Source of the DNA: Oscillospiraceae bacterium
Lineage (GTDB): Bacteria > Bacillota > Clostridia > Oscillospirales > Oscillospiraceae
Length of the DNA stretch: 64,000 nucleotides
Direction: 5' to 3'
Assembly (NCBI GenBank): GCA_017406005.1
Contig: JAFQZI010000163.1
Span: forward strand, 1-64,000
Part shown: in pieces, positions 1-64,000 of the stretch
Layout of the letters: every line of letters starts with the position of its first letter
Numbering within the stretch: position 1 is the stretch's first letter
Program-made: the position numbers and the translations under genes
The notes under the pieces: model-generated
Seen by the model: only the letters and a program-made list of their open reading frames with translations
Databases searched by the model: none
What the model was told of the DNA's origin: nothing

Positions 1-107
1 CAAAAAACAGCCATACGTCATCAGGCAGCTGTCAGTTTGAACCCTCCAGCCGTGTGTGGGTGGGTTTCGACAGAGCGGCTGCCTGTCTTTTAAAAAGGAG
101 TGTATTT
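1..107. other. Upstream region of the tct operon
   Basis: No gene is visible in this edge stretch. It contains an 8-bp inverted repeat, CAGGCAGC at 22-29 and GCTGCCTG at 78-85, the second arm followed by a T-rich run, which could be the terminator or leader hairpin of an upstream gene outside the window. A ribosome binding site (AAGGAG, 95-100) precedes the tctB start. A TctC substrate-binding gene would often sit upstream of tctB, but nothing of it is inside the window. Confidence 0.35.
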
Positions 108-644
108 ATGAATTCGGAAGCAGCCAACAAAAACGAACTCAGCAAAGAGCAGAGACGCGAGCTGCAGATAAACTTTTGGGGGAGTCTTGCACTCACTATC
201 TTTGCTATTGCCTTTATCTTTTTTTCCACGAAAATCCGAAAGATATCTACTGCCAAATGGTATGATTCACCATCGCTCTTTCCGCTTGTTATCGGCGGAG
301 TTCTATTGTTGTTCTGTCTGATCTATCTCTGGCAGAACCGAAAGGGTTTTTCGCTCAGCAGTGAAGACATCCAGGCAATAGCCGCCTATCTGAAAAGTGC
401 CGTCTTTTTCAGGCTGATGGTTTCCATCGCCACCCTGGCGATATACGTTTTTGTACTGCTGGGACTGAAGATCGGCTCCTTTAAGCTCCCGTATGAAGCA
501 GCGACATTTATTTATCTCTTTGTAACGATGACTTTCTTCCGCCCAAAGGGTTATGCCATTTGGAAAATCATCCTCATCAGCTTAGTGCTGAGCGTCTGTA
601 TCGGCTATGGCTTCAGCCATTTCGCCAAGATTCCGCTGCCTTAA
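108..644 (+). CDS. tctB: Tripartite tricarboxylate transporter small membrane subunit (TctB family)
   Basis: This is a small integral membrane protein of about 178 residues with four hydrophobic segments (roughly residues 24-43, 56-75, 100-122 and 150-170). That size and topology are typical of TctB, the small subunit of tripartite tricarboxylate transporters, which take up carboxylates or related organic acids with a periplasmic or lipoprotein binding protein. The start at 108 is chosen because AAGGAG lies 7 bases upstream; an in-frame extension to 54 has no ribosome binding site. The stop is 16 bases before the TctA start, so the two are co-transcribed. The call rests mainly on topology and on the neighbouring, unmistakable TctA. 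Confidence 0.85.
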   Translation: MNSEAANKNELSKEQRRELQINFWGSLALTIFAIAFIFFSTKIRKISTAKWYDSPSLFPLVIGGVLLLFCLIYLWQNRKGFSLSSEDIQAIAAYLKSAVFFRLMVSIATLAIYVFVLLGLKIGSFKLPYEAATFIYLFVTMTFFRPKGYAIWKIILISLVLSVCIGYGFSHFAKIPLP

Positions 645-660
645 GGAGGGAGACTATTTC

Positions 661-2223
661 ATGCAGTCATTTATGCAAATGATTAATTCCCTGATTGGGC
701 TCATCACACCGCTTAACGTGCTGCTCCTGCTCGCCTCAACCTGCGGAGGCATTTTGATTGGCGCATTGCCGGGTCTTTCCGCCACGATGGGTATTGCACT
801 TCTGACGGGCCTGACATATACCATGTCGCAGGATATGGCGCTGATCGTTCTGCTCGGCATCTATGTCGGCGGCATTTACGGCGGCTCCATTTCTGCCACT
901 CTGATCGGTATCCCTGGCACAGGCAGCGCTGCTGCTACAACGTTGGACGGTTATCCACTGGCAAAGAAAGGATTGGGACGTGAGGCTCTGTCCACTGTCA
1001 CAATCGCTTCTTTCATAGGCACGCTCATCGGCATGATCTTTCTGGCTTTCCTTACGCCAACACTTCAGGATCTGGCACTCATGTTTGCCAGCCATGAGTA
1101 TGCATTGCTTGCTATCTTTGGTGTTACGATTTGCGGAACGCTGACCACGGAAGGCAGCCCGCTCAAGGGTTGGATAGCCGGATTCCTGGGACTCGCATTC
1201 TCTTGCGTCGGATATGAGCAACTCTACAGTGTGCCTCGCCTGACCTTTGGAAATATCTCCCTTTATTCAGGCATTGCCTTCGTTCCTGCAATGATCGGGC
1301 TCTTCGGCCTACCGAACATCTTTGATAACCTGGCGAAAAATACAAAAACAGACTCTGTGGATGTCAGCAATAAAGTCCAGCAAAAAATCAGTGTTCTTAG
1401 CATGGTCAAAACGAATTTATTCGGCATCGTTCGCGCAGGCCTCATCGGCACCGGCATCGGAGCAGTCCCTGGTGTCGGCGAAGATGTTGCCGCGTGGCTT
1501 TCCTATGACACGGCAAAACGAGCCTCTAAACATCAAGAGGAGTTCGGAAAAGGCAGCTTTGAAGGGATCATCGCCAGCGAATGTGCGAATAATGCGGCGA
1601 TCGGCGGTGCACTGATTCCGCTGCTCAGCCTTGCGATCCCGGGTTCTCCTCCTTCCGCTGTTTTGCTCGGAGCCCTTCAGCTTCACGGAATTCGTCCCGG
1701 TCCTATGCTGACTTTCGATCAGCCCGATTTCATTCCGTACATGGCTGCGCTGCTGCTTCTGGCCAGTTTTATGATGCGATTCTCCGGTTGGGCAATCTGT
1801 CAGGTTGCTCCCAAGATCCTGCGTATTCCTTTCTTTATTCTCATGCCGATTGTCGGCGTTCTGTCTATCATCGGTGCGTATGCTCTGAATGTCAATATGT
1901 TTGACCTTGTCATCATGTTTGTCTTTGGCATCATCGGCTATATCTTTTCCAAGCTAAAGATTCCCGCTGCGCCGATTGTTCTCGGTCTGATCCTAGGTGG
2001 CATGGCAGATTCCAACTTCCGCCGTGCACTGCAGGCTACCCGAGGAAGCTTTACACCGTTCTTTACACGTCCGCTGGCATTACTGGTACTTGCGCTTATC
2101 TTCTTTACCATCTTCAGTCAGACACCGCCCTACCAGAAACTGAAAAGTAAACTGACCAGGAAAAAGAAAAGTATGAAGGCTTCTTCTAAGGAACAGTGCG
2201 ATGAAAATACAGACAGCAATTGA
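661..2223 (+). CDS. tctA: Tripartite tricarboxylate transporter large permease (TctA family)
   Basis: This roughly 520-residue polytopic membrane protein is the large permease of a tripartite tricarboxylate transporter. Family signatures are clear: an N-terminal GALPGLSATMGIALL-type segment, a GIYGGSISATLIGIPGTG glycine-rich loop, and a second internal copy near GIGAVPGVGEDVAAW and IPGSPPSAVLLGA. The start at 661 follows AAGGAGGG. The substrate cannot be read from the sequence. The next two genes, hexulose-phosphate synthase and isomerase, suggest the imported compound feeds a sugar-phosphate route. No TctC binding protein is present between this gene and the start of the window. The end overlaps the next gene by 23 bases, which implies translational coupling. 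Confidence 0.93.
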   Translation: MQSFMQMINSLIGLITPLNVLLLLASTCGGILIGALPGLSATMGIALLTGLTYTMSQDMALIVLLGIYVGGIYGGSISATLIGIPGTGSAAATTLDGYPLAKKGLGREALSTVTIASFIGTLIGMIFLAFLTPTLQDLALMFASHEYALLAIFGVTICGTLTTEGSPLKGWIAGFLGLAFSCVGYEQLYSVPRLTFGNISLYSGIAFVPAMIGLFGLPNIFDNLAKNTKTDSVDVSNKVQQKISVLSMVKTNLFGIVRAGLIGTGIGAVPGVGEDVAAWLSYDTAKRASKHQEEFGKGSFEGIIASECANNAAIGGALIPLLSLAIPGSPPSAVLLGALQLHGIRPGPMLTFDQPDFIPYMAALLLLASFMMRFSGWAICQVAPKILRIPFFILMPIVGVLSIIGAYALNVNMFDLVIMFVFGIIGYIFSKLKIPAAPIVLGLILGGMADSNFRRALQATRGSFTPFFTRPLALLVLALIFFTIFSQTPPYQKLKSKLTRKKKSMKASSKEQCDENTDSN

Positions 2224-2827
2224 CAGAGTCAGCATTGAAGAAATGCTGCGGATCGGTGCATGTGTCAACGGGTACACCGATATAGTAGAGGTTGGAACCT
2301 CTCTTATAAAAGATTATGGTATTGCGGCCAGCGTAGGAGCCATGCGGAAGCGTTTCCCTGAAATGACGATCCTGGCTGATATCAAGACCTGTGACGAAGG
2401 AGCCTATGAGTTCCGGAAGGTCTACGAAGCTGGTGCGGACATTGCAACAGTCATGGGTTTTTCCTCCGATGTAACCATAAGGGCGTGTGCGGAGGTCGCA
2501 GGTGAGTTTAAAAGAGAATACTTTATTGATCTGCTGGAGCTTTCAGACGATCAGATTACGCACCTGACGCAGTTGTTTCCGGATGCAATCTTCGGCATTC
2601 ATCTTCCCTCCGATCTTGGTGGAGAAGGACTGGCAGAGCTAGTACAAGAAAAGCGCGGTTTGTTAGGTAATGTACACGCTGCGGCCGTGGCAGGCGGCGT
2701 CAAGCTGAGCAACATTGCTTTCCTGAAGAACTCATCGGTCGACATTGCGATCGTTGGAGGCGCTATTACAAAGGCAGAAGATATTGGAAAAGCGGCTGCT
2801 GCATTTGTCAATGCTGCAAAGGCGTGA
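2201..2827 (+). CDS. 3-hexulose-6-phosphate synthase / KGPDC-family aldolase
   Basis: The 208-residue protein is a TIM-barrel enzyme of the orotidine-phosphate decarboxylase suprafamily. It carries the DxKxxD signature as D60-I-K62-T-C-D65, the metal and phosphate site shared by 3-hexulose-6-phosphate synthase (HxlA) and 3-keto-L-gulonate-6-phosphate decarboxylase (UlaD/SgbH). C-terminal phosphate-binding glycines appear in AVAGGVK and AIVGGAIT. HxlA joins formaldehyde and ribulose 5-phosphate or works in reverse; UlaD-type enzymes decarboxylate 3-keto-L-gulonate 6-phosphate. The next gene is a phosphohexuloisomerase, which favours the HxlA assignment, but pairing with a carboxylate-type transporter leaves an uncharacterised acid-sugar substrate possible. 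It overlaps tctA and is followed 20 bases later by the isomerase. Confidence 0.85.
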   Translation: MKIQTAIDRVSIEEMLRIGACVNGYTDIVEVGTSLIKDYGIAASVGAMRKRFPEMTILADIKTCDEGAYEFRKVYEAGADIATVMGFSSDVTIRACAEVAGEFKREYFIDLLELSDDQITHLTQLFPDAIFGIHLPSDLGGEGLAELVQEKRGLLGNVHAAAVAGGVKLSNIAFLKNSSVDIAIVGGAITKAEDIGKAAAAFVNAAKA

Positions 2828-2847
2828 AAACAGAAACGGAGGATAAC

Positions 2848-3390
2848 ATGATAGAAACACTGGAAGTCATTCTGAAGGAGATCGAAGGCGTTCTTTCCCA
2901 GGTGGATGAGGAAGAACTTTCGAAAGTGATGCGTTCATTCTCCAAAGAACGTCGCGTGTTTGTCGACGGTGAGGGTCGTTCCGGCTTTTCCGCAAGGGGC
3001 TTCACCATGCGGTTGATGCACATTGGTTACACGGTATACTTTGTCGGAGAAACCATCACGCCTGCACTGCGAGAGGGCGATCTGTTTATCGCGGTCTCAG
3101 GTTCCGGGAAAAGTGCAAATGTGTGCAATGACGCAACAAAAGCAAAGAAAATCGGCGCAGAGTTGATTGCAGTTACCTCAAAGGCTGACTCACCGCTTGC
3201 ACAGGAAGCTGACAAAGTCCTCGTGATCCCAGGGACCGTCAAGGGGGACTCTGGTGCAGGAAGAGCTTCGGTTCAGCTCCTGAGTTCGCTCTTTGATCAG
3301 AGTCTGCATATCGTTCTTGATGCTCTCTGTCTGCTTCTCAGCCAGCGGGATCAGACCGCAAATGAAACTGCTACCGGAGCACATTGGTGA
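2848..3390 (+). CDS. 6-phospho-3-hexuloisomerase-like SIS-domain protein
   Basis: About 180 residues forming a single SIS (sugar isomerase) domain, the size of HxlB/PHI enzymes that interconvert 3-hexulose 6-phosphate and fructose 6-phosphate. Visible motifs are VDGEGRSGFSARGFTMRL at the N-terminal phosphate site and AVSGSGKSANV for the SIS serine loop. The start is 2848, since GGAGG lies 5 bases upstream; an upstream in-frame GTG at 2824 has no Shine-Dalgarno sequence. It is the last gene of the tct operon, and a rho-independent terminator lies about 130 bases downstream. HxlAB pairs outside methylotrophs serve formaldehyde detoxification or pentose phosphate supply, so the role here is not fixed. 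Confidence 0.85.
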   Translation: MIETLEVILKEIEGVLSQVDEEELSKVMRSFSKERRVFVDGEGRSGFSARGFTMRLMHIGYTVYFVGETITPALREGDLFIAVSGSGKSANVCNDATKAKKIGAELIAVTSKADSPLAQEADKVLVIPGTVKGDSGAGRASVQLLSSLFDQSLHIVLDALCLLLSQRDQTANETATGAHW

Positions 3391-3520
3391 ACAGCTGAGA
3401 TATAAAGGCACTCACATCTTCTGCTCGAATAAGGGCTTGAATGGGTTTTGAAATTTGACTGACCTATTTCGAAATCAAGCATACATTGAGCATTGGATTT
3501 GAATACAGTAATCGTATGAA

Positions 3521-3562
3521 AAGATTCCCGGAGCATTACGCTTCTCGGGAATCTTTCTTGTT
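3521..3562 (+). terminator. Terminator after the tct-hxl operon
   Basis: AAGATTCCCG (3521-3530) pairs with CGGGAATCTT (3546-3555) across a 15-base loop and is followed by a T-rich run. Confidence 0.8.
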
Positions 3563-3567
3563 CCCTC

Positions 3568-3620
3568 TTACAAAACATTGCAAGATATGCTATAATAATT
3601 TCTATAGTAAAGCGCTTACA
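3568..3620 (+). promoter_or_regulatory. Promoter and LacI-type operator
   Basis: A sigma-A promoter is visible: TTACAA (3568-3573), a 17-base spacer and TATAAT (3591-3596). Immediately downstream, about 3608-3619, lies AAAGCGCTTA with a central CG, the pseudopalindrome typical of LacI/CcpA-family operators. Its position over the predicted transcription start suggests autoregulation of the LacI gene that begins at 3645. Confidence 0.7.
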
Positions 3621-3644
3621 CACACAGTCTGATCAGGAGGGTTT

Positions 3645-4625
3645 ATGAACATCTACGATATTGCAAAGGAAGCCGGTGTTTCCATCGCCACAGTTTCCCG
3701 TGTGATTAACAACAAAGGACCGGTAAGCGATAAAACCAGAACAAAAATAGAAGCGATTATGGCCAAAAGCGAGTATCAGCCCAGTGCCATCGCTCGCGGC
3801 CTCGCAAGTGGTTCGACTAAGATTATTGCCATTTTTGCCGTTGACGTTCGGGTTCCGCACTATGCCAAGACTTCCTTTATCATGGAACGTCTTCTATCTG
3901 ACCAAGGGTATATGGTTATCATTTGCAATACTGGAGAAGAGATCTCGGACTGGAGAAGATATCTCTCTCTGATGCGGGAGCGAAATATCGACGGCATCAT
4001 TCTGACCGGCTCAATCTATAATCGTTTGGAGAAGGATGATATTCTGAACGGTTTCTCGGACATTCCCATCGTTATGGCAAACGGACGAATAAAGCTGCCA
4101 AATGTGAAATCTGTATTTGTTGATGAAGGCAGAGGCATCGAACTTGCAACAGAGCACATGTTTTCCCGCGGCCATAAAAAGCTTGCGTATGTGGTGGACA
4201 AGGACACGGAATCCGCAGAGCGCAAGAAAAACGGTTTTATTCGCCAGATGGCCATGTTCGGCACGACGGATGCTGTTCAACACGTCTATACAACGCATTA
4301 TGGGCTGGACGGTGGTGCGAAGATTGCTCTAGAGCTTTACGAAAAGGGCTATAATGGCCTGGTGTTCGGCGAGGACTTAACTGCAGTCGGTGCAATCAAT
4401 GCATTGCGGGAAAAAGGTATTCAAATTCCAAAGCAGATGGCTGTCTCCGGTTGCAACAATTCGGAATACTCGTTTATCTGCAGTCCGGGCCTTACCTCGG
4501 TGAATAATAAAGCGGAGGTGCTGAGCGAGCTGACTGCGCATCTGCTGATTGATCTGTTGAACGAAAAAAAGGAAACTGCAGAAATGATAATTGTCCCAGA
4601 ACTCGTTGTCCGTGGCAGCACATAA
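3645..4625 (+). CDS. LacI family transcriptional regulator
   Basis: The 326-residue protein has the N-terminal LacI helix-turn-helix and hinge (IYDIAKEAGVSIATVSRVIN, residues 2-21) followed by a periplasmic-binding-protein-like effector domain with the usual VDVRVPHYAK, DGIILTGS and GLVFGEDLTAVGA segments. Such proteins bind sugars or phosphosugars and repress or activate transport genes. The start follows AGGAGGG. A LacI-type operator overlaps its own transcription start, and the tct-hxl operon lies directly upstream in the same direction, so these are the likely targets. The effector is unknown. A terminator follows within 10 bases of the stop. Confidence 0.93.
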   Translation: MNIYDIAKEAGVSIATVSRVINNKGPVSDKTRTKIEAIMAKSEYQPSAIARGLASGSTKIIAIFAVDVRVPHYAKTSFIMERLLSDQGYMVIICNTGEEISDWRRYLSLMRERNIDGIILTGSIYNRLEKDDILNGFSDIPIVMANGRIKLPNVKSVFVDEGRGIELATEHMFSRGHKKLAYVVDKDTESAERKKNGFIRQMAMFGTTDAVQHVYTTHYGLDGGAKIALELYEKGYNGLVFGEDLTAVGAINALREKGIQIPKQMAVSGCNNSEYSFICSPGLTSVNNKAEVLSELTAHLLIDLLNEKKETAEMIIVPELVVRGST

Positions 4626-4632
4626 AAAAGAA

Positions 4633-4666
4633 AAAAGCCGCCTGAGCATTAGGGCGGCTTTTCCTT
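4633..4666 (+). terminator. Terminator after the LacI gene
   Basis: AAAAGCCGCC (4633-4642) pairs with GGCGGCTTTT (4653-4662). The A-rich left flank and T-rich right flank suit bidirectional use between the convergent LacI and ZinT-like genes. Confidence 0.85.
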
Positions 4667-4807
4667 TGAGTGATACACGAGAGGAGATGGAAAAGGAGAT
4701 GGAGGTCAATGATTTGTCATCGAATAGTTTCGTATCACTTACTATAGTTAGTATACTTTAATCACGAGAAAATGTCAAGTGTTTTTTAGCCAAAAAATTC
4801 GTCGGTT

Positions 4808-5530
4808 TCAGGCGGCGTCTTCCAAGCTCATCTCAGAGAGGTTTTCTTCGCAGAAAAGATTGATTACGTCTACGACCATCTGCTCGTCGCGGTCAGCGAG
4901 GATGCCGGCGGCAAGCCAGTAAGCATAAGGACCGTCATTGTAGAGCATCATGGCTGCCGGATCACTGCCATAACGGAACTCAATATGATAAGTTGTGGCA
5001 GGCGTGTCCGGAAGCAGGAAGAAGTATTCGAATTCTCCGGCATCCGCATCATCGGTTTTGTAGAGGTATCCATTCATCATACCTGCAATGGAAGCGGGTT
5101 CAACATAAGTATACTCATGGCTGAAGACTGTTTGTCCATTCGCATCGAGGCCAGAAATCGTGTTTCCGTCAAACACAATCTGAGAAACTCCGTTGATAAA
5201 CAGGCAGTCAAATTGTGCACCTTGTGAGCCATCGCCAAAGGCTTCAACCGCTTCCAGACCGTAGATCGTACCGTTGCAGGCGGCTTTCAGCATTTCCGCT
5301 ATTTCAGGAGCAGATTCCTCCCCAACAAATGCCGCACAATTATCAAGCCAGAGCTGATCGTATGCTGCATCCGTAATCACAGGAAAGAGTTCGTCATAGG
5401 TGCCAGACAGGGCAGAAAGAAGTTCCTCTGCGGTTGAGATCTCAATTACGGAGGTTTCTTCCGCACTGACAAATGCACTTAAACTGAACATCATTGCAAG
5501 CACACAAATAATTGCGAGAAATTTCTTCAT
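4808..5530 (-). CDS. Secreted ZinT-like (calycin) metal-binding protein
   Basis: A 240-residue exported protein. It starts with a signal peptide (MKKFLAIICVLAMMFSLSAF, cleavage near VSAEE) after GAGGACAG. The body resembles the ZinT/YodA and AdcA C-terminal domain: an N-terminal LSGTYDELFPVITDAAYDQ block like the family's W-x-x-x-YP block, a central YKTDDADAGEFEYF block, then TYHIEFRYG where the family has its metal-ligand HFHIF block. Only one of those two histidines is kept, so metal binding may be weak or different. It is last in an operon with a DUF3793 protein, a flavodoxin and a 33-residue membrane peptide, fitting a metal-starvation role. The assignment is from remembered motif patterns and was not checked by a profile search. 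Confidence 0.55.
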   Translation of the reverse strand: MKKFLAIICVLAMMFSLSAFVSAEETSVIEISTAEELLSALSGTYDELFPVITDAAYDQLWLDNCAAFVGEESAPEIAEMLKAACNGTIYGLEAVEAFGDGSQGAQFDCLFINGVSQIVFDGNTISGLDANGQTVFSHEYTYVEPASIAGMMNGYLYKTDDADAGEFEYFFLLPDTPATTYHIEFRYGSDPAAMMLYNDGPYAYWLAAGILADRDEQMVVDVINLFCEENLSEMSLEDAA

Positions 5531-5599
5531 AATTCTGTCCTCTTCTTTCTTTTTTCTTTTTGTAGATTGATCAGGCTGCAAGAACCGTTTTGCAGGGAC

Positions 5600-5701
5600 T
5601 TATTTTGTCGTTAATACACATACCAGAACAAGCACTGCAACAGGAAGCCACACTGTCACCGGCTTACGCCTGATCATATTCCATGCATCCCTGCTGCTCA
5701 T
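5600..5701 (-). CDS. 33-residue single-pass membrane microprotein
   Basis: A short gene that starts with ATG at 5701, 5 to 7 bases after GAAGGAG, and ends with TAA at 5600. The peptide has a charged N-terminus (MSSRDAWNMIRRKP) followed by one hydrophobic helix of about 16 residues (VTVWLPVAVLVLVCVL). It sits between the flavodoxin gene (15 bases after its stop) and the ZinT-like gene, in the same direction, so it is probably co-transcribed under the upstream GTTA/TAAC operators. No known family is recognised. The strong ribosome binding site, tight spacing and positive-inside helix argue that it is translated. Confidence 0.6.
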   Translation of the reverse strand: MSSRDAWNMIRRKPVTVWLPVAVLVLVCVLTTK

Positions 5702-5716
5702 CTGATACTCCTTCGC

Positions 5717-6130
5717 TTAAACCAATGCAGCGCCGAGAGCCTTGCAGGCCTGGATGGCTTCATCATCCGGCGCGTCGTTACAGATAACGCTGTCACAAGC
5801 CAGAATTACACCGGCTGCCAGGCAGTCTTCTTCCCAGGTGCGCATCCAGTCTCCGCTACCCCATCCGTAGGAACCGAAGAGGGCAACCGATTTACCGGAA
5901 AGGCTGTTCTTGACGCTGTCAAACATCGGCTCAAATTCACCATCTTCCAGCTGCTCACTTCCCATGGCCGGGCAACCGAAAGCAAATGCATCGTACTTGC
6001 TTACATCATCGGGGCCAAATTCGGATGCAGTAAACAACTCCGCACCGGCACCAGCACCCTGTTTTACCGCATTGGCCATGGCTTCGGTATTTCCTGTGCC
6101 GCTCCAATAAACGACTGCAACTTTTTTCAT
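5717..6130 (-). CDS. Flavodoxin
   Basis: A 138-residue short-chain flavodoxin that carries FMN and replaces ferredoxin as a low-potential electron carrier, usually when iron is scarce. The FMN phosphate loop is VYWSGTGNTEAMA near the N-terminus, and the FMN ring loops FGCPAMGSEQLE and LFGSYGWGSGDWM follow at the expected places. The start at 6130 is chosen because it gives the canonical MKKVAVVYWSGTG beginning; the open frame extends further upstream without a ribosome binding site. It follows the DUF3793 gene by 26 bases and precedes a microprotein. Two DtxR-like operators upstream of the operon fit iron repression. Confidence 0.95.
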   Translation of the reverse strand: MKKVAVVYWSGTGNTEAMANAVKQGAGAGAELFTASEFGPDDVSKYDAFAFGCPAMGSEQLEDGEFEPMFDSVKNSLSGKSVALFGSYGWGSGDWMRTWEEDCLAAGVILACDSVICNDAPDDEAIQACKALGAALV

Positions 6131-6156
6131 GCTTTTTTCCTTCTTTCTTTTTATAT

Positions 6157-6708
6157 TCAAATCTCTACTGCAAGATCTGCAAGATGACAACCGGATTTCA
6201 AATGCCTGCAGTAGGAATCTGTGCATTGCTTATATTTGGAAAAGGTTTGTCGCGCTTTCTCTTCATCACCGTATACTTTCCAATAACCGATGAATTTGTA
6301 ATTCTGTGCATGATTCCGGATAAAACCTGATACGTCCTCCGGCGGATAACTGAGAAAAAGCCCTACCTCATGAGGAAACTCTTCATTGCCCTGCATCCGC
6401 TTCATTAAACGCTTTATACATTTTTCGCAGCATAATCCGGAATAACCAGTATCCTGAAGAATTTCCTGTGCTTTACAATGGCACAATTCTTTTTTGAGAG
6501 CGAGCGGACGATATACATACAGGAGAGTTCTTCCATCATGATATCGGAGCGGCAGGACAATCAATCCCCTTGGAACGAAAGCCCGATTCAATCTTCGGAT
6601 ATCTTCCCGCATTTCTTCCTTTGACTCATACTGATACGAAAACATGCTACCGGCTTTGATCCCGGCCAAGGTCGGTGCGCAGCACCGCACAAACAGATCC
6701 TCCGACAT
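6157..6708 (-). CDS. DUF3793 family protein
   Basis: A roughly 183-residue cysteine-rich cytosolic protein of the DUF3793 family, common in Clostridia next to flavodoxin and iron transport genes; its biochemical role is unknown. The family pattern is visible: an N-terminal CCAPTLAGIKAGSMFSY block, a VLPLRYHDGRTLLYVYRP block, a CEKCIKRL cysteine pair, HEVGLFLSYPPEDVSGFI, and a YWKVYGDEEKA end block. The start at 6708 is preferred over 6762 because family members begin just before the CAPTLAG block. The ATG lies one base after the stop of a 22-codon leader gene, so translation may be coupled to it. Regulation by the two operators upstream is likely. Confidence 0.85.
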   Translation of the reverse strand: MSEDLFVRCCAPTLAGIKAGSMFSYQYESKEEMREDIRRLNRAFVPRGLIVLPLRYHDGRTLLYVYRPLALKKELCHCKAQEILQDTGYSGLCCEKCIKRLMKRMQGNEEFPHEVGLFLSYPPEDVSGFIRNHAQNYKFIGYWKVYGDEEKARQTFSKYKQCTDSYCRHLKSGCHLADLAVEI

Positions 6709-6709
6709 A

Positions 6710-6778
6710 TCAGTGCGGGAGCTCCTCCAGCACACTCCGCAGAGTGGACACGGAATTGCCAATGGATATAACGATCAT
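6710..6778 (-). CDS. 22-residue leader peptide coupled to the DUF3793 gene
   Basis: ATG at 6778 follows a strong AAGGAGG by 7 bases and opens a 22-codon frame encoding MIVISIGNSVSTLRSVLEEL plus two residues. Its TGA stop (6712-6710) is separated by a single T from the DUF3793 ATG at 6708. The DUF3793 start itself has only a distant GGAGGAG, 13 bases away and inside this leader, so leader translation probably delivers ribosomes to it. No family is recognised. It may be a functional microprotein or only a coupling device. Confidence 0.55.
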   Translation of the reverse strand: MIVISIGNSVSTLRSVLEELPH

Positions 6779-6799
6779 GAATCCGCCTCCTTCTTAGGA

Positions 6800-6817
6800 A
6801 GTTAGAGACCTTTAACT
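6800..6817. promoter_or_regulatory. DtxR-type dyad operator (site 1)
   Basis: AGTTAGAGACCTTTAACT is a dyad with AGTTA and TAACT arms and an 8-base centre. It lies between the promoter and the first start codon of the minus-strand DUF3793-flavodoxin operon. The same GTTA-8-TAAC layout recurs at 6855, 7710, 9219, 11405 and 31003. Confidence 0.65.
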
Positions 6818-6854
6818 ACAAAGGATTAAAAAAGCTCGTTCGAAGAGCGCGCTG

Positions 6855-6906
6855 GTTAGAGATCTATAACTACGAATTGTATATCATATTATTTCGAAGA
6901 TGTCAA
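6855..6906 (-). promoter_or_regulatory. Promoter and DtxR-type operator (site 2) of the DUF3793-flavodoxin operon
   Basis: On the minus strand TTGACA (6906-6901), a 17-base spacer and TATACA (6883-6878) form a sigma-A promoter. The dyad GTTAGAGATCTATAAC (6855-6870) covers the expected transcription start at about 6871, so a bound repressor would block initiation. The operator resembles the TTAG/CTAA half-sites of DtxR/IdeR-type boxes. Confidence 0.7.
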
Positions 6907-6990
6907 CAGATTTTTTGCCGAAAAACTGCTGAGTATATGTCAAGCAGAAGTTAGAAAACGACCATTTTTCTGAAAGACAGAAAAAAGCTG

Positions 6991-7038
6991 TTGACAAAAG
7001 CTATATTACGGTTTATCATATAATCGTTTCGAAACGAT
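6991..7038 (+). promoter_or_regulatory. Promoter and palindromic TetR operator
   Basis: TTGACA (6991-6996), a 17-base spacer and TATCAT (7014-7019) form a promoter for the TetR gene at 7061. The perfect 16-bp palindrome ATCGTTTCGAAACGAT (7023-7038) lies at the transcription start, the usual place for a TetR-family autorepression site. Confidence 0.75.
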
Positions 7039-7060
7039 GTTATGAATTGAGGGAGTCAAG

Positions 7061-7687
7061 ATGGCAAAGCGGGTAGAAGGACGTTCGGATAAGCTTCTGG
7101 AATGCGCCAGGGAGGAATTTCTGGAAATGGGTTTTCAGGAGGCTTCGCTTCGGGTGATAGCAGCAAAAGCGGATACCAGCACCGGCGCAATTTATACCCG
7201 TTTCGGAGATAAAGACGGCCTCTTTCATGCGTTGGTTGACGAATCGATGGATGAACTGATTTTATGGATTGAGAAAGGACAGCAGGAATTCTCTCTTAAA
7301 CCGGGTGAAGAGCAGAAAGAGGATGTGTTTTCCTATAAGCCGGAGGTCTGGGAGCAGTTGGTTGAATATATCTATGAGCACTGGGATGTCTTTCGCCTCC
7401 TGGTACGCTGTGCGGATATCAACTGCTACGAGATGATGCTGAATCGTCTGGTAGATATTGAAGTTGAATATACTTATAAGTTTTTAAAATCGACAGATAA
7501 TGATGCACTATACAACGGAAATCTTACGCCCATGTTGAGCCATATGCTTTCCAATGCATATTACTCGGGTTTGTTTGAAGTTGTCCGTCATGAAATGACA
7601 AAAGAAGAAGCCTTCGTATATGTCCGTCAGCTCCGCCGATTTTTTGTACGGGGATGGGCGGATCTGCTTGAATCAAGGCCGGAGTAA
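7061..7687 (+). CDS. TetR/AcrR family transcriptional regulator
   Basis: A 208-residue TetR-family repressor. Residues 1-50 hold the DNA-binding domain: KLLECAREEFLEMGFQEASL, then the recognition helix region ADTSTGAIYTRFGDKDGLFH. The remainder is an all-helical ligand domain with no close match I can name. It starts after GAGGGAG and has its own promoter with a perfect 16-bp palindrome at the start site, so autorepression is likely. It is divergent from the DUF3793-flavodoxin operon, whose control region it shares. The stop codon lies inside the stem-loop of its terminator. Confidence 0.9.
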   Translation: MAKRVEGRSDKLLECAREEFLEMGFQEASLRVIAAKADTSTGAIYTRFGDKDGLFHALVDESMDELILWIEKGQQEFSLKPGEEQKEDVFSYKPEVWEQLVEYIYEHWDVFRLLVRCADINCYEMMLNRLVDIEVEYTYKFLKSTDNDALYNGNLTPMLSHMLSNAYYSGLFEVVRHEMTKEEAFVYVRQLRRFFVRGWADLLESRPE

Positions 7688-7699
7688 AGGCCTTTTTTT
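7675..7699 (+). terminator. Terminator overlapping the tetR stop
   Basis: AAGGCC (7675-7680) pairs with GGCCTT (7689-7694) and a run of T follows. The stop codon is in the loop. Confidence 0.7.
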
Positions 7700-7709
7700 A
7701 TAAAACAGT

Positions 7710-7725
7710 GTTAGAGATGTTTAAC
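7710..7725. promoter_or_regulatory. DtxR-type dyad operator (site 3)
   Basis: GTTAGAGATGTTTAAC, with GTTA and TAAC arms and an 8-base centre, lies 62 bases before the start of the secreted GLUG-repeat protein. No convincing -35/-10 pair was identified around it. Confidence 0.6.
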
Positions 7726-7787
7726 TTATTTGCGGTGTCTCCGCTGCATGGCGTTGACATAGATTATTTTATTATTGGAGGAAGCTT

Positions 7788-9056
7788 ATGAAAATGAGAA
7801 AGATGTTATCTTTGCTGATCGCAACATGTGTTTTGCTTTGCACCTGCGCATTTGCGTCTGCCGATGAGGGACTCTTTGCCGGAGGAAACGGAACGGTAGA
7901 GAACCCTTATCAGATTGCCACGACAGATCAGTTGCTAGCCTTTGCCGCGAGCGTCAACGACGGAAGTGCCGAGGGCTATGCCGTGCAGTTTGTTGCACTG
8001 ACGGAGGATCTTGACCTCACCGGGATCAACTGGACTCCGATCGGCAGTATGACGGAGGATTATTCCACCATGTTTCTCGGAACCTTCGACGGACAGGGGC
8101 ACACCATTTCCAACCTGACGCTGGATATAGATACGCCAATAGTCGGAGCGGGTATTTTCGGGATGAATCTGGGTGAAGTAAAAAATCTCAAAACAGAGAA
8201 CATTCAGATTCACTGCGCGGATATTTATTCCATGGCGGTCGGCGCGGTAGTCGGTTACAACATGGGCGGTCTCGTACATGATATTGTTCTTACAGGAGAG
8301 AATGAGCTCGCGGCTTTCAACGCGATCGGCGGTATCTGCGGCGGATCCACGGGCAGCGTCTTCAACTGCACGGTAGACGGCACAACCGTTGTTGTGCAGG
8401 GAGACAACGATTTCTCCTCCGGGCGCATCATTCAGGAGGATGTTGGTGAATGCGGCGGCCTGATCATCGGCGGCAGCTTTGGCGGAACAATGGATAATTG
8501 TACTGCTAAAGGCAAGATTATAGCCACCGGGAATGAGCCTGTCGGCCTCGGCGGGATCGGAGGCTGCCTGGAAATGATGGATTCAGTCACCAATTGCACG
8601 GCAGATGTGGAGATTGTTTCTGAGAAGGGAGGACACGCTATCGGAGGACTTTGCGGTTACAGCGGAACGCATCATATCGGCGATATCGCCCTTGCAACCG
8701 AAGGGGTTATGGCAGTAAATTACCCCGGCATTATTGATAACTGCCATGTCACTGTAAAAATGAATGTACCGGGTGCAACCCATGTCGGGGGCCTTGTAGG
8801 AACGGGCCTTTACTACTACGGAGAAGAAACATCCTACAAAATCAGCAACTGCAGCGTCGAGGCGGAAATTATCGGCGCTGTGACTCCGGGAGCTGTCGCA
8901 GGCCGTGCCATGGGGAGCCTGATTGAAAGCTGCGATGCCACCGTGACACTGGACGGAAAAGAGCTGAAAGCCCGCATTGGGGAAACATCGACCATGTATG
9001 AAAGCGGTGACCAGTTTGAGGAAGAAAATAACGGGGCGGAGGCGGCTGCCGCCTGA
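7788..9056 (+). CDS. Secreted GLUG-repeat protein
   Basis: A 422-residue exported protein with a signal peptide (MKMRKMLSLLIATCVLLCTC, cleavage near ASADE). The mature part is a series of GLUG-type repeats: glycine-rich turns followed by an N-C pair, as in GGICGGSTGSVFNCTVDG, GGLIIGGSFGGTMDNCTAKG, GGIGGCLEMMDSVTNCTADV and GGLVGTGLYYYG. GLUG repeats form extracellular beta-helical or adhesin-like surfaces. It ends with an alanine-rich tail (EAAAA) and has no sortase motif or transmembrane anchor, so it is probably released or loosely wall-bound. The start follows GGAGG. A DtxR-type operator upstream suggests metal control, and a C-terminal fragment of a relative occurs at 10762. Confidence 0.8.
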   Translation: MKMRKMLSLLIATCVLLCTCAFASADEGLFAGGNGTVENPYQIATTDQLLAFAASVNDGSAEGYAVQFVALTEDLDLTGINWTPIGSMTEDYSTMFLGTFDGQGHTISNLTLDIDTPIVGAGIFGMNLGEVKNLKTENIQIHCADIYSMAVGAVVGYNMGGLVHDIVLTGENELAAFNAIGGICGGSTGSVFNCTVDGTTVVVQGDNDFSSGRIIQEDVGECGGLIIGGSFGGTMDNCTAKGKIIATGNEPVGLGGIGGCLEMMDSVTNCTADVEIVSEKGGHAIGGLCGYSGTHHIGDIALATEGVMAVNYPGIIDNCHVTVKMNVPGATHVGGLVGTGLYYYGEETSYKISNCSVEAEIIGAVTPGAVAGRAMGSLIESCDATVTLDGKELKARIGETSTMYESGDQFEEENNGAEAAAA

Positions 9057-9103
9057 ACAGGGGAGAGCGCTGCTGTCAATCGTCACAGATACAATAGAAA
9101 CAG

Positions 9104-9150
9104 CTCAGAGGATGTGCGGACAATGAAAACCGCACATCTTCTGTTTTTTC
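9104..9150 (+). terminator. Terminator after the GLUG gene
   Basis: GATGTGCGG near 9111-9119 pairs with CCGCACATC near 9130-9138, flanked by complementary CAG/CTG, and is followed by TTTTTTC. Confidence 0.8.
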
Positions 9151-9200
9151 GGGAAAAGACACAGGAAATCATGTTTGAGGTATTTAATTTTTGGCTGATA

Positions 9201-9234
9201 CGTGTTATAATGCTTTTAGTTAGATATTCCTAAC
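9201..9234 (+). promoter_or_regulatory. Extended -10 promoter with DtxR-type operator (site 4)
   Basis: TGTTATAAT (9203-9211) is an extended -10 element. GTTAGATATTCCTAAC (9219-9234) follows at the predicted start of transcription. The same TGTTATAATG plus dyad layout occurs in front of the methyltransferase operon at 11396. Confidence 0.65.
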
Positions 9235-9302
9235 ACTATCCCGGAAAGATTTTTCTTCGGGATAGGCTGTTCGGAAGATAGAAAATACTATTGGAGAAAA
9301 AA

Positions 9303-10232
9303 ATGATGAAAAAACGTGTATTTGCCCCGGAGAGGGACGGATTCTGCGGAGCATGGTACCCCATGCCTCATCCGAAGAAGACAGATAAAGCAGTGATTCT
9401 TATGCTGGGAGACTCTTCCGAGGATCGCATGGCAGTCTCGGGAGCGAAATGGTTACATCGGCAGGGATGCCACGCTCTGGCCATGTCACCGGATAAAAAG
9501 GATTACGGGCATCATAATTACCCTTTGGAACGTTTTGAGAAGGCCATCGAATTTCTGAAATCTCAGGGCTGCGAAAAGATCGGGATTGTCGGTGCGTCGA
9601 CTACAGGGATGCTGGCGCTAGTTGCCGCATCATACTATCCGGAGATCAGCTTGACGGTTGCCGTTTCACCGCCCGACTTCATTATGGAAGGATTCTATCA
9701 GGATGGCCGTGACGGTATGCGCGAGCGGCCGGGTGAAAAAGAATCCTCCGTCTCCTGGCAGGGAAAGCCACTATGTTATCTGCCCTATGCCTATCGGCAT
9801 CCGGAATACTGGCAGAAAATTATGGAAGAATCGAAAGCCGGTGGTGATAAAATCGCTTCTCGAAAGATGTTCGACGAGTCAGAGCGCCGACATCCTGTTC
9901 AGGAGGAAGAAAAGATCAGGGTAGAACGTATACACGGCAAAGTGATCTGCATCGGAGCAGAGGATGATGTTCTCTGGGATACATGCAAGTATATCCGCCG
10001 GATGGAGCAGCGACTGTGCAAAACACAGCACGAAAATGAATTTGAAGCGTGGATCTATGAGCACGGGACGCACTTTGCTTTTCCTGAATCCATGCTGAAG
10101 TTGATGCTGCCTGTTGGCTCCGGTTTGCTGGTAAGCTTCATGTTCAAGGCAGGGAAGGAGTTTCCGAAGGAATGTCGGGAGACGCGGATCGACATTGACA
10201 GAAGACTGCAAAAAGTAATCCGGGAATGGTAG
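9303..10232 (+). CDS. Alpha/beta hydrolase of the BAAT/acyl-CoA thioesterase type
   Basis: A cytosolic protein of about 309 residues with an alpha/beta-hydrolase fold resembling the C-terminal domain of BAAT/acyl-CoA thioester hydrolases. The nucleophile elbow is VGASTTGM (serine in G-x-S), the acid is probably in IGAEDDVLWDT and the catalytic histidine in EHGTHFAFPES, in the correct order. The substrate is unknown. The ATG at 9303 is chosen because GGAG lies 6 bases upstream; a TTG at 9291 precedes that site. A small membrane protein follows 9 bases downstream. The DtxR-type operator at 9219 places it in the metal regulon. Confidence 0.75.
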   Translation: MMKKRVFAPERDGFCGAWYPMPHPKKTDKAVILMLGDSSEDRMAVSGAKWLHRQGCHALAMSPDKKDYGHHNYPLERFEKAIEFLKSQGCEKIGIVGASTTGMLALVAASYYPEISLTVAVSPPDFIMEGFYQDGRDGMRERPGEKESSVSWQGKPLCYLPYAYRHPEYWQKIMEESKAGGDKIASRKMFDESERRHPVQEEEKIRVERIHGKVICIGAEDDVLWDTCKYIRRMEQRLCKTQHENEFEAWIYEHGTHFAFPESMLKLMLPVGSGLLVSFMFKAGKEFPKECRETRIDIDRRLQKVIREW

Positions 10233-10241
10233 GTTAATATT

Positions 10242-10724
10242 ATGCTGATTGTTCTGCAACTGATTCTCTATTGCCTGCTTTTTACCGTTATGGTGAAAAT
10301 TGCCGTAATAGGCGGCGCGATTAACGGCTTGTACTTTTATCCGAAACCAGTGCAGGAGAGGGCCATCGAGATCGGGTTGACCGATCGGGAGATCATGGCG
10401 AAAAAGAGAAAATGCTTTATGATCCCGTTTTTTCTGGTCATGCTGGCTGCCCTGGTGCTGATTATCAGTGTATGGAACCATGTTTCTGATTTCAAAAAGG
10501 CATACCTGCTGGCACTTCTGTTTCTGGAAGTCATGAACTGGTACGATGGAATCGTGATTGACAAGCTCTGGGTGGGATATAGCAAATTCTGGCTTCTGCC
10601 CGGCTGTGAAGACATTCCTTACGTTCAGACCTGGAGACAGGTACTGAAAAAGAGGTCAATCCTGACGCTGATCTGGATCGCCGGAGCAGCTATTGTTGCC
10701 GGGATTGTCGTGCTGCTGTTTTGA
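10242..10724 (+). CDS. Conserved membrane protein, unknown function
   Basis: A 160-residue protein with about four membrane helices (residues 2-28, 64-82, 88-105 and 138-158). The conserved-looking central segment NWYDGIVIDKLWVGYSKFW lies between helices. No family name can be given with confidence. It starts 9 bases after the hydrolase stop with a weak site (GGTTAATATT), so it is in the same operon and presumably under the same operator. Confidence 0.7.
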   Translation: MLIVLQLILYCLLFTVMVKIAVIGGAINGLYFYPKPVQERAIEIGLTDREIMAKKRKCFMIPFFLVMLAALVLIISVWNHVSDFKKAYLLALLFLEVMNWYDGIVIDKLWVGYSKFWLLPGCEDIPYVQTWRQVLKKRSILTLIWIAGAAIVAGIVVLLF

Positions 10725-10761
10725 GAGATGAGATCAAAAAATAGAATGGAGAGCAAAGCTG

Positions 10762-11058
10762 TTGAACGATAATCTGTTCAGTTTCTATAGAACAATACAG
10801 TCTACCCCTATGATTACCGCCAGTATTCCGGCTGAATTCGGAGAAGGAATTATCAGCCGTATCAGCACGCCAAAAGAAATGATGGAGGGCAGTGATTTTA
10901 TGTCTTCCTTTGAGATCGATGACTGCTCTGTTACGGGAACGATCACGGGTGGCAGCAACTATGTAGATGCAGTTGTTGGCGATCCGGCTTGTGCGGTTTC
11001 TGTAAACTGTGAAGGTGGAATGACCGTAGTAACAGAAGAATCAGAAGCAGCGGCATAA
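10762..11058 (+). pseudogene. Remnant of a GLUG-repeat protein (C-terminal fragment)
   Basis: An open frame of 98 codons from a TTG at 10762, with no signal peptide. The second half (FEIDDCSVTGTITGGSNYVD and following, ending in EESEAAA) looks like one GLUG repeat plus the acidic, alanine-rich tail of the protein at 7788. The first half matches nothing recognised. Lack of a secretion signal, a weak start and the single repeat suggest a decayed paralogue. It could instead be expressed as a small protein from TTG, with GGAG 10 bases upstream. Confidence 0.5.
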
Positions 11059-11090
11059 CAAAATGAGGCTGCAAAGAAACAGCCAGCATA

Positions 11091-11134
11091 AAAACCGAGA
11101 TTCCACAATTGATGATGGAATCTCGGTTTTTTTA
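11091..11134 (+). terminator. Terminator
   Basis: AAACCGAGATTCCA pairs with TGGAATCTCGGTTT, followed by seven T. It ends the 9303-11058 transcription unit. Confidence 0.9.
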
Positions 11135-11181
11135 AACTCTGTCGTGGTTTGATTTGATTGTAACAGAACGTAACTCTGATA

Positions 11182-11342
11182 ATACTGATCACAGATAAAA
11201 CCATTTTAATCTTTTCGGGCAGAATTGTGGCATGCTGCGTTATCAGCCTTGAGAATACACAAAGTATTCCCTGCGGCTTCTGCCTTGCCTGTCGCAATTC
11301 TGCTTCGAAAATCTTCTAAAGCGTCTTATCAGTGATCAGTAT
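11182..11342. repeat. 161-bp palindromic MITE-like element, copy 1
   Basis: The first of three near-identical 161-bp copies (others at 20459 and 34787). The ends are inverted (ATACTGATCAC at the left, GTGATCAGTAT at the right). Internal arms such as GCAGAATTG / CAATTCTGC and GAATAC / GTATTC allow the whole unit to fold on itself. No plausible gene is inside. Non-coding, intergenic, terminally inverted and repeated, it fits a miniature inverted-repeat transposable element. It lies between a terminator and the methyltransferase promoter. Confidence 0.85.
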
Positions 11343-11362
11343 AAAATACCGTGAAAAAAGAA

Positions 11363-11420
11363 GTTTAAGGGCTTTAACTTTTGGAAAAGGTGTGTTATAA
11401 TGAAGTTAGCAGCTATTAAC
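11363..11420 (+). promoter_or_regulatory. Methyltransferase-operon promoter with two DtxR-type operators (sites 5 and 6)
   Basis: An extended -10, TGTTATAAT (11393-11401), is flanked by two dyads. Upstream is GTTTAAGGGCTTTAAC (11363-11378, one arm mismatch) and downstream is GTTAGCAGCTATTAAC (11405-11420, perfect GTTA/TAAC arms). Both have the 8-base centre. Two sites around one promoter suggest tight repression. Confidence 0.7.
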
Positions 11421-11460
11421 ATTGATTAAAGAAGTAAAATCAGAGAAGGAGAAAAGCCGC

Positions 11461-12084
11461 ATGAGTATCCTGAAAAAGTTTTTTAATCAAACAAGAAAGC
11501 CGGAAGGTGTGCTGGGTAAGCTGATGCTACGCGGCATGAACAGCGGGCACGCAAAGCTGGCGGACTGGGGATTTGCGCATCTGCCGTCGATCCAACCATT
11601 ACAGATAGTTGACCTCGGATGCGGGGCGGGCCGCAACGCCGGAGAATTGCTGAAAACGTATCCATCTGCCCATGTGACGGCGGTAGACTATTCTGCACTC
11701 TCCGTGGAAAAAGCGAGAGAATACAATAAAAACGGTATCGACGCCGGACGCTGCACAGTACAGCAGGGGGATGTGTCCAATCTGCGGCTTCCGGAAGAGA
11801 GCTTTGATCTCGCCACGGCCTTTGAAACAGTCTATTTCTGGCCGGGCCTGGAACACTGCTTCTCTGAGGTGGCAAAGATCCTCAAACCAGAAGGCTGTTT
11901 TCTGATCTGCAACGAATCTGACGGTCTTGATGCCACAAGCAAAAGATTTGAAAAGATCATCGAAGGAATGAAAGTTTACAAGGTGGAAGAACTTGAAGCT
12001 GCATTGCGGAAAGCCGGATTCTCGGATGTAAGCGTTGACCATCACGGAAAAAAGCCGTGGATCTGTGTGGTCGCAAGGAAATAA
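11461..12084 (+). CDS. Class I SAM-dependent methyltransferase
   Basis: A 207-residue small-molecule-type methyltransferase. Motif I for S-adenosylmethionine is VDLGCGAGRNAGELLK, the acidic motif II follows in VTAVDYSALSVEKAR, and QGDVSNLRLPEESFDLATA gives the adenine-binding and motif IV region. The substrate is unknown. The start at 11461 follows AAGGAGAAAAG; an in-frame TTG at 11422 would overlap the downstream operator. It is the first of a same-strand run reaching 18088 (hydrolase, ZIP transporter, DtxR regulator, ATC-hydrolase-like protein, three more methyltransferases), and is preceded by two metal-type operators. Confidence 0.9.
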   Translation: MSILKKFFNQTRKPEGVLGKLMLRGMNSGHAKLADWGFAHLPSIQPLQIVDLGCGAGRNAGELLKTYPSAHVTAVDYSALSVEKAREYNKNGIDAGRCTVQQGDVSNLRLPEESFDLATAFETVYFWPGLEHCFSEVAKILKPEGCFLICNESDGLDATSKRFEKIIEGMKVYKVEELEAALRKAGFSDVSVDHHGKKPWICVVARK

Positions 12085-12103
12085 ACATGAGAAGGGATTC
12101 ATA

Positions 12104-12871
12104 ATGCAATTTGATGAAATAGGGTTAGAAAACGGGAAAACGCTGATGCTTCTGCCGGGAACATGCTGCAATTATCAGACAAATTTCAGCGCTGTCCTTG
12201 ACAGGCTTGCCGAGAAATATCACTTGATCTGCGTCAATTATGACGGATTTGACGGCAGCGATACGATTTTCCCCGACATGATTACCGTCACAGAGAAGAT
12301 CGAGCAATATGTCAAAGAAAACCACGCGGGAAGACTCGACGGCGCAATTGGCTCCTCTTTGGGCAGCAGCTTTGTAGGACAACTGATTCAAAGAGAAAAC
12401 ATCCATCTGGATCACGGCATCTTCGGGAGCCCGGATCTGGACCAGAGCGGAAAAATCAGTGCATGGCTGCAGTCGAAGCTGGTCGTGCCGCTCCTGACGA
12501 GTTTTACAAGAAGCGAGAAAAAGCAGAGGAAAAGCAAAGAGAAACTGAAGAGCATGTTTGAGATGAGTGATGAGATGGCAGACAAGTTTATGGCCTGCTT
12601 TGCTCAGTTCAGCCCCGAGTCTATCAAGAATGAGTATTACACTGACCTGCTCACCCATCTGAAAGATGATATTCATGTGGAACATACAAAAGTGCATTTT
12701 ATTTACGCCAATAAAATGGGCGAAAAATATCTGAAGAGATATAAAAAGTATTTTCGTGACCCGGACATCAGAGAATTTGACATGCAGCATGAACAGTGGT
12801 TATTCGGCGGGGAGAAGTATACAGCCCCGGTTTTGAAAGCAATTGATGAATTCATGGAAACAGCGGTTTGA
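12104..12871 (+). CDS. Alpha/beta hydrolase
   Basis: A 255-residue protein of the alpha/beta-hydrolase superfamily. An oxyanion region MLLPGTCCNYQTNF lies near the N-terminus, the nucleophile elbow is GAIGSSLGSSF (G-S-S-L-G), and the final histidine is probably in MQHEQWLFGG. It has no signal peptide. The start at 12104 has GAAGGGA upstream; the open frame continues back into the methyltransferase gene without a start signal. It follows that gene by 19 bases. Substrate unknown. Confidence 0.8.
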   Translation: MQFDEIGLENGKTLMLLPGTCCNYQTNFSAVLDRLAEKYHLICVNYDGFDGSDTIFPDMITVTEKIEQYVKENHAGRLDGAIGSSLGSSFVGQLIQRENIHLDHGIFGSPDLDQSGKISAWLQSKLVVPLLTSFTRSEKKQRKSKEKLKSMFEMSDEMADKFMACFAQFSPESIKNEYYTDLLTHLKDDIHVEHTKVHFIYANKMGEKYLKRYKKYFRDPDIREFDMQHEQWLFGGEKYTAPVLKAIDEFMETAV

Positions 12872-12953
12872 TGAGAACCACCATAACATAGATGTGGATC
12901 ACAGTATGAATTGGAGGATAATAGCATAGTACATTTCAGGAGGTGAAAAAGAA

Positions 12954-13733
12954 TTGCTGAAAACGATCCTGTTGGGGACACTGATCCCGTTTGTCGGGAC
13001 CACTCTTGGCGCGGCATTGGTCTTCCTGCTGAAAAAGCAGATATCAGATGGACTCCAAAAGGTGCTGACCGGATTTGCAGCCGGGGTAATGGTTGCTGCA
13101 TCATTCTGGAGCCTGCTGCAGCCGGCCCTGGAGAGCAGCACCGCGATGGGGAACTTCGCTTTCGTTCCGGCGGCTGTCGGATTTCTGGCAGGTGTAGGCT
13201 TCCTTCTTTTTCTGGATGAAATCACCCCTCATATGCACATGGATCTGCAGCATGAGGGACCAAACAGTAAAATGAAACGAACAACCAAGCTGATTCTTGC
13301 GGTAACGCTCCATAATATCCCGGAGGGAATGGCGGTGGGCGTTGTGTATGCCGGATGGCGCAGCGGGCAGCCGGGAATCAGTCAGACAGGCGCACTCGCA
13401 CTGGCGCTTGGTATCGCTTTGCAGAACTTCCCCGAGGGGGCGATCGTTTCCATGCCACTGCTGGCTGAGGGTATGCCAAAGCGCAGGACTTTCTGGTACG
13501 GCGTCCTTTCCGGGGCGGTAGAACCAGTTGCTGCCTGGATTACAATCCTTGCGGCAGGCACTGTGATTCCCATCATGCCGTATCTCCTGGCGTTTGCCGC
13601 CGGAGCTATGTTATATGTAATTGTTGAAGAGCTGATTCCTGAGATGTCACAGGGAAAGCATTCAAACAGTGGGACGATCGCTTTTTCATTGGGCTTTGTG
13701 CTGATGATGGCTCTTGACGTCGCACTTGGATGA
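12954..13733 (+). CDS. ZIP family metal transporter
   Basis: A 259-residue polytopic membrane protein of the ZIP family, which moves Zn(II), Fe(II) or Mn(II) into the cytosol. The two signature metal-site helices are visible as HNIPEG (120-125) and QNFPEG (157-162), with a histidine-rich loop before them (HMHMDLQH, 93-100). About eight hydrophobic segments are present. It starts at TTG 12954, because AGGAGGTG lies 8 bases upstream and no ATG fits. It precedes a DtxR-type regulator by 59 bases, consistent with metal-responsive control. Confidence 0.92.
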   Translation: MLKTILLGTLIPFVGTTLGAALVFLLKKQISDGLQKVLTGFAAGVMVAASFWSLLQPALESSTAMGNFAFVPAAVGFLAGVGFLLFLDEITPHMHMDLQHEGPNSKMKRTTKLILAVTLHNIPEGMAVGVVYAGWRSGQPGISQTGALALALGIALQNFPEGAIVSMPLLAEGMPKRRTFWYGVLSGAVEPVAAWITILAAGTVIPIMPYLLAFAAGAMLYVIVEELIPEMSQGKHSNSGTIAFSLGFVLMMALDVALG

Positions 13734-13792
13734 GGCAACAACATAACATCGATTCATACCGATCTCAAACAGATACTAAAGGAGAATATGAT

Positions 13793-14179
13793 ATGACGTT
13801 ATATAAATCCGGGGAAGACTATTTAAAAGCAATACTTGTTCTGACGAACAGGAACGGCTTTGTGCGCTCGATTGATGTGGCAAAATATCTGAAGGTGACC
13901 AAACCGAGTGTCAGCCGGGCTATGCGGCTGCTGCAGGAAGGCCAGTTCCTTTCAATGGATGAAAAAAAGAGAGTCTATCTGACAGAGCTCGGCAGGGAAA
14001 TAGCAGAAGGAATGTATGAGCGTAACCGCATCCTGACAAAAGGATTGATTGCTATCGGCGTGGATCCGGAGACTGCGGAGCAGGATGCCTGCAAAATAGA
14101 ACACGATCTCAGCAATGCAACTTTTGAAAAGCTGAAAGCACATTGGGAAATGCTTGTTTCAAATTCAGGAATCATATAA
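13793..14179 (+). CDS. DtxR/MntR family metal-dependent regulator
   Basis: A 128-residue repressor of the DtxR/MntR type. The winged-helix part starts MTLYKSGEDYLKAILVL and includes the recognition helix KYLKVTKPSVSRAMRLL. The dimerisation part contains DPETAEQDACKIEHDLS, with the E-x-x-x-C-x-x-E-H-D metal-ligand pattern of the family. The C-terminal SH3 domain of long DtxR/IdeR proteins is absent, as in MntR. The start at 13793 follows AAGGAG by 8 bases. It and its relative at 18149 are the two candidates for binding the GTTA-8-TAAC operators. Which metal it senses cannot be read directly. Confidence 0.9.
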   Translation: MTLYKSGEDYLKAILVLTNRNGFVRSIDVAKYLKVTKPSVSRAMRLLQEGQFLSMDEKKRVYLTELGREIAEGMYERNRILTKGLIAIGVDPETAEQDACKIEHDLSNATFEKLKAHWEMLVSNSGII

Positions 14180-14235
14180 ACTTGTTCCGGATTTATTATC
14201 CGTAACCGGGTCGATCAGATTAGGAGGCGAAAAGA

Positions 14236-14874
14236 TTGAAGTATCCGGGAATGCCAGCAGGGATGTGGATGCTGTTCGCGGCAAGCTTTCGAAGAAAGCT
14301 GACAGACGTATTGGGATATGATAAAGCTGCGGCTGCGCAGATTACCAAAGGAGCCCACAGGAAATATCGGGAGCTGATCAGGAAACTGCCGGAGTTTGAG
14401 AAGGGCGACCGCTTTCAGATGAATATTGTGAGCTGCGCCATGCTTGCATCCTTTATTCTGAATATGCCGAAGCGGCCGGGCGTGGACGAACTGACGGTCT
14501 ATTACCGTGATGCTATGATGATCGGCCCTATGAAGCTCTTCTGCCGGTTAGGAGGGAAACAGAAATTCAGCCAGAAGGATGTGGAAGGAATGAAGCAGAC
14601 CGCTGCGTTCCGTGCAGCGGAACGGAATCCCTATTCCTGGAATATGGAGTTTCTGCCATACCCCGATGGGAGCGGCTATGAAGCACGTTTCTCGAAGTGC
14701 GGCATCTGCACCCTGATGAGTGAACTGGGACTCCGGGATCTTATTCCCGCCATGTGCCGACTGGACTATACGATGAGCGAAGCAGGCGGCACGACGGAAT
14801 TTATAAGGGAGTATACACTTGCCGGCGGCGGGCCATATTGTGACTGCGGATATAAGAAGAAGGAGAGCAAATGA
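14236..14874 (+). CDS. L-2-amino-thiazoline-4-carboxylate hydrolase-like protein
   Basis: A 212-residue protein resembling the ATC hydrolase family (L-2-amino-thiazoline-4-carboxylic acid hydrolase), whose founding Pseudomonas enzyme opens a thiazoline ring on the way to cysteine. Most Clostridia members are uncharacterised. The visible block FSKCGICTLMSELGLRDLIP and the later FIREYTLAGGGPYCDCGYKK hold the conserved cysteines. It starts at TTG 14236, with AGGAGG 8 bases upstream. The last four bases overlap the start of the next methyltransferase gene (ATGA), so translation is coupled. Such proteins often accompany methyltransferases, but the reaction here is unknown. Confidence 0.65.
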   Translation: MKYPGMPAGMWMLFAASFRRKLTDVLGYDKAAAAQITKGAHRKYRELIRKLPEFEKGDRFQMNIVSCAMLASFILNMPKRPGVDELTVYYRDAMMIGPMKLFCRLGGKQKFSQKDVEGMKQTAAFRAAERNPYSWNMEFLPYPDGSGYEARFSKCGICTLMSELGLRDLIPAMCRLDYTMSEAGGTTEFIREYTLAGGGPYCDCGYKKKESK

Positions 14875-15713
14875 AGTATCATATTGAGAAGAATACCGTG
14901 CAGGAGACGCTGATCATTCCGCTTTTCGGACGGCTGGTGTGCTCTGAGCGGTTCCCTGAGCTTTTCTCCGACCCCGAAGCAAAACGTATATGTGACGCGC
15001 TGGACTATGATTTTGCCGAGAAGCGGAAGAAAATGGAGTCCCCAGCCGGATTGTTCGGAGCGCTGGAAGTGGCTCAGCGGCAATACGACCTGCGCTGTGA
15101 AGTTGAGGCATACCTGCAGGAACACCCTAAGGCTGCCGTGGTCAACCTGGGCTGCGGACTGGACGATACTTTCCGCAAAGCAGACAACGGCCTGTGTCAT
15201 GGCTATAACCTTGATTTGCCGGATGTAATTCAGGTGCGGAATGAGCTTTTATCGGCAGGAGAGAGGGAGGAAAACATCGCCTGCGATCTGAACGATTTCT
15301 CGTGGATGGATGCCGTAGATGCCTCAAACGGTGCAATATTCTTTGCCGCGGGTGTGTTCTATTACTTCAAGACGGAGGAGGTAAAAAGACTGTTTGCCGA
15401 AATGGCAGAGCATTTTCCCGGTGCAGTGCTTGTCTTTGACTCCTGCAACGAGCGCGGTGCGAAGCTGATGCGTTCTACATGGCTGAAAGAAGCGGGGATC
15501 ACCGATGTGAGCGCTTTTTTCTCCCTGGAGGATGAGCGGGAGCTCACAGGCTGGAGCAATCAGTTTGCCTCGGTCACTGCGAAAAGCTATATGCGCGGCT
15601 ACCGGGATCTGTACAAGAATGTGGGACTGTTTCATAAGCTGATGATTCGTTTTTGTGACAGCCTGGTGAAGATGAAGATCGTCAGGATCACATTTAAGGA
15701 GGAAAAGGAATGA
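14871..15713 (+). CDS. Leucine-carboxyl-methyltransferase-type O-methyltransferase
   Basis: A 280-residue SAM-dependent methyltransferase of the LCM/PPM1-like family. The SAM loop is VVNLGCGLDDTFRKAD, followed by the family's characteristic YNLDLPDVIQVRNELL segment (D-L-P-x-V) and the FFAAGVFYYFKTEEVKRLF block. Family members methylate carboxyl or hydroxyl groups on natural products or proteins. It overlaps both neighbours by four bases (ATGA at both ends), so it is tightly coupled with the ATC-hydrolase-like gene and the next methyltransferase. Confidence 0.88.
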   Translation: MKYHIEKNTVQETLIIPLFGRLVCSERFPELFSDPEAKRICDALDYDFAEKRKKMESPAGLFGALEVAQRQYDLRCEVEAYLQEHPKAAVVNLGCGLDDTFRKADNGLCHGYNLDLPDVIQVRNELLSAGEREENIACDLNDFSWMDAVDASNGAIFFAAGVFYYFKTEEVKRLFAEMAEHFPGAVLVFDSCNERGAKLMRSTWLKEAGITDVSAFFSLEDERELTGWSNQFASVTAKSYMRGYRDLYKNVGLFHKLMIRFCDSLVKMKIVRITFKEEKE

Positions 15714-16393
15714 CGAGACATGAGCAGATTCGAAACGCGTATAAGCTCACCGGAGGAAACGCGAGTTTTTACGACGGAATGATGACCTATTCCACTCTTT
15801 CCGGAAAGGCTATGTGCCGCATGGTATGGAACATGGACGGAGAGAAAAATCTCCGCTATATCGAGGAAGCGCTCTCCGGTATCCCGGAAGACTTCAAAGG
15901 ATCACTACTAGAGGTACCGGTGGGAACCGGCGTGCTGACCATGCCTGTCTATCGGGAACTGCCGGATGCGCAGATTACGTGTCTAGACTATTCTGCGGAC
16001 ATGATGGCTTCTGCAAAGAAGAAGGCCGAAATTGCTGGAATCAGGAATGTGACATTCCGGCAGGGGGATGTAGGGGATTTGCCGTTTGAGGAAGAGACTT
16101 TCGACATTGTGCTTTCGATGAACGGTTTCCACGCCTTCCCGGATAAAGAAGCTGCTTACCGTGAAACCTTTCGCGTTTTGAAAAAAGGGGGGACCTTCTG
16201 CGGCTGTTTTTATATCCGAGGCGGATGCAAAAGGACTGACTGGTTTATTGAACATCTATATGTTCCCAAGGGGTTCTTTACCCCACCGTTTGAAACTGCG
16301 GACAGCCTCACAAAGAGACTCTCCGGGATGTATGAGGACGTACAAGTGAGCACGGTAGAAGGAATCGGCTGTTTTTGCTGCAAAAAGGCTTAA
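15710..16393 (+). CDS. Class I SAM-dependent methyltransferase
   Basis: A 227-residue methyltransferase related to the UbiE/Methyltransf_11 group. Motif I is degenerate: LLEVPVGTGVLTMPVY has P in place of the first glycine of the usual GxGxG. The acidic ITCLDYSADMMASAKKKAE, the RQGDVGDLPFEEETFDIVLS region and the post-motif VLKKGGTFCGCFY are normal. The start overlaps the preceding stop (ATGA). The substrate is unknown. It is followed after 18 bases by the lactamase-methyltransferase fusion. Confidence 0.88.
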   Translation: MTRHEQIRNAYKLTGGNASFYDGMMTYSTLSGKAMCRMVWNMDGEKNLRYIEEALSGIPEDFKGSLLEVPVGTGVLTMPVYRELPDAQITCLDYSADMMASAKKKAEIAGIRNVTFRQGDVGDLPFEEETFDIVLSMNGFHAFPDKEAAYRETFRVLKKGGTFCGCFYIRGGCKRTDWFIEHLYVPKGFFTPPFETADSLTKRLSGMYEDVQVSTVEGIGCFCCKKA

Positions 16394-16411
16394 GAGGAGG
16401 GAAGAAAAGAA

Positions 16412-18088
16412 ATGTCAAGGAAAGATTCGGACAATCAGAAAAAGTCCATGAGTGCACTATTTCGCGGAAGGGCAATCTTCAAACCGCTGAATACCGGGCG
16501 CATCGACGAGCACGTTGCCTGTGTGCGGGAGTGGGTTGCGAATATCTTTTTCTACACAAAGAACGGGACGACTATTATGATCGACGCCGGGTATAACTAT
16601 GCCCGGCTTCAGGAAAAAATGGGCTGGCTCGACATTGACCCCGCTTCGATCCGGCACATCCTGATCACCCATCAGGACACAGACCATGTAGGCGCACTGG
16701 AACCTGACAGCGAGCAGCTGTTCAAAAATGCCACGGTCTATATCGGTGAGATTGAAAACCGTTACCTGACCGGAGAGACGAGGCGCAAGGTCATCCACGG
16801 TCTATATAAGCTTCCAATGGTCAGGATCAACAACCAGCGGGTGTTGCTGAAGGACGGTGAAATCTTTTATATTGAGGACATCAAGATAGAATGCCTTCTC
16901 GTCCCGGGACATACCTGGGGACATATGGTGTATCTCATCGACGATGAGTACCTGTTCACCGGCGACACGATCTGGTTCGGAGCGGATGGCGGATACAGCT
17001 TCATCGCGACACTAGCCGAGGATAATGTACTGGCCGTAAGATCTCTTGAAAAGCTGGAGCACGACCTTCGGGCACGAAATAGAAAGCTCAAGATCATTAC
17101 CGGGCATACCGGATGGACAGATGACATAGACTTTGCCTTCCTCCACCGCACTGAGCTTTGCAAACCGTTCACAGAAAAGTATACAGATCCTTCAGCGCCA
17201 TACGACGGTTATGTGGAAGACGATGACACAGAGGAAGGGGCAAGAACGATTCCCCTTGAAAAAGTAAAAACCAAGGCAAAGGAAGAAACAATTACGAGAC
17301 CGGATTATAAGAACTGGATGCCGAAGGGTATGGTGCTCGGGACACTGGCGGGAAGCGCAGGCTGTTTAGCCCTTTCTGCCGTTTGCGGCTGCAATACGAA
17401 TCTGATCAAAAATGAAAAGTGCAAAACTGCGGTGAGCGGGGCCTTTCTGCTTTCCGGGATTGCTGCCGGCGGCGCGGCACTGTGGATGGCATCCCTGTAT
17501 CGCGCTTTTTCCTATAACGGAAAGCGTCAGATGTCCCGGCAAATCATAGAAGGCATTGCCAAATATGTCGAATTACCAAAGGGCGGCATCGGGCTGGACG
17601 TTGGCTGCGGAAGCGGCGCACTGACAATCGCCTGTGCCAAACGGAATCCACAAGGAGGCTTTATCGGTATTGACCGCTGGGGCAAGGAGTACGCCTCTTA
17701 CAACAAACCTCTCTGCGAAGCAAACGCAAGGGCCGAGGGAGTAAACAACGCTGTGTTTTATCAGGGAAATGCCCTGAAACTGGATTTTTCAGATCAAAGC
17801 TTTGACGCGGTTACCAGCAACTATGTGTATCACAATATCCCCGGCCGCGATCGACAGGAGATTTTGCTTGAAACTCTGCGGGTCCTGAAAAAAGGAGGCA
17901 CATTTGCACTTCACGACATCTTTTCCAAAGCCAGGTACGGGGATATGCAGGCCTTCGCAGAAAAGCTTCGAGCCATGGGCTATGAAAAAGTCGAGCTGAT
18001 CGATACAACAAATGGCATGTTTATGTCCCCCGGTGAGGCAAAGCGAATGGCTCTCTCCGGATCTGCCCTGCTAGTGGGGAAGAAATAG
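16412..18088 (+). CDS. Metallo-beta-lactamase fold / membrane / methyltransferase fusion
   Basis: A 558-residue three-part protein. Residues about 25-250 form a metallo-beta-lactamase hydrolase domain with the metal site H87-x-D89-x-D91-H92 (the usual HxHxDH with the second His replaced by Asp), PGHTWGH near 166-171, TGDT near 184-187 and TGHTGW near 230-235. Residues about 305-328 and 341-362 are two hydrophobic helices. From about 370 onward lies a class I methyltransferase domain with LDVGCGSGALTIA (395-407). The start follows AGGAGGG. The fusion suggests hydrolysis and methylation act on one substrate at the membrane. It ends the methyltransferase operon at a terminator. Confidence 0.85.
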   Translation: MSRKDSDNQKKSMSALFRGRAIFKPLNTGRIDEHVACVREWVANIFFYTKNGTTIMIDAGYNYARLQEKMGWLDIDPASIRHILITHQDTDHVGALEPDSEQLFKNATVYIGEIENRYLTGETRRKVIHGLYKLPMVRINNQRVLLKDGEIFYIEDIKIECLLVPGHTWGHMVYLIDDEYLFTGDTIWFGADGGYSFIATLAEDNVLAVRSLEKLEHDLRARNRKLKIITGHTGWTDDIDFAFLHRTELCKPFTEKYTDPSAPYDGYVEDDDTEEGARTIPLEKVKTKAKEETITRPDYKNWMPKGMVLGTLAGSAGCLALSAVCGCNTNLIKNEKCKTAVSGAFLLSGIAAGGAALWMASLYRAFSYNGKRQMSRQIIEGIAKYVELPKGGIGLDVGCGSGALTIACAKRNPQGGFIGIDRWGKEYASYNKPLCEANARAEGVNNAVFYQGNALKLDFSDQSFDAVTSNYVYHNIPGRDRQEILLETLRVLKKGGTFALHDIFSKARYGDMQAFAEKLRAMGYEKVELIDTTNGMFMSPGEAKRMALSGSALLVGKK

Positions 18089-18092
18089 CAAA

Positions 18093-18137
18093 AAAACAAT
18101 CTCCGACCTGTAGCTGATACAGATCGGAGATTGTTTT
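18093..18137 (+). terminator. Bidirectional terminator
   Basis: AAAACAATCTCCGA (18093-18106) pairs with TCGGAGATTGTTTT (18124-18137). It lies between the convergent fusion gene and the DtxR gene and has A and T tracts suitable for both strands. Confidence 0.9.
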
Positions 18138-18148
18138 AGCGTTGAAAG

Positions 18149-18517
18149 TTAACGATGCTCCTGGGCGTGTCTGCGGATGGCGTCGAATGACTCCACACTG
18201 AGGTCATGTTCGATTTTGCAGGCGTCTTCGCGGGCAGTCTCCGGGCTGACACCCAGATCAACCAGAAGCTCTGTCAGGAGCTTATGGCGTTCGTACATGC
18301 GTTCTGCGATTTCCAGACCAGGTTTCAGCAACACAATCATCCCCGCTGGGTCAAACTCAATATAGCCGCTCTCCCGCAGGCGTTTTGTGGTATAGCTGAC
18401 ACTTGGCTTGGTCACACCCATTTTTTCTGCTACGTCAACAGAACGGATGTAACCTCGCTCTTCCTTCAGCATGAGCATTGCTTCCAGATAATCTTCCGCA
18501 GATTCATAAATTGTCAT
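18149..18517 (-). CDS. DtxR/MntR family metal-dependent regulator (second copy)
   Basis: A 122-residue regulator closely similar in layout to the one at 13793: MTIYESAEDYLEAMLML, recognition helix EKMGVTKPSVSYTTKRL, and the metal-site segment SPETAREDACKIEHDLS. It also lacks the SH3 domain. The start at 18517 is chosen by similarity to the relative's start and a GGTG 6 bases upstream; a longer in-frame start is possible. It is divergent from the FTR1 iron permease gene, and dyad-like sequences in the shared region suggest that it controls both. It is the best local candidate for an iron-sensing repressor. Confidence 0.9.
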   Translation of the reverse strand: MTIYESAEDYLEAMLMLKEERGYIRSVDVAEKMGVTKPSVSYTTKRLRESGYIEFDPAGMIVLLKPGLEIAERMYERHKLLTELLVDLGVSPETAREDACKIEHDLSVESFDAIRRHAQEHR

Positions 18518-18581
18518 ATTCATCACCATTTCAATCATATCACTCAACAAGAAAAAAATCAAGGAAAACAAAAAAGTGGAA

Positions 18582-18638
18582 GTTAGATATTGACAACTAA
18601 TGGTAAAGATGTTAAACTGCACACAAGTTAGACAACTC
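18582..18638. promoter_or_regulatory. FTR1/DtxR divergent control region
   Basis: TTGACA (18590-18595), 17 bases and TAAACT (18613-18618) give a plausible promoter toward FTR1. AGTTAGATATTGACAACT (18581-18598) overlaps the -35 and matches the operator with one arm mismatch (GTTA-8-CAAC). AGTTAGACAACT (18626-18637) has the same arms with a 2-base centre. Confidence 0.5.
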
Positions 18639-18683
18639 TTCTTATAATAAGTTCTATTTATCTATAATCAAGGAAGGATTACT

Positions 18684-20459
18684 ATGAAAATAGTAAAGCG
18701 GAGTCTGCTCGTTCTGATGATAATGGCGTCGCTGTTCTCTACTTTGGCAGGGACAGCGGCATATGCGGAGGAGACGTCTACCCGCTGGGCCGATGCGGCG
18801 GATGAGATTGACAAATATCTCGACGCTGCTTTTGAGTATTATCTGGAGGGTGATGCGAAAGCTGCCTACGACAGTGTAAGCAATGCCTATTTCCGTGTTT
18901 ATGAGACAACAGGCTTTGAGCGACAGACAATGAGCTATGTGTCCGGCAACCGCAAGAACGCAGTGGAAATGCAGTTCTCGACCTGCAAGGCAGCGGTAAA
19001 GAAGGACAATACGGATCTCGATACCAAAATCAAGGTGCGATCCGCACTAACCAAGCTCAAAAGCATGATCCGCGAGGACGGCAACAAGCTTGCCACCCTT
19101 CAGGGAGGCACCCTCAGTGAGATGAAGTATTATCTTCACGGAGAACTTGTAAATTCAGATCCCTATGCGGATTTTTCCGCTGATCCGGACGCCGCAGCGA
19201 AGTATGAAAGCTGGTATGAGGCAGCATCGCTTGTGAAGGAACTGCTGGATACAGCCTATATGGGATATCTGGACAAGGATTTTGAAGCGGCTACAGACAA
19301 TGTCAATACTGCTTTCTACACAGTCTATGAGGAATCCGGCCTGAGCCACAAAATCTACACAGACCTTTCCTTAAAAGACCGGCAGAAGATGGACACACAC
19401 TTTACCGCGCTGCGCAGTCTTATCTCGTCTGCATCCGAGAAGTACCAGAAGAACAAATATCGCACCAGCACTGACAGCGCAAAGAACGACATTCTGAAAA
19501 TGGCTAAGGCGCTGGACGCAAAGGAAGAGGAAGCGAAAGCTGCCGCAGCCGCTGCAGCAGCGGAAGCTCTTGCTGCCCAGATGGAAGAGGAAAGTGCCTC
19601 ACAGGGAGATCCGCGTCTGCTCACTTTCCTGGGAGCTTTCGGAATCATCGTGCGTGAGGGCCTGGAGGCCATCCTGGTAATTGCCGGCATGATCGCTTAC
19701 CTCGTAAAGAGCGGAAATCAAAAGACGCTGAAGAACGTGTATATCGGATCTGTCCTCGGCATCGTGATGAGCTTTGTTGCAGCATGGTTCCTCTCCTGGC
19801 TGAAACGCGTATGGACCGGAGCCGGACAAAGCCAGGAGGTCATCGAGGGGATTACAGCGCTGATTGCCGTTTGCGTGCTGTTCTACGTCTCGAACTGGAT
19901 GATCTCGAAGGCGGAGGCCGCCTCCTGGAGCCGTTACATTGACGATAAGGTTCAAAGCTCCGTGGAGACGGGCAGCAGCTTCGCATTAGCCTTTACTGCT
20001 TTCCTCAGCGTGTTCCGTGAGGGAGCTGAAGTAGTGCTCTTCTACCAGCCGATGCTGAACGAAGGCAATCCCAGCATGGTCTGGGCAGGCTTCGCCACGG
20101 GATGCGTCCTTCTGGTGTTTGTCTATCTCGCAATCACAAAACTGTCGATCAAGCTCCCAATCAAAGTGTTCTTCACGGCAACCAGCATCCTGATGGCCGT
20201 GATGTGTGTGAGCTTCCTCGGAGGAGGCATCAAGGAGCTCGCAGAAGGCAACGTCTTCGACCTGACGATGAATGTGCCGGCAATCCCGGAGAACGATGTT
20301 ATTCAGATCTTCGGCATCTATCCATGGCTGGAGACACTGGTGCCTCAGCTTATTCTCGGAATCATCCTGCTGGTAACTTTCCTCGTAGCGCACTATCGCG
20401 GAAAAATGGATGCGCTCCGTGCGGAGCTCACCGCAAAAAACAAGCCTGAAGAGGCTTAA
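18684..20459 (+). CDS. FTR1 family high-affinity iron permease with extracellular sensor domain
   Basis: A 591-residue protein in two halves. After a signal sequence (about 1-28) comes a helical extracytoplasmic region made of two related repeats, near residues 35-100 (YLDAAFEYYLEGDAKAAYDS) and 175-245 (LLDTAYMGYLDKDFEAATDN), then an alanine-rich linker. From about residue 310 is the FTR1 permease, with seven or so helices and the two iron-relay motifs REGLE (324-328) and REGAE (445-449). Bacterial FTR1 proteins import Fe(III) or oxidised iron. The gene opens an operon with P19, DUF2318 and ABC genes. A MITE copy starts at its stop codon. Confidence 0.93.
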   Translation: MKIVKRSLLVLMIMASLFSTLAGTAAYAEETSTRWADAADEIDKYLDAAFEYYLEGDAKAAYDSVSNAYFRVYETTGFERQTMSYVSGNRKNAVEMQFSTCKAAVKKDNTDLDTKIKVRSALTKLKSMIREDGNKLATLQGGTLSEMKYYLHGELVNSDPYADFSADPDAAAKYESWYEAASLVKELLDTAYMGYLDKDFEAATDNVNTAFYTVYEESGLSHKIYTDLSLKDRQKMDTHFTALRSLISSASEKYQKNKYRTSTDSAKNDILKMAKALDAKEEEAKAAAAAAAAEALAAQMEEESASQGDPRLLTFLGAFGIIVREGLEAILVIAGMIAYLVKSGNQKTLKNVYIGSVLGIVMSFVAAWFLSWLKRVWTGAGQSQEVIEGITALIAVCVLFYVSNWMISKAEAASWSRYIDDKVQSSVETGSSFALAFTAFLSVFREGAEVVLFYQPMLNEGNPSMVWAGFATGCVLLVFVYLAITKLSIKLPIKVFFTATSILMAVMCVSFLGGGIKELAEGNVFDLTMNVPAIPENDVIQIFGIYPWLETLVPQLILGIILLVTFLVAHYRGKMDALRAELTAKNKPEEA

Positions 20460-20619
20460 TACTGATCACTAATAAAACCATTTAACTCTTTTCGGGCAGA
20501 ATTGTGCCATGCTGTGTTATCAGCCTTGAGAATACACAAAGTATTCCCTGCGGCTTCTGCCTTGCCTGGCGCAATTCTGCTTCGAAAATCTTTTAAAGCG
20601 TCTTATCAGTGATCAGTAT
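20459..20619. repeat. 161-bp palindromic MITE-like element, copy 2
   Basis: The same element as at 11182, differing by a few bases, for example at the left tip where the arm reads ACTGATCACTAATAA. It begins at the last base of the FTR1 stop codon. Sitting inside the iron-uptake operon between FTR1 and P19, its RNA hairpin could reduce readthrough or stabilise transcript ends. Confidence 0.85.
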
Positions 20620-20724
20620 AAGAAAACTGCTGTTCCGGACAGTATTCCCCCGCGGTATGCTGTCCCGGCAATAGAACTGCTCTTTAGGGGCAAAGAACAT
20701 ATTCAATAATTGGAGGATCTTCAA

Positions 20725-21279
20725 ATGAAAAAATTTCTCGCAGTTTTGCTGTCTGCTATGATGGTTTTCAGCCTTGGCGCCGTTGCTTTTGCAGAGGAAG
20801 AAGCCGGATTCGACGAGTTCGAGCTTGGTGTTGAGGGTGAGCAGGAAGTCGGTTTTATGACGATGAGCATGGTTTACTTCCAGCCTGTTGATATGGCTCC
20901 GGTGGAGAGTGCTACCCCGAAAGAGGGCTCCGACCTCCACATCGAAGTTGACCTCACTGCCAATGAAAATCCTTACAGCTTCCCGGTTGATGGTTGGGTT
21001 CCCTATCTGAGCATTGATTATGTGATCTACGATCACGAGACCGGCGAAAAAGTTTTGGATGGCTCCATGATGCCGATGGCTGCTTCCGATGGTCCGCACT
21101 ATGGCAACAACATCGCTCTTAAAGACGGCCTGTATGACATCACCCTCTCCATCAAGAGCCCGGCTGAGAACGGCTATCTGCTCCACGTGGACGATGAGAC
21201 CGGCGTTGAAGCCGATGAGTTCTGGACTGAGCCCCTTGAGGCCACCTGGACCGAGTGGGAGTTCGTAAAGCAGTGGTAA
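20725..21279 (+). CDS. P19-type iron-binding secreted protein
   Basis: A 184-residue exported protein with a signal peptide (MKKFLAVLLSAMMVFSLGAV). The mature domain closely follows the P19/Tp34 pattern: a Met-rich N-part (VGFMTMSMVYFQPVDMAPVE), LHIEVDLTANE, WVPYLSIDYVIYD, and the metal-site block MPMAASDGPHYGNNIAL. In Campylobacter and relatives, P19 binds iron and copper outside the membrane and works with the FTR1 permease. Here it lies between FTR1 and DUF2318, the same order as Cj1658-Cj1660. The start at 20725 has GGAGG upstream. The protein has no lipobox, so how it stays at the cell is unclear. Confidence 0.9.
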   Translation: MKKFLAVLLSAMMVFSLGAVAFAEEEAGFDEFELGVEGEQEVGFMTMSMVYFQPVDMAPVESATPKEGSDLHIEVDLTANENPYSFPVDGWVPYLSIDYVIYDHETGEKVLDGSMMPMAASDGPHYGNNIALKDGLYDITLSIKSPAENGYLLHVDDETGVEADEFWTEPLEATWTEWEFVKQW

Positions 21280-21318
21280 TTACCGCCTGCTACTGAGCCT
21301 AAAAACATAAAAATAAAA

Positions 21319-21357
21319 CTGCTGACATGCAATACGCGGGGTATTGTATGTCAGCAG
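21319..21357 (+). terminator. Hairpin between P19 and DUF2318 genes
   Basis: CTGCTGACATGCAATAC (21319-21335) pairs with GTATTGTATGTCAGCAG (21341-21357) with one G:T pair. There is no immediate T-run (TAAGCACGTTTTT follows), so it may be a processing or attenuation stem inside the operon and not a full terminator. Confidence 0.5.
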
Positions 21358-21417
21358 TAAGCACGTTTTTCGGGTTGTCCCTGTTTTCTGTAATGTAGTA
21401 TCTGGAGGCATGATTCT

Positions 21418-22719
21418 ATGCTGAAATATTTATGGATGGTGACACAGGATCTGTTTCTGCCGGTCACCTTTGTCTCGCTGATGCACGCCGTACTGGGAAG
21501 ACAGTTCGGCAAAAAAGGCTGGGGATCCAACTGGACCGGTATTTCCCTTGGCATCCTCGCATCAGCAATGCTTGCCTGGTTCAAGAACACTTCAAATCGC
21601 ATTATTTCAAGCCACTGGAACCATGTGATCTACGGGATTATCATGGGCTTTACGCTGGCTTTTCTCCTGTTTCTGCTGTTATTCGGAAGGAGAAAACGGG
21701 AAACAGATTCCGATCCTTTAACTTTCGGAGAATGGCTCCTGTGCCTCGCGGGCGCAGGACTCTCCGCAGCCTGGATTTTCTTCAAGCTGCCCGGCGTGAT
21801 GGGTTATCCTTTCAATTTCAACACCATGGGCAACGGTTACTGGTCCTGGTATTATATGCAGCGGCTGCTCGGATGGGCGCTTGCTCTGATCCTTTTGGCG
21901 ATTTATGCGCATCTGCTTTATGAATGCGCATTGCAAATAAAAAAAGCGAAAGTTCCGAGACTGGTACTCGTTCTCGGAACGATGTGGAATGCATTCTACT
22001 GTTTCTGCTATTTCTTTGTCCCCTTTGTCAGCCGGGCGAAATGGCTGAAGTGGCCCATAAAATACAGTGCAGAGGAATACGGCTGGATCCGGAAGCTGAC
22101 GCAGTTTGCTTCTAAGAATTCCATGCTGTTCATCTGGACCGTGGCTGTGCTGGTGCTGATACTGGCAGTGCTGTTCTTTGCGGAAAACACAAAGGTCACG
22201 GAGCCCTATGACAATCCTGCACAGCACCGGAAACTCCGGGCAAGGAACCGCCGGCACAGGAGACTCGCAGTCACGACAGCAGTATTCCTTGCGGCGATCG
22301 TTCTGATCCTCAGCCTGGTAAAACAGTACGACACCCGTGTCATCGAGCTTTCTCCGCCGGAAACCTACACGGTTGAGGGTGAGGAAATCCTGATCCCGAT
22401 GGAAACGGTTTCGGACGGACATCTCCATCGGTTTGAGTATCAGACGGAAAACGGTGTAAACATCCGCTGGATCGTTGTAAAGAAGCCGGGTTCCGCAAGC
22501 TTTGGCACCGGTTTGGACGCCTGTGAGGTCTGCGGGAACGCGGGTTACTTCGAGCGGAATGGACAGGTTGTGTGCCGCCGCTGCGACGTGGTCATGAACA
22601 TCAACACCATCGGTTTCAAGGGCGGGTGCAATCCGATTCCTATCAGCTACGAGGTACGGAACGGAAATCTCGTGTTCTCACTCCCGGAGATTCTCGCCGG
22701 TGAGCGGGAATTCCGGTAA
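21418..22719 (+). CDS. DUF2318 Fe-S-containing membrane protein of the FTR1/P19 system
   Basis: A 433-residue membrane protein with about eight helices in the first 320 residues and a C-terminal cysteine-rich DUF2318 domain: CEVCGNAGYF, then CRRCDVVMNINTIGFKGGCN. DUF2318 proteins are predicted Fe-S or heme-like redox proteins that accompany FTR1-P19 iron import (Cj1660 in Campylobacter), possibly handling the electron side of iron oxidation or reduction. The start follows TGGAGG by 9 bases. The first ABC permease gene begins 17 bases after the stop, so the genes are co-transcribed. Confidence 0.9.
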   Translation: MLKYLWMVTQDLFLPVTFVSLMHAVLGRQFGKKGWGSNWTGISLGILASAMLAWFKNTSNRIISSHWNHVIYGIIMGFTLAFLLFLLLFGRRKRETDSDPLTFGEWLLCLAGAGLSAAWIFFKLPGVMGYPFNFNTMGNGYWSWYYMQRLLGWALALILLAIYAHLLYECALQIKKAKVPRLVLVLGTMWNAFYCFCYFFVPFVSRAKWLKWPIKYSAEEYGWIRKLTQFASKNSMLFIWTVAVLVLILAVLFFAENTKVTEPYDNPAQHRKLRARNRRHRRLAVTTAVFLAAIVLILSLVKQYDTRVIELSPPETYTVEGEEILIPMETVSDGHLHRFEYQTENGVNIRWIVVKKPGSASFGTGLDACEVCGNAGYFERNGQVVCRRCDVVMNINTIGFKGGCNPIPISYEVRNGNLVFSLPEILAGEREFR

Positions 22720-22736
22720 AGGAGGCTTGAAAACGT

Positions 22737-24035
22737 ATGCTTTTTAAAATGATCCGAGGGGTGCTGTTTCATCAACGAGGGAAAATGATGCTGATTGCTT
22801 TCACTATTGCACTCGGCGCTTCTCTTGCAACCGGCATGCTGAACGTTATGATGGATGTCGGCGACAAGGTGAACCAGGAACTCAAAACCTATGGCGCGAA
22901 CATCGTTGTCAAACCGAAAGATTCGTCTCTGCTTTCCGACATCTATGATATCGGAGAGGACGGAGAAGCGCTGAATGTTTCTTATCTTCGGGAGGAAGAT
23001 CTCGGGAAAATCAAGACTATATTCTGGGCCTTCAACATCGTAGACTTCACCCCTTTTCTGGACTGTGCGGTAACGCTCCCTGACGGGAACACGGCGAAGG
23101 CGGTCGGAACCTGGTTCAATCATCACCTGTCCCTGCCGACCGGAGAAGAACTGGATGCCGGCGTGGTTGGCATGCGCTCCTGGTGGGATGTGACAGAGGG
23201 CAAATGGATCGACGAAAAAGATGAGAACGCCAACAGCGAGATTATGGTCGGCACTGTCCTCGCTCAGCAGCAAGGCTGGTCAGCAGGGGACACGGTTACA
23301 CTCAAAACCGCTCAGGGTTCGAAAGATGTCATGATTGCCGGTATTTATGATGCCGGCGGTGATGAAGACCAGCAGATTTTTACAACCTTAGACCTTGTAC
23401 AGGAACTTACAGACCGGGAAGGAAAGGTTGCTTCCATTGAGGTCTCGGCGATTACCACGCCGGACAATGACCTCGCCCGCCGCGCAGCCAAAAATCCGCA
23501 GGCACTCAGCGGCCGTGACTATGAGACCTGGTATTGCACGGCATATGTCAGTGCTATCTGCTATCAGATTCAGGAAGCAATCCCGAACTCAGTCGCTTCG
23601 GCGGTGCGGCAGGTGGCTGAGAGCGAAGGTACAATCCTCGAGAAGACGCAGCTACTGATGATCCTCATCACGGCACTCAGCCTAGTGGGATCTGCTCTCG
23701 GCATCTCCAATCTGGTGACAGCCAGCGTCATGGAGCGTGCTCAGGAAATCGGCCTGCTGAAGGCTATCGGGGCAAGAGATCGATCCATCACAGGCGTAAT
23801 CATTGTGGAGATCCTGATCACCGCGCTGATCGGCGGCATCATCGGATACTTCATGGGTTTCGGCTTCGCCCAGCTGATCGGCCACAGTGTGTTCGGTTCA
23901 GCGGTTGAGATGAAGCTGAAAGTTATCCCTATCGTAGCGGCGCTGATTGCGCTGGTCACCATGGCCGGCAGTTTACCTGCCATCCGGATGGTGCTGCGGC
24001 TCCGCCCGGCTGAAGTGCTCCACGGTGGGCATTGA
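22737..24035 (+). CDS. MacB/FtsX-type ABC permease of the iron-uptake operon (1)
   Basis: A 432-residue protein with the MacB-FtsX layout: one N-terminal helix (ALGASLATGMLNVMM), a large extracytoplasmic domain (about 45-290) and three C-terminal helices with the FtsX-like block ERAQEIGLLKAIGARDRSIT. It matches the position of Cj1661 in the FTR1-P19 system. It is not an importer permease in the classical sense. Mechanotransmitting ABC proteins of this type may couple ATP hydrolysis to P19 or FTR1 outside the membrane. It is followed 18 bases later by the second permease. Confidence 0.88.
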   Translation: MLFKMIRGVLFHQRGKMMLIAFTIALGASLATGMLNVMMDVGDKVNQELKTYGANIVVKPKDSSLLSDIYDIGEDGEALNVSYLREEDLGKIKTIFWAFNIVDFTPFLDCAVTLPDGNTAKAVGTWFNHHLSLPTGEELDAGVVGMRSWWDVTEGKWIDEKDENANSEIMVGTVLAQQQGWSAGDTVTLKTAQGSKDVMIAGIYDAGGDEDQQIFTTLDLVQELTDREGKVASIEVSAITTPDNDLARRAAKNPQALSGRDYETWYCTAYVSAICYQIQEAIPNSVASAVRQVAESEGTILEKTQLLMILITALSLVGSALGISNLVTASVMERAQEIGLLKAIGARDRSITGVIIVEILITALIGGIIGYFMGFGFAQLIGHSVFGSAVEMKLKVIPIVAALIALVTMAGSLPAIRMVLRLRPAEVLHGGH

Positions 24036-24053
24036 TAAGGGAGGAGCGGCCAT

Positions 24054-25517
24054 ATGACTAAGAGAAAAATGTTCCTGCGGATGATTACCGCTTCGCTCCT
24101 GCGCAGACGTTCCCGTATGCTGATTGCGCTGCTGTCCATTGCAATCGGTGCAACGATTCTCTCGGGGCTCGTGACGATCTACTATGATGTGCCCAGACAG
24201 ATGGGAGCCCAATTCCGCTCTTATGGTGCGAACATGATCCTTCTGGCAAAAGATGGTGAGAGCCTCACAACGGATTCTTTGCAGGAGGTGCTCGGAATGA
24301 TCCCGGAGGATCAGCTGATCGGTGCGACACCGTACCGCTATGTACGCCTGGACATGACGAGCCGCCAGCAGTCCTTCACAACGGCGGGGACGGATTTTGA
24401 ACAGGTACAAAAAACAAGCCCATACTTCAGCGTGGAAGGAGAATATCCGCAAGCAGACAAAGAAATCCTTGTCGGAAAGGAAATTGCAGATACCATCGGG
24501 GCAAAAGTCGGCAGTTACATCCAGCTGACCTATCGGCCGGTTGTCACAATTCAAGAGAATGCCTCTGACGACTGGGTGCCGGGTGCAAAGCTCAGTGGCA
24601 GCGCTGAGGGTTTCAATGCCGGTATTGTCGTTGTTGAGGCAACACTCGATAACGAGGGGAAAATCGCAAGCCTTGATATTGATGCTTCCTCTCAGACGCC
24701 GGAGATCGGCGGACAGGTGGAATCGGATAAAAACTTCCAGTCACGTTTCATCGGACAAACACTTCCGGTAACCCTGGGAAAGGATTTGGATGCTATTTCC
24801 GGTGCAACCGTATCCTCTCAAGCTGTCGTGGATGCGCTCAACAATGCGCGAAGTACAGAAAAGGGATCTGCTGTCTCGGAACGTTCCGGATACTACAACG
24901 TAACCGGCATTCTGGTTACCGGCGGCGAGGAAGAATCTTATATCTACATGAACCTCAGGGATCTCGAAGATCTCACTCAGGACCGGACACTTGATGTCGC
25001 GGAACTCAGTATCTCTGCAAATGCCGAACAGCTTGACGCCTATGTCAGTACTATCGATGAATCGGATACAGGGATTATGGCACGGCTCGTCAAGCGTGTG
25101 ACCCGTTCGGAAACCGCTGTTCTGGGCAAGCTTCAGGCACTGGTTTTCCTTGTGACAGTGGTTGTGCTGCTGCTTACTACGATCTGTGTCTCGACTACAA
25201 TGATGGCAGTTGTGTCAGAGCGCCGTCGTGAGATTGGCCTCCGCAAGGCTCTCGGCGCACCGGACAGTTCTATCCGGGCAGAGTTTCTGGGTGAAGGTAT
25301 GTTCCTCGGCGGACTGGGCGGCCTTCTCGGGGCTGCGCTTGGTTTTGTATTTGCCGAGGTTGTGAGTGTAAATGTATTTGGTTCCTCTATCACGTTTCAG
25401 CCGCTGTTGCTGCCCGTGACGCTGGTCGTTTCGATGCTGATCGCAGCGGTATCCTGTCTGCTGCCTATCAAACGTGCGGTTGCTATCGATCCGGCACTGG
25501 TCCTCAAGGGAGAATAA
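24054..25517 (+). CDS. MacB/FtsX-type ABC permease of the iron-uptake operon (2)
   Basis: A 487-residue partner with the same topology: an N-terminal helix (LLSIAIGATILSGLVTIYYD), an extracytoplasmic domain and three C-terminal helices with SERRREIGLRKALGAPDSSI. The extracytoplasmic part holds an insert, about residues 160-275, whose core (VVVEATLDNEGKIASLDI, then LDAISGATVSSQAV) resembles an FMN-binding-domain pattern including the S-G-A-T threonine. That is unusual for an ABC permease and could bind covalent flavin. It corresponds in order to Cj1662. Confidence 0.87.
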   Translation: MTKRKMFLRMITASLLRRRSRMLIALLSIAIGATILSGLVTIYYDVPRQMGAQFRSYGANMILLAKDGESLTTDSLQEVLGMIPEDQLIGATPYRYVRLDMTSRQQSFTTAGTDFEQVQKTSPYFSVEGEYPQADKEILVGKEIADTIGAKVGSYIQLTYRPVVTIQENASDDWVPGAKLSGSAEGFNAGIVVVEATLDNEGKIASLDIDASSQTPEIGGQVESDKNFQSRFIGQTLPVTLGKDLDAISGATVSSQAVVDALNNARSTEKGSAVSERSGYYNVTGILVTGGEEESYIYMNLRDLEDLTQDRTLDVAELSISANAEQLDAYVSTIDESDTGIMARLVKRVTRSETAVLGKLQALVFLVTVVVLLLTTICVSTTMMAVVSERRREIGLRKALGAPDSSIRAEFLGEGMFLGGLGGLLGAALGFVFAEVVSVNVFGSSITFQPLLLPVTLVVSMLIAAVSCLLPIKRAVAIDPALVLKGE

Positions 25518-25538
25518 GTTTAAGGAGAAAGAAATACC

Positions 25539-26213
25539 ATGAGTCTTCTAGAATTAAAGAATGTTTCAAAAATCTACGGAGATTTGAAAGCTCTGGATAA
25601 TGTGAATATTCATGTGGATAAGGGCGAGTGGGTCGCTATTATGGGGCCTTCGGGCTCGGGCAAGAGCACCATGATGAATATTATCGGATGCATGGACAAG
25701 CCAACCGCGGGAGAAGTGCTGCTGGACGGTGTAGATATCTCCAAAGAAAGCAGCAAGGCCCTGACCGACATCCGCCGGGATAAGATAGGCCTCGTCTTTC
25801 AGCAGTTTCATATGGTAAACTATCTGACTGCTGTCGAGAATGTCATGGTCAGCCAGTACTACCACTCCATGCCTGATGAGGAAGAAGCACTAGAAGCTCT
25901 CGGCCGCGTCGGCCTGCGTGAACGTGCTAAGCATCTGCCGAGCCAGCTCTCCGGCGGTGAGCAGCAGCGCGTCTGTGTGGCCCGCGCACTCATTAACCAT
26001 CCGGAGCTGATCCTCGCGGATGAACCGACGGGAAATCTGGATGAGGCCAATGAGAATATCGTTCTTGATCTGTTCCGTCAGCTCCATGACGAAGGCACCA
26101 CACTGATTGTTGTCACGCATGACCCGGAGGTAGCCGAAGCGGCTCAGCGCACTATCGTTCTGGAACACGGCAAAGTTGCGAGAGAAGTAATCAACGAGAA
26201 TTTCGGTAAATAA
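25539..26213 (+). CDS. ABC transporter ATP-binding protein of the iron-uptake operon
   Basis: A 224-residue MacB/LolD-type ATPase. Walker A is GPSGSGKST, the signature is [15 protein letters not shown], and Walker B is [12 protein letters not shown] with the H-loop VVTHDPEV. It should energise the two preceding FtsX-type permeases, as Cj1663 does in the Campylobacter operon. The start follows AAGGAG. The next gene, DUF4418, begins 15 bases downstream. Confidence 0.93.
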
Positions 26214-26228
26214 CGAAAGGGTTTTACT

Positions 26229-26636
26229 ATGAAACGCTTTTCTATCTGTGCATTGTGCAGTTTTGCTCTTTCAGCGGTCATTGCAGCAGGCAGTGTCAGC
26301 TTTCTCGGAGCCTGTATCCACGAGGACGGAAGCTTCGGAGCCTGCCACTGGGCCGGCCAGGCACTGTTCGGGATCGGACTTCTTCTCGCGGCAGAGAGCG
26401 TTTTCGCCCTGCTTTGCGGAGACAGCCGCATACGACAGGGAATCTACGGCTCGATGCTGCTGACAGCGGTTCTGGGATGCCTGATTCCGGGTACGCTGAT
26501 CGATCTCTGCCATATGGCGACAATGCGCTGCCGTGCGCTGATGCAGCCTGCCATGATAATTCTCTGCGCGATTACCGGAATGGTATCGCTGATCGGATTT
26601 TTCCAGGAACGGAGAAAGGCCGGAAAGCAGGCATGA
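26229..26636 (+). CDS. DUF4418 family membrane protein
   Basis: A 135-residue protein with four membrane helices (about 5-28, 37-58, 70-88 and 103-126) and conserved cysteines at the helix ends (ACIHEDG, ACHWAG, LCHMATMRCR). DUF4418 proteins commonly accompany MacB-type ABC genes in anaerobic Firmicutes; no function is established. The four-base overlap with the following permease (ATGA) shows it belongs with the second ABC pair. The paired cysteines suggest a redox or metal role, which is inference. Confidence 0.8.
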   Translation: MKRFSICALCSFALSAVIAAGSVSFLGACIHEDGSFGACHWAGQALFGIGLLLAAESVFALLCGDSRIRQGIYGSMLLTAVLGCLIPGTLIDLCHMATMRCRALMQPAMIILCAITGMVSLIGFFQERRKAGKQA

Positions 26637-27838
26637 ACATTCGTACGCTTCCGATCAAAAACCTGCTGCGCAGACCCGGACGCACTGTTGCTTTGGCTGC
26701 CCTCACGGCGCTGCTGGCACTGTCGGTTTTCGGAGGTTCCATTGTTGTGATGTCGCTGCGGCAAGGGCTGAACAGCCTGGAATCCCGCCTCGGTGCCGAC
26801 ATCATTGTTGTACCGTCTTCAGCACAGTCGAAGGTCAGCTTTCAAAACATGCTGCTGCAGGGGACAACAGGGGCATTTTATATGGATGCAGAGAATCTGG
26901 AACGGGTTCGGGAAGTCGAGGGCGTGGAGGTCACCGCTCCGCAGGTGTTCCTCGCATCGCTGAAAGCAGACTGCTGTTCGGTCAAGATCCAGGTTATAGG
27001 CTTCGACCCGGAGACGGATTTTTTCGTCCGGCCGTGGATCGAACAAAGCTATTCAATGAATCTGGGCGACCTCGACGTTATGGTCGGCTGCAAGGTCGAA
27101 GCAGGCATCGGGGAGACCATCCGTATTTATGATGAGCGCTGCAAAGTGGTCGGGAAACTCGCTGCAACCGGTACCGGACTTGATACCGCGGTCTACTGCA
27201 ATATGGACACCATGAAAACTCTTTTGAAGGCTGCCGAGGCGAAGGGTGTTTCCCACAAAGTGACGAGTGACCCAAACGATGATGTGATTTCAGCCATCTA
27301 TGTAAAAGTTAGGGAAGGGTATGACATCAGCCAGGTCAACAGTAAAATCCAAGGGCATACACGCAAATGCAGTGCAGTACGGACCAAGAGCATGCTTACG
27401 GATGTGTCTGACAGCCTCGCTGGAATTTCGAATACAATCACGATGCTTATCGTAGCAATCTGGATACTGGCGCTTGTAATCCTGCTGATTGCCTTTGCTA
27501 TGATAGCCGGGGAGAGAAAGCGGGAGTTTGCAGTGCTCCGTCTGCTGGGAACTTCCCGCTCCATGCTGAGCGGACTGGTTTTGAAGGAATCCGCACTATG
27601 CAGCCTGGCGGGCGGCGTGCTGGGTGTTCTGCTTGCCTCTCTCATTGTTTTTCCCTTCACAACACTGATCGAAACAAAGCTCGGCCTGCCCTACTTGCGA
27701 CCAGCAATGTCATCAGTTCTGCTGTTGGGACTTGGTTCTCTGACGGCGACCGTGATCATTGGGGCGGTGGCTTCCACCTGGGCGTCTTTCCGACTGAGCC
27801 GTGTCGATCCGGGGATTGTATTACGGGAGGGAAACTGA
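26633..27838 (+). CDS. MacB/FtsX-type ABC permease (3), second ABC pair
   Basis: A 401-residue FtsX/MacB-type permease: an N-terminal helix (TALLALSVFGGSIVVM), an extracytoplasmic domain (GLNSLESRLGADIIVVPSSA onward) and three C-terminal helices with the block GERKREFAVLRLLGTSRSML. The start at 26633 is used because it overlaps the DUF4418 stop; the open frame extends upstream through another reading frame of DUF4418 with no start signal. With its ATPase it forms an additional transporter appended to the FTR1-P19 operon, beyond the gene set known from Campylobacter. Confidence 0.88.
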   Translation: MNIRTLPIKNLLRRPGRTVALAALTALLALSVFGGSIVVMSLRQGLNSLESRLGADIIVVPSSAQSKVSFQNMLLQGTTGAFYMDAENLERVREVEGVEVTAPQVFLASLKADCCSVKIQVIGFDPETDFFVRPWIEQSYSMNLGDLDVMVGCKVEAGIGETIRIYDERCKVVGKLAATGTGLDTAVYCNMDTMKTLLKAAEAKGVSHKVTSDPNDDVISAIYVKVREGYDISQVNSKIQGHTRKCSAVRTKSMLTDVSDSLAGISNTITMLIVAIWILALVILLIAFAMIAGERKREFAVLRLLGTSRSMLSGLVLKESALCSLAGGVLGVLLASLIVFPFTTLIETKLGLPYLRPAMSSVLLLGLGSLTATVIIGAVASTWASFRLSRVDPGIVLREGN

Positions 27839-27839
27839 C

Positions 27840-28517
27840 ATGGTGCTCAAAGCCGAACAGATCAGCAAACGGTATTTCAGAAAGACAGGCGGAGCCAACT
27901 ACTTCTACGCGGTTAAACCGGTCTCCATGGCATTGGAACCGGGGACGATTACAGTCCTATGCGGGAGAAGCGGTTCAGGAAAGACGACATTGCTTCACAT
28001 GTTCGCAGGGCTCCTCAGTCCGACCGAGGGGAAAATCCGGCTGGATGATACAGAGCTCTACAGCTTGCCGGACAGGGATCTTTCAAAGCTGCGTAATCGC
28101 TCTATCGGTGTTGTACCGCAGTCTCGGAGTGTTCTTGACACCCTGACTGTGATGGAAAACATTCTCCTTCCCACCACGATATACGGGACAGCGGAGCAGC
28201 AGAATCTCGCAGAAGAGTGGATAGAGACGCTGAATATCCATCACCTTAAGGATGTGCGAGCAGCAGAGCTCTCCGGCGGAGAACTCCGACGTACAGCAAT
28301 CGCAAGAACGCTTTGCATGCAACCGCCTGTCATTCTGGCGGATGAACCCACCGGTGATCTTGATGATGAGAACACAGAGCTGGTTTTCCGCTGCTTTCGG
28401 AAAGCGGCAGAGGAAAATGCGGCTATCCTGATCGTCAGTCATGAGGCTGATGCTCTGAAAATTGCGGATTGTGCATACAGAATGGACAATGGAGAAATGA
28501 CCGCGTTAACACTGTAA
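27840..28517 (+). CDS. ABC transporter ATP-binding protein, second ABC pair
   Basis: A 225-residue ATPase with Walker A GRSGSGKTT, signature LSGGELRRTAIART, Walker [15 protein letters not shown] and an H-loop SHEADA. The signature glutamine typical of MacB ATPases is replaced by leucine-arginine, suggesting divergence. The start at 27840 follows GGGAGGG and lies one base after the permease stop. It probably drives the permease at 26633. It is the last gene before a 75-base gap and the DUF6110 gene. Confidence 0.92.
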   Translation: MVLKAEQISKRYFRKTGGANYFYAVKPVSMALEPGTITVLCGRSGSGKTTLLHMFAGLLSPTEGKIRLDDTELYSLPDRDLSKLRNRSIGVVPQSRSVLDTLTVMENILLPTTIYGTAEQQNLAEEWIETLNIHHLKDVRAAELSGGELRRTAIARTLCMQPPVILADEPTGDLDDENTELVFRCFRKAAEENAAILIVSHEADALKIADCAYRMDNGEMTALTL

Positions 28518-28592
28518 TACGAAGATCGAGAAAGTTCTGATCCATCAGATCTATATATTCATAATCTAAGAAGTCAACAGGAGGAAATGAAA

Positions 28593-28856
28593 ATGTCAAC
28601 AACCGGTAAAATTGCCTTGTTTCTTGGCGGCACACTCTTTGGATCCGCTGGCTTTAAGATTCTTGGCAGCAAGGATGCAAAAAAAGTCTACACCCATGCC
28701 ACTGCAGCAGTGTTGCGCTGCAAAGACCAGGTCATGCGTGATGTTGAGACTGTACAGGAGAATTGCTCTGACATTCTGGCCGATGCAAAAGCCATTAATG
28801 AAGCCAGAGCTTCTGAAGCAGAAGCAAAGATAATAGAGGATTCCGCAAAAGCCTGA
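28593..28856 (+). CDS. DUF6110 family small protein
   Basis: An 87-residue protein with an N-terminal hydrophobic helix (GKIALFLGGTLFGSAGFKIL) and a charged helical tail. It matches the DUF6110 pattern, a family found directly upstream of heavy-metal P-type ATPases in Clostridia; the function is unknown. The ATG at 28593 is preferred over 28587 because AGGAGG is 8 bases from the former and only 2 from the latter. The stop lies one base before the ATPase start, so the two are translated together and probably interact at the membrane. Confidence 0.8.
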   Translation: MSTTGKIALFLGGTLFGSAGFKILGSKDAKKVYTHATAAVLRCKDQVMRDVETVQENCSDILADAKAINEARASEAEAKIIEDSAKA

Positions 28857-28857
28857 T

Positions 28858-30939
28858 ATGAGATTTCAAATCCTGCATGAGAGCAGCGGCCGTGTGCGGC
28901 TACGTGCAGATCAGCCGTCTATGAGTATGGATCAGGCGGATCTGCTGGAGGCCTGGCTGCGGGCATTGCCGGGCGTGGATCAGGTAACGGTACACGAGCG
29001 TATCTGCGGTGTCATCATCACCTTTCGAGGGGAACGAGAGATACTCTATCGATCGCTTGCGGCATTCTCTTATGAAGAGGCTGCGGAGGAGACGCACATT
29101 CTCAGCCGAAACAGCCGGAAAATCAACAGGGAATATAAAGAAAAACTGGTAACACAGGTGCTGTGGCACTACCTGAAAAAGCTTTATCTGCCCATGACGG
29201 TTCGTCGTGTATTCAACACCTGCAGAGCAATTCCGCGGATCGGGCGAGCCGTCAAGGTATTGCTGAGCGGAAAGCTGACGGTGGATGTACTGGACGGCGT
29301 GGCTATCGGCATCTCCCTGCTGACAGGAGATTTTACCACTGCCGGTTCCGTTCGTTTTCTGCTGTCGCTTGGCGAAACCCTGGACGAATGGACGCGTAAG
29401 AAATCGGTGGATGACCTGGCAAAGAGCATGGCACTTCAGGTGGATCAGGTATGGCTGGAGACGGAAAACGGAACACAGATTCTTGTCCCTCTGGAAGATC
29501 TGAAGACCGGAGACCGGATCATTATCCATACAGGACATGTCCTGCCAATGGACGGTATTCTGGAAGAGGGAGATGTGATGCTCAACCAGGCTTCCCTCAC
29601 CGGAGAATCCGTTCCTGTTGCCAAGCGGCCCGGCTCTGCCGTGTATGCTGGCAGCGTTGTGGAAGAAGGCAACTGTATCGTACGCGTGACATGTACGGTC
29701 GGAGAAAACCGATATGACCGCATTGTACGCATGATCGAAGAATCCGAACGGCTGAAGTCCGGAGCGGAGAGACGAGCCTATCATTTGGCTGATCGTCTGG
29801 TGCCCTGGTGCCTGGGCGGGAGCCTGCTTACCTGGCTCCTCACCGGGGACACAACCCGTGCCGTTTCAGTCCTGATGGTGGACTTCTCCTGTGCGTTGAA
29901 GCTCTCCATGCCTCTGAGTGTTCTGTCTGCCATGAGGGAAGCCGGAAGACACAGGATCACTGTAAAGGGCGGAAAAAATCTGGAGAAGTTCAGCGAAACC
30001 GATACGATGATCTTTGACAAAACCGGAACCCTGACCAACGCCTGCCCGACGGTTGTGAGTGTAGTGCCTTTTAACGGACAGAGCGAGACGGAAATGCTTC
30101 GTGTGGCAGCCTGTCTGGAAGAACACTTCCCCCATTCCGTGGCCAACGCTGTGGTTCGTGCGGCGCAGAAAAAAGACCTCAACCATCAGGAAATGCACAG
30201 CGAACCAGAATATGTGGTAGCCCATGGGATCGCCACAAAGATTGACGGGCAGCGAGCAATTATCGGCAGCCGCCATTTTGTTTTTGAGGATGAGGGTACA
30301 GTCATCCGCCCGGAGGACCAGGTGTTCTTTGATGCACTCGATCCCGGCCTATCCTGGCTGTATCTGGCAATCGGCGGTGTGCTCTCCGCGGCGATCGGCA
30401 TTCTCGATCCTCTGCGGCAGGAAGCAAAAGAAACTGTAGAACTGCTGCATCAGGCAGGCATCGGCAAAATCGTCATGCTGACCGGAGACAGCCGAAACAC
30501 TGCCGCCACAATCGCGCGGCAACTCGGAATCGATGACTATCATGCAGAAGTGTTGCCTGAGGACAAAGCCAGCTACATTAAAGAGGAGCAACGCCAAGGC
30601 CATACAGTCGTGATGATCGGTGACGGGATCAACGATGCGCCGGCACTCTCGCTAGCCGATGTAGGGATTGCCATCGGCAGCGGGGCGACCATTGCCCGGG
30701 AAGTTGCGGATATCACCATTGCGGCAGAAGATCTGCGGGAACTGGTACTACTTCGTCGGCTCTCGGAGAAGCTGATGCTGCGAATCGGGCGGAACTACCG
30801 CTTCGTCATGGGCTTCAACGGGGCCCTGATCCTGCTCGGTGCACTCGGCCTGTTGCCGCCCGCGACATCAGCCTTACTGCATAACAGCTCAACGCTGCTG
30901 CTAAGCATGGACTGTCTAACCGATCTGCTTCCGAAATAA
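28858..30939 (+). CDS. P1B-type heavy-metal ATPase lacking a CPx motif
   Basis: A 693-residue metal-pumping P-type ATPase. Motifs in order are LTGESVP (actuator), FDKTGTLT with phospho-aspartate D387, and GDGINDAP. The membrane site where most P1B pumps have CPC or CPH reads DFSCALKLSMP, as in the CtpC/PfeT-like branch linked to Mn(II) or Fe(II) efflux. The HP motif region reads HFPHSVANAV, with Ser where family members usually have Pro. The N-terminus is an atypical HMA-like domain (residues 1-70) with no CxxC. Six or more helices are visible. It is paired with DUF6110. An iron or manganese exporter is the favoured guess. Confidence 0.88.
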   Translation: MRFQILHESSGRVRLRADQPSMSMDQADLLEAWLRALPGVDQVTVHERICGVIITFRGEREILYRSLAAFSYEEAAEETHILSRNSRKINREYKEKLVTQVLWHYLKKLYLPMTVRRVFNTCRAIPRIGRAVKVLLSGKLTVDVLDGVAIGISLLTGDFTTAGSVRFLLSLGETLDEWTRKKSVDDLAKSMALQVDQVWLETENGTQILVPLEDLKTGDRIIIHTGHVLPMDGILEEGDVMLNQASLTGESVPVAKRPGSAVYAGSVVEEGNCIVRVTCTVGENRYDRIVRMIEESERLKSGAERRAYHLADRLVPWCLGGSLLTWLLTGDTTRAVSVLMVDFSCALKLSMPLSVLSAMREAGRHRITVKGGKNLEKFSETDTMIFDKTGTLTNACPTVVSVVPFNGQSETEMLRVAACLEEHFPHSVANAVVRAAQKKDLNHQEMHSEPEYVVAHGIATKIDGQRAIIGSRHFVFEDEGTVIRPEDQVFFDALDPGLSWLYLAIGGVLSAAIGILDPLRQEAKETVELLHQAGIGKIVMLTGDSRNTAATIARQLGIDDYHAEVLPEDKASYIKEEQRQGHTVVMIGDGINDAPALSLADVGIAIGSGATIAREVADITIAAEDLRELVLLRRLSEKLMLRIGRNYRFVMGFNGALILLGALGLLPPATSALLHNSSTLLLSMDCLTDLLPK

Positions 30940-30963
30940 CAGAATACTCTGCACTCTGTAAAA

Positions 30964-30994
30964 ATCGCCCCGTATGTAACGGGGCGACAAAAAA
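30964..30994 (+). terminator. Terminator after the P1B ATPase gene
   Basis: TCGCCCCGT and ACGGGGCGA form a GC-rich stem (about 30965-30987) with a 5-base loop. The tail is A-rich on the + strand, so termination is less certain than the stem. Confidence 0.65.
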
Positions 30995-31002
30995 GACCAC
31001 TA

Positions 31003-31018
31003 GTTAGAAATGTTTAAC
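31003..31018. promoter_or_regulatory. DtxR-type dyad operator (site 7)
   Basis: GTTAGAAATGTTTAAC, with GTTA and TAAC arms and an 8-base centre, lies 101 bases before the ABC exporter pair at 31119. No confident -35/-10 pair was assigned. Confidence 0.6.
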
Positions 31019-31118
31019 TCAAAAGGATGCTGACTGGCTTCGATCTTTCCCGGGGCCAAGGCTGTAAAAAATCCTTCATAGAAGAAAAAATAAAAGAAGA
31101 GGAGACAAAGGGCTATAT

Positions 31119-32921
31119 ATGAAAGAGAAAAAACAAAGTGATGTAGCCATCCTGCTGAACTATGCGGGAAGCTATAAAGGCCTTACCTATTTAGGGCTTG
31201 GGCTCTCGGCCGTAGCCATGATTCTGGGCATGCTGCCGTATATCTGCATCTGGCTTGTGGCGCGTGACCTCATCGCTGCAGCACCGGATTGGACACAGGC
31301 TGCAGGGATCGGACGCTACGGCTGGATGGCCTTCGCTTTCGCCGTTGCCGGCATTGCGGTTTATTTTGCCGCGTTGATGTGCACGCATCTCGCAGCCTTC
31401 CGTACAGCTTCCAATATCCGCAAGCAGGGCATGGCTCACCTGATGAAGACGCCGCTGGGTTTCTTCGATTCCAATGCTTCCGGCCTGCTGCGCAACCGCC
31501 TCAATGGCGCGGCTTCCGAAACAGAGACATTGCTGGCGCACAATCTGGCGGACGTTGTTGGCAGTATCGCAATGCTTCTTGCCATGCTGGTGCTGATGTT
31601 CGTTTTCGACTGGCGCATGGGTGCAGCCTGCCTGTTGGCAGCGGTGGTGTCTATCGCAGCTATGTTCAGCATGATGGGCGGCAAAAACGCCAAGCTCATG
31701 GCTGAGTATCAAGCTGCACAGGACGTAATGAGCAAAGCCGGAACGGAATATGTACGCGGCATTCCCGTTGTGAAGGTGTTCCAGCAGACGGTATATTCCT
31801 TCAAAGCCTTCAAGCAGGCTATCGAAGATTACAGCGCCAAGGCAGAACATTACCAGGGCGAGGTCTGCAAAGTGCCGCAGGCTCTTAATCTCACAGCGAC
31901 AGAGGGAGCTTTCGTCTTCCTTGTTCCGGTGGCACTGCTTCTGGCTCCGGCCGCGCTGCGCAACGGTAGTTTTGCTTCCTTCCTGACAGACTTTGTCTTC
32001 TATGCAGTCTTCTCCGCCGTTGTCTCCACGGCACTGGCCCGCATCATGTTTGCCGCCAGCGGAATGATGCTGGCGAGTACTGCGCTCTCTCGCATCGCGC
32101 AGGTGATGAACGCCCCGACAATGGAAGTTACGAATCATCCCCAGACGCCGAAGGACAACAGTGTAGAATTCAAAGATGTGACCTTTACTTATGACGGGGC
32201 TGAATTACCGGCGTTAGATCATGTATCTTTCCGTGTAGAGCCGGGGCAGACCGTGGCACTGGTCGGGCCCTCGGGAGGAGGCAAAACCACGGCTGCCAGC
32301 CTCATCCCGCGTTTCTGGGACGTCAGTTCCGGCGCGGTGGAGGTCGGTGGTGTTGACGTGCGACAGACTGACCCCCATGTGCTGATGGATCAGGTGGCCT
32401 TCGTATTCCAGAACACACATCTGTTTAAAGCGTCTATTCTCGAAAATGTAATGGCTGCACGCCCGGACGCATCACGGGAAGCAGTCCAGGCTGCACTTTC
32501 TGCCGCACAGTGTGATGATATCCTCGAGAAACTACCGAACAGGATGGAAACAATTATCGGGACGGAAGGAACTTACCTCTCCGGCGGTGAGCAGCAGCGA
32601 GTAGCCCTTGCCCGAGCTATCCTCAAAGATGCGCCGATTGTTGTTCTGGATGAGGCCACAGCTTTTGCCGATCCGGAGAACGAAGCGCTGATCCAAAAGG
32701 CTTTCGCTGTTCTGACGAAAGGACGGACCGTTATTATGATCGCACACCGCCTGTCTACTGTGGTCGGTGCCGATAAGATCATTGTGCTGGATTCCGGGTG
32801 TGTCATTGAGCAGGGTACACATGAGGAGCTGCTGAAGGCGGATGGCCTGTATGCCCGTATGTGGGCGGATTACCAACAAGCTGTGAAATGGCGTATCTCT
32901 GCAGACGAGGAGGTGAAGTAA
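31119..32921 (+). CDS. ABC exporter-type permease/ATPase, subunit 1
   Basis: A 600-residue half-transporter: six helices in the first 330 residues, then an ATPase with Walker A GPSGGGKTT, signature [17 protein letters not shown] and Walker B IVVLDEATAFADPE. The D-loop reads FADPEN, differing from the usual S-A-L-D. It pairs with the next gene (one-base gap) as a heterodimer. Pairs of this type near iron genes include the YbtPQ/IrtAB siderophore importers, which share the exporter fold, so iron-chelate import or metabolite export are both possible. The DtxR-type operator at 31003 supports iron regulation. No binding-protein gene is nearby. Confidence 0.85.
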   Translation: MKEKKQSDVAILLNYAGSYKGLTYLGLGLSAVAMILGMLPYICIWLVARDLIAAAPDWTQAAGIGRYGWMAFAFAVAGIAVYFAALMCTHLAAFRTASNIRKQGMAHLMKTPLGFFDSNASGLLRNRLNGAASETETLLAHNLADVVGSIAMLLAMLVLMFVFDWRMGAACLLAAVVSIAAMFSMMGGKNAKLMAEYQAAQDVMSKAGTEYVRGIPVVKVFQQTVYSFKAFKQAIEDYSAKAEHYQGEVCKVPQALNLTATEGAFVFLVPVALLLAPAALRNGSFASFLTDFVFYAVFSAVVSTALARIMFAASGMMLASTALSRIAQVMNAPTMEVTNHPQTPKDNSVEFKDVTFTYDGAELPALDHVSFRVEPGQTVALVGPSGGGKTTAASLIPRFWDVSSGAVEVGGVDVRQTDPHVLMDQVAFVFQNTHLFKASILENVMAARPDASREAVQAALSAAQCDDILEKLPNRMETIIGTEGTYLSGGEQQRVALARAILKDAPIVVLDEATAFADPENEALIQKAFAVLTKGRTVIMIAHRLSTVVGADKIIVLDSGCVIEQGTHEELLKADGLYARMWADYQQAVKWRISADEEVK

Positions 32922-32922
32922 G

Positions 32923-34665
32923 ATGTTCGGAAAAGATTTTCAACGCAAATATGCTCTCAGTGAGCAGGGAATAAAAAATGCCAAAGCGGGTACTTTCTGG
33001 ACGGTCATTGTCAACCTGATCGTGATGGGCGGCATGGGTATCCTATATTTCATGATGCGAGGGTTACTGGCCACTCTGACCGATGGGGCTCCGCTCCCAA
33101 ACGCTCTCACAATCCTGCTTCTGGTCCTCGTTTTTCTGTTGTTGTCTTTTATCACCCATCTCCAGCAGTACAAGGCAACTTACGGCCTTGTCTATGGCGA
33201 AGTGAAAAATATGCGCATCGGTATTGCCGAGCGCCTGCGGAAGCTGCCACTTGGATATTTCGGCAAGCGCGATCTGGCAGACCTCACCGAGACGATCATG
33301 GGAGATGTGAATCGGCTGGAGCATGTCTGGTCCCATTGTCTGGGTTATCTCTACGGCTCCTATATCTCCACGGCAATCATCGCCATTATGCTTTTTGTAT
33401 ACAACTGGAAGCTGTCACTTGCCTGCCTTTGGGGCGTCCCGGTAGCATTTGGGCTTCTGTTCGGGAGCCGGAAGCTGGCAAAGCGGCATTCCGAGATCAC
33501 AAAAGCTGCAGCTGTCACAGTGTCCGACGGAATCCAGGAAACACTGGAGAATATCCGGGAGATCCGAGCAACGAATCAGGAAGGGCGCTTCCTGAAGGCG
33601 CTCAATGATAAGATCGATGCCCATGAAAAAACCATGCGCCAGGGTGAATTGTCAACCGGTATTTTTGTCAATGCAGCCAGCGTTATCATGCGCCTGGGCG
33701 TGGCGACTACAATCCTGACCGGAACAAGCATGATCCTCTCCGGACAGATTGATTTTCTGGTACTGTTTATGTTCCTGATGGTCATTACCCGAGTTTATGC
33801 CCCATTCGATCAGGCGCTTGCGCTGATTGCGGAAATGTTCATGTCACAAATTTCTGCAAGCCGCCTGATGGAGATCTACGATGCCAGAACAGCAGAAGGC
33901 GAAGAGAAGTTTAAGCCGGAGGACCACAATATCGTCTTTGAGAATGTCGGCTTTGCTTATGATGATGAGCAGGTTCTGCACGGTGTGAGCTTTACTGCAA
34001 AGGAGGGCGAGGTCACTGCACTGGTCGGGCCATCGGGATCAGGCAAGAGCACCTGTGCTCGCCTTGCCGCACGGCTGTGGGATATCGCCGAGGGAACAAT
34101 CAAGGTCGGCGGTGTGGACATCAGCACCGTCGATCCCGAAGTACTGCTCAGCGATTATTCTATGGTGTTCCAGGATGTGGTACTTTTTGACGATACCGTA
34201 ATGGAAAATATACGCCTCGGAAAGCATGGAGCAAAAGATGAAGAAGTACTTGCCGCCGCGAAAGCAGCCAATTGCGACGAGTTCGTGGAAAAACTGCCCC
34301 AAGGCTATGCAACGCCTATCGGAGAGAACGGTGCGAAACTCTCCGGCGGCGAGCGTCAGCGTATTTCCATCGCCCGTGCACTGCTGAAAAACGCACCGAT
34401 CGTTTTGCTGGATGAAGCAACGGCTTCACTTGACGTGGAGAATGAAACGAAAGTGCAGGAGGCACTGTCAAGGCTGCTGGCCGGGAAAACCGTGCTGGTC
34501 ATTGCCCACCGGATGCGTACAGTGGAAGCGGCGGACAAGATTGTTGTCCTCTCGGACGGACAAGTGGCCGAAGAGGGCAGCCCTGCCGATCTTCTGAAAA
34601 AAGAGAACAGTATTTTCCGTCATATGGCAGAACTTCAGGCGGATAGTGCAAACTGGTATCTCTAA
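32923..34665 (+). CDS. ABC exporter-type permease/ATPase, subunit 2
   Basis: A 580-residue half-transporter with six helices and an ATPase: Walker [10 protein letters not shown], signature LSGGERQRISIARALL, Walker B IVLLDEATASLDVE. The catalytic glutamate and canonical D-loop are intact. It starts one base after the preceding gene, with AGGAGGTGA upstream, and surely forms the heterodimer with it. It ends the iron-regulated region. A long inverted repeat and the third MITE copy follow. Confidence 0.87.
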   Translation: MFGKDFQRKYALSEQGIKNAKAGTFWTVIVNLIVMGGMGILYFMMRGLLATLTDGAPLPNALTILLLVLVFLLLSFITHLQQYKATYGLVYGEVKNMRIGIAERLRKLPLGYFGKRDLADLTETIMGDVNRLEHVWSHCLGYLYGSYISTAIIAIMLFVYNWKLSLACLWGVPVAFGLLFGSRKLAKRHSEITKAAAVTVSDGIQETLENIREIRATNQEGRFLKALNDKIDAHEKTMRQGELSTGIFVNAASVIMRLGVATTILTGTSMILSGQIDFLVLFMFLMVITRVYAPFDQALALIAEMFMSQISASRLMEIYDARTAEGEEKFKPEDHNIVFENVGFAYDDEQVLHGVSFTAKEGEVTALVGPSGSGKSTCARLAARLWDIAEGTIKVGGVDISTVDPEVLLSDYSMVFQDVVLFDDTVMENIRLGKHGAKDEEVLAAAKAANCDEFVEKLPQGYATPIGENGAKLSGGERQRISIARALLKNAPIVLLDEATASLDVENETKVQEALSRLLAGKTVLVIAHRMRTVEAADKIVVLSDGQVAEEGSPADLLKKENSIFRHMAELQADSANWYL

Positions 34666-34705
34666 ACAAAGATACATTCTTCATAGTTTAGATTGATTTC
34701 GTCTC

Positions 34706-34780
34706 GCCTGTCTCGCCCCTTTCGCCCTCGGTTTGCGCATGCAGATCGAGGGCGAGACAGAAAAATCAGGTGAGACAGGC
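34706..34780. repeat. Nested inverted repeat after the ABC pair
   Basis: GCCTGTCTC (34706-34714) is complementary to GAGACAGGC (34772-34780), and CGCCCTCG (34723-34730) to CGAGGGCG (34747-34754), with further CGCC/GGCG matches. The result is a long imperfect stem with no T-run. It may act as a transcript end or be a separate mobile remnant adjoining the MITE. No gene is in 34666-34974. Confidence 0.6.
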
Positions 34781-34786
34781 AAACTA

Positions 34787-34947
34787 ATACTGATCACTGA
34801 TAAAACCATTTTAATCTTTTCGGGCAGAATTGTACCATGCTGCGTTATCAGCCTTGAGAATACACAAAGTATTCCCTGCGGCTTCTGCCTTGCCTGGCGC
34901 AATTCTGCTTCGAAAACCTTTTAAAGCGTCTTATCAGTGATCAGTAT
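34787..34947. repeat. 161-bp palindromic MITE-like element, copy 3
   Basis: The best preserved tips of the three copies: the first 17 bases (ATACTGATCACTGATAA) are the exact reverse complement of the last 17 (TTATCAGTGATCAGTAT). The interior is nearly identical to the copies at 11182 and 20459. All three are flanked by TA-rich sequence (TAATACTG...CAGTATAA), which would fit a TA target duplication. Confidence 0.88.
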
Positions 34948-34974
34948 AAAAGATGAGTATTATTTGTTTATGAA

Positions 34975-35928
34975 TCAAAAATATTTTTCTACAAAATCGA
35001 CGGAGTCTACCGTGAATTCCTTTCCATGAAGGTAATTAAGAATGCCAGCATCGGTAGGGAAGCTGAACTGAAGTTTATAAGAATAGAGAGCCTGGCCTGC
35101 TTCGTCATAATTCTTGTTAAAGCGTTCGCTGCCGTATTTTCCATCGCCGAGGAGGGGCCAGCCGGCGTAAGCCATCTGGGCGCGGATCTGATGCGTACGA
35201 CCGGTGAGCAGGCGGCATTCCACAAGGGAAAGCGGACCTTTGGAACGAAGTGTACGGTACTCCGTGACAGCAGTTTTGGCTCCGGGTTCATTTTTGTTTT
35301 TAACATAAACGCGGTTTTTGACGGCATCTTTAAAAAGATAGTTTTCCAGGATACCGGAGGGAGGATCCGGCCGGCCGTGAACAGCGCAGAGATAATACTT
35401 TTCGATTTCCCGAAGCTTGATTTTTTCGTTTATAATGCGAAGGGCTTCGGCATTTTTGGCAGCGATAACAATTCCGCCGGTGTTCCGGTCAATGCGGTTG
35501 CAGAGAGCAGGGGCAAAAGAATTTTCCTCCCCGGGGCGCCATTCCCCTTTCTGAGCGAGGTAGGCCTGAATGTTTGCAATGAGAGTGTTATAATCCCACT
35601 GCCCGGCACTGTGACAGAGAACGCCGGGCTTTTTGTCTGCCAGGAGAATATAGTCATCCTCATAGACGATGGTTACACGGGGCTTGCCAATTTTCAGATA
35701 GGAGTTTTCCTCCCGCGGTTTTTCGAAAAACTCATCATTGATATAGAGTTGAATACAGTCACCTTCAGAAAGACGGGTGTCGCGTTTGGCGCCTTTTCCG
35801 TTCAACTTGATGCGTTTGAGGCGGATATATTTCTGCAGGAGGGAATCCGGGAGGAGCGGAACCGTTTTTCCGACAAAACGGTCAAGCCGCTGACCGGCAT
35901 CATTTTTCCCAACGATAAACTCTTTCAT
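34975..35928 (-). CDS. RluA family 23S rRNA pseudouridine synthase
   Basis: A 317-residue RNA-modifying enzyme. An N-terminal S4 RNA-binding domain (QRLDRFVGKTVPLL, KYIRLKRIKLNG) precedes the pseudouridine synthase domain with the catalytic-aspartate loop CNRIDRNTGGIVIAAKN and the later GRTHQIRAQMAYAGWPLLGD. It resembles RluC/RluD-type enzymes; the exact uridine cannot be assigned. It is divergent from the yceD-rpmF operon. Confidence 0.92.
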   Translation of the reverse strand: MKEFIVGKNDAGQRLDRFVGKTVPLLPDSLLQKYIRLKRIKLNGKGAKRDTRLSEGDCIQLYINDEFFEKPREENSYLKIGKPRVTIVYEDDYILLADKKPGVLCHSAGQWDYNTLIANIQAYLAQKGEWRPGEENSFAPALCNRIDRNTGGIVIAAKNAEALRIINEKIKLREIEKYYLCAVHGRPDPPSGILENYLFKDAVKNRVYVKNKNEPGAKTAVTEYRTLRSKGPLSLVECRLLTGRTHQIRAQMAYAGWPLLGDGKYGSERFNKNYDEAGQALYSYKLQFSFPTDAGILNYLHGKEFTVDSVDFVEKYF

Positions 35929-35986
35929 GGTGACTCCTTATGGAGAAAAATCTTTGTTTTTTGCATTATACTACGCGATTTTTTTG

Positions 35987-36015
35987 TTGACAAGTGGCCT
36001 TGAGGCTATTATAAT
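35987..36015 (+). promoter_or_regulatory. Consensus sigma-A promoter of yceD-rpmF
   Basis: TTGACA (35987-35992), a 17-base spacer and TATAAT (36010-36015) give a perfect consensus, as expected for ribosomal protein expression. Confidence 0.85.
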
Positions 36016-36043
36016 ATCAAAGCGATTGTGCAAGGAGCGGTTT

Positions 36044-36535
36044 ATGCAGCTTGATGTCAGAAAAATCATAGATATTCCGGGCGCGTCTATTCCGTTTGAA
36101 TATGAGCTCAGCGGAGATAATCTGGACTTTCCTGCTATCAGTTCCTATAAACAGATGCCGAGAGCACACGGCCGCATTTTTAATGAGGCAGGCGTCCTCC
36201 GGATGACGGGTGAGATCGAAGCGGAGCTGGTATACATCTGTGACAGATGTGCGACGACGTTTGAACGATCCAAAACCACAAAAGTGGATGTTGTGCTGGC
36301 GGAAAAGGAATCGGAAGAGAATCCTGATCTTTTTGCCCTGAAGGGCGAGACCGTAGATCTGGACGAAGTCCTCAGTTCCTGCTTTATTATGGATATGGAC
36401 ATGAAGATTCTTTGCTCGAAAAAGTGCAAAGGTCTCTGCCCAACCTGCGGTAAAAATCTTAACCTCGGCCCGTGTAAATGCCGAAAAGAACTTGATCCAA
36501 GATTTGCTGTACTTGAGCAGCTTTTGGATAAATAA
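36044..36535 (+). CDS. yceD: YceD family (DUF177) protein
   Basis: A 163-residue DUF177/YceD protein, nearly always encoded directly upstream of rpmF and linked to 23S rRNA accumulation. It has the conserved CDRCATTFERS pair near the middle and a C-terminal cysteine cluster (KCKGLCPTCGKNLNLGPCKC) that could bind zinc. The start at 36044 follows AAGGAG; the longer open frame upstream overlaps the promoter. rpmF begins 45 bases after the stop. Confidence 0.9.
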   Translation: MQLDVRKIIDIPGASIPFEYELSGDNLDFPAISSYKQMPRAHGRIFNEAGVLRMTGEIEAELVYICDRCATTFERSKTTKVDVVLAEKESEENPDLFALKGETVDLDEVLSSCFIMDMDMKILCSKKCKGLCPTCGKNLNLGPCKCRKELDPRFAVLEQLLDK

Positions 36536-36580
36536 AAATATTGAGCTGCTCAAAACAGCTGAAATGCAGGAGGTGTCAAT

Positions 36581-36766
36581 ATGGCAGTCCCGAAGGGAAA
36601 AGTATCAAGACAGAGAAGAGATAAGAGAAGATCTTCTACCTGGAAGCTCACGGTTCCGGCTCTCGTAAAGTGCCCCAATTGCGGTGCTTTCGTAATGCCA
36701 CACCGTGTGTGCAAGGCTTGCGGCAAATACAACGGCCGTCAGGTCCTGACCGTCGAAGAGGAGTAA
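36581..36766 (+). CDS. rpmF: 50S ribosomal protein L32
   Basis: A 61-residue ribosomal protein. The N-terminus (MAVPKGKVSRQRRDKRRSST) is typical, and two zinc-ribbon pairs are present (CPNCG and CKACG), so this is the C+ zinc-binding form. AGGAGGTG precedes the start. A terminator follows at 36776. Confidence 0.98.
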   Translation: MAVPKGKVSRQRRDKRRSSTWKLTVPALVKCPNCGAFVMPHRVCKACGKYNGRQVLTVEEE

Positions 36767-36775
36767 GCAAGAGTA

Positions 36776-36806
36776 CGGAGGAGATGAAAATCTCCTCCTT
36801 TTTCTT
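36776..36806 (+). terminator. Terminator after rpmF
   Basis: GGAGGAGAT pairs with ATCTCCTCC around GAAA, followed by TTTTTCTT. Confidence 0.9.
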
Positions 36807-36847
36807 ATTACACTAATTCCAAAACCTTGCAATCATTATTATAGTAA

Positions 36848-38224
36848 ATGAAGAATAATAAAATCAAAAAACTGGATACGTGTTCACCACTGCAGGGCAG
36901 GGCATCGCCAGGAGACTGCCTGATTGCCATAAACGGCAACAGGATTCTTGATGTACTGGACTATAAATTCTATGCATATGACCGACATCTGCATCTTGAA
37001 CTGCAACGAGAGGACGGAAGCGTCTATTCTCTGCACGTGGAAAAAGATGAGGGCGGAGATCTCGGGCTGGATTTTGAAAGCTACCTGATGGATGCGCCTC
37101 GCTCCTGCGCGAACAATTGCGTGTTCTGTTTTATTGATCAGCTCCCGAAAGGGATGCGGCCTACCATGTATTTTAAAGATGACGATGCAAGGCTGAGCTT
37201 TCTGCTCGGGAACTATATCACACTAACGAATCTTTCTGAACGAGAGGTTCAGCGTATTGTGGATCTACATGTCAGCCCGGTCAATGTTTCGGTTCATACG
37301 ACCGACCCCGAGCTGCGATGCAGAATGCTTCGCAACCCGCACGCAGGCAGGGGCCTGGAGATTATGCAGCGATTTGCAAAAGGCGGGATCCAGATGAACT
37401 GCCAGATTGTGTGCTGCCCCGGATTGAATGACGGAGAAGAACTGCTGCGGACGATGCGGGATCTGGCGGAGATGTATCCGCAGGTTAGAAGCGTGTCCAT
37501 CGTGCCGGTAGGGCTCACAAAGTTCCGGGAAGGACTGTACTCGCTGACTCCCTTTACTCCATCTCTGGCGGAAAAGACTATTGATGAGGTAACTGCTTTC
37601 GGAGATGAATGCCTGAAACGGTACGGCAGCAGGATCTTTTTCTGCGGAGATGAGCTTTATCTGAAGTGCGGGCGGGAAATCCCGACGGATGCGTTTTATG
37701 AGGATTATGTGCAGCTTGAAAACGGTGTAGGAATGCTGCGCCTGATGGAAACGGAATTCTCATCAGCGCTGCGACTGTCCGAAAAACCGGAGAGAGAACA
37801 GCGTTTTTCTCTCGCAACAGGGGTTGCCGCAGCACCCTTTTTTCAAAATCTGGTTTGCAATGCACAGAAGAAATATGATACAATAAAAGGACAGGTCTAT
37901 CCGATCGTCAATGATTTCTTCGGGAAAAGTATTGATGTTTCGGGGCTTATAACCGGCAGAGACCTAGTTGCACAGCTCAAAGGCAGAGATCTCGGTGATC
38001 GGCTTTTGATTTCGCACAATATGATCAGGCGGGAAGAACGGGACTTTCTCGATGATGTAACGCTGAGACAAGCTTCTGAGGAGCTTGGAGTGGCGATTTA
38101 CCCGATTGAGCAGGATGGCTTTGCACTTTGGGATGCAATGTCCGGAGAGGTATTGCCGGAGTTGCCGGAAGCAAAGGAAAAAGAAACAGAAGAAGCTTTT
38201 TACAGGTATAATCAGAACAGGTGA
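36848..38224 (+). CDS. DUF512 radical SAM-like protein
   Basis: A 458-residue protein of the DUF512 family, found widely in Firmicutes beside der and plsY. An N-terminal PDZ-like region (residues 12-75) is followed by a radical-SAM-type iron-sulfur motif C-A-N-N-C-V-F-C-F, with the family block IDQLPKGMRPTMYFKDDDAR after it. The C-terminal DUF512 domain ends near LPEA. Function unknown. der follows 4 bases after the stop. There is no obvious Shine-Dalgarno sequence before 36848, so expression may be leaderless or weak. Confidence 0.88.
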   Translation: MKNNKIKKLDTCSPLQGRASPGDCLIAINGNRILDVLDYKFYAYDRHLHLELQREDGSVYSLHVEKDEGGDLGLDFESYLMDAPRSCANNCVFCFIDQLPKGMRPTMYFKDDDARLSFLLGNYITLTNLSEREVQRIVDLHVSPVNVSVHTTDPELRCRMLRNPHAGRGLEIMQRFAKGGIQMNCQIVCCPGLNDGEELLRTMRDLAEMYPQVRSVSIVPVGLTKFREGLYSLTPFTPSLAEKTIDEVTAFGDECLKRYGSRIFFCGDELYLKCGREIPTDAFYEDYVQLENGVGMLRLMETEFSSALRLSEKPEREQRFSLATGVAAAPFFQNLVCNAQKKYDTIKGQVYPIVNDFFGKSIDVSGLITGRDLVAQLKGRDLGDRLLISHNMIRREERDFLDDVTLRQASEELGVAIYPIEQDGFALWDAMSGEVLPELPEAKEKETEEAFYRYNQNR

Positions 38225-38228
38225 AACG

Positions 38229-39554
38229 ATGAACAGACCATTGGTAGCAATTGTAGGAAGACCGAATGTGGGCAAGTCGCTGTTGTTTAACAGGCTTGTC
38301 GGACAGAGGCTTTCGATTGTGGAAGATACGCCGGGTGTTACTCGCGACAGACTATATGCCCCCTGCGAATGGGCGGGACGGACGTTCGATATGGTGGACA
38401 CCGGCGGCATTGAACCGAATACTGACAGTGAAATCCTTGCTTTTATGCGAGAGCAGGCACAAATTGCCATTGACGCGGCAACAGTGATTATTTTTGTAAC
38501 GGATATCCGGACGGGAGTTACGGCAGCAGACCAGGAGGTCGCAACGATGCTCCTCAGGTCCGGCAAACCGGTGGTGCTGGCTGTGAACAAGGCAGATTCT
38601 ACGGGGCAAACCGACCCTGCAGTCTATGAGTTTTATTCTCTCGGATTGGGAGACCCGATCCCATGTTCGGCAATGCATGGACACGGAACGGACGAGATTC
38701 TGGACGAGTGCCTGAAATATTTCCCCAAGGAAGAAGAGGAAGAAGAGGAGGAAGACCGCATCAAGGTTGCGGTAATCGGCAAGCCGAATGTAGGAAAATC
38801 CTCTCTTGTTAATAAAATTCTGGGTGAAAAACGCGTGATTGTAAGCGATGTTGCCGGAACGACACGCGATGCTGTTGACTCGGAATTTGAAAACCAGTAT
38901 GGCAAATATCTTCTGATTGACACTGCCGGAATCCGCCGAAAGAGCAAGGTGGAAGAGCGTGTAGAACGATTTTCCGTGATGCGGGCACAGCTTGCGATTG
39001 AACGTGCAGATGTCTGCCTGATTCTGATCGATGCACGCGACGGCGTAACGGAGCAGGACACCAAAATTGCCGGACTGGCTCATGAGGCGGGAAAAGCGTC
39101 GATCATTATTGTCAACAAGTGGGATCTCGTGGAAAAAGAAACCGGAACGATGGAGAAAATGCGCAAGGATATTATGCGTGACCTCTCCTTTATGAGCTAT
39201 GCTCCGATTCTGTTTATCTCGGCTTTGACAGGGCAAAGGATTGACCGGATTTTTGAGCTGATCAATTTTGTCAATGACCAGACCAGCATGCGCATCACAA
39301 CGGGTATGCTCAATGATGTGCTAGCCGATGCACAGATGCGTGTTCAGCCTCCTACAGATAAAGGCCGCAGGCTGAAGATATATTACATGACGCAGACAGG
39401 CGTACGTCCACCGAGTTTTGTGGTATTCTGCAATAAAAGGGAACTGTTCCACTTTTCCTACCAGAGATATCTGGAGAACCAGATTCGTGCTGTTTTCGGG
39501 CTGGAAGGAACACCTATCCGCATGGTGATCCGACAGAAAGGAGATACGGAATGA
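38229..39554 (+). CDS. der: Ribosome biogenesis GTPase Der (EngA)
   Basis: A 441-residue double GTPase required for 50S assembly. Domain 1 has the P-loop GRPNVGKS, DTPG and NKAD motifs. Domain 2 repeats them as GKPNVGKS, DTAG and NKWD after an acidic linker (EEEEEEEED). A C-terminal KH-like domain ends with PIRMVIRQKG. The length is normal. The stop overlaps the next start (ATGA). Confidence 0.98.
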   Translation: MNRPLVAIVGRPNVGKSLLFNRLVGQRLSIVEDTPGVTRDRLYAPCEWAGRTFDMVDTGGIEPNTDSEILAFMREQAQIAIDAATVIIFVTDIRTGVTAADQEVATMLLRSGKPVVLAVNKADSTGQTDPAVYEFYSLGLGDPIPCSAMHGHGTDEILDECLKYFPKEEEEEEEEDRIKVAVIGKPNVGKSSLVNKILGEKRVIVSDVAGTTRDAVDSEFENQYGKYLLIDTAGIRRKSKVEERVERFSVMRAQLAIERADVCLILIDARDGVTEQDTKIAGLAHEAGKASIIIVNKWDLVEKETGTMEKMRKDIMRDLSFMSYAPILFISALTGQRIDRIFELINFVNDQTSMRITTGMLNDVLADAQMRVQPPTDKGRRLKIYYMTQTGVRPPSFVVFCNKRELFHFSYQRYLENQIRAVFGLEGTPIRMVIRQKGDTE

Positions 39555-40201
39555 TTGTTTACTGGCTGCTGCTTCTGCCAACGGCACTGATCGCGTATTT
39601 GCTTGGCAGCATGAGCACGCTTGTGCTTTCTTCCAATTTTATTTTTCGATACAATCTGCGCCGGCTCGGAAAAGGAAATGATTGGCTGACGAATTTCCGC
39701 AGAGTGTACGGAGTAAAAGGCGCTCTGGTGCTGCTGCTCGTTGAGCTGATCAAGGATATTATCCCGATTATCATCGGCGGTGTGCTGATGGGCATCAAGG
39801 GACATGCAGCAGTGGGCAGAACTTTTGCGGGTTTCTGCGTTGTAATGGGAAGACTGTGGCCGGTTTATTACAGGCTGCGGGGCAGCCATGCCATTATGCC
39901 GCTCATCGTGTCAGCCCTGTTTGCTGATAAATCGCTGGGTGTAGTGCTGATAATTGTTGTGATTGCAGTGCTGGCTGTGACAAAATTCATTTCCCTTTCT
40001 GCTATTGCAAGTGCACTCGTGGTAATGGCGGCTTCTTTCCTGATCCTGGAAGACAGACTGTGTATACTCCTTCTGCTGTTCACGGGGCTTGCCGTGCTGA
40101 TCCGGCATCTGCCCGCACTTAAAAAAATCAGTGAAGGTACCGAAACAAAGATCGACCTGCGGAAGATCGATCTGACGTATAAGTTTGAGAACAAATTCTG
40201 A
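39551..40201 (+). CDS. Diverged PlsY-like glycerol-3-phosphate acyltransferase
   Basis: A 216-residue membrane protein with about six helices, at the position after der where Clostridia usually encode PlsY, which acylates glycerol 3-phosphate from acyl-phosphate. The PlsY frame is visible (GSMSTLVLSS, then a loop and helix pattern), but key motifs are altered: the SxNxGxTNxxR loop reads KGNDWLTNFRRVYG, and the GHxFPxxxxFKGGKG loop reads GRLWPVYYRLRGSHAIM, losing the glycine-lysine-glycine. It may be inactive, use another acceptor, or be a separate subfamily. A normal plsY may lie elsewhere in the genome. Confidence 0.7.
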   Translation: MIVYWLLLLPTALIAYLLGSMSTLVLSSNFIFRYNLRRLGKGNDWLTNFRRVYGVKGALVLLLVELIKDIIPIIIGGVLMGIKGHAAVGRTFAGFCVVMGRLWPVYYRLRGSHAIMPLIVSALFADKSLGVVLIIVVIAVLAVTKFISLSAIASALVVMAASFLILEDRLCILLLLFTGLAVLIRHLPALKKISEGTETKIDLRKIDLTYKFENKF

Positions 40202-41040
40202 TGGCAGGGAAAAAAAGAAAAAACAGAGCAAGGGGAGTGCTTTTGTTTCTGATCCTCTTGCTGGCGGCACTTGGAGTTCTGATTGGAGCTGCGTGGTACC
40301 GGTCGGTCATGGCTGAGAAGGAAGCCCTGCAGGAAGAGCTTGCCAAATACCAGATGGAAATCTCCCTGCGCCGCATGACAGAGGCACAAAGAGCAGCAAT
40401 CGCGGAAGCAGAGGCAGAAGCAAAGGCGGATGAAGAAGCACAGCGCCTGTCGCTGAAAAATGCCTTTCTTGCAAGGAACCGGGAAGAACTGCTGACGCTG
40501 GTAAACCCATGGCATGAGCTGGCGGAAACGTATGAGCCGCGCCTGACGGAGATCGGGGACGGAATGCTCTTTGATGAACGTGCTGCCGGTGCGCTCAAAC
40601 ATATGCTGGAAGATGCCAAAGCAGATGGCATCGTTGCAGTGCCGATTTCCGGATACCGGACACGGGAATACCAGCAGGGGCTTTTTGACGACAAGGTTCT
40701 GCGGGTACGGGCAAACGGATTTGAAGGAGAGGAAGCCCTGGAGGAGGCAGCGAAAGAAGTTGCCGTGCCGGGCACAAGTGAGCATGAGCTTGGCCTTGCT
40801 ATGGACATCCTTGATGTCAACAACCCGAACCTGGACTGGTCGCAGGAATGGGCACCTGCGCAGCGCTGGCTGATGGAACATTGCGAGGATTACGGCTTTA
40901 TTCTTCGATTTCCAAACGGGACTACGGAAAAAACCGGAATTATCTATGAACCGTGGCATTACCGATATGTCGGCCTGTCGGCTGCGAAGAAAATTATGGC
41001 TTCCGGCCTGACGCTGGAAGAGTATCTGGAGAAAGAATAA
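40201..41040 (+). CDS. M15 family D-alanyl-D-alanine carboxypeptidase (VanY-like)
   Basis: A 279-residue membrane-anchored peptidase. One N-terminal helix (GVLLFLILLLAALGVLIGAA) is followed by an alanine/glutamate-rich coiled coil (about 38-85) and the M15B catalytic domain. The zinc site is visible as SEHELGLAMDI (H and D ligands) and EPWHYRYVG (H ligand), with substrate block VPISGYRTREYQQGLF. It would trim D-alanine from peptidoglycan stems outside the cell. The ATG overlaps the last base of the preceding stop. Confidence 0.92.
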   Translation: MAGKKRKNRARGVLLFLILLLAALGVLIGAAWYRSVMAEKEALQEELAKYQMEISLRRMTEAQRAAIAEAEAEAKADEEAQRLSLKNAFLARNREELLTLVNPWHELAETYEPRLTEIGDGMLFDERAAGALKHMLEDAKADGIVAVPISGYRTREYQQGLFDDKVLRVRANGFEGEEALEEAAKEVAVPGTSEHELGLAMDILDVNNPNLDWSQEWAPAQRWLMEHCEDYGFILRFPNGTTEKTGIIYEPWHYRYVGLSAAKKIMASGLTLEEYLEKE

Positions 41041-41042
41041 CA

Positions 41043-41079
41043 GGATGCGTTGCCTCGGTGTGAGGCAGCGCATCCTTTT
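41043..41079 (+). terminator. Terminator between convergent genes
   Basis: GGATGCG(T)TGCCTC pairs with GAGGCA(G)CGCATCC around GGTGT, followed by TTTTC. Confidence 0.85.
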
Positions 41080-41098
41080 CGTCAATATAGGCAATAGA

Positions 41099-41908
41099 TC
41101 AGTCGTCATAGAGGGAATAGCTGATTTCGTCAATCTCAGCATGGACGGTTTCAGGCCAGCTGTACTGGTTCATATAGTCTCCAAGATACTGGTATTTCGA
41201 TTCCAGCTTGTTCTCCAGCCAGTCATAGAGGTCGCATTCAATTTTATCTTTCGCAATGGCAAGGCTGCCGCGCTGTTTGAGGAGAATGCCGTTGAGCTTC
41301 AGTTTCGTGAAGGTATTCTGAAGATCCTGGCGGAGATTGGACAGATAGGAAGATTTTTTCTCCGGGTCGCCGTCATCTTCCCATAGAGTGGCAATGAGCT
41401 CTCCGTTGGTTGTCTGCGCCCCGCGGTTGTTGACGAGAATGGCAACAATTTCCTTCGTCTTTGAATATTTGAAAACGACAGGTTCTCCGTCTACAAACAA
41501 GTCAAAATTTCCAAAAGTCTGCGCAAAAACGCGCTTATGATTTTTCAGGAGAGCCGGGTGGCGGAGATCGTCCAGCTCGTGGGAGAGCCCATCTTTTGCC
41601 ACAGGCCTGAGAAGATATCCACTTGCATGCTGAGCCATGGCATCGTATCCGTGGCTGCGATCCTCTGACAGATAGATCAGGTTTATCAGGGGATAAAGCT
41701 CCTGCAGGTATTGGCCCAGGTCAATACCGCTAAGCTCAGAGAATTCAACACCGATCAGCGCGAGATCGACTTCTTTGTCTCTGGCAGCTGCCAAAGCAGC
41801 CAGGCTGCTTTCAAAACAGAGGAGTTCCGACTCCGGAGAAAGGCCGGTTACTAACTCGGAAAGCTGATGCAGGGCGGCAGAGTTTTCTTCTACGGCAAAA
41901 ATCGTCAT
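41099..41908 (-). CDS. SARP-like regulator with degenerate receiver domain
   Basis: A 269-residue protein. Residues 1-115 have the receiver fold: the acidic pair E7-E8 and S81 are kept, but the phospho-acceptor aspartate position is Gly53 (DLALIGVEF) and the conserved lysine is Arg101 (YLLRPV). Phosphorylation is therefore unlikely. Residues about 125-215 form a winged-helix DNA-binding domain (FGNFDLFVDGEPVVFKYSKT, KEIVAILVNNRG, LIATLWEDD), and the C-terminal helical tail resembles the SARP/BTAD layout. It follows the gene at 41905 with a 4-base overlap. Three nearby promoters carry 11-bp-spaced direct repeats of the kind that SARP and OmpR-type proteins bind, so it is the obvious candidate activator. 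Confidence 0.78.
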   Translation of the reverse strand: MTIFAVEENSAALHQLSELVTGLSPESELLCFESSLAALAAARDKEVDLALIGVEFSELSGIDLGQYLQELYPLINLIYLSEDRSHGYDAMAQHASGYLLRPVAKDGLSHELDDLRHPALLKNHKRVFAQTFGNFDLFVDGEPVVFKYSKTKEIVAILVNNRGAQTTNGELIATLWEDDGDPEKKSSYLSNLRQDLQNTFTKLKLNGILLKQRGSLAIAKDKIECDLYDWLENKLESKYQYLGDYMNQYSWPETVHAEIDEISYSLYDD

Positions 41909-42408
41909 TTTTCGTATCCTCCGAGTGCATCGAGAGAAACCACACGGACTTCCTGATTTTCCCGTTCTTCCTTCGTCATGTGCAGGGGATCAACTGCACC
42001 GACAAGAAGCATGTCACCCCCGTTTACAGCAGCGTCACGAAGCGGCCCGGCACTGAGGTCAGAGATAACAAGAGCTGCAAAGCGATCATAATTATCTTCG
42101 TCAATGACAGGGAAGTGATGCTGCATGCGATACCAGTGACGGGGATCAAAGCCCATGTTGCCGGTGTGAAGACGATCAGCAGTAGCTTCGACTTCGTCCG
42201 GCCCGGCAATCTGCCCGGGAACAGCTCCGATATCGTCACAAAACAGCATGGCGTAGACACGAAGAATCTGATCTCGCACGTTGTATGTTTTTCCGTTGCA
42301 TTCTACCGTGCTATCCATGATCTTATAATAGTATTCCTGAGCCTCTTCGCTCTCTTCAAAATGAGTAATGGCATCATAAAATGCTCTGTTAATCAATGGA
42401 TGAGCCAT
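41905..42408 (-). CDS. Conserved protein of unknown function, coupled to the SARP-like regulator
   Basis: A 167-residue soluble protein with no signal peptide or membrane helix. The start at 42408 follows AAAGGAGTG; the open frame extends to 42459 without a ribosome binding site. No family is recognised. Features include an aromatic N-part (NRAFYDAITHFEESEEAQEY) and a DDIGAVPGQIAGPDE segment. It overlaps the regulator by four bases, so the two proteins are probably made in similar amounts. It may be a ligand-sensing or inhibitory partner of that regulator, which is inference only. Confidence 0.65.
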   Translation of the reverse strand: MAHPLINRAFYDAITHFEESEEAQEYYYKIMDSTVECNGKTYNVRDQILRVYAMLFCDDIGAVPGQIAGPDEVEATADRLHTGNMGFDPRHWYRMQHHFPVIDEDNYDRFAALVISDLSAGPLRDAAVNGGDMLLVGAVDPLHMTKEERENQEVRVVSLDALGGYEK

Positions 42409-42650
42409 TTTTACACTCCTTTCCGTCAACGGGCAACGCCGATAACACAGTTTTCTCATTTTCTCCGGCTGACAATGCCACTGTACACGAAGAAAGAGAA
42501 AAATGCAAGAGCAAACTTTTGTCAGAAGAAAACACAGCCAGATAATTTATAATTTTGCGACGCCATTATACGATTATTTACATACTAAATTATGTTGACT
42601 TTATATGGAGATTGTAGTATTTTATAAACCAGTACTGTATCACTAAATTC

Positions 42651-42704
42651 GTGACAGATCTGTTGCTTTGTGTGACGGATGTGTGACAACCAACGTGATA
42701 TACT
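42651..42704 (+). promoter_or_regulatory. Direct-repeat promoter P1 (secreted zinc-ribbon gene)
   Basis: TGTGTGAC occurs at 42669-42676 and 42680-42687, exactly 11 bp apart, and a further GTGAC at 42651-42655. An extended -10 (TGATATACT, hexamer 42699-42704) starts 16 bases after the GTGAC core of the second repeat (42683). No -35 hexamer is present, so activation by a bound protein is expected. P2 at 51028 and P3 at 53410 have the same layout. Confidence 0.75.
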
Positions 42705-42778
42705 CCGGACACCGAAAGGAAATCAACAGCAAAAGATCAGCAAAAGATAATGTAATTATATTTTTTATGGAGGGAAAT

Positions 42779-44626
42779 ATGAAGAACAGAAAAAAACTTT
42801 TCAGTTTGCTGCTTGCCGCGGTTATGGTATTTGCTTTAGCAGCAGGCGGAACACAGATGGCAATGGCTGATACTCAGACAGCTGAACAGGCAGATGCAGC
42901 CATCAACACCATTTTTGCGACTATGGAATCTTTCAGGCAGGCAGGGACAAGTGCAGCCTGGCGCTATGCCGTGACAGATCTTGACCACAACGGACAGCTT
43001 GAACTGGTTGCGGCAGCACTGCATCCGGTTGACCGTTCGAACAACCTGAAGGTGTGGGAGCTCAGTGCAGACAACAGCAGTTTCAGCGAATGCAGGACGA
43101 TTACTCCCGAGGGAGAATCCTTCCCGGATATCCTGTCCAACAGTGCAGACACTTTCTATGATGCAGGAACTGATACCTGGAATTATGTTTTTCTGGATCA
43201 CATCATGCTTTCGGAAACGGACGTCTATGACGTAGTTTGTTCCGTGTCCATGAAGAATGGGTCGGTCGGTTTTACACAGCATGCCATTTCCCACACGGAA
43301 GTTGTGAACGGGTATATGTCGACAGCCTATATGGACACCAACGGCGTAAATATTTCTCCGGATGCGTATAACGATGCCGGTGTAAACGCATTTGCCGGTG
43401 CAGCAAAAAGCAGCACAAACTTTGGGTGGTTCAAGTTTGAGGATGCGACGGATGCGTCTTTCCTGAAAGACAGTTATGCCGTATTTACAGGAGAAAAGGA
43501 GCCGGACAAGACGACTTCACCGAAGCCTACCGTAACACCGACGGTGGCTGTCCCGGTACAGACGCAGACACCACAGGCTACGGCTGCTCCGAAGCCAACC
43601 ACAAACCCTCAGCCAAAACCCACCTATCTTACCATCACGAAGAATCCGACCAATGAAAACCGCAAGACCGGTGATACGGCTCTGTTTGTCGCCAACGCTA
43701 CGATTTTTGATACGTTGACATGGACGTTCGTAGCTCCAAACGGCGGAGAATACTCTGTGCAGAACTTCCGGAATGTCTTTTCAGGCTCGACAGTTTCGGG
43801 TGAGTATTCCACAACGCTTTCGGTCGGCAAAGTTCAGGAGGACATGAACGGCTGGGGAGCCTATTGCACCTTTTATTATAACGGGCAGACAGCACGTACC
43901 AGCACAGCTTACATCAATATAACAAACAAAGGCCAGCCGAGTCCGACACAGGATGTCTACGGTTCAACCAGCGGCACGGCTTACGAGGGCGGTGGCGGAT
44001 ACGCTATCAACCTTTCAAACGGCACCCAGGTGTATGTTGACGGGTATAAATGCAGTGTTTCCGGCACCTTCTATGACGGCTGCAGCTGCACGGTTTATTA
44101 TGTCATCCATCCCAACGGCTCTTACGACATTTATTCTGTCGATATCTACGGCAAAAGCAGCCCGTATGTACCGCCTGCCCCGAAGCCGCAGCCTACTTAC
44201 GGCTCCATGAGCGGCAGAGCCTACTCAGGCGGCGGTGGATATGCCATCAACCTTTCTAACGGTGCTCAGGTGTATGTTGACTCTTATAAATGCAGCGTTT
44301 CCGGCAGCTTCTATGAAGGCTGTGACTGCACTGTTTACTACACGCAGTATTCCGACGGCAGTTATGACATCACCAGTGTGGATATCTACGGAGGAGCTTA
44401 CGATGGCGGCTGGGCAGGCAGCAACTACTATCAGAATGAGTACGGAACCTATTTCGAGAATTATGACTATACCGGCGAGGTGACAAGCGGAGGAATGATC
44501 TATGATGACGACGGGTATGGCGGCGGCTGGGCAGGCAGCTCCACTGTGACCTGCCCGAACTGTGGGATGGAAGTTCAGTCTGCGTATGAAATGTGCCCGT
44601 ACTGCGGATACCATCTCTGGGGATAA
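42779..44626 (+). CDS. Secreted repeat protein with C-terminal zinc ribbon
   Basis: A 615-residue exported protein. The signal peptide (about 1-30, ending QMAMA) is followed by a globular region to about 245, a proline/threonine-rich linker (245-280), an Ig-like domain (about 280-385), and two near-identical 60-residue repeats starting near 392 and 473, each with GGGGYAINLSNG and CSVSG, then C-x-CTVYY. The last 25 residues are a zinc ribbon (CPNCG at about 592 and CPYCG at about 609), a module normally found inside cells. It starts after GGAGGGAAA and is driven by P1. It is probably a wall or surface protein of the adjacent secretion locus. Confidence 0.8.
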   Translation: MKNRKKLFSLLLAAVMVFALAAGGTQMAMADTQTAEQADAAINTIFATMESFRQAGTSAAWRYAVTDLDHNGQLELVAAALHPVDRSNNLKVWELSADNSSFSECRTITPEGESFPDILSNSADTFYDAGTDTWNYVFLDHIMLSETDVYDVVCSVSMKNGSVGFTQHAISHTEVVNGYMSTAYMDTNGVNISPDAYNDAGVNAFAGAAKSSTNFGWFKFEDATDASFLKDSYAVFTGEKEPDKTTSPKPTVTPTVAVPVQTQTPQATAAPKPTTNPQPKPTYLTITKNPTNENRKTGDTALFVANATIFDTLTWTFVAPNGGEYSVQNFRNVFSGSTVSGEYSTTLSVGKVQEDMNGWGAYCTFYYNGQTARTSTAYINITNKGQPSPTQDVYGSTSGTAYEGGGGYAINLSNGTQVYVDGYKCSVSGTFYDGCSCTVYYVIHPNGSYDIYSVDIYGKSSPYVPPAPKPQPTYGSMSGRAYSGGGGYAINLSNGAQVYVDSYKCSVSGSFYEGCDCTVYYTQYSDGSYDITSVDIYGGAYDGGWAGSNYYQNEYGTYFENYDYTGEVTSGGMIYDDDGYGGGWAGSSTVTCPNCGMEVQSAYEMCPYCGYHLWG

Positions 44627-44661
44627 AACCATTCTTCGATAGTCAGAAGAGAAACAGATAA

Positions 44662-44712
44662 ATTGCAAAGACGGGCGTTTCCTCAAAGGAGACGCTCGTC
44701 TTTGCAAAAAAA
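44662..44712 (+). terminator. Terminator
   Basis: TTGCAAAGACGGGCGT and the imperfect complement ACGCTCGTCTTTGCAA form a long stem with one mismatch region, followed by AAAAAAAG. It is well placed to end the 42779 gene. Confidence 0.75.
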
Positions 44713-44739
44713 GTATAATTAAGAGACTGTCATTTTTCC

Positions 44740-44782
44740 TTTTCACACGTATTTTTTTATGCTATACTATACAAAATAGTAT
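44740..44782 (+). promoter_or_regulatory. Promoter of the ABC secretion operon
   Basis: An extended -10, TGCTATACT (hexamer 44763-44768), is preceded 17 bases upstream by TTTTCA (44740-44745). ATACTAT (44764-44770) and ATAGTAT (44776-44782) form a perfect 7-bp inverted repeat over the -10 and start, a possible repressor site. The TGTGTGAC direct repeats of P1-P3 are absent, so this operon is controlled differently. Confidence 0.6.
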
Positions 44783-44800
44783 GTAAAAGGAGCAGAAGAG

Positions 44801-45217
44801 ATGGAGAATCAGATATTCAGGGAAAAAAGCCTGGAGAGGCTGTCGTCCCCGGAGGAACTGAATGACTATCTGCATGTTACGAACCCGGCAATCTGGGTAG
44901 TACTTGCAGCTGTGATTCTCCTGCTGTCAGGTCTTTTAATCTGGAGCAATTTTACTTCAATTGAAAGCAGTGCAGCCGGCACTGCCGTCGCAGAAAAAGG
45001 CGTCCTTACGATTATGTTTGAGGATGAGAAGAAAGCGCAGAATATTAAGCCCGGAATGCAAGCAACAGTGGGCGACATCCAGGCAGAGATTTCTTCTGTA
45101 ACAACCGATGAGAACGGCCGGCGTATAGCAACAGCATCTGCAAATATCCCGGACGGGGTATATGACGTGAAGGTTGGCTATAAAAGTACCCGGATTCTGC
45201 AGCTTTTGTTTAACTGA
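44801..45217 (+). CDS. Minimal HlyD-like secretion adaptor (NHLM type)
   Basis: A 138-residue single-pass membrane protein. The N-terminus (FREKSLERLSSPEELNDYLH) matches the start of NHLM-system secretion proteins, then a membrane helix (about 30-49) and a short extracytoplasmic beta domain (ESSAAGTAVAEKG to the end). Normal HlyD/NHLM adaptors are two to three times longer with a coiled-coil hairpin and lipoyl halves; both coils are missing here. It is the first gene of the operon with the two ABC proteins. AAGGAG precedes the start. It probably binds the transporter's outer face as a short adaptor. Confidence 0.78.
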   Translation: MENQIFREKSLERLSSPEELNDYLHVTNPAIWVVLAAVILLLSGLLIWSNFTSIESSAAGTAVAEKGVLTIMFEDEKKAQNIKPGMQATVGDIQAEISSVTTDENGRRIATASANIPDGVYDVKVGYKSTRILQLLFN

Positions 45218-45231
45218 CGGGAGGAGTGCCT

Positions 45232-47409
45232 GTGTCAAAAAAGGTTGTACAGCCCGTCACCCACGGGGTTGCGAAAGTACCTGTGGTAATGCAGATGGAG
45301 GCACTGGAATGCGGTGCCGCCTGCCTGGCAATGGTGCTGGCATATTATCAGAAATGGGTGCCGCTGGAACAGGTGCGTGTTGACTGCGGCGTTTCGCGCG
45401 ACGGATCAAATGCCCTAAATGTCCTGAAAGCGGCACGCAGTTATGGGCTGGATGCGAAAGGCTACCGCCTGGAGCCGGAAACACTTCGAGCGGAAGGGAG
45501 CTTCCCATGCATCGTGCACTGGAACTTCAATCACTTTGTAGTTGTTTGCGGTTTCAGAGGGAAGTATGCCTATATCAATGACCCCGCACGCGGCAGTGTA
45601 AAGATCACGGCAGAGGAGTTCGACCAATCCTTTACCGGGATCTGTCTGATGTTTGAGCCGACGGACGATTTTCAGGCGGACGGAAAGCGAAAGAGTACGC
45701 TTTCCTTTGCCCGCAAACGCCTTGCCGGAGCGGGAGCGGCGGTTGCTTTCGTGATGATAACAACCCTGATCAGCTATCTTTTCGGGATTATCAACCCTGT
45801 CTTTTCGCGCTTTTTTATGGACTGGCTGCTCGAAGGGGAAAATAGGGAGCTGCTTATACCGTTCCTGATTCTCCTCGCCTGTGTGGGCGGACTTCAGGTG
45901 CTGGTAAGTGCAATACAGGCAGTTTATGCCCTGAAGATTAACGGAAAAATGGCGGTGGTCGGCAGCAGCACCTATATGTGGAAGGTTCTGCACCTGCCTA
46001 TGAGTTTCTTCTCTCAGCGCATGGCAGGAGATATCCAGATGCGCCAGGAGACAAACGCTTCTATTGCAGGAGTACTTGTTGATACTTTTGCACCGCTGCT
46101 GCTGAACGTTGTCATGATGGTTTTCTATCTGGTGGTTATGCTGCGCTACAGTGTAATACTCACGATGGTAGGGCTTGCAACCGTTGTGATTAACGGCCTA
46201 ATGGGCAGAATCATTTCCGAAAAGCGGGTGAATATCACACGCGTACAGATGCGGGATGCCGGTAAACTGGCCTCAGCCACAGTTTCGGGCATTCAGATGG
46301 TAGAAACGATTAAAGCAAGCGGTGCGGAAAACGGTTTTTTTGCCAAATGGGCCGGATATCAGGCATCTGTCAGTGCACAGGCTGTGAAATTTACAAAACT
46401 CAATGCCTACCTGGGCATGATCCCGTCCTTCTTTTCCGCGGTAGCCAATTATGCAGTTCTGGTATTGGGTGTTTATTTAGTCATGCAGGGTCAATTCACC
46501 CTCGGTATGATTTTCACCTTCCAGGCTTTTCTCTCCTCTTTCCTGAACCCTGCTATGACGATGATTTCTGCAGGGCAGACAATCCAGGAAATGCGGACAC
46601 AGATGGAACGTGTGGAAGATGTTCTGCAGGTACCGGACGATATGCCCTACTTGGACACTGTGCTTTCGGATGACGGTGACTACAGAAAGCTTTCGGGAGA
46701 GATTGAACTGAAGCATGTTACCTTTGGCTATTCTCCTCTGGCAGAACCGTTGATTCGGGACTTTTCCATGACCGTAAAACCCGGTAGCCGTGTAGCATTT
46801 GCAGGGATGTCAGGCTCGGGAAAAAGCTCCCTGGCGAAGCTCGTGGCAGGGTTGTACCAGCCATGGAGCGGCGAGATCCTCTTTGACGGGAAACCGATCC
46901 GGGAGATCGATCGAAATGTATTTACCGGGTCTCTCGCGGTAGTGGATCAGGACATCATCCTCTTTGAGGGAACAATTGCAGACAACATCAAGATGTGGGA
47001 TAACTCCATTGAAGATTTTGAAATGATTCTCGCAGCCCGCGATGCACAGATCCATGATGACATTGTCCAGCGGGAAGGCGGATATCAGGGTCGAATCACG
47101 GAGGGCGGAAAAGATCTGTCCGGAGGACAACGGCAGCGGCTTGAGATCGCACGCGTGCTGGCACAGGATCCTTCTGTCATTATTATGGATGAAGCGACCA
47201 GTGCTCTGGATGCAAAAACAGAATATGAGCTTGTAAAAGCTGTAAAAGAGCGGGGCATTACCTGTATCGTCATTGCGCACAGACTGTCAACCATCCGTGA
47301 CTGCGACGAAATCATTGTGCTGGATCACGGCAGAGTGGCGGAGCGCGGAACTCATGATGAACTCTACGCAAAAGGCGGATATTATACAGAGCTCATCACG
47401 AGTGACTGA
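45232..47409 (+). CDS. C39 peptidase-containing ABC exporter (bacteriocin-type)
   Basis: A 725-residue exporter that removes double-glycine leaders while exporting peptides. Residues 1-130 are a C39 cysteine protease with catalytic Cys27 (ALECGAAC), His101 (NFNHFVVV) and Asp117 (INDPARG), all present. Six helices follow (about 150-440), then the ATPase with Walker A GMSGSGKSS, signature LSGGQRQRLEIARVL and Walker B VIIMDEATSALD. The start is GTG 45232, since GGGAGGA lies 6 bases upstream; an in-frame GTG at 45226 touches that site. Three GG-leader peptides encoded 4-8 kb downstream are its likely cargo. It pairs with the next gene, as in NHLM systems. Confidence 0.93.
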   Translation: MSKKVVQPVTHGVAKVPVVMQMEALECGAACLAMVLAYYQKWVPLEQVRVDCGVSRDGSNALNVLKAARSYGLDAKGYRLEPETLRAEGSFPCIVHWNFNHFVVVCGFRGKYAYINDPARGSVKITAEEFDQSFTGICLMFEPTDDFQADGKRKSTLSFARKRLAGAGAAVAFVMITTLISYLFGIINPVFSRFFMDWLLEGENRELLIPFLILLACVGGLQVLVSAIQAVYALKINGKMAVVGSSTYMWKVLHLPMSFFSQRMAGDIQMRQETNASIAGVLVDTFAPLLLNVVMMVFYLVVMLRYSVILTMVGLATVVINGLMGRIISEKRVNITRVQMRDAGKLASATVSGIQMVETIKASGAENGFFAKWAGYQASVSAQAVKFTKLNAYLGMIPSFFSAVANYAVLVLGVYLVMQGQFTLGMIFTFQAFLSSFLNPAMTMISAGQTIQEMRTQMERVEDVLQVPDDMPYLDTVLSDDGDYRKLSGEIELKHVTFGYSPLAEPLIRDFSMTVKPGSRVAFAGMSGSGKSSLAKLVAGLYQPWSGEILFDGKPIREIDRNVFTGSLAVVDQDIILFEGTIADNIKMWDNSIEDFEMILAARDAQIHDDIVQREGGYQGRITEGGKDLSGGQRQRLEIARVLAQDPSVIIMDEATSALDAKTEYELVKAVKERGITCIVIAHRLSTIRDCDEIIVLDHGRVAERGTHDELYAKGGYYTELITSD

Positions 47410-47424
47410 GGAAGGAGACAGGCT

Positions 47425-49659
47425 ATGTTCAACTGGTTCGATGAACAGATCCGGCAGAGGAAACGGCATGATCAGGAGCTGTTTGAAGATTCCATACTCC
47501 GGATGGCCTCCTCCGTCATCGGGACGAAAAATGCAGGAAGTCTGGCGGATGAGCGCATCGTTACACGAGATGCAATTGACGATATTCTGAAGCATTACCA
47601 TTATAAACCGGCGGAGATTCCGGATTCGATCAAGAGCACGGAAGATCAGATGAACTTTGCTTTCCGCCCGCACGGAATCATGTATCGGCCGGTAGAGCTG
47701 AGCACAGGCTGGCAGAAGGATGCCTTTGGCCCTATGCTTGGCTATCGGAAAGAGGATGGGCGTCCGGTTGCACTGATTCCGAACCCGGTACATGGATACT
47801 GGTATAAAGATCCAAACGGGAAAAAAACGCAGGTTACGGGACAAAACGCGGAGGAATTTCAAAAGGAAGCGTTCTGCTTTTACCGTCCGCTCCCACTGAA
47901 GGCCATCGGGATTCCGGATCTTATGCTGTATCTGAAAAACTGCCTCAGCGCAGGCGATGTGGTGCTGTTCGTTGCACTGGCGCTGCTGATCGTTCTCACC
48001 GGAATCCTGGTTCCGCGATTGACGAAAATGCTGACAGGTTTTGTGCTACCACTCGGAAATGCCACACTGCTGTGGGGCACAGCAGGTTTTTTGATCTGCA
48101 CGGCACTGTCGTCACAACTATTAACCATGTCACGTGACCTGGCTATGGCCCGGATTGAGACAAAGAGCTCTCTTGCGGTGGAAGCTGCCATGATGCAGCG
48201 CCTGCTAAGCCTGCCGGCACCGTTTTTCAGATCCTACAGCGCAGGAGAGTTGTCCAGAAGAAGCCAGGCTGTGAATCAGCTTTGCAGCCTGCTGCTGGGT
48301 AGTGTGTTTTCCACAGGAATCACTTCGCTGGCGTCGTTGATCTACATCGGGCAGATCTTCCGCTTTGCCCCGGCGCTTACCACACCTGCACTTTGTGTGA
48401 TTCTGGCAACGGTGGCAGTATCGCTGATCACGACGCTGACGAAAATGAAGCTGAGCAAACAGCAGATGGAGTACAGCGCAAAGGAAAGCGGATTGAGCTA
48501 TGCTCTTATTACCGGGGTACAGAAAATCAAACTTGCGGGAGCGGAAAAACGTGCCTTTGCCAAATGGGCTGACGCATATGCCAAAGAAGCGGAGTTGCAA
48601 TATAACCCACCGCTGTTTCTGAAAATCAATTCCGCGATTCTTACAGCGATCTCACTGGTCGGTACGATTGTTATTTATTTCTTTGCAGTGGAAACGCAAG
48701 TTTCCCCTTCCGATTATCTCGCGTTCAGCACAACATACGGAATGGTGATGGGAGCATTTTCTTCCCTTGCCGGAATTGCAGTGTACGTTGCACAAATCAA
48801 GCCGATTCTGGAAATGGCGGAGCCAATTCTGAAAGCAGAGCCAGAGGTTTCAGAGGGAAGAGAGATCCTCACAAGGCTTTCCGGCAACATTGAGATGAAT
48901 AACGTTTCCTTCCGGTACACCGAGCATATGCCGTATGTGATCGATGGGATGAACCTGAAGATCAAAGCCGGCGAATATGTGGCAATTTGCGGAAAATCAG
49001 GTGCGGGAAAAAGCAGCCTGATGCGATTGCTTCTCGGGTTTGAAACACCGGAGCGCGGTGCCATCTATTATGACGGGAAGGATATCAATAAAATCGACCT
49101 GCGTTCACTGCGGAAAATGATCGGAGCTGTAATACAGGATGGCAGTCTCTTCCAGGGGGATATTTACTCCAATATTGTGATCTCGGCGCCGCAGCTGTCG
49201 GTAAAGGATGCCTGGGAGGCGGCAGAAATTGCCGGTATCGCAGATGATATCCAGGCTATGCCGATGGGAATGAACACCATAATCAGTGAAGGGCAGGGCG
49301 GCATTTCCGGCGGGCAGAAGCAACGGCTGATGATTGCCCGTGCAATTGCACCGAAACCGAAAATCCTGATGTTTGACGAGGCTACCAGTGCGCTGGACAA
49401 CAAAACGCAAAAACAGGTGTCGGAGGCGCTGGACAGACTGAAGTGTACCCGCATCGTTATAGCGCATCGGCTTTCGACAATCCGTCACTGTGACAGGATT
49501 TTATTCCTCGACGGAGGGAAGATTGCAGAAGACGGCACTTATGAAGAACTGATTGCAAAAGGCGGGCAATTTGCCGAACTGGTAGAACGCCAGCGCCTGG
49601 ACAAAACAGGAGAAAAAAACGGCGAAGCCGGAGAGAACTCCGATCCTGCCGAAGAATAA
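47425..49659 (+). CDS. NHLM-type ABC permease/ATPase partner
   Basis: A 744-residue ABC half-transporter with an N-terminal cytosolic domain (1-165) of the NHLM-system type instead of a peptidase; it includes GYWYKDPNGKKTQVTGQNAE. Six helices span about 180-450. The ATPase has Walker A GKSGAGKSS, signature ISGGQKQRLMIARAI and Walker B ILMFDEATSALDN. It should form a heterodimer with the C39 protein. NHLM partners are known from nitrile-hydratase-leader peptide clusters, yet no such leader is in this window. The start follows GAAGGAGA. A partner-switch trio begins 13 bases after the stop. Confidence 0.9.
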   Translation: MFNWFDEQIRQRKRHDQELFEDSILRMASSVIGTKNAGSLADERIVTRDAIDDILKHYHYKPAEIPDSIKSTEDQMNFAFRPHGIMYRPVELSTGWQKDAFGPMLGYRKEDGRPVALIPNPVHGYWYKDPNGKKTQVTGQNAEEFQKEAFCFYRPLPLKAIGIPDLMLYLKNCLSAGDVVLFVALALLIVLTGILVPRLTKMLTGFVLPLGNATLLWGTAGFLICTALSSQLLTMSRDLAMARIETKSSLAVEAAMMQRLLSLPAPFFRSYSAGELSRRSQAVNQLCSLLLGSVFSTGITSLASLIYIGQIFRFAPALTTPALCVILATVAVSLITTLTKMKLSKQQMEYSAKESGLSYALITGVQKIKLAGAEKRAFAKWADAYAKEAELQYNPPLFLKINSAILTAISLVGTIVIYFFAVETQVSPSDYLAFSTTYGMVMGAFSSLAGIAVYVAQIKPILEMAEPILKAEPEVSEGREILTRLSGNIEMNNVSFRYTEHMPYVIDGMNLKIKAGEYVAICGKSGAGKSSLMRLLLGFETPERGAIYYDGKDINKIDLRSLRKMIGAVIQDGSLFQGDIYSNIVISAPQLSVKDAWEAAEIAGIADDIQAMPMGMNTIISEGQGGISGGQKQRLMIARAIAPKPKILMFDEATSALDNKTQKQVSEALDRLKCTRIVIAHRLSTIRHCDRILFLDGGKIAEDGTYEELIAKGGQFAELVERQRLDKTGEKNGEAGENSDPAEE

Positions 49660-49672
49660 AGGAGGTTTAACA

Positions 49673-50296
49673 ATGCAGACGAACAAGCTGCCGGTACGCA
49701 ACACGGACATCCGGCTTCCCGCTGCGATGAAGATTACAGACGATGTAGCCATACGCCTTGAACTTTCCAGGAAAGACTGGCTTCATCTCCAGCTTCTCGT
49801 GGAAGAGACACTTGGAATGGTACGGGCAATGACAGATGGATTTGAAGGAAAATTCTGGCTTGAATATGAAGGCCGTATCTGTTATATTTGTCTTGAAGTG
49901 GAAACCAGCATGGATCTGGACCGAAAGGACCAGCTGATAGCGCTTTCCACATCCGGGAAGAATGCCAGCCGAAAAGGATTTATGGGGAAAATTGCAGACA
50001 TCATAGAAAACAGCCTGCTGTTTTATGATAATGTGGGCATGCTACAGATGCAATACGGAACACAGGTTATCCCCATGGAACCGACCGGGGCAGGTTTTGG
50101 CGAAGAAGCAATGGTCATTCCAGTCTGGTCTCTGAATGAATACAAGCAGAATCTTGCTCCCGAGGAAGAAAAGACAGAAAACAGCGAGGCCTGGGATGAG
50201 CTGGAAAAATCGATTGTGGCTAAACTGTCTGACGATGTAATTGTCGGAATAAAAAAGAATAAAGCAAGCTTTACCATTGTTAAAAAATTTGAATGA
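49673..50296 (+). CDS. Partner-switch-associated protein, possible degenerate HATPase
   Basis: A 207-residue soluble acidic protein. The stretch LHLQLLVEETLGMVRAMTDG resembles the N-box helix of RsbW-like kinases (E-E-T-L in place of D-E-L-x-x-N), but the glycine-rich ATP boxes are not obvious. The C-terminal 60 residues are acidic and then helical. It starts after GGAGGTTTAAC. The position between the ABC gene and STAS/RsbW-like genes suggests a third component of the switch or an adaptor to the exporter. No family name is given. Confidence 0.6.
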   Translation: MQTNKLPVRNTDIRLPAAMKITDDVAIRLELSRKDWLHLQLLVEETLGMVRAMTDGFEGKFWLEYEGRICYICLEVETSMDLDRKDQLIALSTSGKNASRKGFMGKIADIIENSLLFYDNVGMLQMQYGTQVIPMEPTGAGFGEEAMVIPVWSLNEYKQNLAPEEEKTENSEAWDELEKSIVAKLSDDVIVGIKKNKASFTIVKKFE

Positions 50297-50314
50297 TAAC
50301 AGGAGGAAAGAATC

Positions 50315-50614
50315 ATGTTAGAAATCAGCAAAAAAAAGGAAAACACTGTTCTGGAAGTTGCACTGAAAGGACGGCTTGACACTTCAACATCCCCGGAACT
50401 GGAGCAGTTCCTGAAAGACAATCTCACCGGTGTAACGGAACTGGTGATTGATTTGAGCGATCTGGAGTACATCTCTTCTGCCGGACTGCGCGTTCTGCTT
50501 TCCGCCCATAAGACGATGGCAAAACAGGGGAGCATGAGGCTTCTGCATGCAAACGAAGTTGTCATGGAAGTATTTGAAGTAACCGGGTTTGTAGATATTC
50601 TGAATATTGAGTAA
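50315..50614 (+). CDS. STAS-domain anti-anti-sigma factor
   Basis: A 99-residue single STAS domain like RsbV/SpoIIAA. The phosphorylation-loop block DLSDLEYISSAGLRVLLSAH holds the conserved serine (ISSAGL) that the partner kinase would modify. It would bind and neutralise the kinase/anti-sigma encoded next, whose ATG overlaps this stop (TAATG). AGGAGGAAAG precedes the start. No sigma factor gene is nearby, so the switch may control another target. Confidence 0.93.
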   Translation: MLEISKKKENTVLEVALKGRLDTSTSPELEQFLKDNLTGVTELVIDLSDLEYISSAGLRVLLSAHKTMAKQGSMRLLHANEVVMEVFEVTGFVDILNIE

Positions 50615-51021
50615 TGAAAGAGCTGACAGTTCCCGCTACTATAGAAAATATTGAGACAGTAACAGACTTTGTCAACGGACAGTTGGAAGAAGCAGACTGC
50701 CCGATGAAAACGCAGATGCAATTTGATGTAGCGATCGATGAGCTGTTCAGCAACATTGCCCACTATGCTTATGCTCCGGAAACCGGCCTTGCAACTGTAC
50801 GGGTGAGTCTGGAGAAAGATCCGCCTGCGGCTGTTGTCACTTTTGTGGACAGTGGCCGACCGTATGATCCCCTGGCGAAGAAAGACCCTGATGTTTCGCT
50901 TGCCGTGCATGACCGCCCGACAGGTGGGTTGGGCATCTTTCTCGTCAAGAAGATAATGGATAACGTGAGCTATGAGTACAAGGAAGGGCACAATATTTTG
51001 CGCATTTATAAAAAATACTGA
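50614..51021 (+). CDS. RsbW-like anti-sigma factor / serine kinase
   Basis: A 135-residue HATPase_c protein of the RsbW/SpoIIAB type. The N-box is VAIDELFSNIAHYAY, G1 is FVDSGRPYDPL and G2 is RPTGGLGIFLVKK, so ATP binding should be intact. It would phosphorylate the STAS partner and hold a sigma factor or other client when the STAS protein is phosphorylated. The one-base overlap with the STAS gene (TAATG) indicates coupling. The P2 promoter begins just after the stop. Confidence 0.93.
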   Translation: MKELTVPATIENIETVTDFVNGQLEEADCPMKTQMQFDVAIDELFSNIAHYAYAPETGLATVRVSLEKDPPAAVVTFVDSGRPYDPLAKKDPDVSLAVHDRPTGGLGIFLVKKIMDNVSYEYKEGHNILRIYKKY

Positions 51022-51027
51022 TGTTGT

Positions 51028-51060
51028 GTGACAGTTGTGTGACATTTCCTGTGCTATACT
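51028..51060 (+). promoter_or_regulatory. Direct-repeat promoter P2 (LysM leader peptide)
   Basis: TGTGTGAC repeats have GTGAC cores at 51028-51032 and 51039-51043, 11 bp apart. The extended -10 TGCTATACT has its hexamer at 51055-51060, exactly 16 bases after the second core. The spacing is the same as at P1 and P3. Confidence 0.78.
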
Positions 51061-51121
51061 GTGTCTGCAAACAAAGAGAGAGACCGTTTGCAAAAGTATT
51101 ATTCAGAAAGGAACAGAAATA

Positions 51122-51328
51122 GTGGATATGGAAAAAGCAGTACTGAACGATGAGGAACTGGGCAAGATCCAGGGCGGAACGCAGCTCCCTTATGAAATCA
51201 AGAGCGGAGATACATTGAGCGAGCTCGCAAAGAAATATCACTGCACGGTTGAAGAGCTCTGCAAGTGGAACAATATCAGAAATGCCAATGAGATTTCGGT
51301 AGGCCAGAAACTGGTTATCAAATTCTGA
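51122..51328 (+). CDS. Double-glycine leader peptide with a LysM domain
   Basis: A 68-residue precursor. The first 19 residues (MDMEKAVLNDEELGKIQGG) form a double-glycine leader with the L-x-x-E-E-L-x-x-I-x-G-G pattern cut by C39 peptidases. The 49-residue remainder is a single LysM module (YEIKSGDTLSELAKKYHCTV, then NEISVGQKLVIKF), which binds N-acetylglucosamine chains of peptidoglycan. GTG 51122 is chosen because AAAGGAA lies about 9 bases upstream; the ATG at 51128 would be too far. It is driven by P2. A C39-exported LysM peptide is unusual and would coat or bridge the cell wall, or act on neighbours. Confidence 0.85.
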   Translation: MDMEKAVLNDEELGKIQGGTQLPYEIKSGDTLSELAKKYHCTVEELCKWNNIRNANEISVGQKLVIKF

Positions 51329-51344
51329 GATTGTTCCCAAATTA

Positions 51345-51378
51345 GAAAAAGCCTTTGCTCTTTCTGAGCAGAGGCTTT
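51345..51378 (+). terminator. Terminator/attenuator between two leader-peptide genes
   Basis: AAAAAGCCTTTGCTC pairs with GAGCAGAGGCTTTTT around TTTCT. It sits between the LysM peptide and the next GG peptide, so most transcripts from P2 would end here and downstream genes would be made at lower level. Confidence 0.85.
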
Positions 51379-51405
51379 TTCAAAAGCATTTCAGGAGGAA
51401 CAGCT

Positions 51406-51612
51406 ATGAAGAAGGACACGGATACTGAGCAGATCAGGAAAGAGATGGTGTCTCTTTCCGATGAGGAACTCAGCGCTGTTGCAGGCGGGTTTGACACTTT
51501 TCCGGATCAGGACGGTGTTGACAGGCATTCCTGGTTTGTTACACTGATGATGAATCTCCTGCACACGCATCCCAACAGCACAGACCAGGCAGAGAAAGAG
51601 AGAAAGCCTTGA
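51406..51612 (+). CDS. Double-glycine leader peptide, no known domain
   Basis: A 68-residue precursor with a 28-residue leader ending SLSDEELSAVAGG, a textbook double-glycine site. The predicted mature peptide has 40 residues, starts FDTFPDQDGVDRHSWF, contains a short hydrophobic stretch (FVTLMMNLL) and ends with charged residues. It has no LysM and no cysteines. It could be a bacteriocin, a pheromone or a structural peptide. AGGAGG precedes the ATG at 51406. The stop overlaps the next gene's TTG start. Confidence 0.75.
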   Translation: MKKDTDTEQIRKEMVSLSDEELSAVAGGFDTFPDQDGVDRHSWFVTLMMNLLHTHPNSTDQAEKERKP

Positions 51613-52817
51613 AACCCGGCATCCTTAAAAAGGTGCCGGGAATTTCCGGTATTGTCGGGCTTTCGGCTGGTACGGGAATTTTACTGGTGCTGCTGATTAA
51701 ACTGGGCAGGCCGGGCTGGCTGTTATGGACGAACCTGGTACTGACAGTTTATTTTTCTCTTGTAGTTTTGCTGCTCTGGCGGGCATTCCGGCTGCAGATG
51801 AAGAATGATCTGTACTCGTACAATACTATTTTTTATTTTGGGTTTGCCTTATTTATCCTTTCTCTGGCCGGAACGTATTTTTATATCACGATTCACTGCT
51901 TCCAAAACCCGCAGAGTTTTCGGGAAAAACAAACAATTTTCACACTGCTGCATTCTGCAAAAAACTACATGCTTTTAACAGCGCCGTTCCTGCTGCTCTT
52001 TGCCGGCAGCCTTTTCATCTCTAATATCATGCTGATCCGGCACGAAGGATTCCGGTTTGTAAATTTACTGGGGATACTTCTCTCTTTTCTCCTGGTAGCA
52101 GGACAGGTGCTGATTGATTTTCTGGATTATCGGGCGGCTGTTTACGGACAGCAAAGCCTATGGGAAAACCTTGTAATCAACCTGATGGCAGCATTTTATC
52201 TTTATTTTGAATGCATGATCATCGGTTCCGCAGTTGCAGATGTGATTGCAGCAAGGGCCCAGGCAGAGAGAGACAGGGATTATCTGATTGTTCTCGGCTG
52301 CGGGTTGAAGAAAGATGGTACACCGACACCTTTGCTGAAAGGAAGACTTGATCTTGCTTTGCAGTTCCGGAAAACACAGGTGCAGGAAAATGGAAAAGAA
52401 GCTAACTTTGTAGTTTCCGGCGGACAGGGAGCAGATGAAGTTCAGGCAGAGGCAGCATCAATGCAGTCATATCTGCTGGAACAGGGGGTCCCTCAGGGAC
52501 AGATTCTTTTGGAGGACCGATCCGTCAACACACTGGAAAACATGGCCTTTTCCAAAGAAAAGATCGATGCAGTGCAGGAAAATGCCAAGGTGGCTTTCTT
52601 CACCACAAATTATCATGTGTTCCGGGCAGGGTTGAAAGCAAAACAGGCAGAACTGGATGCCACAGGCATGGGAGCACCAACAAAGTGGTATTTCTGGCCA
52701 AATGCTGCCGTACGCGAGTATGTCGGATTGCTGACGGAACATCGCGGAAAGCAGGCATGTATCCTGTTCACGGTTGCCGCAGTTTATACTTCGCTGACCA
52801 TTCTGGCATATACATAA
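51609..52817 (+). CDS. YdcF/ElyC/SanA-domain membrane protein
   Basis: A 402-residue protein with six or so N-terminal helices (about 10-230), a YdcF domain (about 232-370) and a final helix (about 380-400). The domain motifs are IVLGCGLKKDGTPTPLLKGR, VVSGGQGADE, and FFTTNYHVFRAG. YdcF/ElyC/SanA proteins act in envelope biogenesis under stress. The proposed TTG start at 51609 overlaps the preceding stop (TTGA), since no ATG precedes the first helix. It may process lipid-linked precursors where LysM peptides dock, which is speculation. Confidence 0.85.
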   Translation: MKPGILKKVPGISGIVGLSAGTGILLVLLIKLGRPGWLLWTNLVLTVYFSLVVLLLWRAFRLQMKNDLYSYNTIFYFGFALFILSLAGTYFYITIHCFQNPQSFREKQTIFTLLHSAKNYMLLTAPFLLLFAGSLFISNIMLIRHEGFRFVNLLGILLSFLLVAGQVLIDFLDYRAAVYGQQSLWENLVINLMAAFYLYFECMIIGSAVADVIAARAQAERDRDYLIVLGCGLKKDGTPTPLLKGRLDLALQFRKTQVQENGKEANFVVSGGQGADEVQAEAASMQSYLLEQGVPQGQILLEDRSVNTLENMAFSKEKIDAVQENAKVAFFTTNYHVFRAGLKAKQAELDATGMGAPTKWYFWPNAAVREYVGLLTEHRGKQACILFTVAAVYTSLTILAYT

Positions 52818-52831
52818 ACGTGAACAGAATC

Positions 52832-52877
52832 ATGAAAAACCAGCTATAGGAAATCATTCCCGTAGCTGGTTTTTCTT
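52832..52877. terminator. Bidirectional terminator
   Basis: AAAAACCAGCTA and TAGCTGGTTTTT form the stem. It serves the YdcF gene on the + strand and the LysM gene on the - strand. Confidence 0.88.
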
Positions 52878-52894
52878 GCATTGTGATCCGACGG

Positions 52895-53278
52895 TTATCT
52901 CCCTGTAGGAATAAGAAGGGTTGCCCCTTCGGTAATGAGATCGGGATTGCCGATGCGATTGAGCTTCTGCAGTGCAGATACCGTGGTGTGATAGCGCAGA
53001 GCAATGGCACTGAGGGTGTCACCGCGCTTCACAACATAGGTTGTCGTGTAAGCCGGAGAATAGACAGGCTGCGGTTTGGCCTCCTCACCGACAGGGGTAG
53101 CGAGAACACCGCCGGAAACCTTCAGCAGTTCGAAATCATCAAGCGGTTCTCCATCTACTTTCGGCTTGAGAGTGGAATTATCGGGAACATTGATCGTTGT
53201 TCTTACTACCGTTGCGCCGCCTGTTACAGCGTCCAGTACCTGATCTTCCAGATTGTTCTTTGTGATATCATTCGCCAT
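52895..53278 (-). CDS. LysM protein with two tandem double-glycine leader sites
   Basis: A 127-residue precursor with no Sec signal. Two leader-like sites are present: [13 protein letters not shown], ending at Gly21, and [13 protein letters not shown], ending at Gly57; each has the L-x-x-x-x-L-x-x-V-x-G-G spacing. After a proline-rich spacer comes one LysM domain (about 78-124, [20 protein letters not shown]). The C39 exporter could cut at either or both sites, releasing a 35-residue spacer peptide and a LysM fragment. The start at 53278 follows GGAGGTGCG. Promoter P3 upstream has the same repeats as P1 and P2, tying it to the same control. Confidence 0.82.
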
Positions 53279-53409
53279 GAGTCGCACCTCCAAAAATGTT
53301 TTTATTATTATAACATAGCTGATTCGAGAAATCTGCACCTAATTGTAACAATTTTTTAAATTTCAGAAATCTTTTTTTGTTTCAGTGCGGATTTCTTAAA
53401 AACAAATAC

Positions 53410-53442
53410 AGTTTAGCACATAGAGTATCACACAACTGTCAC
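53410..53442 (-). promoter_or_regulatory. Direct-repeat promoter P3 (tandem-leader LysM gene)
   Basis: On the minus strand TGTGTGAC and TGTGTGAT have cores at 53442-53438 and 53431-53427, 11 bp apart. The extended -10 TGCTAAACT has its hexamer at 53415-53410, 16 bases after the second core, as in P1 and P2. The untranslated leader to 53278 is about 125 bases. Confidence 0.75.
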
Positions 53443-53457
53443 ACAAGACAGAAATGC

Positions 53458-53486
53458 TTGCAATGACGGTTCGTTTACGGTAAAAT
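53458..53486 (+). promoter_or_regulatory. Promoter of hflKC
   Basis: TTGCAA (53458-53463), a 17-base spacer and TAAAAT (53481-53486) face hflK. It lies next to P3 on the opposite strand. Confidence 0.65.
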
Positions 53487-53547
53487 GATCCTGCAAATCA
53501 AGTTCCGATCGAAATAAACAAAATCGGAAGGATAGAAAGGAAAATCT

Positions 53548-54558
53548 ATGGATCCTAACGAATACAGCTGGAAGCGCCCGGATCCGCAGCCGCAACCGCC
53601 GCGGCAGGAGAAACCGAAGAAACCTCCGCTTCGGTTTAAGCCGGTTCTGATTCCTGTGATAGCAGTAGTTCTGCTGATTGCCTCCATCCTCTTCAATTCT
53701 TTTTATGAGCTTCAGGAAGACGAATTTGCCGTTATTACAACGCTTGGGAAACCGTCTGTTGTGTCAACATCCGGGTTAAAGTTCAAGTGGCCGTTTATCC
53801 AGCAGAAAACACTGGTCTCCAAGGCAACAAAAGGATTTGCCATCGGATATGATATCCGGACGGGAAATTCCATCCCCACAGAATCCGTCATGATCACGGT
53901 AGACTACAATTTCGTCAACGTTGATTTCTATGTGGAATACCGCGTGACGGATCCGGTAAAGTATCTGTATAACTCGGCAGACCCGGTCGGGATTTTGAAA
54001 ATGCTATGCCAGTCGTATATCCGAGACACGATCGGCCTCTATAAGGTGGACGATGTGATTACGACGGGGAAAAGCGAAATCCAGGCGGCAATCAAGGATA
54101 AAATCCTTGCCCGTCTGGAACAGGAAGATCTCGGCATTACACTGGTGAACATCACCATTCAGGATGCTGAACCGCCAACGTCTAAAGTGCAGGAAGCATT
54201 CAAAGCTGTGGAAACAGCAAAACAGGATGCAGAGACGGCGACCAACAACGCCAATAAATATGCCAATGAAGTTCTGCCTGCTGCACAGGCGGATGCCGAT
54301 GAGGTGCTGCAAAAAGCAGAGGCTTATAAGACTTCACGCATCAATGAAGCAAACGGGCAGGCATCGAGATTCCAGAAACTGTATGAGGAATATGCAAAGT
54401 ATCCCGAAATTACAAGGCAGAGGCTCTTTTATGAAACGGTTTCAGATATCTTCCCGGAGATGAAGATTGTTATTACCGGGAAAGACGGTGCGGAAATGAC
54501 AACCGTTCTGCCGCTGGATGATTTCATGCAGACCGGAAAGGAGGATGGAAAGCAATGA
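53548..54558 (+). CDS. hflK: HflK-like SPFH-domain membrane protease regulator
   Basis: A 336-residue protein: a proline-rich cytosolic N-terminus (about 1-30), one helix (32-50) and an SPFH/band-7 domain (YELQEDEFAVITTLGKPSVV onward) with a coiled-coil tail. HflK forms a cage with HflC around FtsH and limits proteolysis of membrane proteins. The start follows AAAGGAAAA. hflC overlaps by four bases. The separate promoter indicates it is not part of the LysM locus, though the two are adjacent. Confidence 0.9.
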   Translation: MDPNEYSWKRPDPQPQPPRQEKPKKPPLRFKPVLIPVIAVVLLIASILFNSFYELQEDEFAVITTLGKPSVVSTSGLKFKWPFIQQKTLVSKATKGFAIGYDIRTGNSIPTESVMITVDYNFVNVDFYVEYRVTDPVKYLYNSADPVGILKMLCQSYIRDTIGLYKVDDVITTGKSEIQAAIKDKILARLEQEDLGITLVNITIQDAEPPTSKVQEAFKAVETAKQDAETATNNANKYANEVLPAAQADADEVLQKAEAYKTSRINEANGQASRFQKLYEEYAKYPEITRQRLFYETVSDIFPEMKIVITGKDGAEMTTVLPLDDFMQTGKEDGKQ

Positions 54559-55436
54559 ATTTTACTGCGGATAAGAAACCAATCAGCCGGATTCTCATAA
54601 TTGCAGCGGTTCTTGTGATTTTGCTGATCCTCTTCGGGTCAATGTATATTATACATCAGAATGAATACGGTATTGTCTGGCAGTTCGGAGCCGTAAACAG
54701 CGTCAGAAGTGAGCCGGGGCTTTACTTCAAGATGCCGTTTGTACAGTCGGTTTCCACGCTGCCGAAGACGGAGCTCCTCTATGACCTCCCGATCAGTGAC
54801 GTCATCACCGGAGACAAGCATTCTATGGTGCTTGATTCCTTTGCGCTATGGCGCATCAGTGATCCGAGGCTTTTCATTGAGTCACTTTCTGGGAGTGTTG
54901 CCAATGCGGAAAGCCGTATCAATGCAATTATATATAATGCACTCAAAACAGTGATCTCTTCCCAGAAACAGGAGACGATCATCTCCGGCCGTGACGGCCG
55001 GGTGGTGAAGCTGGTTATGGAAAATATCGGCAATAATTTTGACCGGTACGGGATCGAAATTCTCGCAGTCGAGACGAAGACGCTGGATCTTCCGGATGAT
55101 AACAAAGATGCTGTTTATACACGCATGATTTCCGAGAGAAACAATATTGCAGCCTCCTATACTGCAGAAGGCAACGCTGAAGCAAAACGTATCCGCAATG
55201 AGGCAGACAAAAAGGTGATGATCACCCTTTCGGAAGCGAATGCCCGTGCAGCGGAACTGCGCGCGGAAGGAGACGCGGAATACATGCGGATTCTGGCGGA
55301 TGTGTATGATTCTGAAGAAGAAGCAGACTTCTACACGTATATGATTGCGCTGGATGCTCTGGCAAAATCGATGACAGGGGCTGAGAAGACGCTTATTTTG
55401 GATGCTGACAGCCCGATTGCAAAGCTGTTTTATTAA
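54555..55436 (+). CDS. hflC: HflC-like SPFH-domain protein
   Basis: A 293-residue partner of HflK: one N-terminal helix (about 13-34), a band-7 domain (YIIHQNEYGIVWQFGAVNSV, RISDPRLFIESL) and the coiled coil SYTAEGNAEAKRIRNEADKK near the C-terminus. Start ATGA overlaps the hflK stop. The length is slightly below the E. coli protein. Confidence 0.92.
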   Translation: MNFTADKKPISRILIIAAVLVILLILFGSMYIIHQNEYGIVWQFGAVNSVRSEPGLYFKMPFVQSVSTLPKTELLYDLPISDVITGDKHSMVLDSFALWRISDPRLFIESLSGSVANAESRINAIIYNALKTVISSQKQETIISGRDGRVVKLVMENIGNNFDRYGIEILAVETKTLDLPDDNKDAVYTRMISERNNIAASYTAEGNAEAKRIRNEADKKVMITLSEANARAAELRAEGDAEYMRILADVYDSEEEADFYTYMIALDALAKSMTGAEKTLILDADSPIAKLFY

Positions 55437-55460
55437 TTACTAAACGAAGGAATGACGGGA

Positions 55461-56285
55461 ATGGAGAATACAGCCTTTAAAACAGCCCTCGTCCAGATTC
55501 GAACGGAACTTGACCAGGAACAAACCATGGAAAAGGCCGGGCGGATGGTACGGGAAGCAGCAGAAAACGGTGCTCAGGTTGTCTGCCTTCCGGAGATGTT
55601 CAATTGCCCTTATTCCGGCAAGTATTTCAAAACGGTTGCTGTACGAGGCCACGAAGACAGTGTGAGAGCAATGGCTGCCTGGGCAAAAGAAAACCAGATT
55701 GTGCTGATCGGCGGATCTGTTCCGGAGACGGAAGATGACAGGATCTATAACACCTGCTTTGTTTTCAATGAGAATGGCGACCAGATTGCAAGACACCGGA
55801 AAGTGCATCTCTTTGATGTTGATATCCCGGGGATGCGTTTTAAAGAATCCGACACGTTTGCACCCGGTGAGGATATCACGGTGTTTGACACCCGATATGG
55901 ACGATTTGGCGTGGCGATCTGTTTTGACGTACGTTTCCCCGAACTCTTCCGGGCTATGGCAAAGCGCGGAGCGAAAATGATTTTTCTGCCGGCGCAGTTC
56001 AATATGAAAACAGGCCCTGCGCACTGGGAACTGTCGCTGCGTATGCGTGCTGTAGACAACGAAGTGTTCTTCGCCGGGGCTTCTTCCGCAAGGTACGAGG
56101 GATTTTCTTATGAATGCTGGGGGCATTCTACGGTTGTTGACCCGTTTGGCACGGTGCTGGCCTCCTGTGATGAAAAAGAGCAGATTATCTACGCGGATAT
56201 CGATCTGGAGCGAACGGATATCGTCCGTGCCCAGCTGCCAACATTCAACTGCCTGCGGGAAGAACTTTATGCCGTAGCAAAATAA
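55461..56285 (+). CDS. Nitrilase-superfamily amidohydrolase (omega-amidase-like)
   Basis: A 274-residue carbon-nitrogen hydrolase. The catalytic triad is visible: Glu in VVCLPEMFNCPYSGKYF, Lys in RHRKVHLFDVDIPG and Cys in GVAICFDVRFPELFR. The N-C-P-Y-x-x-K-Y-F context matches omega-amidases (NIT2/YafV-like), which hydrolyse alpha-ketoglutaramate. The start at 55461 is chosen because AAGGA lies 9 bases upstream; the ATG at 55452 directly abuts that site. Confidence 0.9.
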   Translation: MENTAFKTALVQIRTELDQEQTMEKAGRMVREAAENGAQVVCLPEMFNCPYSGKYFKTVAVRGHEDSVRAMAAWAKENQIVLIGGSVPETEDDRIYNTCFVFNENGDQIARHRKVHLFDVDIPGMRFKESDTFAPGEDITVFDTRYGRFGVAICFDVRFPELFRAMAKRGAKMIFLPAQFNMKTGPAHWELSLRMRAVDNEVFFAGASSARYEGFSYECWGHSTVVDPFGTVLASCDEKEQIIYADIDLERTDIVRAQLPTFNCLREELYAVAK

Positions 56286-56287
56286 GA

Positions 56288-56941
56288 ATGGCGGAAATGA
56301 AGAAAAAGGATCTCATTGTGATACTGGCGGTTCTGCTGCTTGCTGTGATTCTGTTGGTCTATGGGCTTTCCATGCGCACAACACAGCAGAACCCGGAAAA
56401 ACCTGTGGAGACTGCGCAGCCCTTTCCATCCGCGGAGGGTTCTTCTGAAGGAGAGGCGGAAATGAATGCTTCTCCCAGCTATTCTGAGAAGACAAGAGCT
56501 GCAGCAGAAGCTTATCTCAGAGAATATCCGGCAGAGTCGTACCTGATACTGACGACAAACGGCGGCATATCCTCTCCAATCCCTCTGAACGAAGAGAATT
56601 CTTTCCGGGTCAGACAGGGTGATGGCAGTGAGAATGTTGTCCACATCGGGAAGAATTCCTTTTATATGGAATCTTCCAACTGTGACAACCAGAACTGTGT
56701 GGGTGAGGGTGAAGTAACGCTGGAGAACAGGGACAGCAGAATCCTGTACAACATGGTAATCTGCCTTCCGCACCAGCTAACGCTTGAACTGCTGACGCCC
56801 GAAGAAACAGAAGAGAGGCTTTTGCAGCTCTATGCCGCACAGGAGGCATACCAGGCAGAGGTGGAAGCGTATCTTGCAGAACATCCGGAAGAAGCCGCGG
56901 CTGCCGGGGCACAGGCGGAGGGTGAACATGAAAACGAGTAG
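56288..56941 (+). CDS. NusG domain II-containing membrane protein
   Basis: A 217-residue protein with one N-terminal helix (LIVILAVLLLAVILLVYGLS), a low-complexity linker and a NusG-II domain (LILTTNGGISSPIPLNEENS, then SNCDNQNCVGEGEV with three cysteines, VICLPHQLTLEL). These proteins occur next to the Gx transporter gene in Clostridia, often with ApbE or quinone-related genes; the function is unknown. The C-terminal helix (TEERLLQLYAAQEAYQAEVE) is an extra. The end overlaps the next start by 14 bases. Confidence 0.85.
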   Translation: MAEMKKKDLIVILAVLLLAVILLVYGLSMRTTQQNPEKPVETAQPFPSAEGSSEGEAEMNASPSYSEKTRAAAEAYLREYPAESYLILTTNGGISSPIPLNEENSFRVRQGDGSENVVHIGKNSFYMESSNCDNQNCVGEGEVTLENRDSRILYNMVICLPHQLTLELLTPEETEERLLQLYAAQEAYQAEVEAYLAEHPEEAAAAGAQAEGEHENE

Positions 56942-57446
56942 AGCCACACGCCGCCTTACAGTTTCCGCACTGCTTGTCACGGTGATGCTGATGCTGGGTT
57001 ACCTGGAAAACCTTGTGCCGACCGGTGTGCCGGGAATCAAACTCGGCCTGAGCAACAGTGTCCTGCTTCTTGCCATTTACTGGCTGGGGATCCCCACGGC
57101 CTTTACCCTTATGATTGTGAAAGTGGTTCTATCAGGATTCCTGTTTTCCGGTGTTAATGCAATGATGTATGCGTTTGCCGGCGGGCTGCTGAGCATGATT
57201 GTGATGTCGGTGCTTTATAAGATGAAAGGGTTCTCTCCGATCACGATTGCCATGGCAGGGGCAGTTTTTCACAATGTCGGCCAGGTTGGGCTTGCGATGG
57301 TGATTCTGGAAACAGACCGGCTTGTTTACTACATGGCAATTCTGATGCTGGCCGGGCTTGTAACCGGGTTTGTGACAGGCACCGTGACGACACTGCTGAT
57401 GAAACGACTTCCGGCGAGCATGAAACCCGAAAACTGGAACCAATAA
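56928..57446 (+). CDS. Gx transporter family protein
   Basis: A 172-residue membrane protein with five or six helices. It is of the Gx transporter family, formerly annotated as heptaprenyl diphosphate synthase component I. The N-terminal pattern GYLENLVPTGVPGIKLGLSN is characteristic and resembles the ECF transporter S-component fold. The substrate is unknown, with quinone or prenyl precursors suggested by neighbours elsewhere. The start at 56928 follows GGAGGG within the end of the NusG-II gene. A terminator follows the stop. Confidence 0.88.
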   Translation: MKTSRATRRLTVSALLVTVMLMLGYLENLVPTGVPGIKLGLSNSVLLLAIYWLGIPTAFTLMIVKVVLSGFLFSGVNAMMYAFAGGLLSMIVMSVLYKMKGFSPITIAMAGAVFHNVGQVGLAMVILETDRLVYYMAILMLAGLVTGFVTGTVTTLLMKRLPASMKPENWNQ

Positions 57447-57447
57447 A

Positions 57448-57490
57448 GAAAAAACTCTCTGACAGATCATTCTGTAGAGAGTTTTTCCAT
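57448..57490 (+). terminator. Terminator
   Basis: AAAAAACTCTCT pairs with AGAGAGTTTTTC, with an inner ACAGA/TCTGT stem. It ends the nitrilase-NusG-Gx unit. Confidence 0.88.
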
Positions 57491-57524
57491 AACCCGCTTC
57501 CCACGGGTTATACTTTCTTGTGCT

Positions 57525-57848
57525 TTACAACAGTTCCTGTGCGACCAAGACCATATCGAACGTGGCGATGGTTTCCGGGCTGACAGGGCAATCTTCGCAC
57601 TGCCAGCTGCTCAGTACAGCTCCGTCGGAAGCCCAGATCTGGGGGAGGGGGCCAAGTGCCTCACCGGCTGGCGCATAACGTTTCTGTGCCACTTTTCCGT
57701 CTACCATGAAGATGAGCGTATAAATGACATTGTCTGATTCTTCTTCAGAGGAGGACTCCGATGCAAAGACATAGCCCGGAAAAATCAGAAAAATCTGAAG
57801 AAACATAGCGAGAGCCAGAAGGAATGAAAGTGGTCTGTTCTTTTTCAT
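57525..57848 (-). CDS. Small secreted protein, InlB-repeat-like
   Basis: A 107-residue exported protein. The signal peptide is MKKNRPLSFLLALAMFLQIF, with cleavage near VFASE, followed by an acidic serine-rich stretch. The mature 65 residues (YTLIFMVDGKVAQKRYAPAG, then GPLPQIWASDGAVLSSWQC) have the beta-strand, G-x-x-L-P and W pattern of a single InlB/Flg_new B-repeat. The start at 57848 has GGAAAACAG upstream. No partner genes are evident. Function unknown. Confidence 0.65.
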   Translation of the reverse strand: MKKNRPLSFLLALAMFLQIFLIFPGYVFASESSSEEESDNVIYTLIFMVDGKVAQKRYAPAGEALGPLPQIWASDGAVLSSWQCEDCPVSPETIATFDMVLVAQELL

Positions 57849-58152
57849 CTGTTTTCCTCTTTCCTGCTGCAGAGCAGCAATTGTATTTTTGTTTTTGAAG
57901 CAGAAAACGCCAAAGGCAGTCTGCTTCCATATTTCTGCACTCATTATAACAGCAACCGGTTTCACAGCCGGTTACATGCAGGTAATTTTGGCAGTTGAAG
58001 TAAAACTTGTGCTCCAGATAAAGAAGGATGGGAAAAGATGGCAAATTACAGCCTGCTATTATCCTATCCGTAAATAAAAAACCCTCTTCCTCTTGCATGA
58101 TTATCGCAGAGGGAGGGGGATTTTTTCAAATCAGGTTTTCGTTAACAGCGGA
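57849..58152. other. Intergenic region with a promoter and nrdD terminator
   Basis: On the minus strand an extended -10 TGTTATAAT (hexamer 57948-57943) probably drives the small secreted gene. AACCGG (57955-57960) and CCGGTT (57968-57973) form a short inverted repeat just upstream. Between 58076 and 58126 a hairpin with CCCTCTGCG/GCAAGAGG-type pairing and A/T flanks probably terminates nrdD. No gene is seen. Confidence 0.5.
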
Positions 58153-60576
58153 TTAGGCGATCGCGTTGAGGAAACCTTTTATGGCACCGGCACCGGCATA
58201 TTTGTCATAACTGCCGTCGTCTTTGAACACAAGGAGAGTCGGAGCCTGTTTGACACCGTAAGAGGTGGCAAGATCGGCATTTTCGTTGGCAAGAAGTGCT
58301 TCATAGGGGAAGCCAGCCTTATCCAGATAACTAATCGCGATACGGCAATTGGGGCATGTGGCTGTCTTAAACAGGATGGCTTTGCGCTTCCCTTCCTCTG
58401 AAGGGACTTCAGCAGCGGGAGCAGGAGCTTCCTGTGCAGGACTGGATCTGGAAAGACGGGCGGAAGCTTCTCCATCCGGAAGAGGCCCGGCGTGCGTCAG
58501 GCAGGAAGTCTCCGGCACGTAGGTTTTACGTTCTTTGAATTCCTGCGTTTTACCGGCATTCCAGTTCTGAACGGGACGGTAATACCCGGTAATGCGGCTG
58601 TAGACCTCTGCGGTTTCACCGCACTCCGGACAGGTGAATTGCTCACCGATGAGATAACCGTGATTTTTGCAGACGGAATAGGTGGGGGACATTGTATAGT
58701 ACGGAAGCTTATAGTTTTCCGCAATTTTACGCACCAGATTGGCAGCGGCCTCCCAGCTCGGGAGCTTTTCTCCAAGGAATGCATGAAAGACTGTGCCGGA
58801 GGTATAGCGCGTCTGGAGATCATCCTGAATGTCAAGAGCGGCAAAAATATCATCCGTGTAGCTGACAGGAAGATGGGAAGAGTTGGTGTAATATGGCGTA
58901 CCGCCGGGTTCCGCCGCGGTAATGATGTCGGGATAGAGCTCGACATCGTGTTTGGCAAGGCGGTAGGATGTGGATTCGGCGGGGGTTGCTTCCAGATTGA
59001 AAAGATCGCCGTACTTTTCCTGATAGTCGCTCAAACGCTCCCGCATATGATCAAGAACCTGCTTGGTGAATTCCTGGCAGCGGGGATCCGTCATATCACA
59101 GCGAAGCCAGTTGGCATTCAGGCCGGCTTCATTCATGCCGACAAGGCCTATGGTGGAGAAGTGGTTGGCAAAGGTACCGAGATAATACTTGGTGTAAGGA
59201 TAGAGACCTGCATCCAGGAGCCTTGTAATCACCTTGCGCTTTACATCAAGGCTGCGTGCGGCAATATCCATCAGTTTATCAAGACGGCGGTAGAAATCAG
59301 CCTCATCGGAAGCGAGATAGGCGATACGCGGCATATTGATGGTGACAACCCCGATTGAACCAGTGCTCTCGCCGGATCCGAAGAATCCACCGGATTTTTT
59401 GCGGAGTTCACGAAGGTCAAGACGGAGACGGCAGCACATGGAGCGGACATCAGACGGTTCCATATCGGAATTGATATAGTTGGAGAAATACGGGGTGCCG
59501 TATTTTGCCGTCATTTCGAAAAGAAGACGGTTGTTCTCGGTAGGAGACCAGTCAAAATCACGAGTGATGGAATAAGTCGGGATAGGATACTGGAAACCGC
59601 GGCCGTTGGCATCGCCTTCAATCATGATGTCGATAAAGGCCTTGTTGACCATATCCATCTCTTTTTTGCAGTCACCGTAAGTGAAATCCATCTCCTTGCC
59701 GCCGACAATTGCGGGAAGGTCTTTCAGGTCGGAAGGAACCGTCCAGTCCAGCGTGATGTTGGAGAAGGGAGCCTGTGTACCCCATCGGGACGGAGTGTTC
59801 ACACCGAAGATAAAGCTCTGAACGCACTGCTTGACATCCTTCTGGGAGAGGTTATCCACTTTTACAAAAGGTGCAAGATAGGTGTCGAAAGAAGAGAATG
59901 CCTGTGCACCGGCCCATTCGTTCTGCATAATACCGAGAAAGTTGACCATCTGGTTGCAGAGAGTGGAGAGATGGCTTGCAGGAGCAGAATTGGTTTTACC
60001 CGGGATCCCCAAACCCTGCTGAATGAGCTGCTTCAGGCTCCAGCCAGCGCAGTAGCCGGTAAGCATGGAAAGGTCATGCAGATGAATGTCGCAATTGCGG
60101 TGCGCATTGGCGATTTCTTCATCATAGACTTCTGAGAGCCAGTAGTTTGCTGTGATTGCACCTGAATTGGAGAGAATCAGGCCGCCGACCGAATAGGTGA
60201 CGGTGGAGTTTTCTTTTACACGCCAGTCTTCAATGTTGAGGTATTTATCTACTGTTTCTTTGTAATCAAGATAAGAGGACTTGGTGTTTCTGAGTTTTTC
60301 ACGCTGCTTACGGTAGAGGATGTAGGCTTTGGCAACCTGCTCGTAACCACCGCGGGAAAGCACGGTTTCAACGCTGTCCTGAATATCTTCTACCGCGATA
60401 GCACCGTTTTTCACTTTGCTCTGAAAGTCTGCCGTTGTTTTGAGTGCCAGAAAATCGATAATACTATCGTTGTACTCTGTATTTGTGGCGTCAAATGCCT
60501 TGCGGATTGCGTCAGCAATCTTCTGGATGTCGAAATCGACTACTTTTCCGTCTCTTTTCGTTACTTTGTTATACAT
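58153..60576 (-). CDS. nrdD: Anaerobic ribonucleoside-triphosphate reductase fused to a thioredoxin-like domain
   Basis: An 807-residue class III ribonucleotide reductase that makes deoxynucleotides without oxygen. An N-terminal ATP-cone (VTKRDGKVVDFDIQKIADAI) is followed by the catalytic barrel. A zinc-site cysteine cluster (CKNHGY, CPECG) comes just before the glycyl-radical motif RITGYYRP, with the radical at about Gly664. The enzyme proper ends near residue 690; then a linker rich in Pro/Ala leads to a thioredoxin/glutaredoxin-like domain (about 728-807) with redox motif CPNC (741-744) and the cis-Pro block KQAPTLLVF. Class III enzymes normally use formate or a separate thioredoxin, so this is a fused reductant. 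nrdG lies upstream in the same operon. Confidence 0.95.
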   Translation of the reverse strand: MYNKVTKRDGKVVDFDIQKIADAIRKAFDATNTEYNDSIIDFLALKTTADFQSKVKNGAIAVEDIQDSVETVLSRGGYEQVAKAYILYRKQREKLRNTKSSYLDYKETVDKYLNIEDWRVKENSTVTYSVGGLILSNSGAITANYWLSEVYDEEIANAHRNCDIHLHDLSMLTGYCAGWSLKQLIQQGLGIPGKTNSAPASHLSTLCNQMVNFLGIMQNEWAGAQAFSSFDTYLAPFVKVDNLSQKDVKQCVQSFIFGVNTPSRWGTQAPFSNITLDWTVPSDLKDLPAIVGGKEMDFTYGDCKKEMDMVNKAFIDIMIEGDANGRGFQYPIPTYSITRDFDWSPTENNRLLFEMTAKYGTPYFSNYINSDMEPSDVRSMCCRLRLDLRELRKKSGGFFGSGESTGSIGVVTINMPRIAYLASDEADFYRRLDKLMDIAARSLDVKRKVITRLLDAGLYPYTKYYLGTFANHFSTIGLVGMNEAGLNANWLRCDMTDPRCQEFTKQVLDHMRERLSDYQEKYGDLFNLEATPAESTSYRLAKHDVELYPDIITAAEPGGTPYYTNSSHLPVSYTDDIFAALDIQDDLQTRYTSGTVFHAFLGEKLPSWEAAANLVRKIAENYKLPYYTMSPTYSVCKNHGYLIGEQFTCPECGETAEVYSRITGYYRPVQNWNAGKTQEFKERKTYVPETSCLTHAGPLPDGEASARLSRSSPAQEAPAPAAEVPSEEGKRKAILFKTATCPNCRIAISYLDKAGFPYEALLANENADLATSYGVKQAPTLLVFKDDGSYDKYAGAGAIKGFLNAIA

Positions 60577-60605
60577 GACAATTCTCCTGTAGGTTTCATC
60601 TTCTT

Positions 60606-61301
60606 TTATATGCCTCTGACCTGAACACCCGGAACATAGAGAGAGACAGCCTCGGCCAGCGCGTGCATTTCCTGTTCATCATACGCTGAGAGACCGCTGA
60701 TGGCTATCACATCACCGGAATCTTTAAACTGCTGGAGGTAATATTCCTTAGCGCCGGCAATCCACTTTGCTGCCTCAATGAGACTTTCGCGTGTGTGAAG
60801 GCCCTTTACTACGGTAGTCCTGAATTCAAATTCTACAGAACCGGTAAGCAGGAGGTTTTTGCTGCGTTCGATGTTTGCAAGGTCAAGATGAGGAATGCCT
60901 GCCGTTTTGGCATAGAGATCCGGGGAATTTTTAATATCCATTGCAACTCTGTCGACAAGCCCTTCCGATAAAACAGCCTCCAGACGATCCGGAAAAGAGC
61001 CGTTGGTATCGAGCTTGACAAGATAGCCGAGATCTTTTACCTGACGGAGAAAAGCGGGAAGCTCCTTGTGGAGAAGAGGTTCTCCGCCGGTAACTGCCAC
61101 ACCGTCAAGAATGCCGGCGCGTTTTTTCAGAAAAGCCAGGATCTCTTCTTCCGTTATATCCTGAAAAAGCCTGTCCGGCAGGACGAGACCCGCATTGTGA
61201 CAGAACGGGCAACGAAAATTACAGCCCGCAGTAAACACAGTGCAGGCGACTTTACCGGGATAATCTAACAGGGTCAGTTTTTGCAGGCCGGAAAGAAACA
61301 T
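60606..61301 (-). CDS. nrdG: Anaerobic ribonucleotide reductase activase
   Basis: A 231-residue radical SAM enzyme that installs the glycyl radical in NrdD. The [4Fe-4S] motif is CNFRCPFCHN (CxxxCxxC), followed by VAVTGGEPLLHKE for SAM binding. It is first in the operon, with nrdD starting 29 bases after its stop. It has a clear promoter at 61377-61349 and NrdR-like boxes further upstream. AAGGAGATGCC precedes the start. Confidence 0.95.
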   Translation of the reverse strand: MFLSGLQKLTLLDYPGKVACTVFTAGCNFRCPFCHNAGLVLPDRLFQDITEEEILAFLKKRAGILDGVAVTGGEPLLHKELPAFLRQVKDLGYLVKLDTNGSFPDRLEAVLSEGLVDRVAMDIKNSPDLYAKTAGIPHLDLANIERSKNLLLTGSVEFEFRTTVVKGLHTRESLIEAAKWIAGAKEYYLQQFKDSGDVIAISGLSAYDEQEMHALAEAVSLYVPGVQVRGI

Positions 61302-61315
61302 GGCATCTCCTTTGC

Positions 61316-61377
61316 ATATGGATGCTGCCGCAAAGCGGCAGCATCCATATAATAGGACTTTCTTTTGTACTTGTCAA
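61316..61377 (-). promoter_or_regulatory. nrdGD promoter overlapped by a perfect palindrome
   Basis: On the minus strand TTGACA (61377-61372), a 17-base spacer and TATTAT (61354-61349) form a near-consensus promoter. A perfect inverted repeat with 15-bp arms (61316-61330 and 61336-61350; ATATGGATGCTGCCG and complement, loop CAAAG) covers the end of the -10 and the start site. As the transcript should begin near 61342, the arm is only partly transcribed, so it looks more like a protein-binding site than a terminator. Confidence 0.7.
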
Positions 61378-61384
61378 GAATATT

Positions 61385-61442
61385 TCACAATATTTAGAAT
61401 ATTTTTCTGCTTTGTAACCAATAATCATACAAAATATAGTAT
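61385..61442. promoter_or_regulatory. Possible NrdR box pair
   Basis: TCACAATATTTAGAAT (61385-61400) and ATACAAAATATAGTAT (61427-61442) match the NrdR consensus (ACACWATATATWGTGT) at 12 and 13 of 16 positions by eye. Their starts are 42 bp apart, about four helical turns, as expected for paired NrdR sites. They lie just upstream of the nrdG -35. Confidence 0.45.
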
Positions 61443-61493
61443 TTGGTTAAACAGAAAAAATGATCCGTCAAGTGCTGTACGAGACGAATGATT

Positions 61494-61504
61494 TGTGATA
61501 TAAT
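61494..61504 (+). promoter_or_regulatory. Extended -10 promoter of trkA
   Basis: TGTGATATAAT, with hexamer TATAAT at 61499-61504 and an upstream TG. No strong -35 is visible. The trkA start is 49 bases downstream, after GAGGTGA. Confidence 0.6.
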
Positions 61505-61552
61505 CACTTTTCAGGAAGAATAGTACAGGGATTTCCCCAGAGGTGATAGAAA

Positions 61553-62914
61553 ATGAAAATTATTATCGCAGGTGCAGGGCGTATCGGCAGTTCGCTTGCC
61601 GAGGTGCTTTCCAAAGAGGGGCATGACATCACCGTCATCGACCGGGATGAGGAAACCATTTCCCATGTCTCAAATGATATCGATGTGATCTGCCTGGAGG
61701 GGAGCGCTACAAACCCGGATGTTCTGACAGAAGCCGGGGCAAAGAATGCGGAGCTTCTCATCGCTGCGACAGAGCAGGATGAAGTCAATATGGTGTGCGG
61801 AATCTCTGCACGGAAACTCGGCACAAAGCATGTTGTGGCGCGCGTCAGAGACACGGAGTATCTCGGAAAGACGGAGTTCCTGCGGGAAGCTCTCGGCATT
61901 TCTCTTCTTGTCAACCCGGAGTATGAATGTGCAAAAGAGATTTCGCGTATTCTGCGCTTTCCGAGTGCAGCACGTATCGACGCTTTTTCGAAAGGCAGCC
62001 TTGAAATAGTAGAGCACCGTGTTGCTCCGGGCGGGAGCCTTGACGGTGTTCCTCTGCGGGATTTTCAAAGAACCTTCGGAGCGAAGGTGCTCGTGAGCCT
62101 TGCAGAACGCGAAGGAGAAGCCATTATACCCAAAGGCGATTTTACTGTCAAGGGCGGAGATGTGCTGAGCATTACGGGTATTTCCAAAGAGCTGAGAAAA
62201 TTCTTCATGGCGGCAGGAGCGTACAAACGCCCTGTTAAAAATGTGATGATCACCGGCGGCGGAAGAACGTCAGTCTATCTGACAAGAATTCTGGAAGAAA
62301 ACGGAATCAGTGTAACCGTAATCGAGGAAGACCGCAAACGCTGCGAAGAGCTCTGTGAACTGATCCCGGAAGCCCGCATTATCTGCGGGAAAGCGTCACG
62401 AAGCGATGTACTGCTGGAGGAAGGAATACGGTCGGCAGACGGCTTTGTAACTCTTTTCGGGGATGACGGAGACAATATCATCACTTCCATTTATGCACGG
62501 CACTGCACGGACGGCAAAATCGTCACCCGCATTAACCATGAACACTTTGCGGAAATCCTCGACAATAAAGAATTTGACAGCATTGTCATTCCGAAAAAGA
62601 TTATTGTCCAGCAGATCACACGGTATGTGCGAGCGATGAGCAATTCCGTAGGCAGCAGCATGGAGACACTGTACAAGCTGGCTGACGGAAAGGCAGAGGC
62701 ACTGGAGTTTAAAATCAATCCCGATGCAAAATGCATCGGCATTCCGATTCGGGATCTGCAGCTGAAACCGAATGTTCTGATAGCAGCGCTGATCCGCAAC
62801 GGGAAGAGCATCATTCCGGATGGCAGCACGGAAATCAAACCGGATGACCATGCCGTGATCGTGACTGAAGCCGGATGGCTTGAAACCATCGACGGCATTA
62901 TGAAAGGCGCATAA
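61553..62914 (+). CDS. trkA: Trk system potassium transporter regulatory subunit TrkA
   Basis: A 453-residue cytosolic gating subunit of a Trk/Ktr potassium uptake system. Two RCK_N Rossmann domains are visible (MKIIIAGAGRIGSSLAEVL and the second at NVMITGGGRTSVYLTRILEE), each followed by an RCK_C domain (GVPLRDFQRTFG and GIPIRDLQLKPNVL). It binds NAD(H) or ATP and regulates the TrkH pore. The stop overlaps the trkH start by one base. Confidence 0.95.
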   Translation: MKIIIAGAGRIGSSLAEVLSKEGHDITVIDRDEETISHVSNDIDVICLEGSATNPDVLTEAGAKNAELLIAATEQDEVNMVCGISARKLGTKHVVARVRDTEYLGKTEFLREALGISLLVNPEYECAKEISRILRFPSAARIDAFSKGSLEIVEHRVAPGGSLDGVPLRDFQRTFGAKVLVSLAEREGEAIIPKGDFTVKGGDVLSITGISKELRKFFMAAGAYKRPVKNVMITGGGRTSVYLTRILEENGISVTVIEEDRKRCEELCELIPEARIICGKASRSDVLLEEGIRSADGFVTLFGDDGDNIITSIYARHCTDGKIVTRINHEHFAEILDNKEFDSIVIPKKIIVQQITRYVRAMSNSVGSSMETLYKLADGKAEALEFKINPDAKCIGIPIRDLQLKPNVLIAALIRNGKSIIPDGSTEIKPDDHAVIVTEAGWLETIDGIMKGA

Positions 62915-64000
62915 TGAACAGGAAGTTTATCTGGCGCATGGTAGGGCTTTCCCTCCTTGTGGAAAGTGCTCTGCTCATCCTGCCAATTATCGCGGGGCTG
63001 TGTTTTGGCGAACGGCCGATAGCGTTCCTGATCACGATGGCCGCCTCTGCTCTGGCCGGATTTCTGCTGACACGGCTGAGACCGGAGACGGATACGATCT
63101 ATGCCCGTGACGGGTTCGTGGCTGTTTCTTTGGTATGGCTTGCCATGTCGGCATTTGGTGCTCTGCCGTTTGTAATCGCCGGCGATATCCCTTCGTATGT
63201 CGACGCATTTTTTGAAACGATGTCCGGTTTTACTACGACGGGAGCTTCTATTGTAAATAATATTGAAGGGCTGTCAAAGGCGGGCCTTTTCTGGCGTTCG
63301 TTTACCCACTGGATCGGCGGAATGGGTGTGCTGGTGTTTATGATGGCGGTGCTTCCGATGAGCGGAGAGCACTCCATGCATATTATGCGCGCAGAAGTTC
63401 CCGGGCCTGTTGTGGGGAAGCTGGTTCCAAGGGCAGGAGATACTGCGAAAATTCTCTATTACATTTACGGCGCGCTGACAGTGGCGGAAACGATTGTTCT
63501 CATGATTGGCGGAATGAGCTTCTACGATGCACTTCTGCACACATTTGCAACCGCCGGTACGGGAGGCTTCTCTACCAGAAACAGCAGTGTCGGGGCATTC
63601 AACAGCCCGTTTATCGAAATAGCTATCGCGTGTTTTCTCGTCCTGTACGGGATGAACTTCAACCTCTATTATCTGATTATCCGGGGAAAGATCAAAGAAG
63701 CACTGAAAAGTGAAGAGTTCCACTGGTATCTTCTGATCATTGTCTCTGCCACGGCGTTCATCTCAGCGGGGATTTACAACATTTACGGCAGTATCGAAGC
63801 AACAGTACGGAATGCATTTTTCAATGTGATGACGATTATGAGCACTGCCGGTTTCTGCACGGTGGACTTTACAACCTGGCCGCAGTATACCCAGGCTATC
63901 ATTGTCATTCTGATGTTTATCGGCGGATGCGCTGGCAGCACGGGGGGCGGCATCAAGCTCTCCCGCGTGATGCTGCTGGTGAAGAATGCAGGAACAGATG
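62914..64000 (+). CDS. trkH: Trk potassium transporter membrane subunit TrkH (partial, cut by window end)
   Basis: The first 362 residues of a TrkH-type pore; the gene runs off the window. Pore-loop signatures are present: ETMSGFTTTGAS for loop 1, HTFATAGTGGFSTRN for loop 2 and MTIMSTAGFCTVDF for loop 3, with the last repeat beginning at CAGSTGGGIKLSR. It imports K+ together with TrkA. The start at 62914 overlaps the trkA stop (TAATG). Confidence 0.95.
   Translation, partial: MNRKFIWRMVGLSLLVESALLILPIIAGLCFGERPIAFLITMAASALAGFLLTRLRPETDTIYARDGFVAVSLVWLAMSAFGALPFVIAGDIPSYVDAFFETMSGFTTTGASIVNNIEGLSKAGLFWRSFTHWIGGMGVLVFMMAVLPMSGEHSMHIMRAEVPGPVVGKLVPRAGDTAKILYYIYGALTVAETIVLMIGGMSFYDALLHTFATAGTGGFSTRNSSVGAFNSPFIEIAIACFLVLYGMNFNLYYLIIRGKIKEALKSEEFHWYLLIIVSATAFISAGIYNIYGSIEATVRNAFFNVMTIMSTAGFCTVDFTTWPQYTQAIIVILMFIGGCAGSTGGGIKLSRVMLLVKNAGTD

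Follow-up and report, generated by a model that had tools for sequence, protein, structure and literature searches.

A C39/NHLM-type ABC exporter pair very probably exports small LysM-domain peptides in the Oscillospiraceae genome studied here, and the locus encoding it is probably the core of a wider secretion regulon. In the mechanism that we propose, a SARP-like response regulator (RR), together with ORF184, would activate promoters that have a tandem TGTGA box in place of the −35 element. Genes for small exported proteins, dispersed in the genome, would be transcribed from these promoters; many of the proteins are predicted to carry a double-glycine (GG) leader and a terminal wall- or envelope-type domain (LysM, CW_7, SH3-like or PepSY), and others Sec-type signals. 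In this scheme the C39 domain of ABC1, which resembles LahT, would remove the GG leader, ABC1, ABC2 and the HlyD-like adaptor would export the freed domain, and the domain would then bind peptidoglycan, where it could coat and protect, or tune, the producer's own wall, including its hydrolases. The window, by which we mean the whole stretch of 64,000 nucleotides that was analysed, lies within a draft assembly of 174 contigs and 3.5 Mb, and its relevant features are given in Table 1.

Table 1. Genes and predicted promoter elements of the exporter locus (positions in the window)
Feature	Positions	Strand	Description
RR	41099..41908	-	receiver and winged-helix-type DNA-binding part; Pfam Response_reg 31.9 bits
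ORF184	41905..42408	-	4-bp overlap with RR; no family assigned
ZnR promoter box 42668-42688 and -10 TATACT 42699-42704	42668..42704	+	box with 2-3 mismatches
ZnR	42779..44626	+	signal-peptide-like start, conserved N-terminal domain, Ig-like part, beta repeats, C-terminal zinc ribbon
Sigma-70-like consensus match, boxless, ahead of exporter genes	44740..44768	+	
Short HlyD-like adaptor, 138 aa	44801..45217	+	TIGR03794 33.4 bits, below cut-off
ABC1 (NHLM ABC1)	45226..47409	+	C39 peptidase, permease and ATPase; TIGR03796 935.6 bits (cut-off 853.3)
ABC2	47425..49659	+	NHLM permease/ATPase partner; TIGR03797 719.5 bits (cut-off 709.4)
U207, STAS neighbour	49673..50296	+	no family reaching cut-off (Pfam, NCBIfam TIGR)
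STAS-domain protein	50315..50614	+	PF01740 58.4 bits
RsbW-like kinase	50614..51021	+	PF13581 (HATPase_c_2) 82.9 bits; RsbW models below cut-off
LysM1 promoter box 51024-51044 and extended -10 TGTGCTATACT	51024..51060	+	
LysM1	51122..51328	+	19-aa GG leader and 49-aa LysM; PF01476 60.6 bits; family A1
GGp2	51406..51612	+	GG-leader peptide, DRxSWFV motif; 4-bp overlap with YdcF start
YdcF/DUF218 membrane protein	51609..52817	+	PF02698 90.2 bits
LysM2	52895..53281	-	tandem GG leaders (Gly21, Gly57) and LysM; PF01476 56.3 bits
LysM2 promoter box 53426-53446 and -10 53410-53415	53410..53446	-	

Exporters of the C39/NHLM type are usually taken as bacteriocin or RiPP makers. The exporter pair recognized in the initial annotation was confirmed by family models, since ABC1 passes TIGR03796 (NHLM peptidase-permease-ATPase), ABC2 passes TIGR03797 (second ABC protein), and the C39 domain is found by Pfam. 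The adaptor named alongside them stood in part: it matches TIGR03794, but its score lies far under the cut-off (33.4 versus 156.2 bits) and its 138 residues face a model of 421 positions. Alignment of the C39 domain of ABC1 with LahT150 (6mpz) gave 279 bits, with 120 of 146 aligned residues identical. LahT150 cuts diverse GG leaders and uses hydrophobic residues at positions −12, −7 and −4 (PMC6363468). The three GG-leader peptides (51122, 51406 and 52895) reported by the initial annotation are indeed present, and by eye these positions read L/L/I in LysM1, L/L/V in GGp2 and L/L/V at both GG sites of LysM2. Applied by script to the loci examined, the leader rule together with GG is satisfied by 45 of 47 short LysM-labelled ORFs and by five of six GGp2-labelled ORFs, against a background of 91 out of 4050 other ORFs of 50 to 130 aa. 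By this rule the leaders would be of the class II bacteriocin type, cut by a C39 peptidase.

The cores of these peptides are of another kind. Those of LysM1 and LysM2 contain a LysM domain by Pfam, with scores above the gathering cut-off of 20.9; for the peptide at 52895 the annotated GG leaders and LysM domain stand, while its strand had to be corrected to minus. All three peptides of the window fall under the Bacteriocin_IIc cut-off or have no listed match to it, and they match neither the NHLP nor the Nif11 precursor family; elsewhere in the same genome, a Nif11-leader Hint protein passes TIGR03798 (32.6, cut-off 32.3). Several types of LysM cargo were found, GG preceding LysM in 21 of 21 aligned rows, and other GG-leader cargo has CW_7, PepSY or SH3-like domains. 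The one CW_7 cargo examined has two repeats (89.9 bits) and was aligned with nine relatives. The predicted cargo domains thus point to the wall or envelope.

The distribution of cargo and exporter across genomes is consistent with their working together. TIGR03796 is matched at E ≤ 1e-200 in 36 of 61 same-genus genomes. Among the matches listed, short GG-LysM ORFs (E ≤ 1e-10 in open frames of at most 160 aa, which leaves G001, at 1.3e-10, G032 and G059 uncounted) occur in at least 29 of the 36 exporter genomes versus at least one of the 25 exporter-less genomes. GG-CW_7 cargo occurs in 25/36 versus 1/25, excluding G020 (E 2.5e-9, 412-aa frame). When only the 23 better genomes are considered (completeness ≥ 90%, contamination ≤ 5%), LysM or CW_7 cargo is found, among the matches listed, in at least 11 of 14 exporter genomes and at least one of the nine others, and the Fisher values for such comparisons count related genomes as independent. 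The peptide-transporter pairing foreseen by the initial annotation was therefore not refuted. From this co-occurrence, the leader rule and the near-identity to LahT, we regard it as a well-supported prediction that the C39/NHLM pair exports the LysM peptides. It is highly improbable that the LysM peptides are cytosolic, their GG incidental and the exporter dedicated to another substrate. Although export is predicted from sequence alone, the excess of the leader rule in short LysM ORFs over background, the co-occurrence of GG-LysM with ABC1, and the presence of such leaders on CW_7, PepSY and SH3-like domains all argue against such a reading.

At the level of the order, the exporter is present in 24 of 345 genomes, our own included. 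Among the 24 exporter places lying outside our own genome, 23 were covered (that of G275 was left out). At these 23 NHLM loci outside the genus, spanning 4 to 17 kb apiece, labelling turned up no LysM cargo; the GG peptides there are Nif11-like or of other kinds, and several of the loci have STAS/RsbW genes. No full-length match to a type-A GG-LysM peptide (E ≤ 1e-12) was obtained in the 344 other genomes of the order, where the search returned three matches on the LysM part alone, in frames of 199 to 429 aa. The LysM cargo, sought in the order as type-A GG-LysM, therefore seems to have arisen within this genus.

The window contains three matches to TTGTGTGACANTTGTGTGA (up to three mismatches; 0.04 expected), one ahead of each of ZnR, LysM1 and LysM2 and none elsewhere. 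This box is a tandem 11-bp repeat. Its degenerate form (up to one mismatch) has 151 sites in 23 of the 61 genus genomes, 20 of them in our own genome, versus three sites in all 61 for a reversed-pattern control, and the strict box followed by a −10 element is found in none of the 344 other genomes of the order. In 96 of 106 distinct boxes taken from the fetched loci, a −10 hexamer follows at a single spacing, in most cases preceded by TG. Since the search pattern spanned the box alone and not the −10, this constant spacing provides strong independent support for the box being part of a predicted promoter. Ahead of the window's exporter genes lies the sigma-70-like consensus match but no box. 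LysM or CW_7 cargo also occurs, among the matches listed, in eleven genomes that lack the box, and the box is therefore not needed for the pairing of exporter and cargo.

Genes located behind the boxes are largely those of predicted exported proteins. For 73 distinct boxes, drawn from 8 of the 23 box genomes out of the 151 sites, the first following ORF that has a ribosome site is a GG-leader gene in 42 cases, a Sec or membrane gene in 23, another gene in six, and absent in two. By this automatic and crude rule, 65 of 73 boxes precede a GG-leader or Sec/membrane gene, and random positions gave 3–9% GG and 3–6% Sec/TM under the same rule. An earlier set of automatic GG tags (32/66) proved wrong both ways and was superseded by the newer rule and by manual reading of the own-genome cases. 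Manual inspection of the 20 boxes of our own genome gave nine GG-leader genes (LysM and PepSY three times each, one SH3-like, one cut by a contig end and without family, and one Nif11-Hint), seven genes whose start is Sec-like (ZnR, two PepSY, FecR and three others), one small membrane protein and three unassigned cases. Pfam searches on representatives confirmed PepSY in both GG and Sec forms as well as FecR, while SH3_3 stayed below cut-off in three. The box thereby offers a ready list of candidate cargo for every genome that carries it.

Direct-repeat promoters are an architecture typical of SARP/OmpR-type activators, and RR is a likely regulator of the box promoters. As with those activators, the repeats have an 11-bp period and a fixed position about 10 bp before the −10. 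The DNA-binding part of RR gives a profile match to EmbR (2fez, over positions 124–196, E 9e-5). Unlike those activators, RR has a receiver in front, and a SARP-type BTAD domain is undetected by Pfam (no match at E 0.1). Trans_reg_C is matched at 16.2 bits, below the cut-off of 26.2, and the DNA-binding half is nearly invariant in the alignment; a structure model gave a fair receiver and a DNA-binding half with pLDDT below 50, which is unusable. ORF184 matches no Pfam or NCBIfam family, and the best hit of its model (mean pLDDT 74) in a PDB fold search has an E-value of 1.2. RR and ORF184 are found in the same 21 of 61 genus genomes, all 21 with boxes, and a box is present in two of the 40 genomes lacking RR (G009 and G060). 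Of the 36 genomes with the exporter, 21 have RR as well as the box and 15 have neither, with no mismatch, and among the 23 better genomes five have both, one has a box without RR, and 17 have neither. This agreement is weakened because the genomes are related: on the 36-row ABC1 tree the RR and box patterns are identical with five changes each, of which independent RR/box pairs on well supported branches number two, too few for a sign test. G009 and G060 (65% and 93% complete) have cargo and boxes without ABC1, RR or ORF184, and gave no C39 match in a search run without a positive control. The G060 contig begins about 3.3 kb before the LysM/ZnR genes, so a gap is possible.

The initial annotation noted STAS and RsbW-like genes and suggested export "on demand". 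Both genes are indeed present and confirmed by Pfam, but their control of export is a conjecture: across 62 ABC1 loci with flanks of unequal length, STAS is labelled in 27 and RsbW in 12, and the same genes lie beside NHLM exporters without LysM cargo. Partner switching by STAS/RsbW, rather than RR, as the main control is consistent with these occurrences and with two tested loci that encode a fusion of a SpoIIE phosphatase with an RsbW-like kinase. We nevertheless consider it improbable, given that the pair is also unlabelled at some cargo loci (e.g. L044, L049 and L065, with limited flanks) and that the box tracks RR. The tandem box before LysM1, LysM2 and ZnR, a control element absent from the initial annotation, is the better supported switch.

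What the exported domains might do is a separate matter, and the role in coating, marking or signalling suggested by the initial annotation is, like a weapon role, an interpretation. We regard a function in the producer's own wall as the foremost candidate, though only tentatively. The exported domains could instead be weapons or targeting peptides directed against competitor walls, the whole forming a bacteriocin regulon with unusual cores in which YdcF possibly provides self-protection. The GG leaders and the NHLM exporter are of bacteriocin type, and YdcF, a membrane protein proposed as a partner in the initial annotation and supported here as a neighbour, lies directly behind a GG-peptide gene in 13 of 18 YdcF-labelled cases, several with a 4-bp overlap. 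In another bacterium, a LysM protein that is secreted has been reported as bacteriostatic; that protein also has an M23 domain, which the present cargo lacks (PMC12327690). Evolutionary rates point both ways. In the comparison of the window with a second relative (L049), whole LysM1 changes faster than ABC1 (dN/dS 0.16 versus 0.05), whereas with L063 the LysM1 core is close to ABC1 (0.05 versus 0.04, with 0.37 for the leader on 19 codons and dS near 1), from which LysM1 cores appear to be under purifying selection. Net charge is near neutral (+1 and +2 for the LysM cores, −3 for GGp2), and the co-regulated PepSY and FecR proteins are not toxin-like. We favour an own-wall role over antagonism because a toxin core would be expected to evolve fast, not under purifying selection. 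Antagonism, which we judge rather unlikely, keeps some weight because one box-driven peptide is bacteriocin-like, a Gly-zipper GG peptide that passes Bacteriocin_IIc (27.4, cut-off 27.1).

A GG peptide might also act as a pheromone sensed through YdcF or through ORF184 and RR, with the wall-binding peptides as its output. The best candidate would be GGp2, which is without LysM, shares its DRxSWFV motif with relatives and overlaps YdcF, and a response regulator with direct-repeat boxes resembles bacteriocin pheromone circuits. Such signalling is quite improbable, since no histidine kinase lies among the genes at 41–53 kb and GGp2 is labelled in 6 of 40 loci. In addition, the phospho-site Asp column of the receiver has D in nine of 13 rows and lacks it in four, with G in the window. 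The phospho-Asp is thus not conserved, and phosphorylation may therefore not be the signal for RR.

Compared with known systems, the locus combines familiar export machinery with different cargo. It shares its C39 domain and leader rule with LahT, the AMS/PCAT transporter of Lachnospiraceae C6A11; LahT belongs to a lanthipeptide cluster that contains Nif11-type precursors (PMC6363468), whereas the cargo here has wall-type domains. No RiPP-modifying enzyme was recognized among the genes at 41–53 kb. The NHLP/Nif11 export cluster of Haft 2010 (PMC2887384) has the same ABC1/ABC2 models and GG cleavage logic, but here HlyD is below cut-off and the LysM cargo belongs to neither precursor family; the main text of that paper does not contain the term LysM. 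Class II bacteriocin export likewise couples a short GG leader to a C39 ABC exporter, whereas here the cores are conserved LysM, CW_7, PepSY or SH3-like domains, encoded at dispersed genomic sites that share one box. Fungal LysM effectors, which are small secreted proteins, also have LysM without an enzyme and a possible shielding role, but the present proteins are bacterial and would take a peptidase-ABC route, and shielding by them is conjectural. No description of GG-leader LysM export was found in the accessible portions of the open-licence literature, which is no proof of absence; none appears in the available text of PMC2887384, PMC6363468, PMC13289728, PMC3482391, PMC11322243, PMC3873254, PMC5524665, PMC9159523 or PMC12327690, and two papers containing both LysM and double-glycine use the terms separately.

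This C39/NHLM exporter appears to secrete ordinary wall-binding domains, and other "bacteriocin" exporters in gut Firmicutes may therefore be envelope secretion systems. It is conceivable, if somewhat doubtful, that a gut Oscillospiraceae lineage has adopted a RiPP/bacteriocin exporter for the general secretion of wall-associated mini-proteins, and that a dedicated regulon supplies this route as well as Sec and enables the cell to recoat its wall on command. The DNA switch shared by the genes of the small wall-binding proteins had so far escaped notice, and with LahT150 as a published protease the first step can be tested directly.

The zinc-ribbon protein, proposed as a partner in the initial annotation, gains from 24 LysM1-ZnR adjacencies at the loci examined and from the box common to both genes in the window. 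Its Ig-like part was called by eye and its zinc ribbon is below the Pfam cut-off; in an alignment of 14 homologues the ribbon is kept in few, the N-terminal domain and Ig-like part being commoner. A TTG start at 42668, given in the ORF list, was rejected because the promoter box sits there and the frame would cross it; we place the start at about 42779. Finally, a LysM1 search of the named collection returned 34 loci, made up of 18 short relatives, 14 LysM domains in longer proteins and two unlabelled. The 18 short relatives (L077–L094; 66–101 aa) come from drafts titled Oscillospiraceae, Ruminococcaceae, Clostridiales or Clostridia, and those of their titles that name a body site refer to yak, roe deer or goat.

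Proteins with double-glycine (GG) leaders, the presumed cargo of the NHLM exporter, are found behind the box, a tandem 11-bp promoter element, in several forms. Among four GG-leader proteins of 140-150 aa with an uncharacterised core, three are preceded by a box (those of L040, L044 and L047), and no Pfam family scored over its cut-off in the two that were tested. Glycine-zipper GG peptides lie downstream of boxes in L199 and L212, the former passing the Bacteriocin_IIc model. In the bacterium's own genome, a box precedes a GG protein with a Nif11 leader and a Hint-type domain (L192), on which Hint models score slightly under cut-off.

Coordinates of the features discussed
Locus	Coordinates	Feature
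Window	31353-34608	tandem pair of ABC exporter-like genes
Window	40201-41040	VanY-type carboxypeptidase
Window	41905-42408 (-)	ORF184
Window	52895-53281 (-)	LysM2
L040	15322-15744	GG-leader protein
L041	5353-5790	GG-leader protein
L044	11066-11518	GG-leader protein
L047	11163-11585	GG-leader protein
L053	3733-5871	SpoIIE/RsbW-like kinase fusion
L090	6674-9394	SpoIIE/RsbW-like kinase fusion
L139	943-1194; 3194-3445	LysM cargo genes
L192	315-1043	Nif11/Hint-type GG protein

LysM2, a LysM protein of the window, carries two consecutive GG leaders spaced 36 residues apart; both are retained in L063, and a similar protein in L200 has a single one. Two genes for LysM cargo on a single contig (L139) encode identical proteins, and each gene has a box of its own.

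Fusions of a SpoIIE phosphatase and an RsbW-like kinase adjoin NHLM exporters in two loci; the one in L090 is similar to the biofilm regulator SiaA, at a score under the SiaA cut-off. ORF184, which overlaps the response regulator gene by 4 bp, occurs in the same 21 genomes as the latter, and neither family nor fold searches gave it a match.

The window contains a further pair of ABC exporter-like genes, whose matches leave the C39 part uncovered. A VanY-type carboxypeptidase gene immediately precedes the exporter locus, and a VanX-like family lies close to the exporter in four relatives (Pfam-tested in one).
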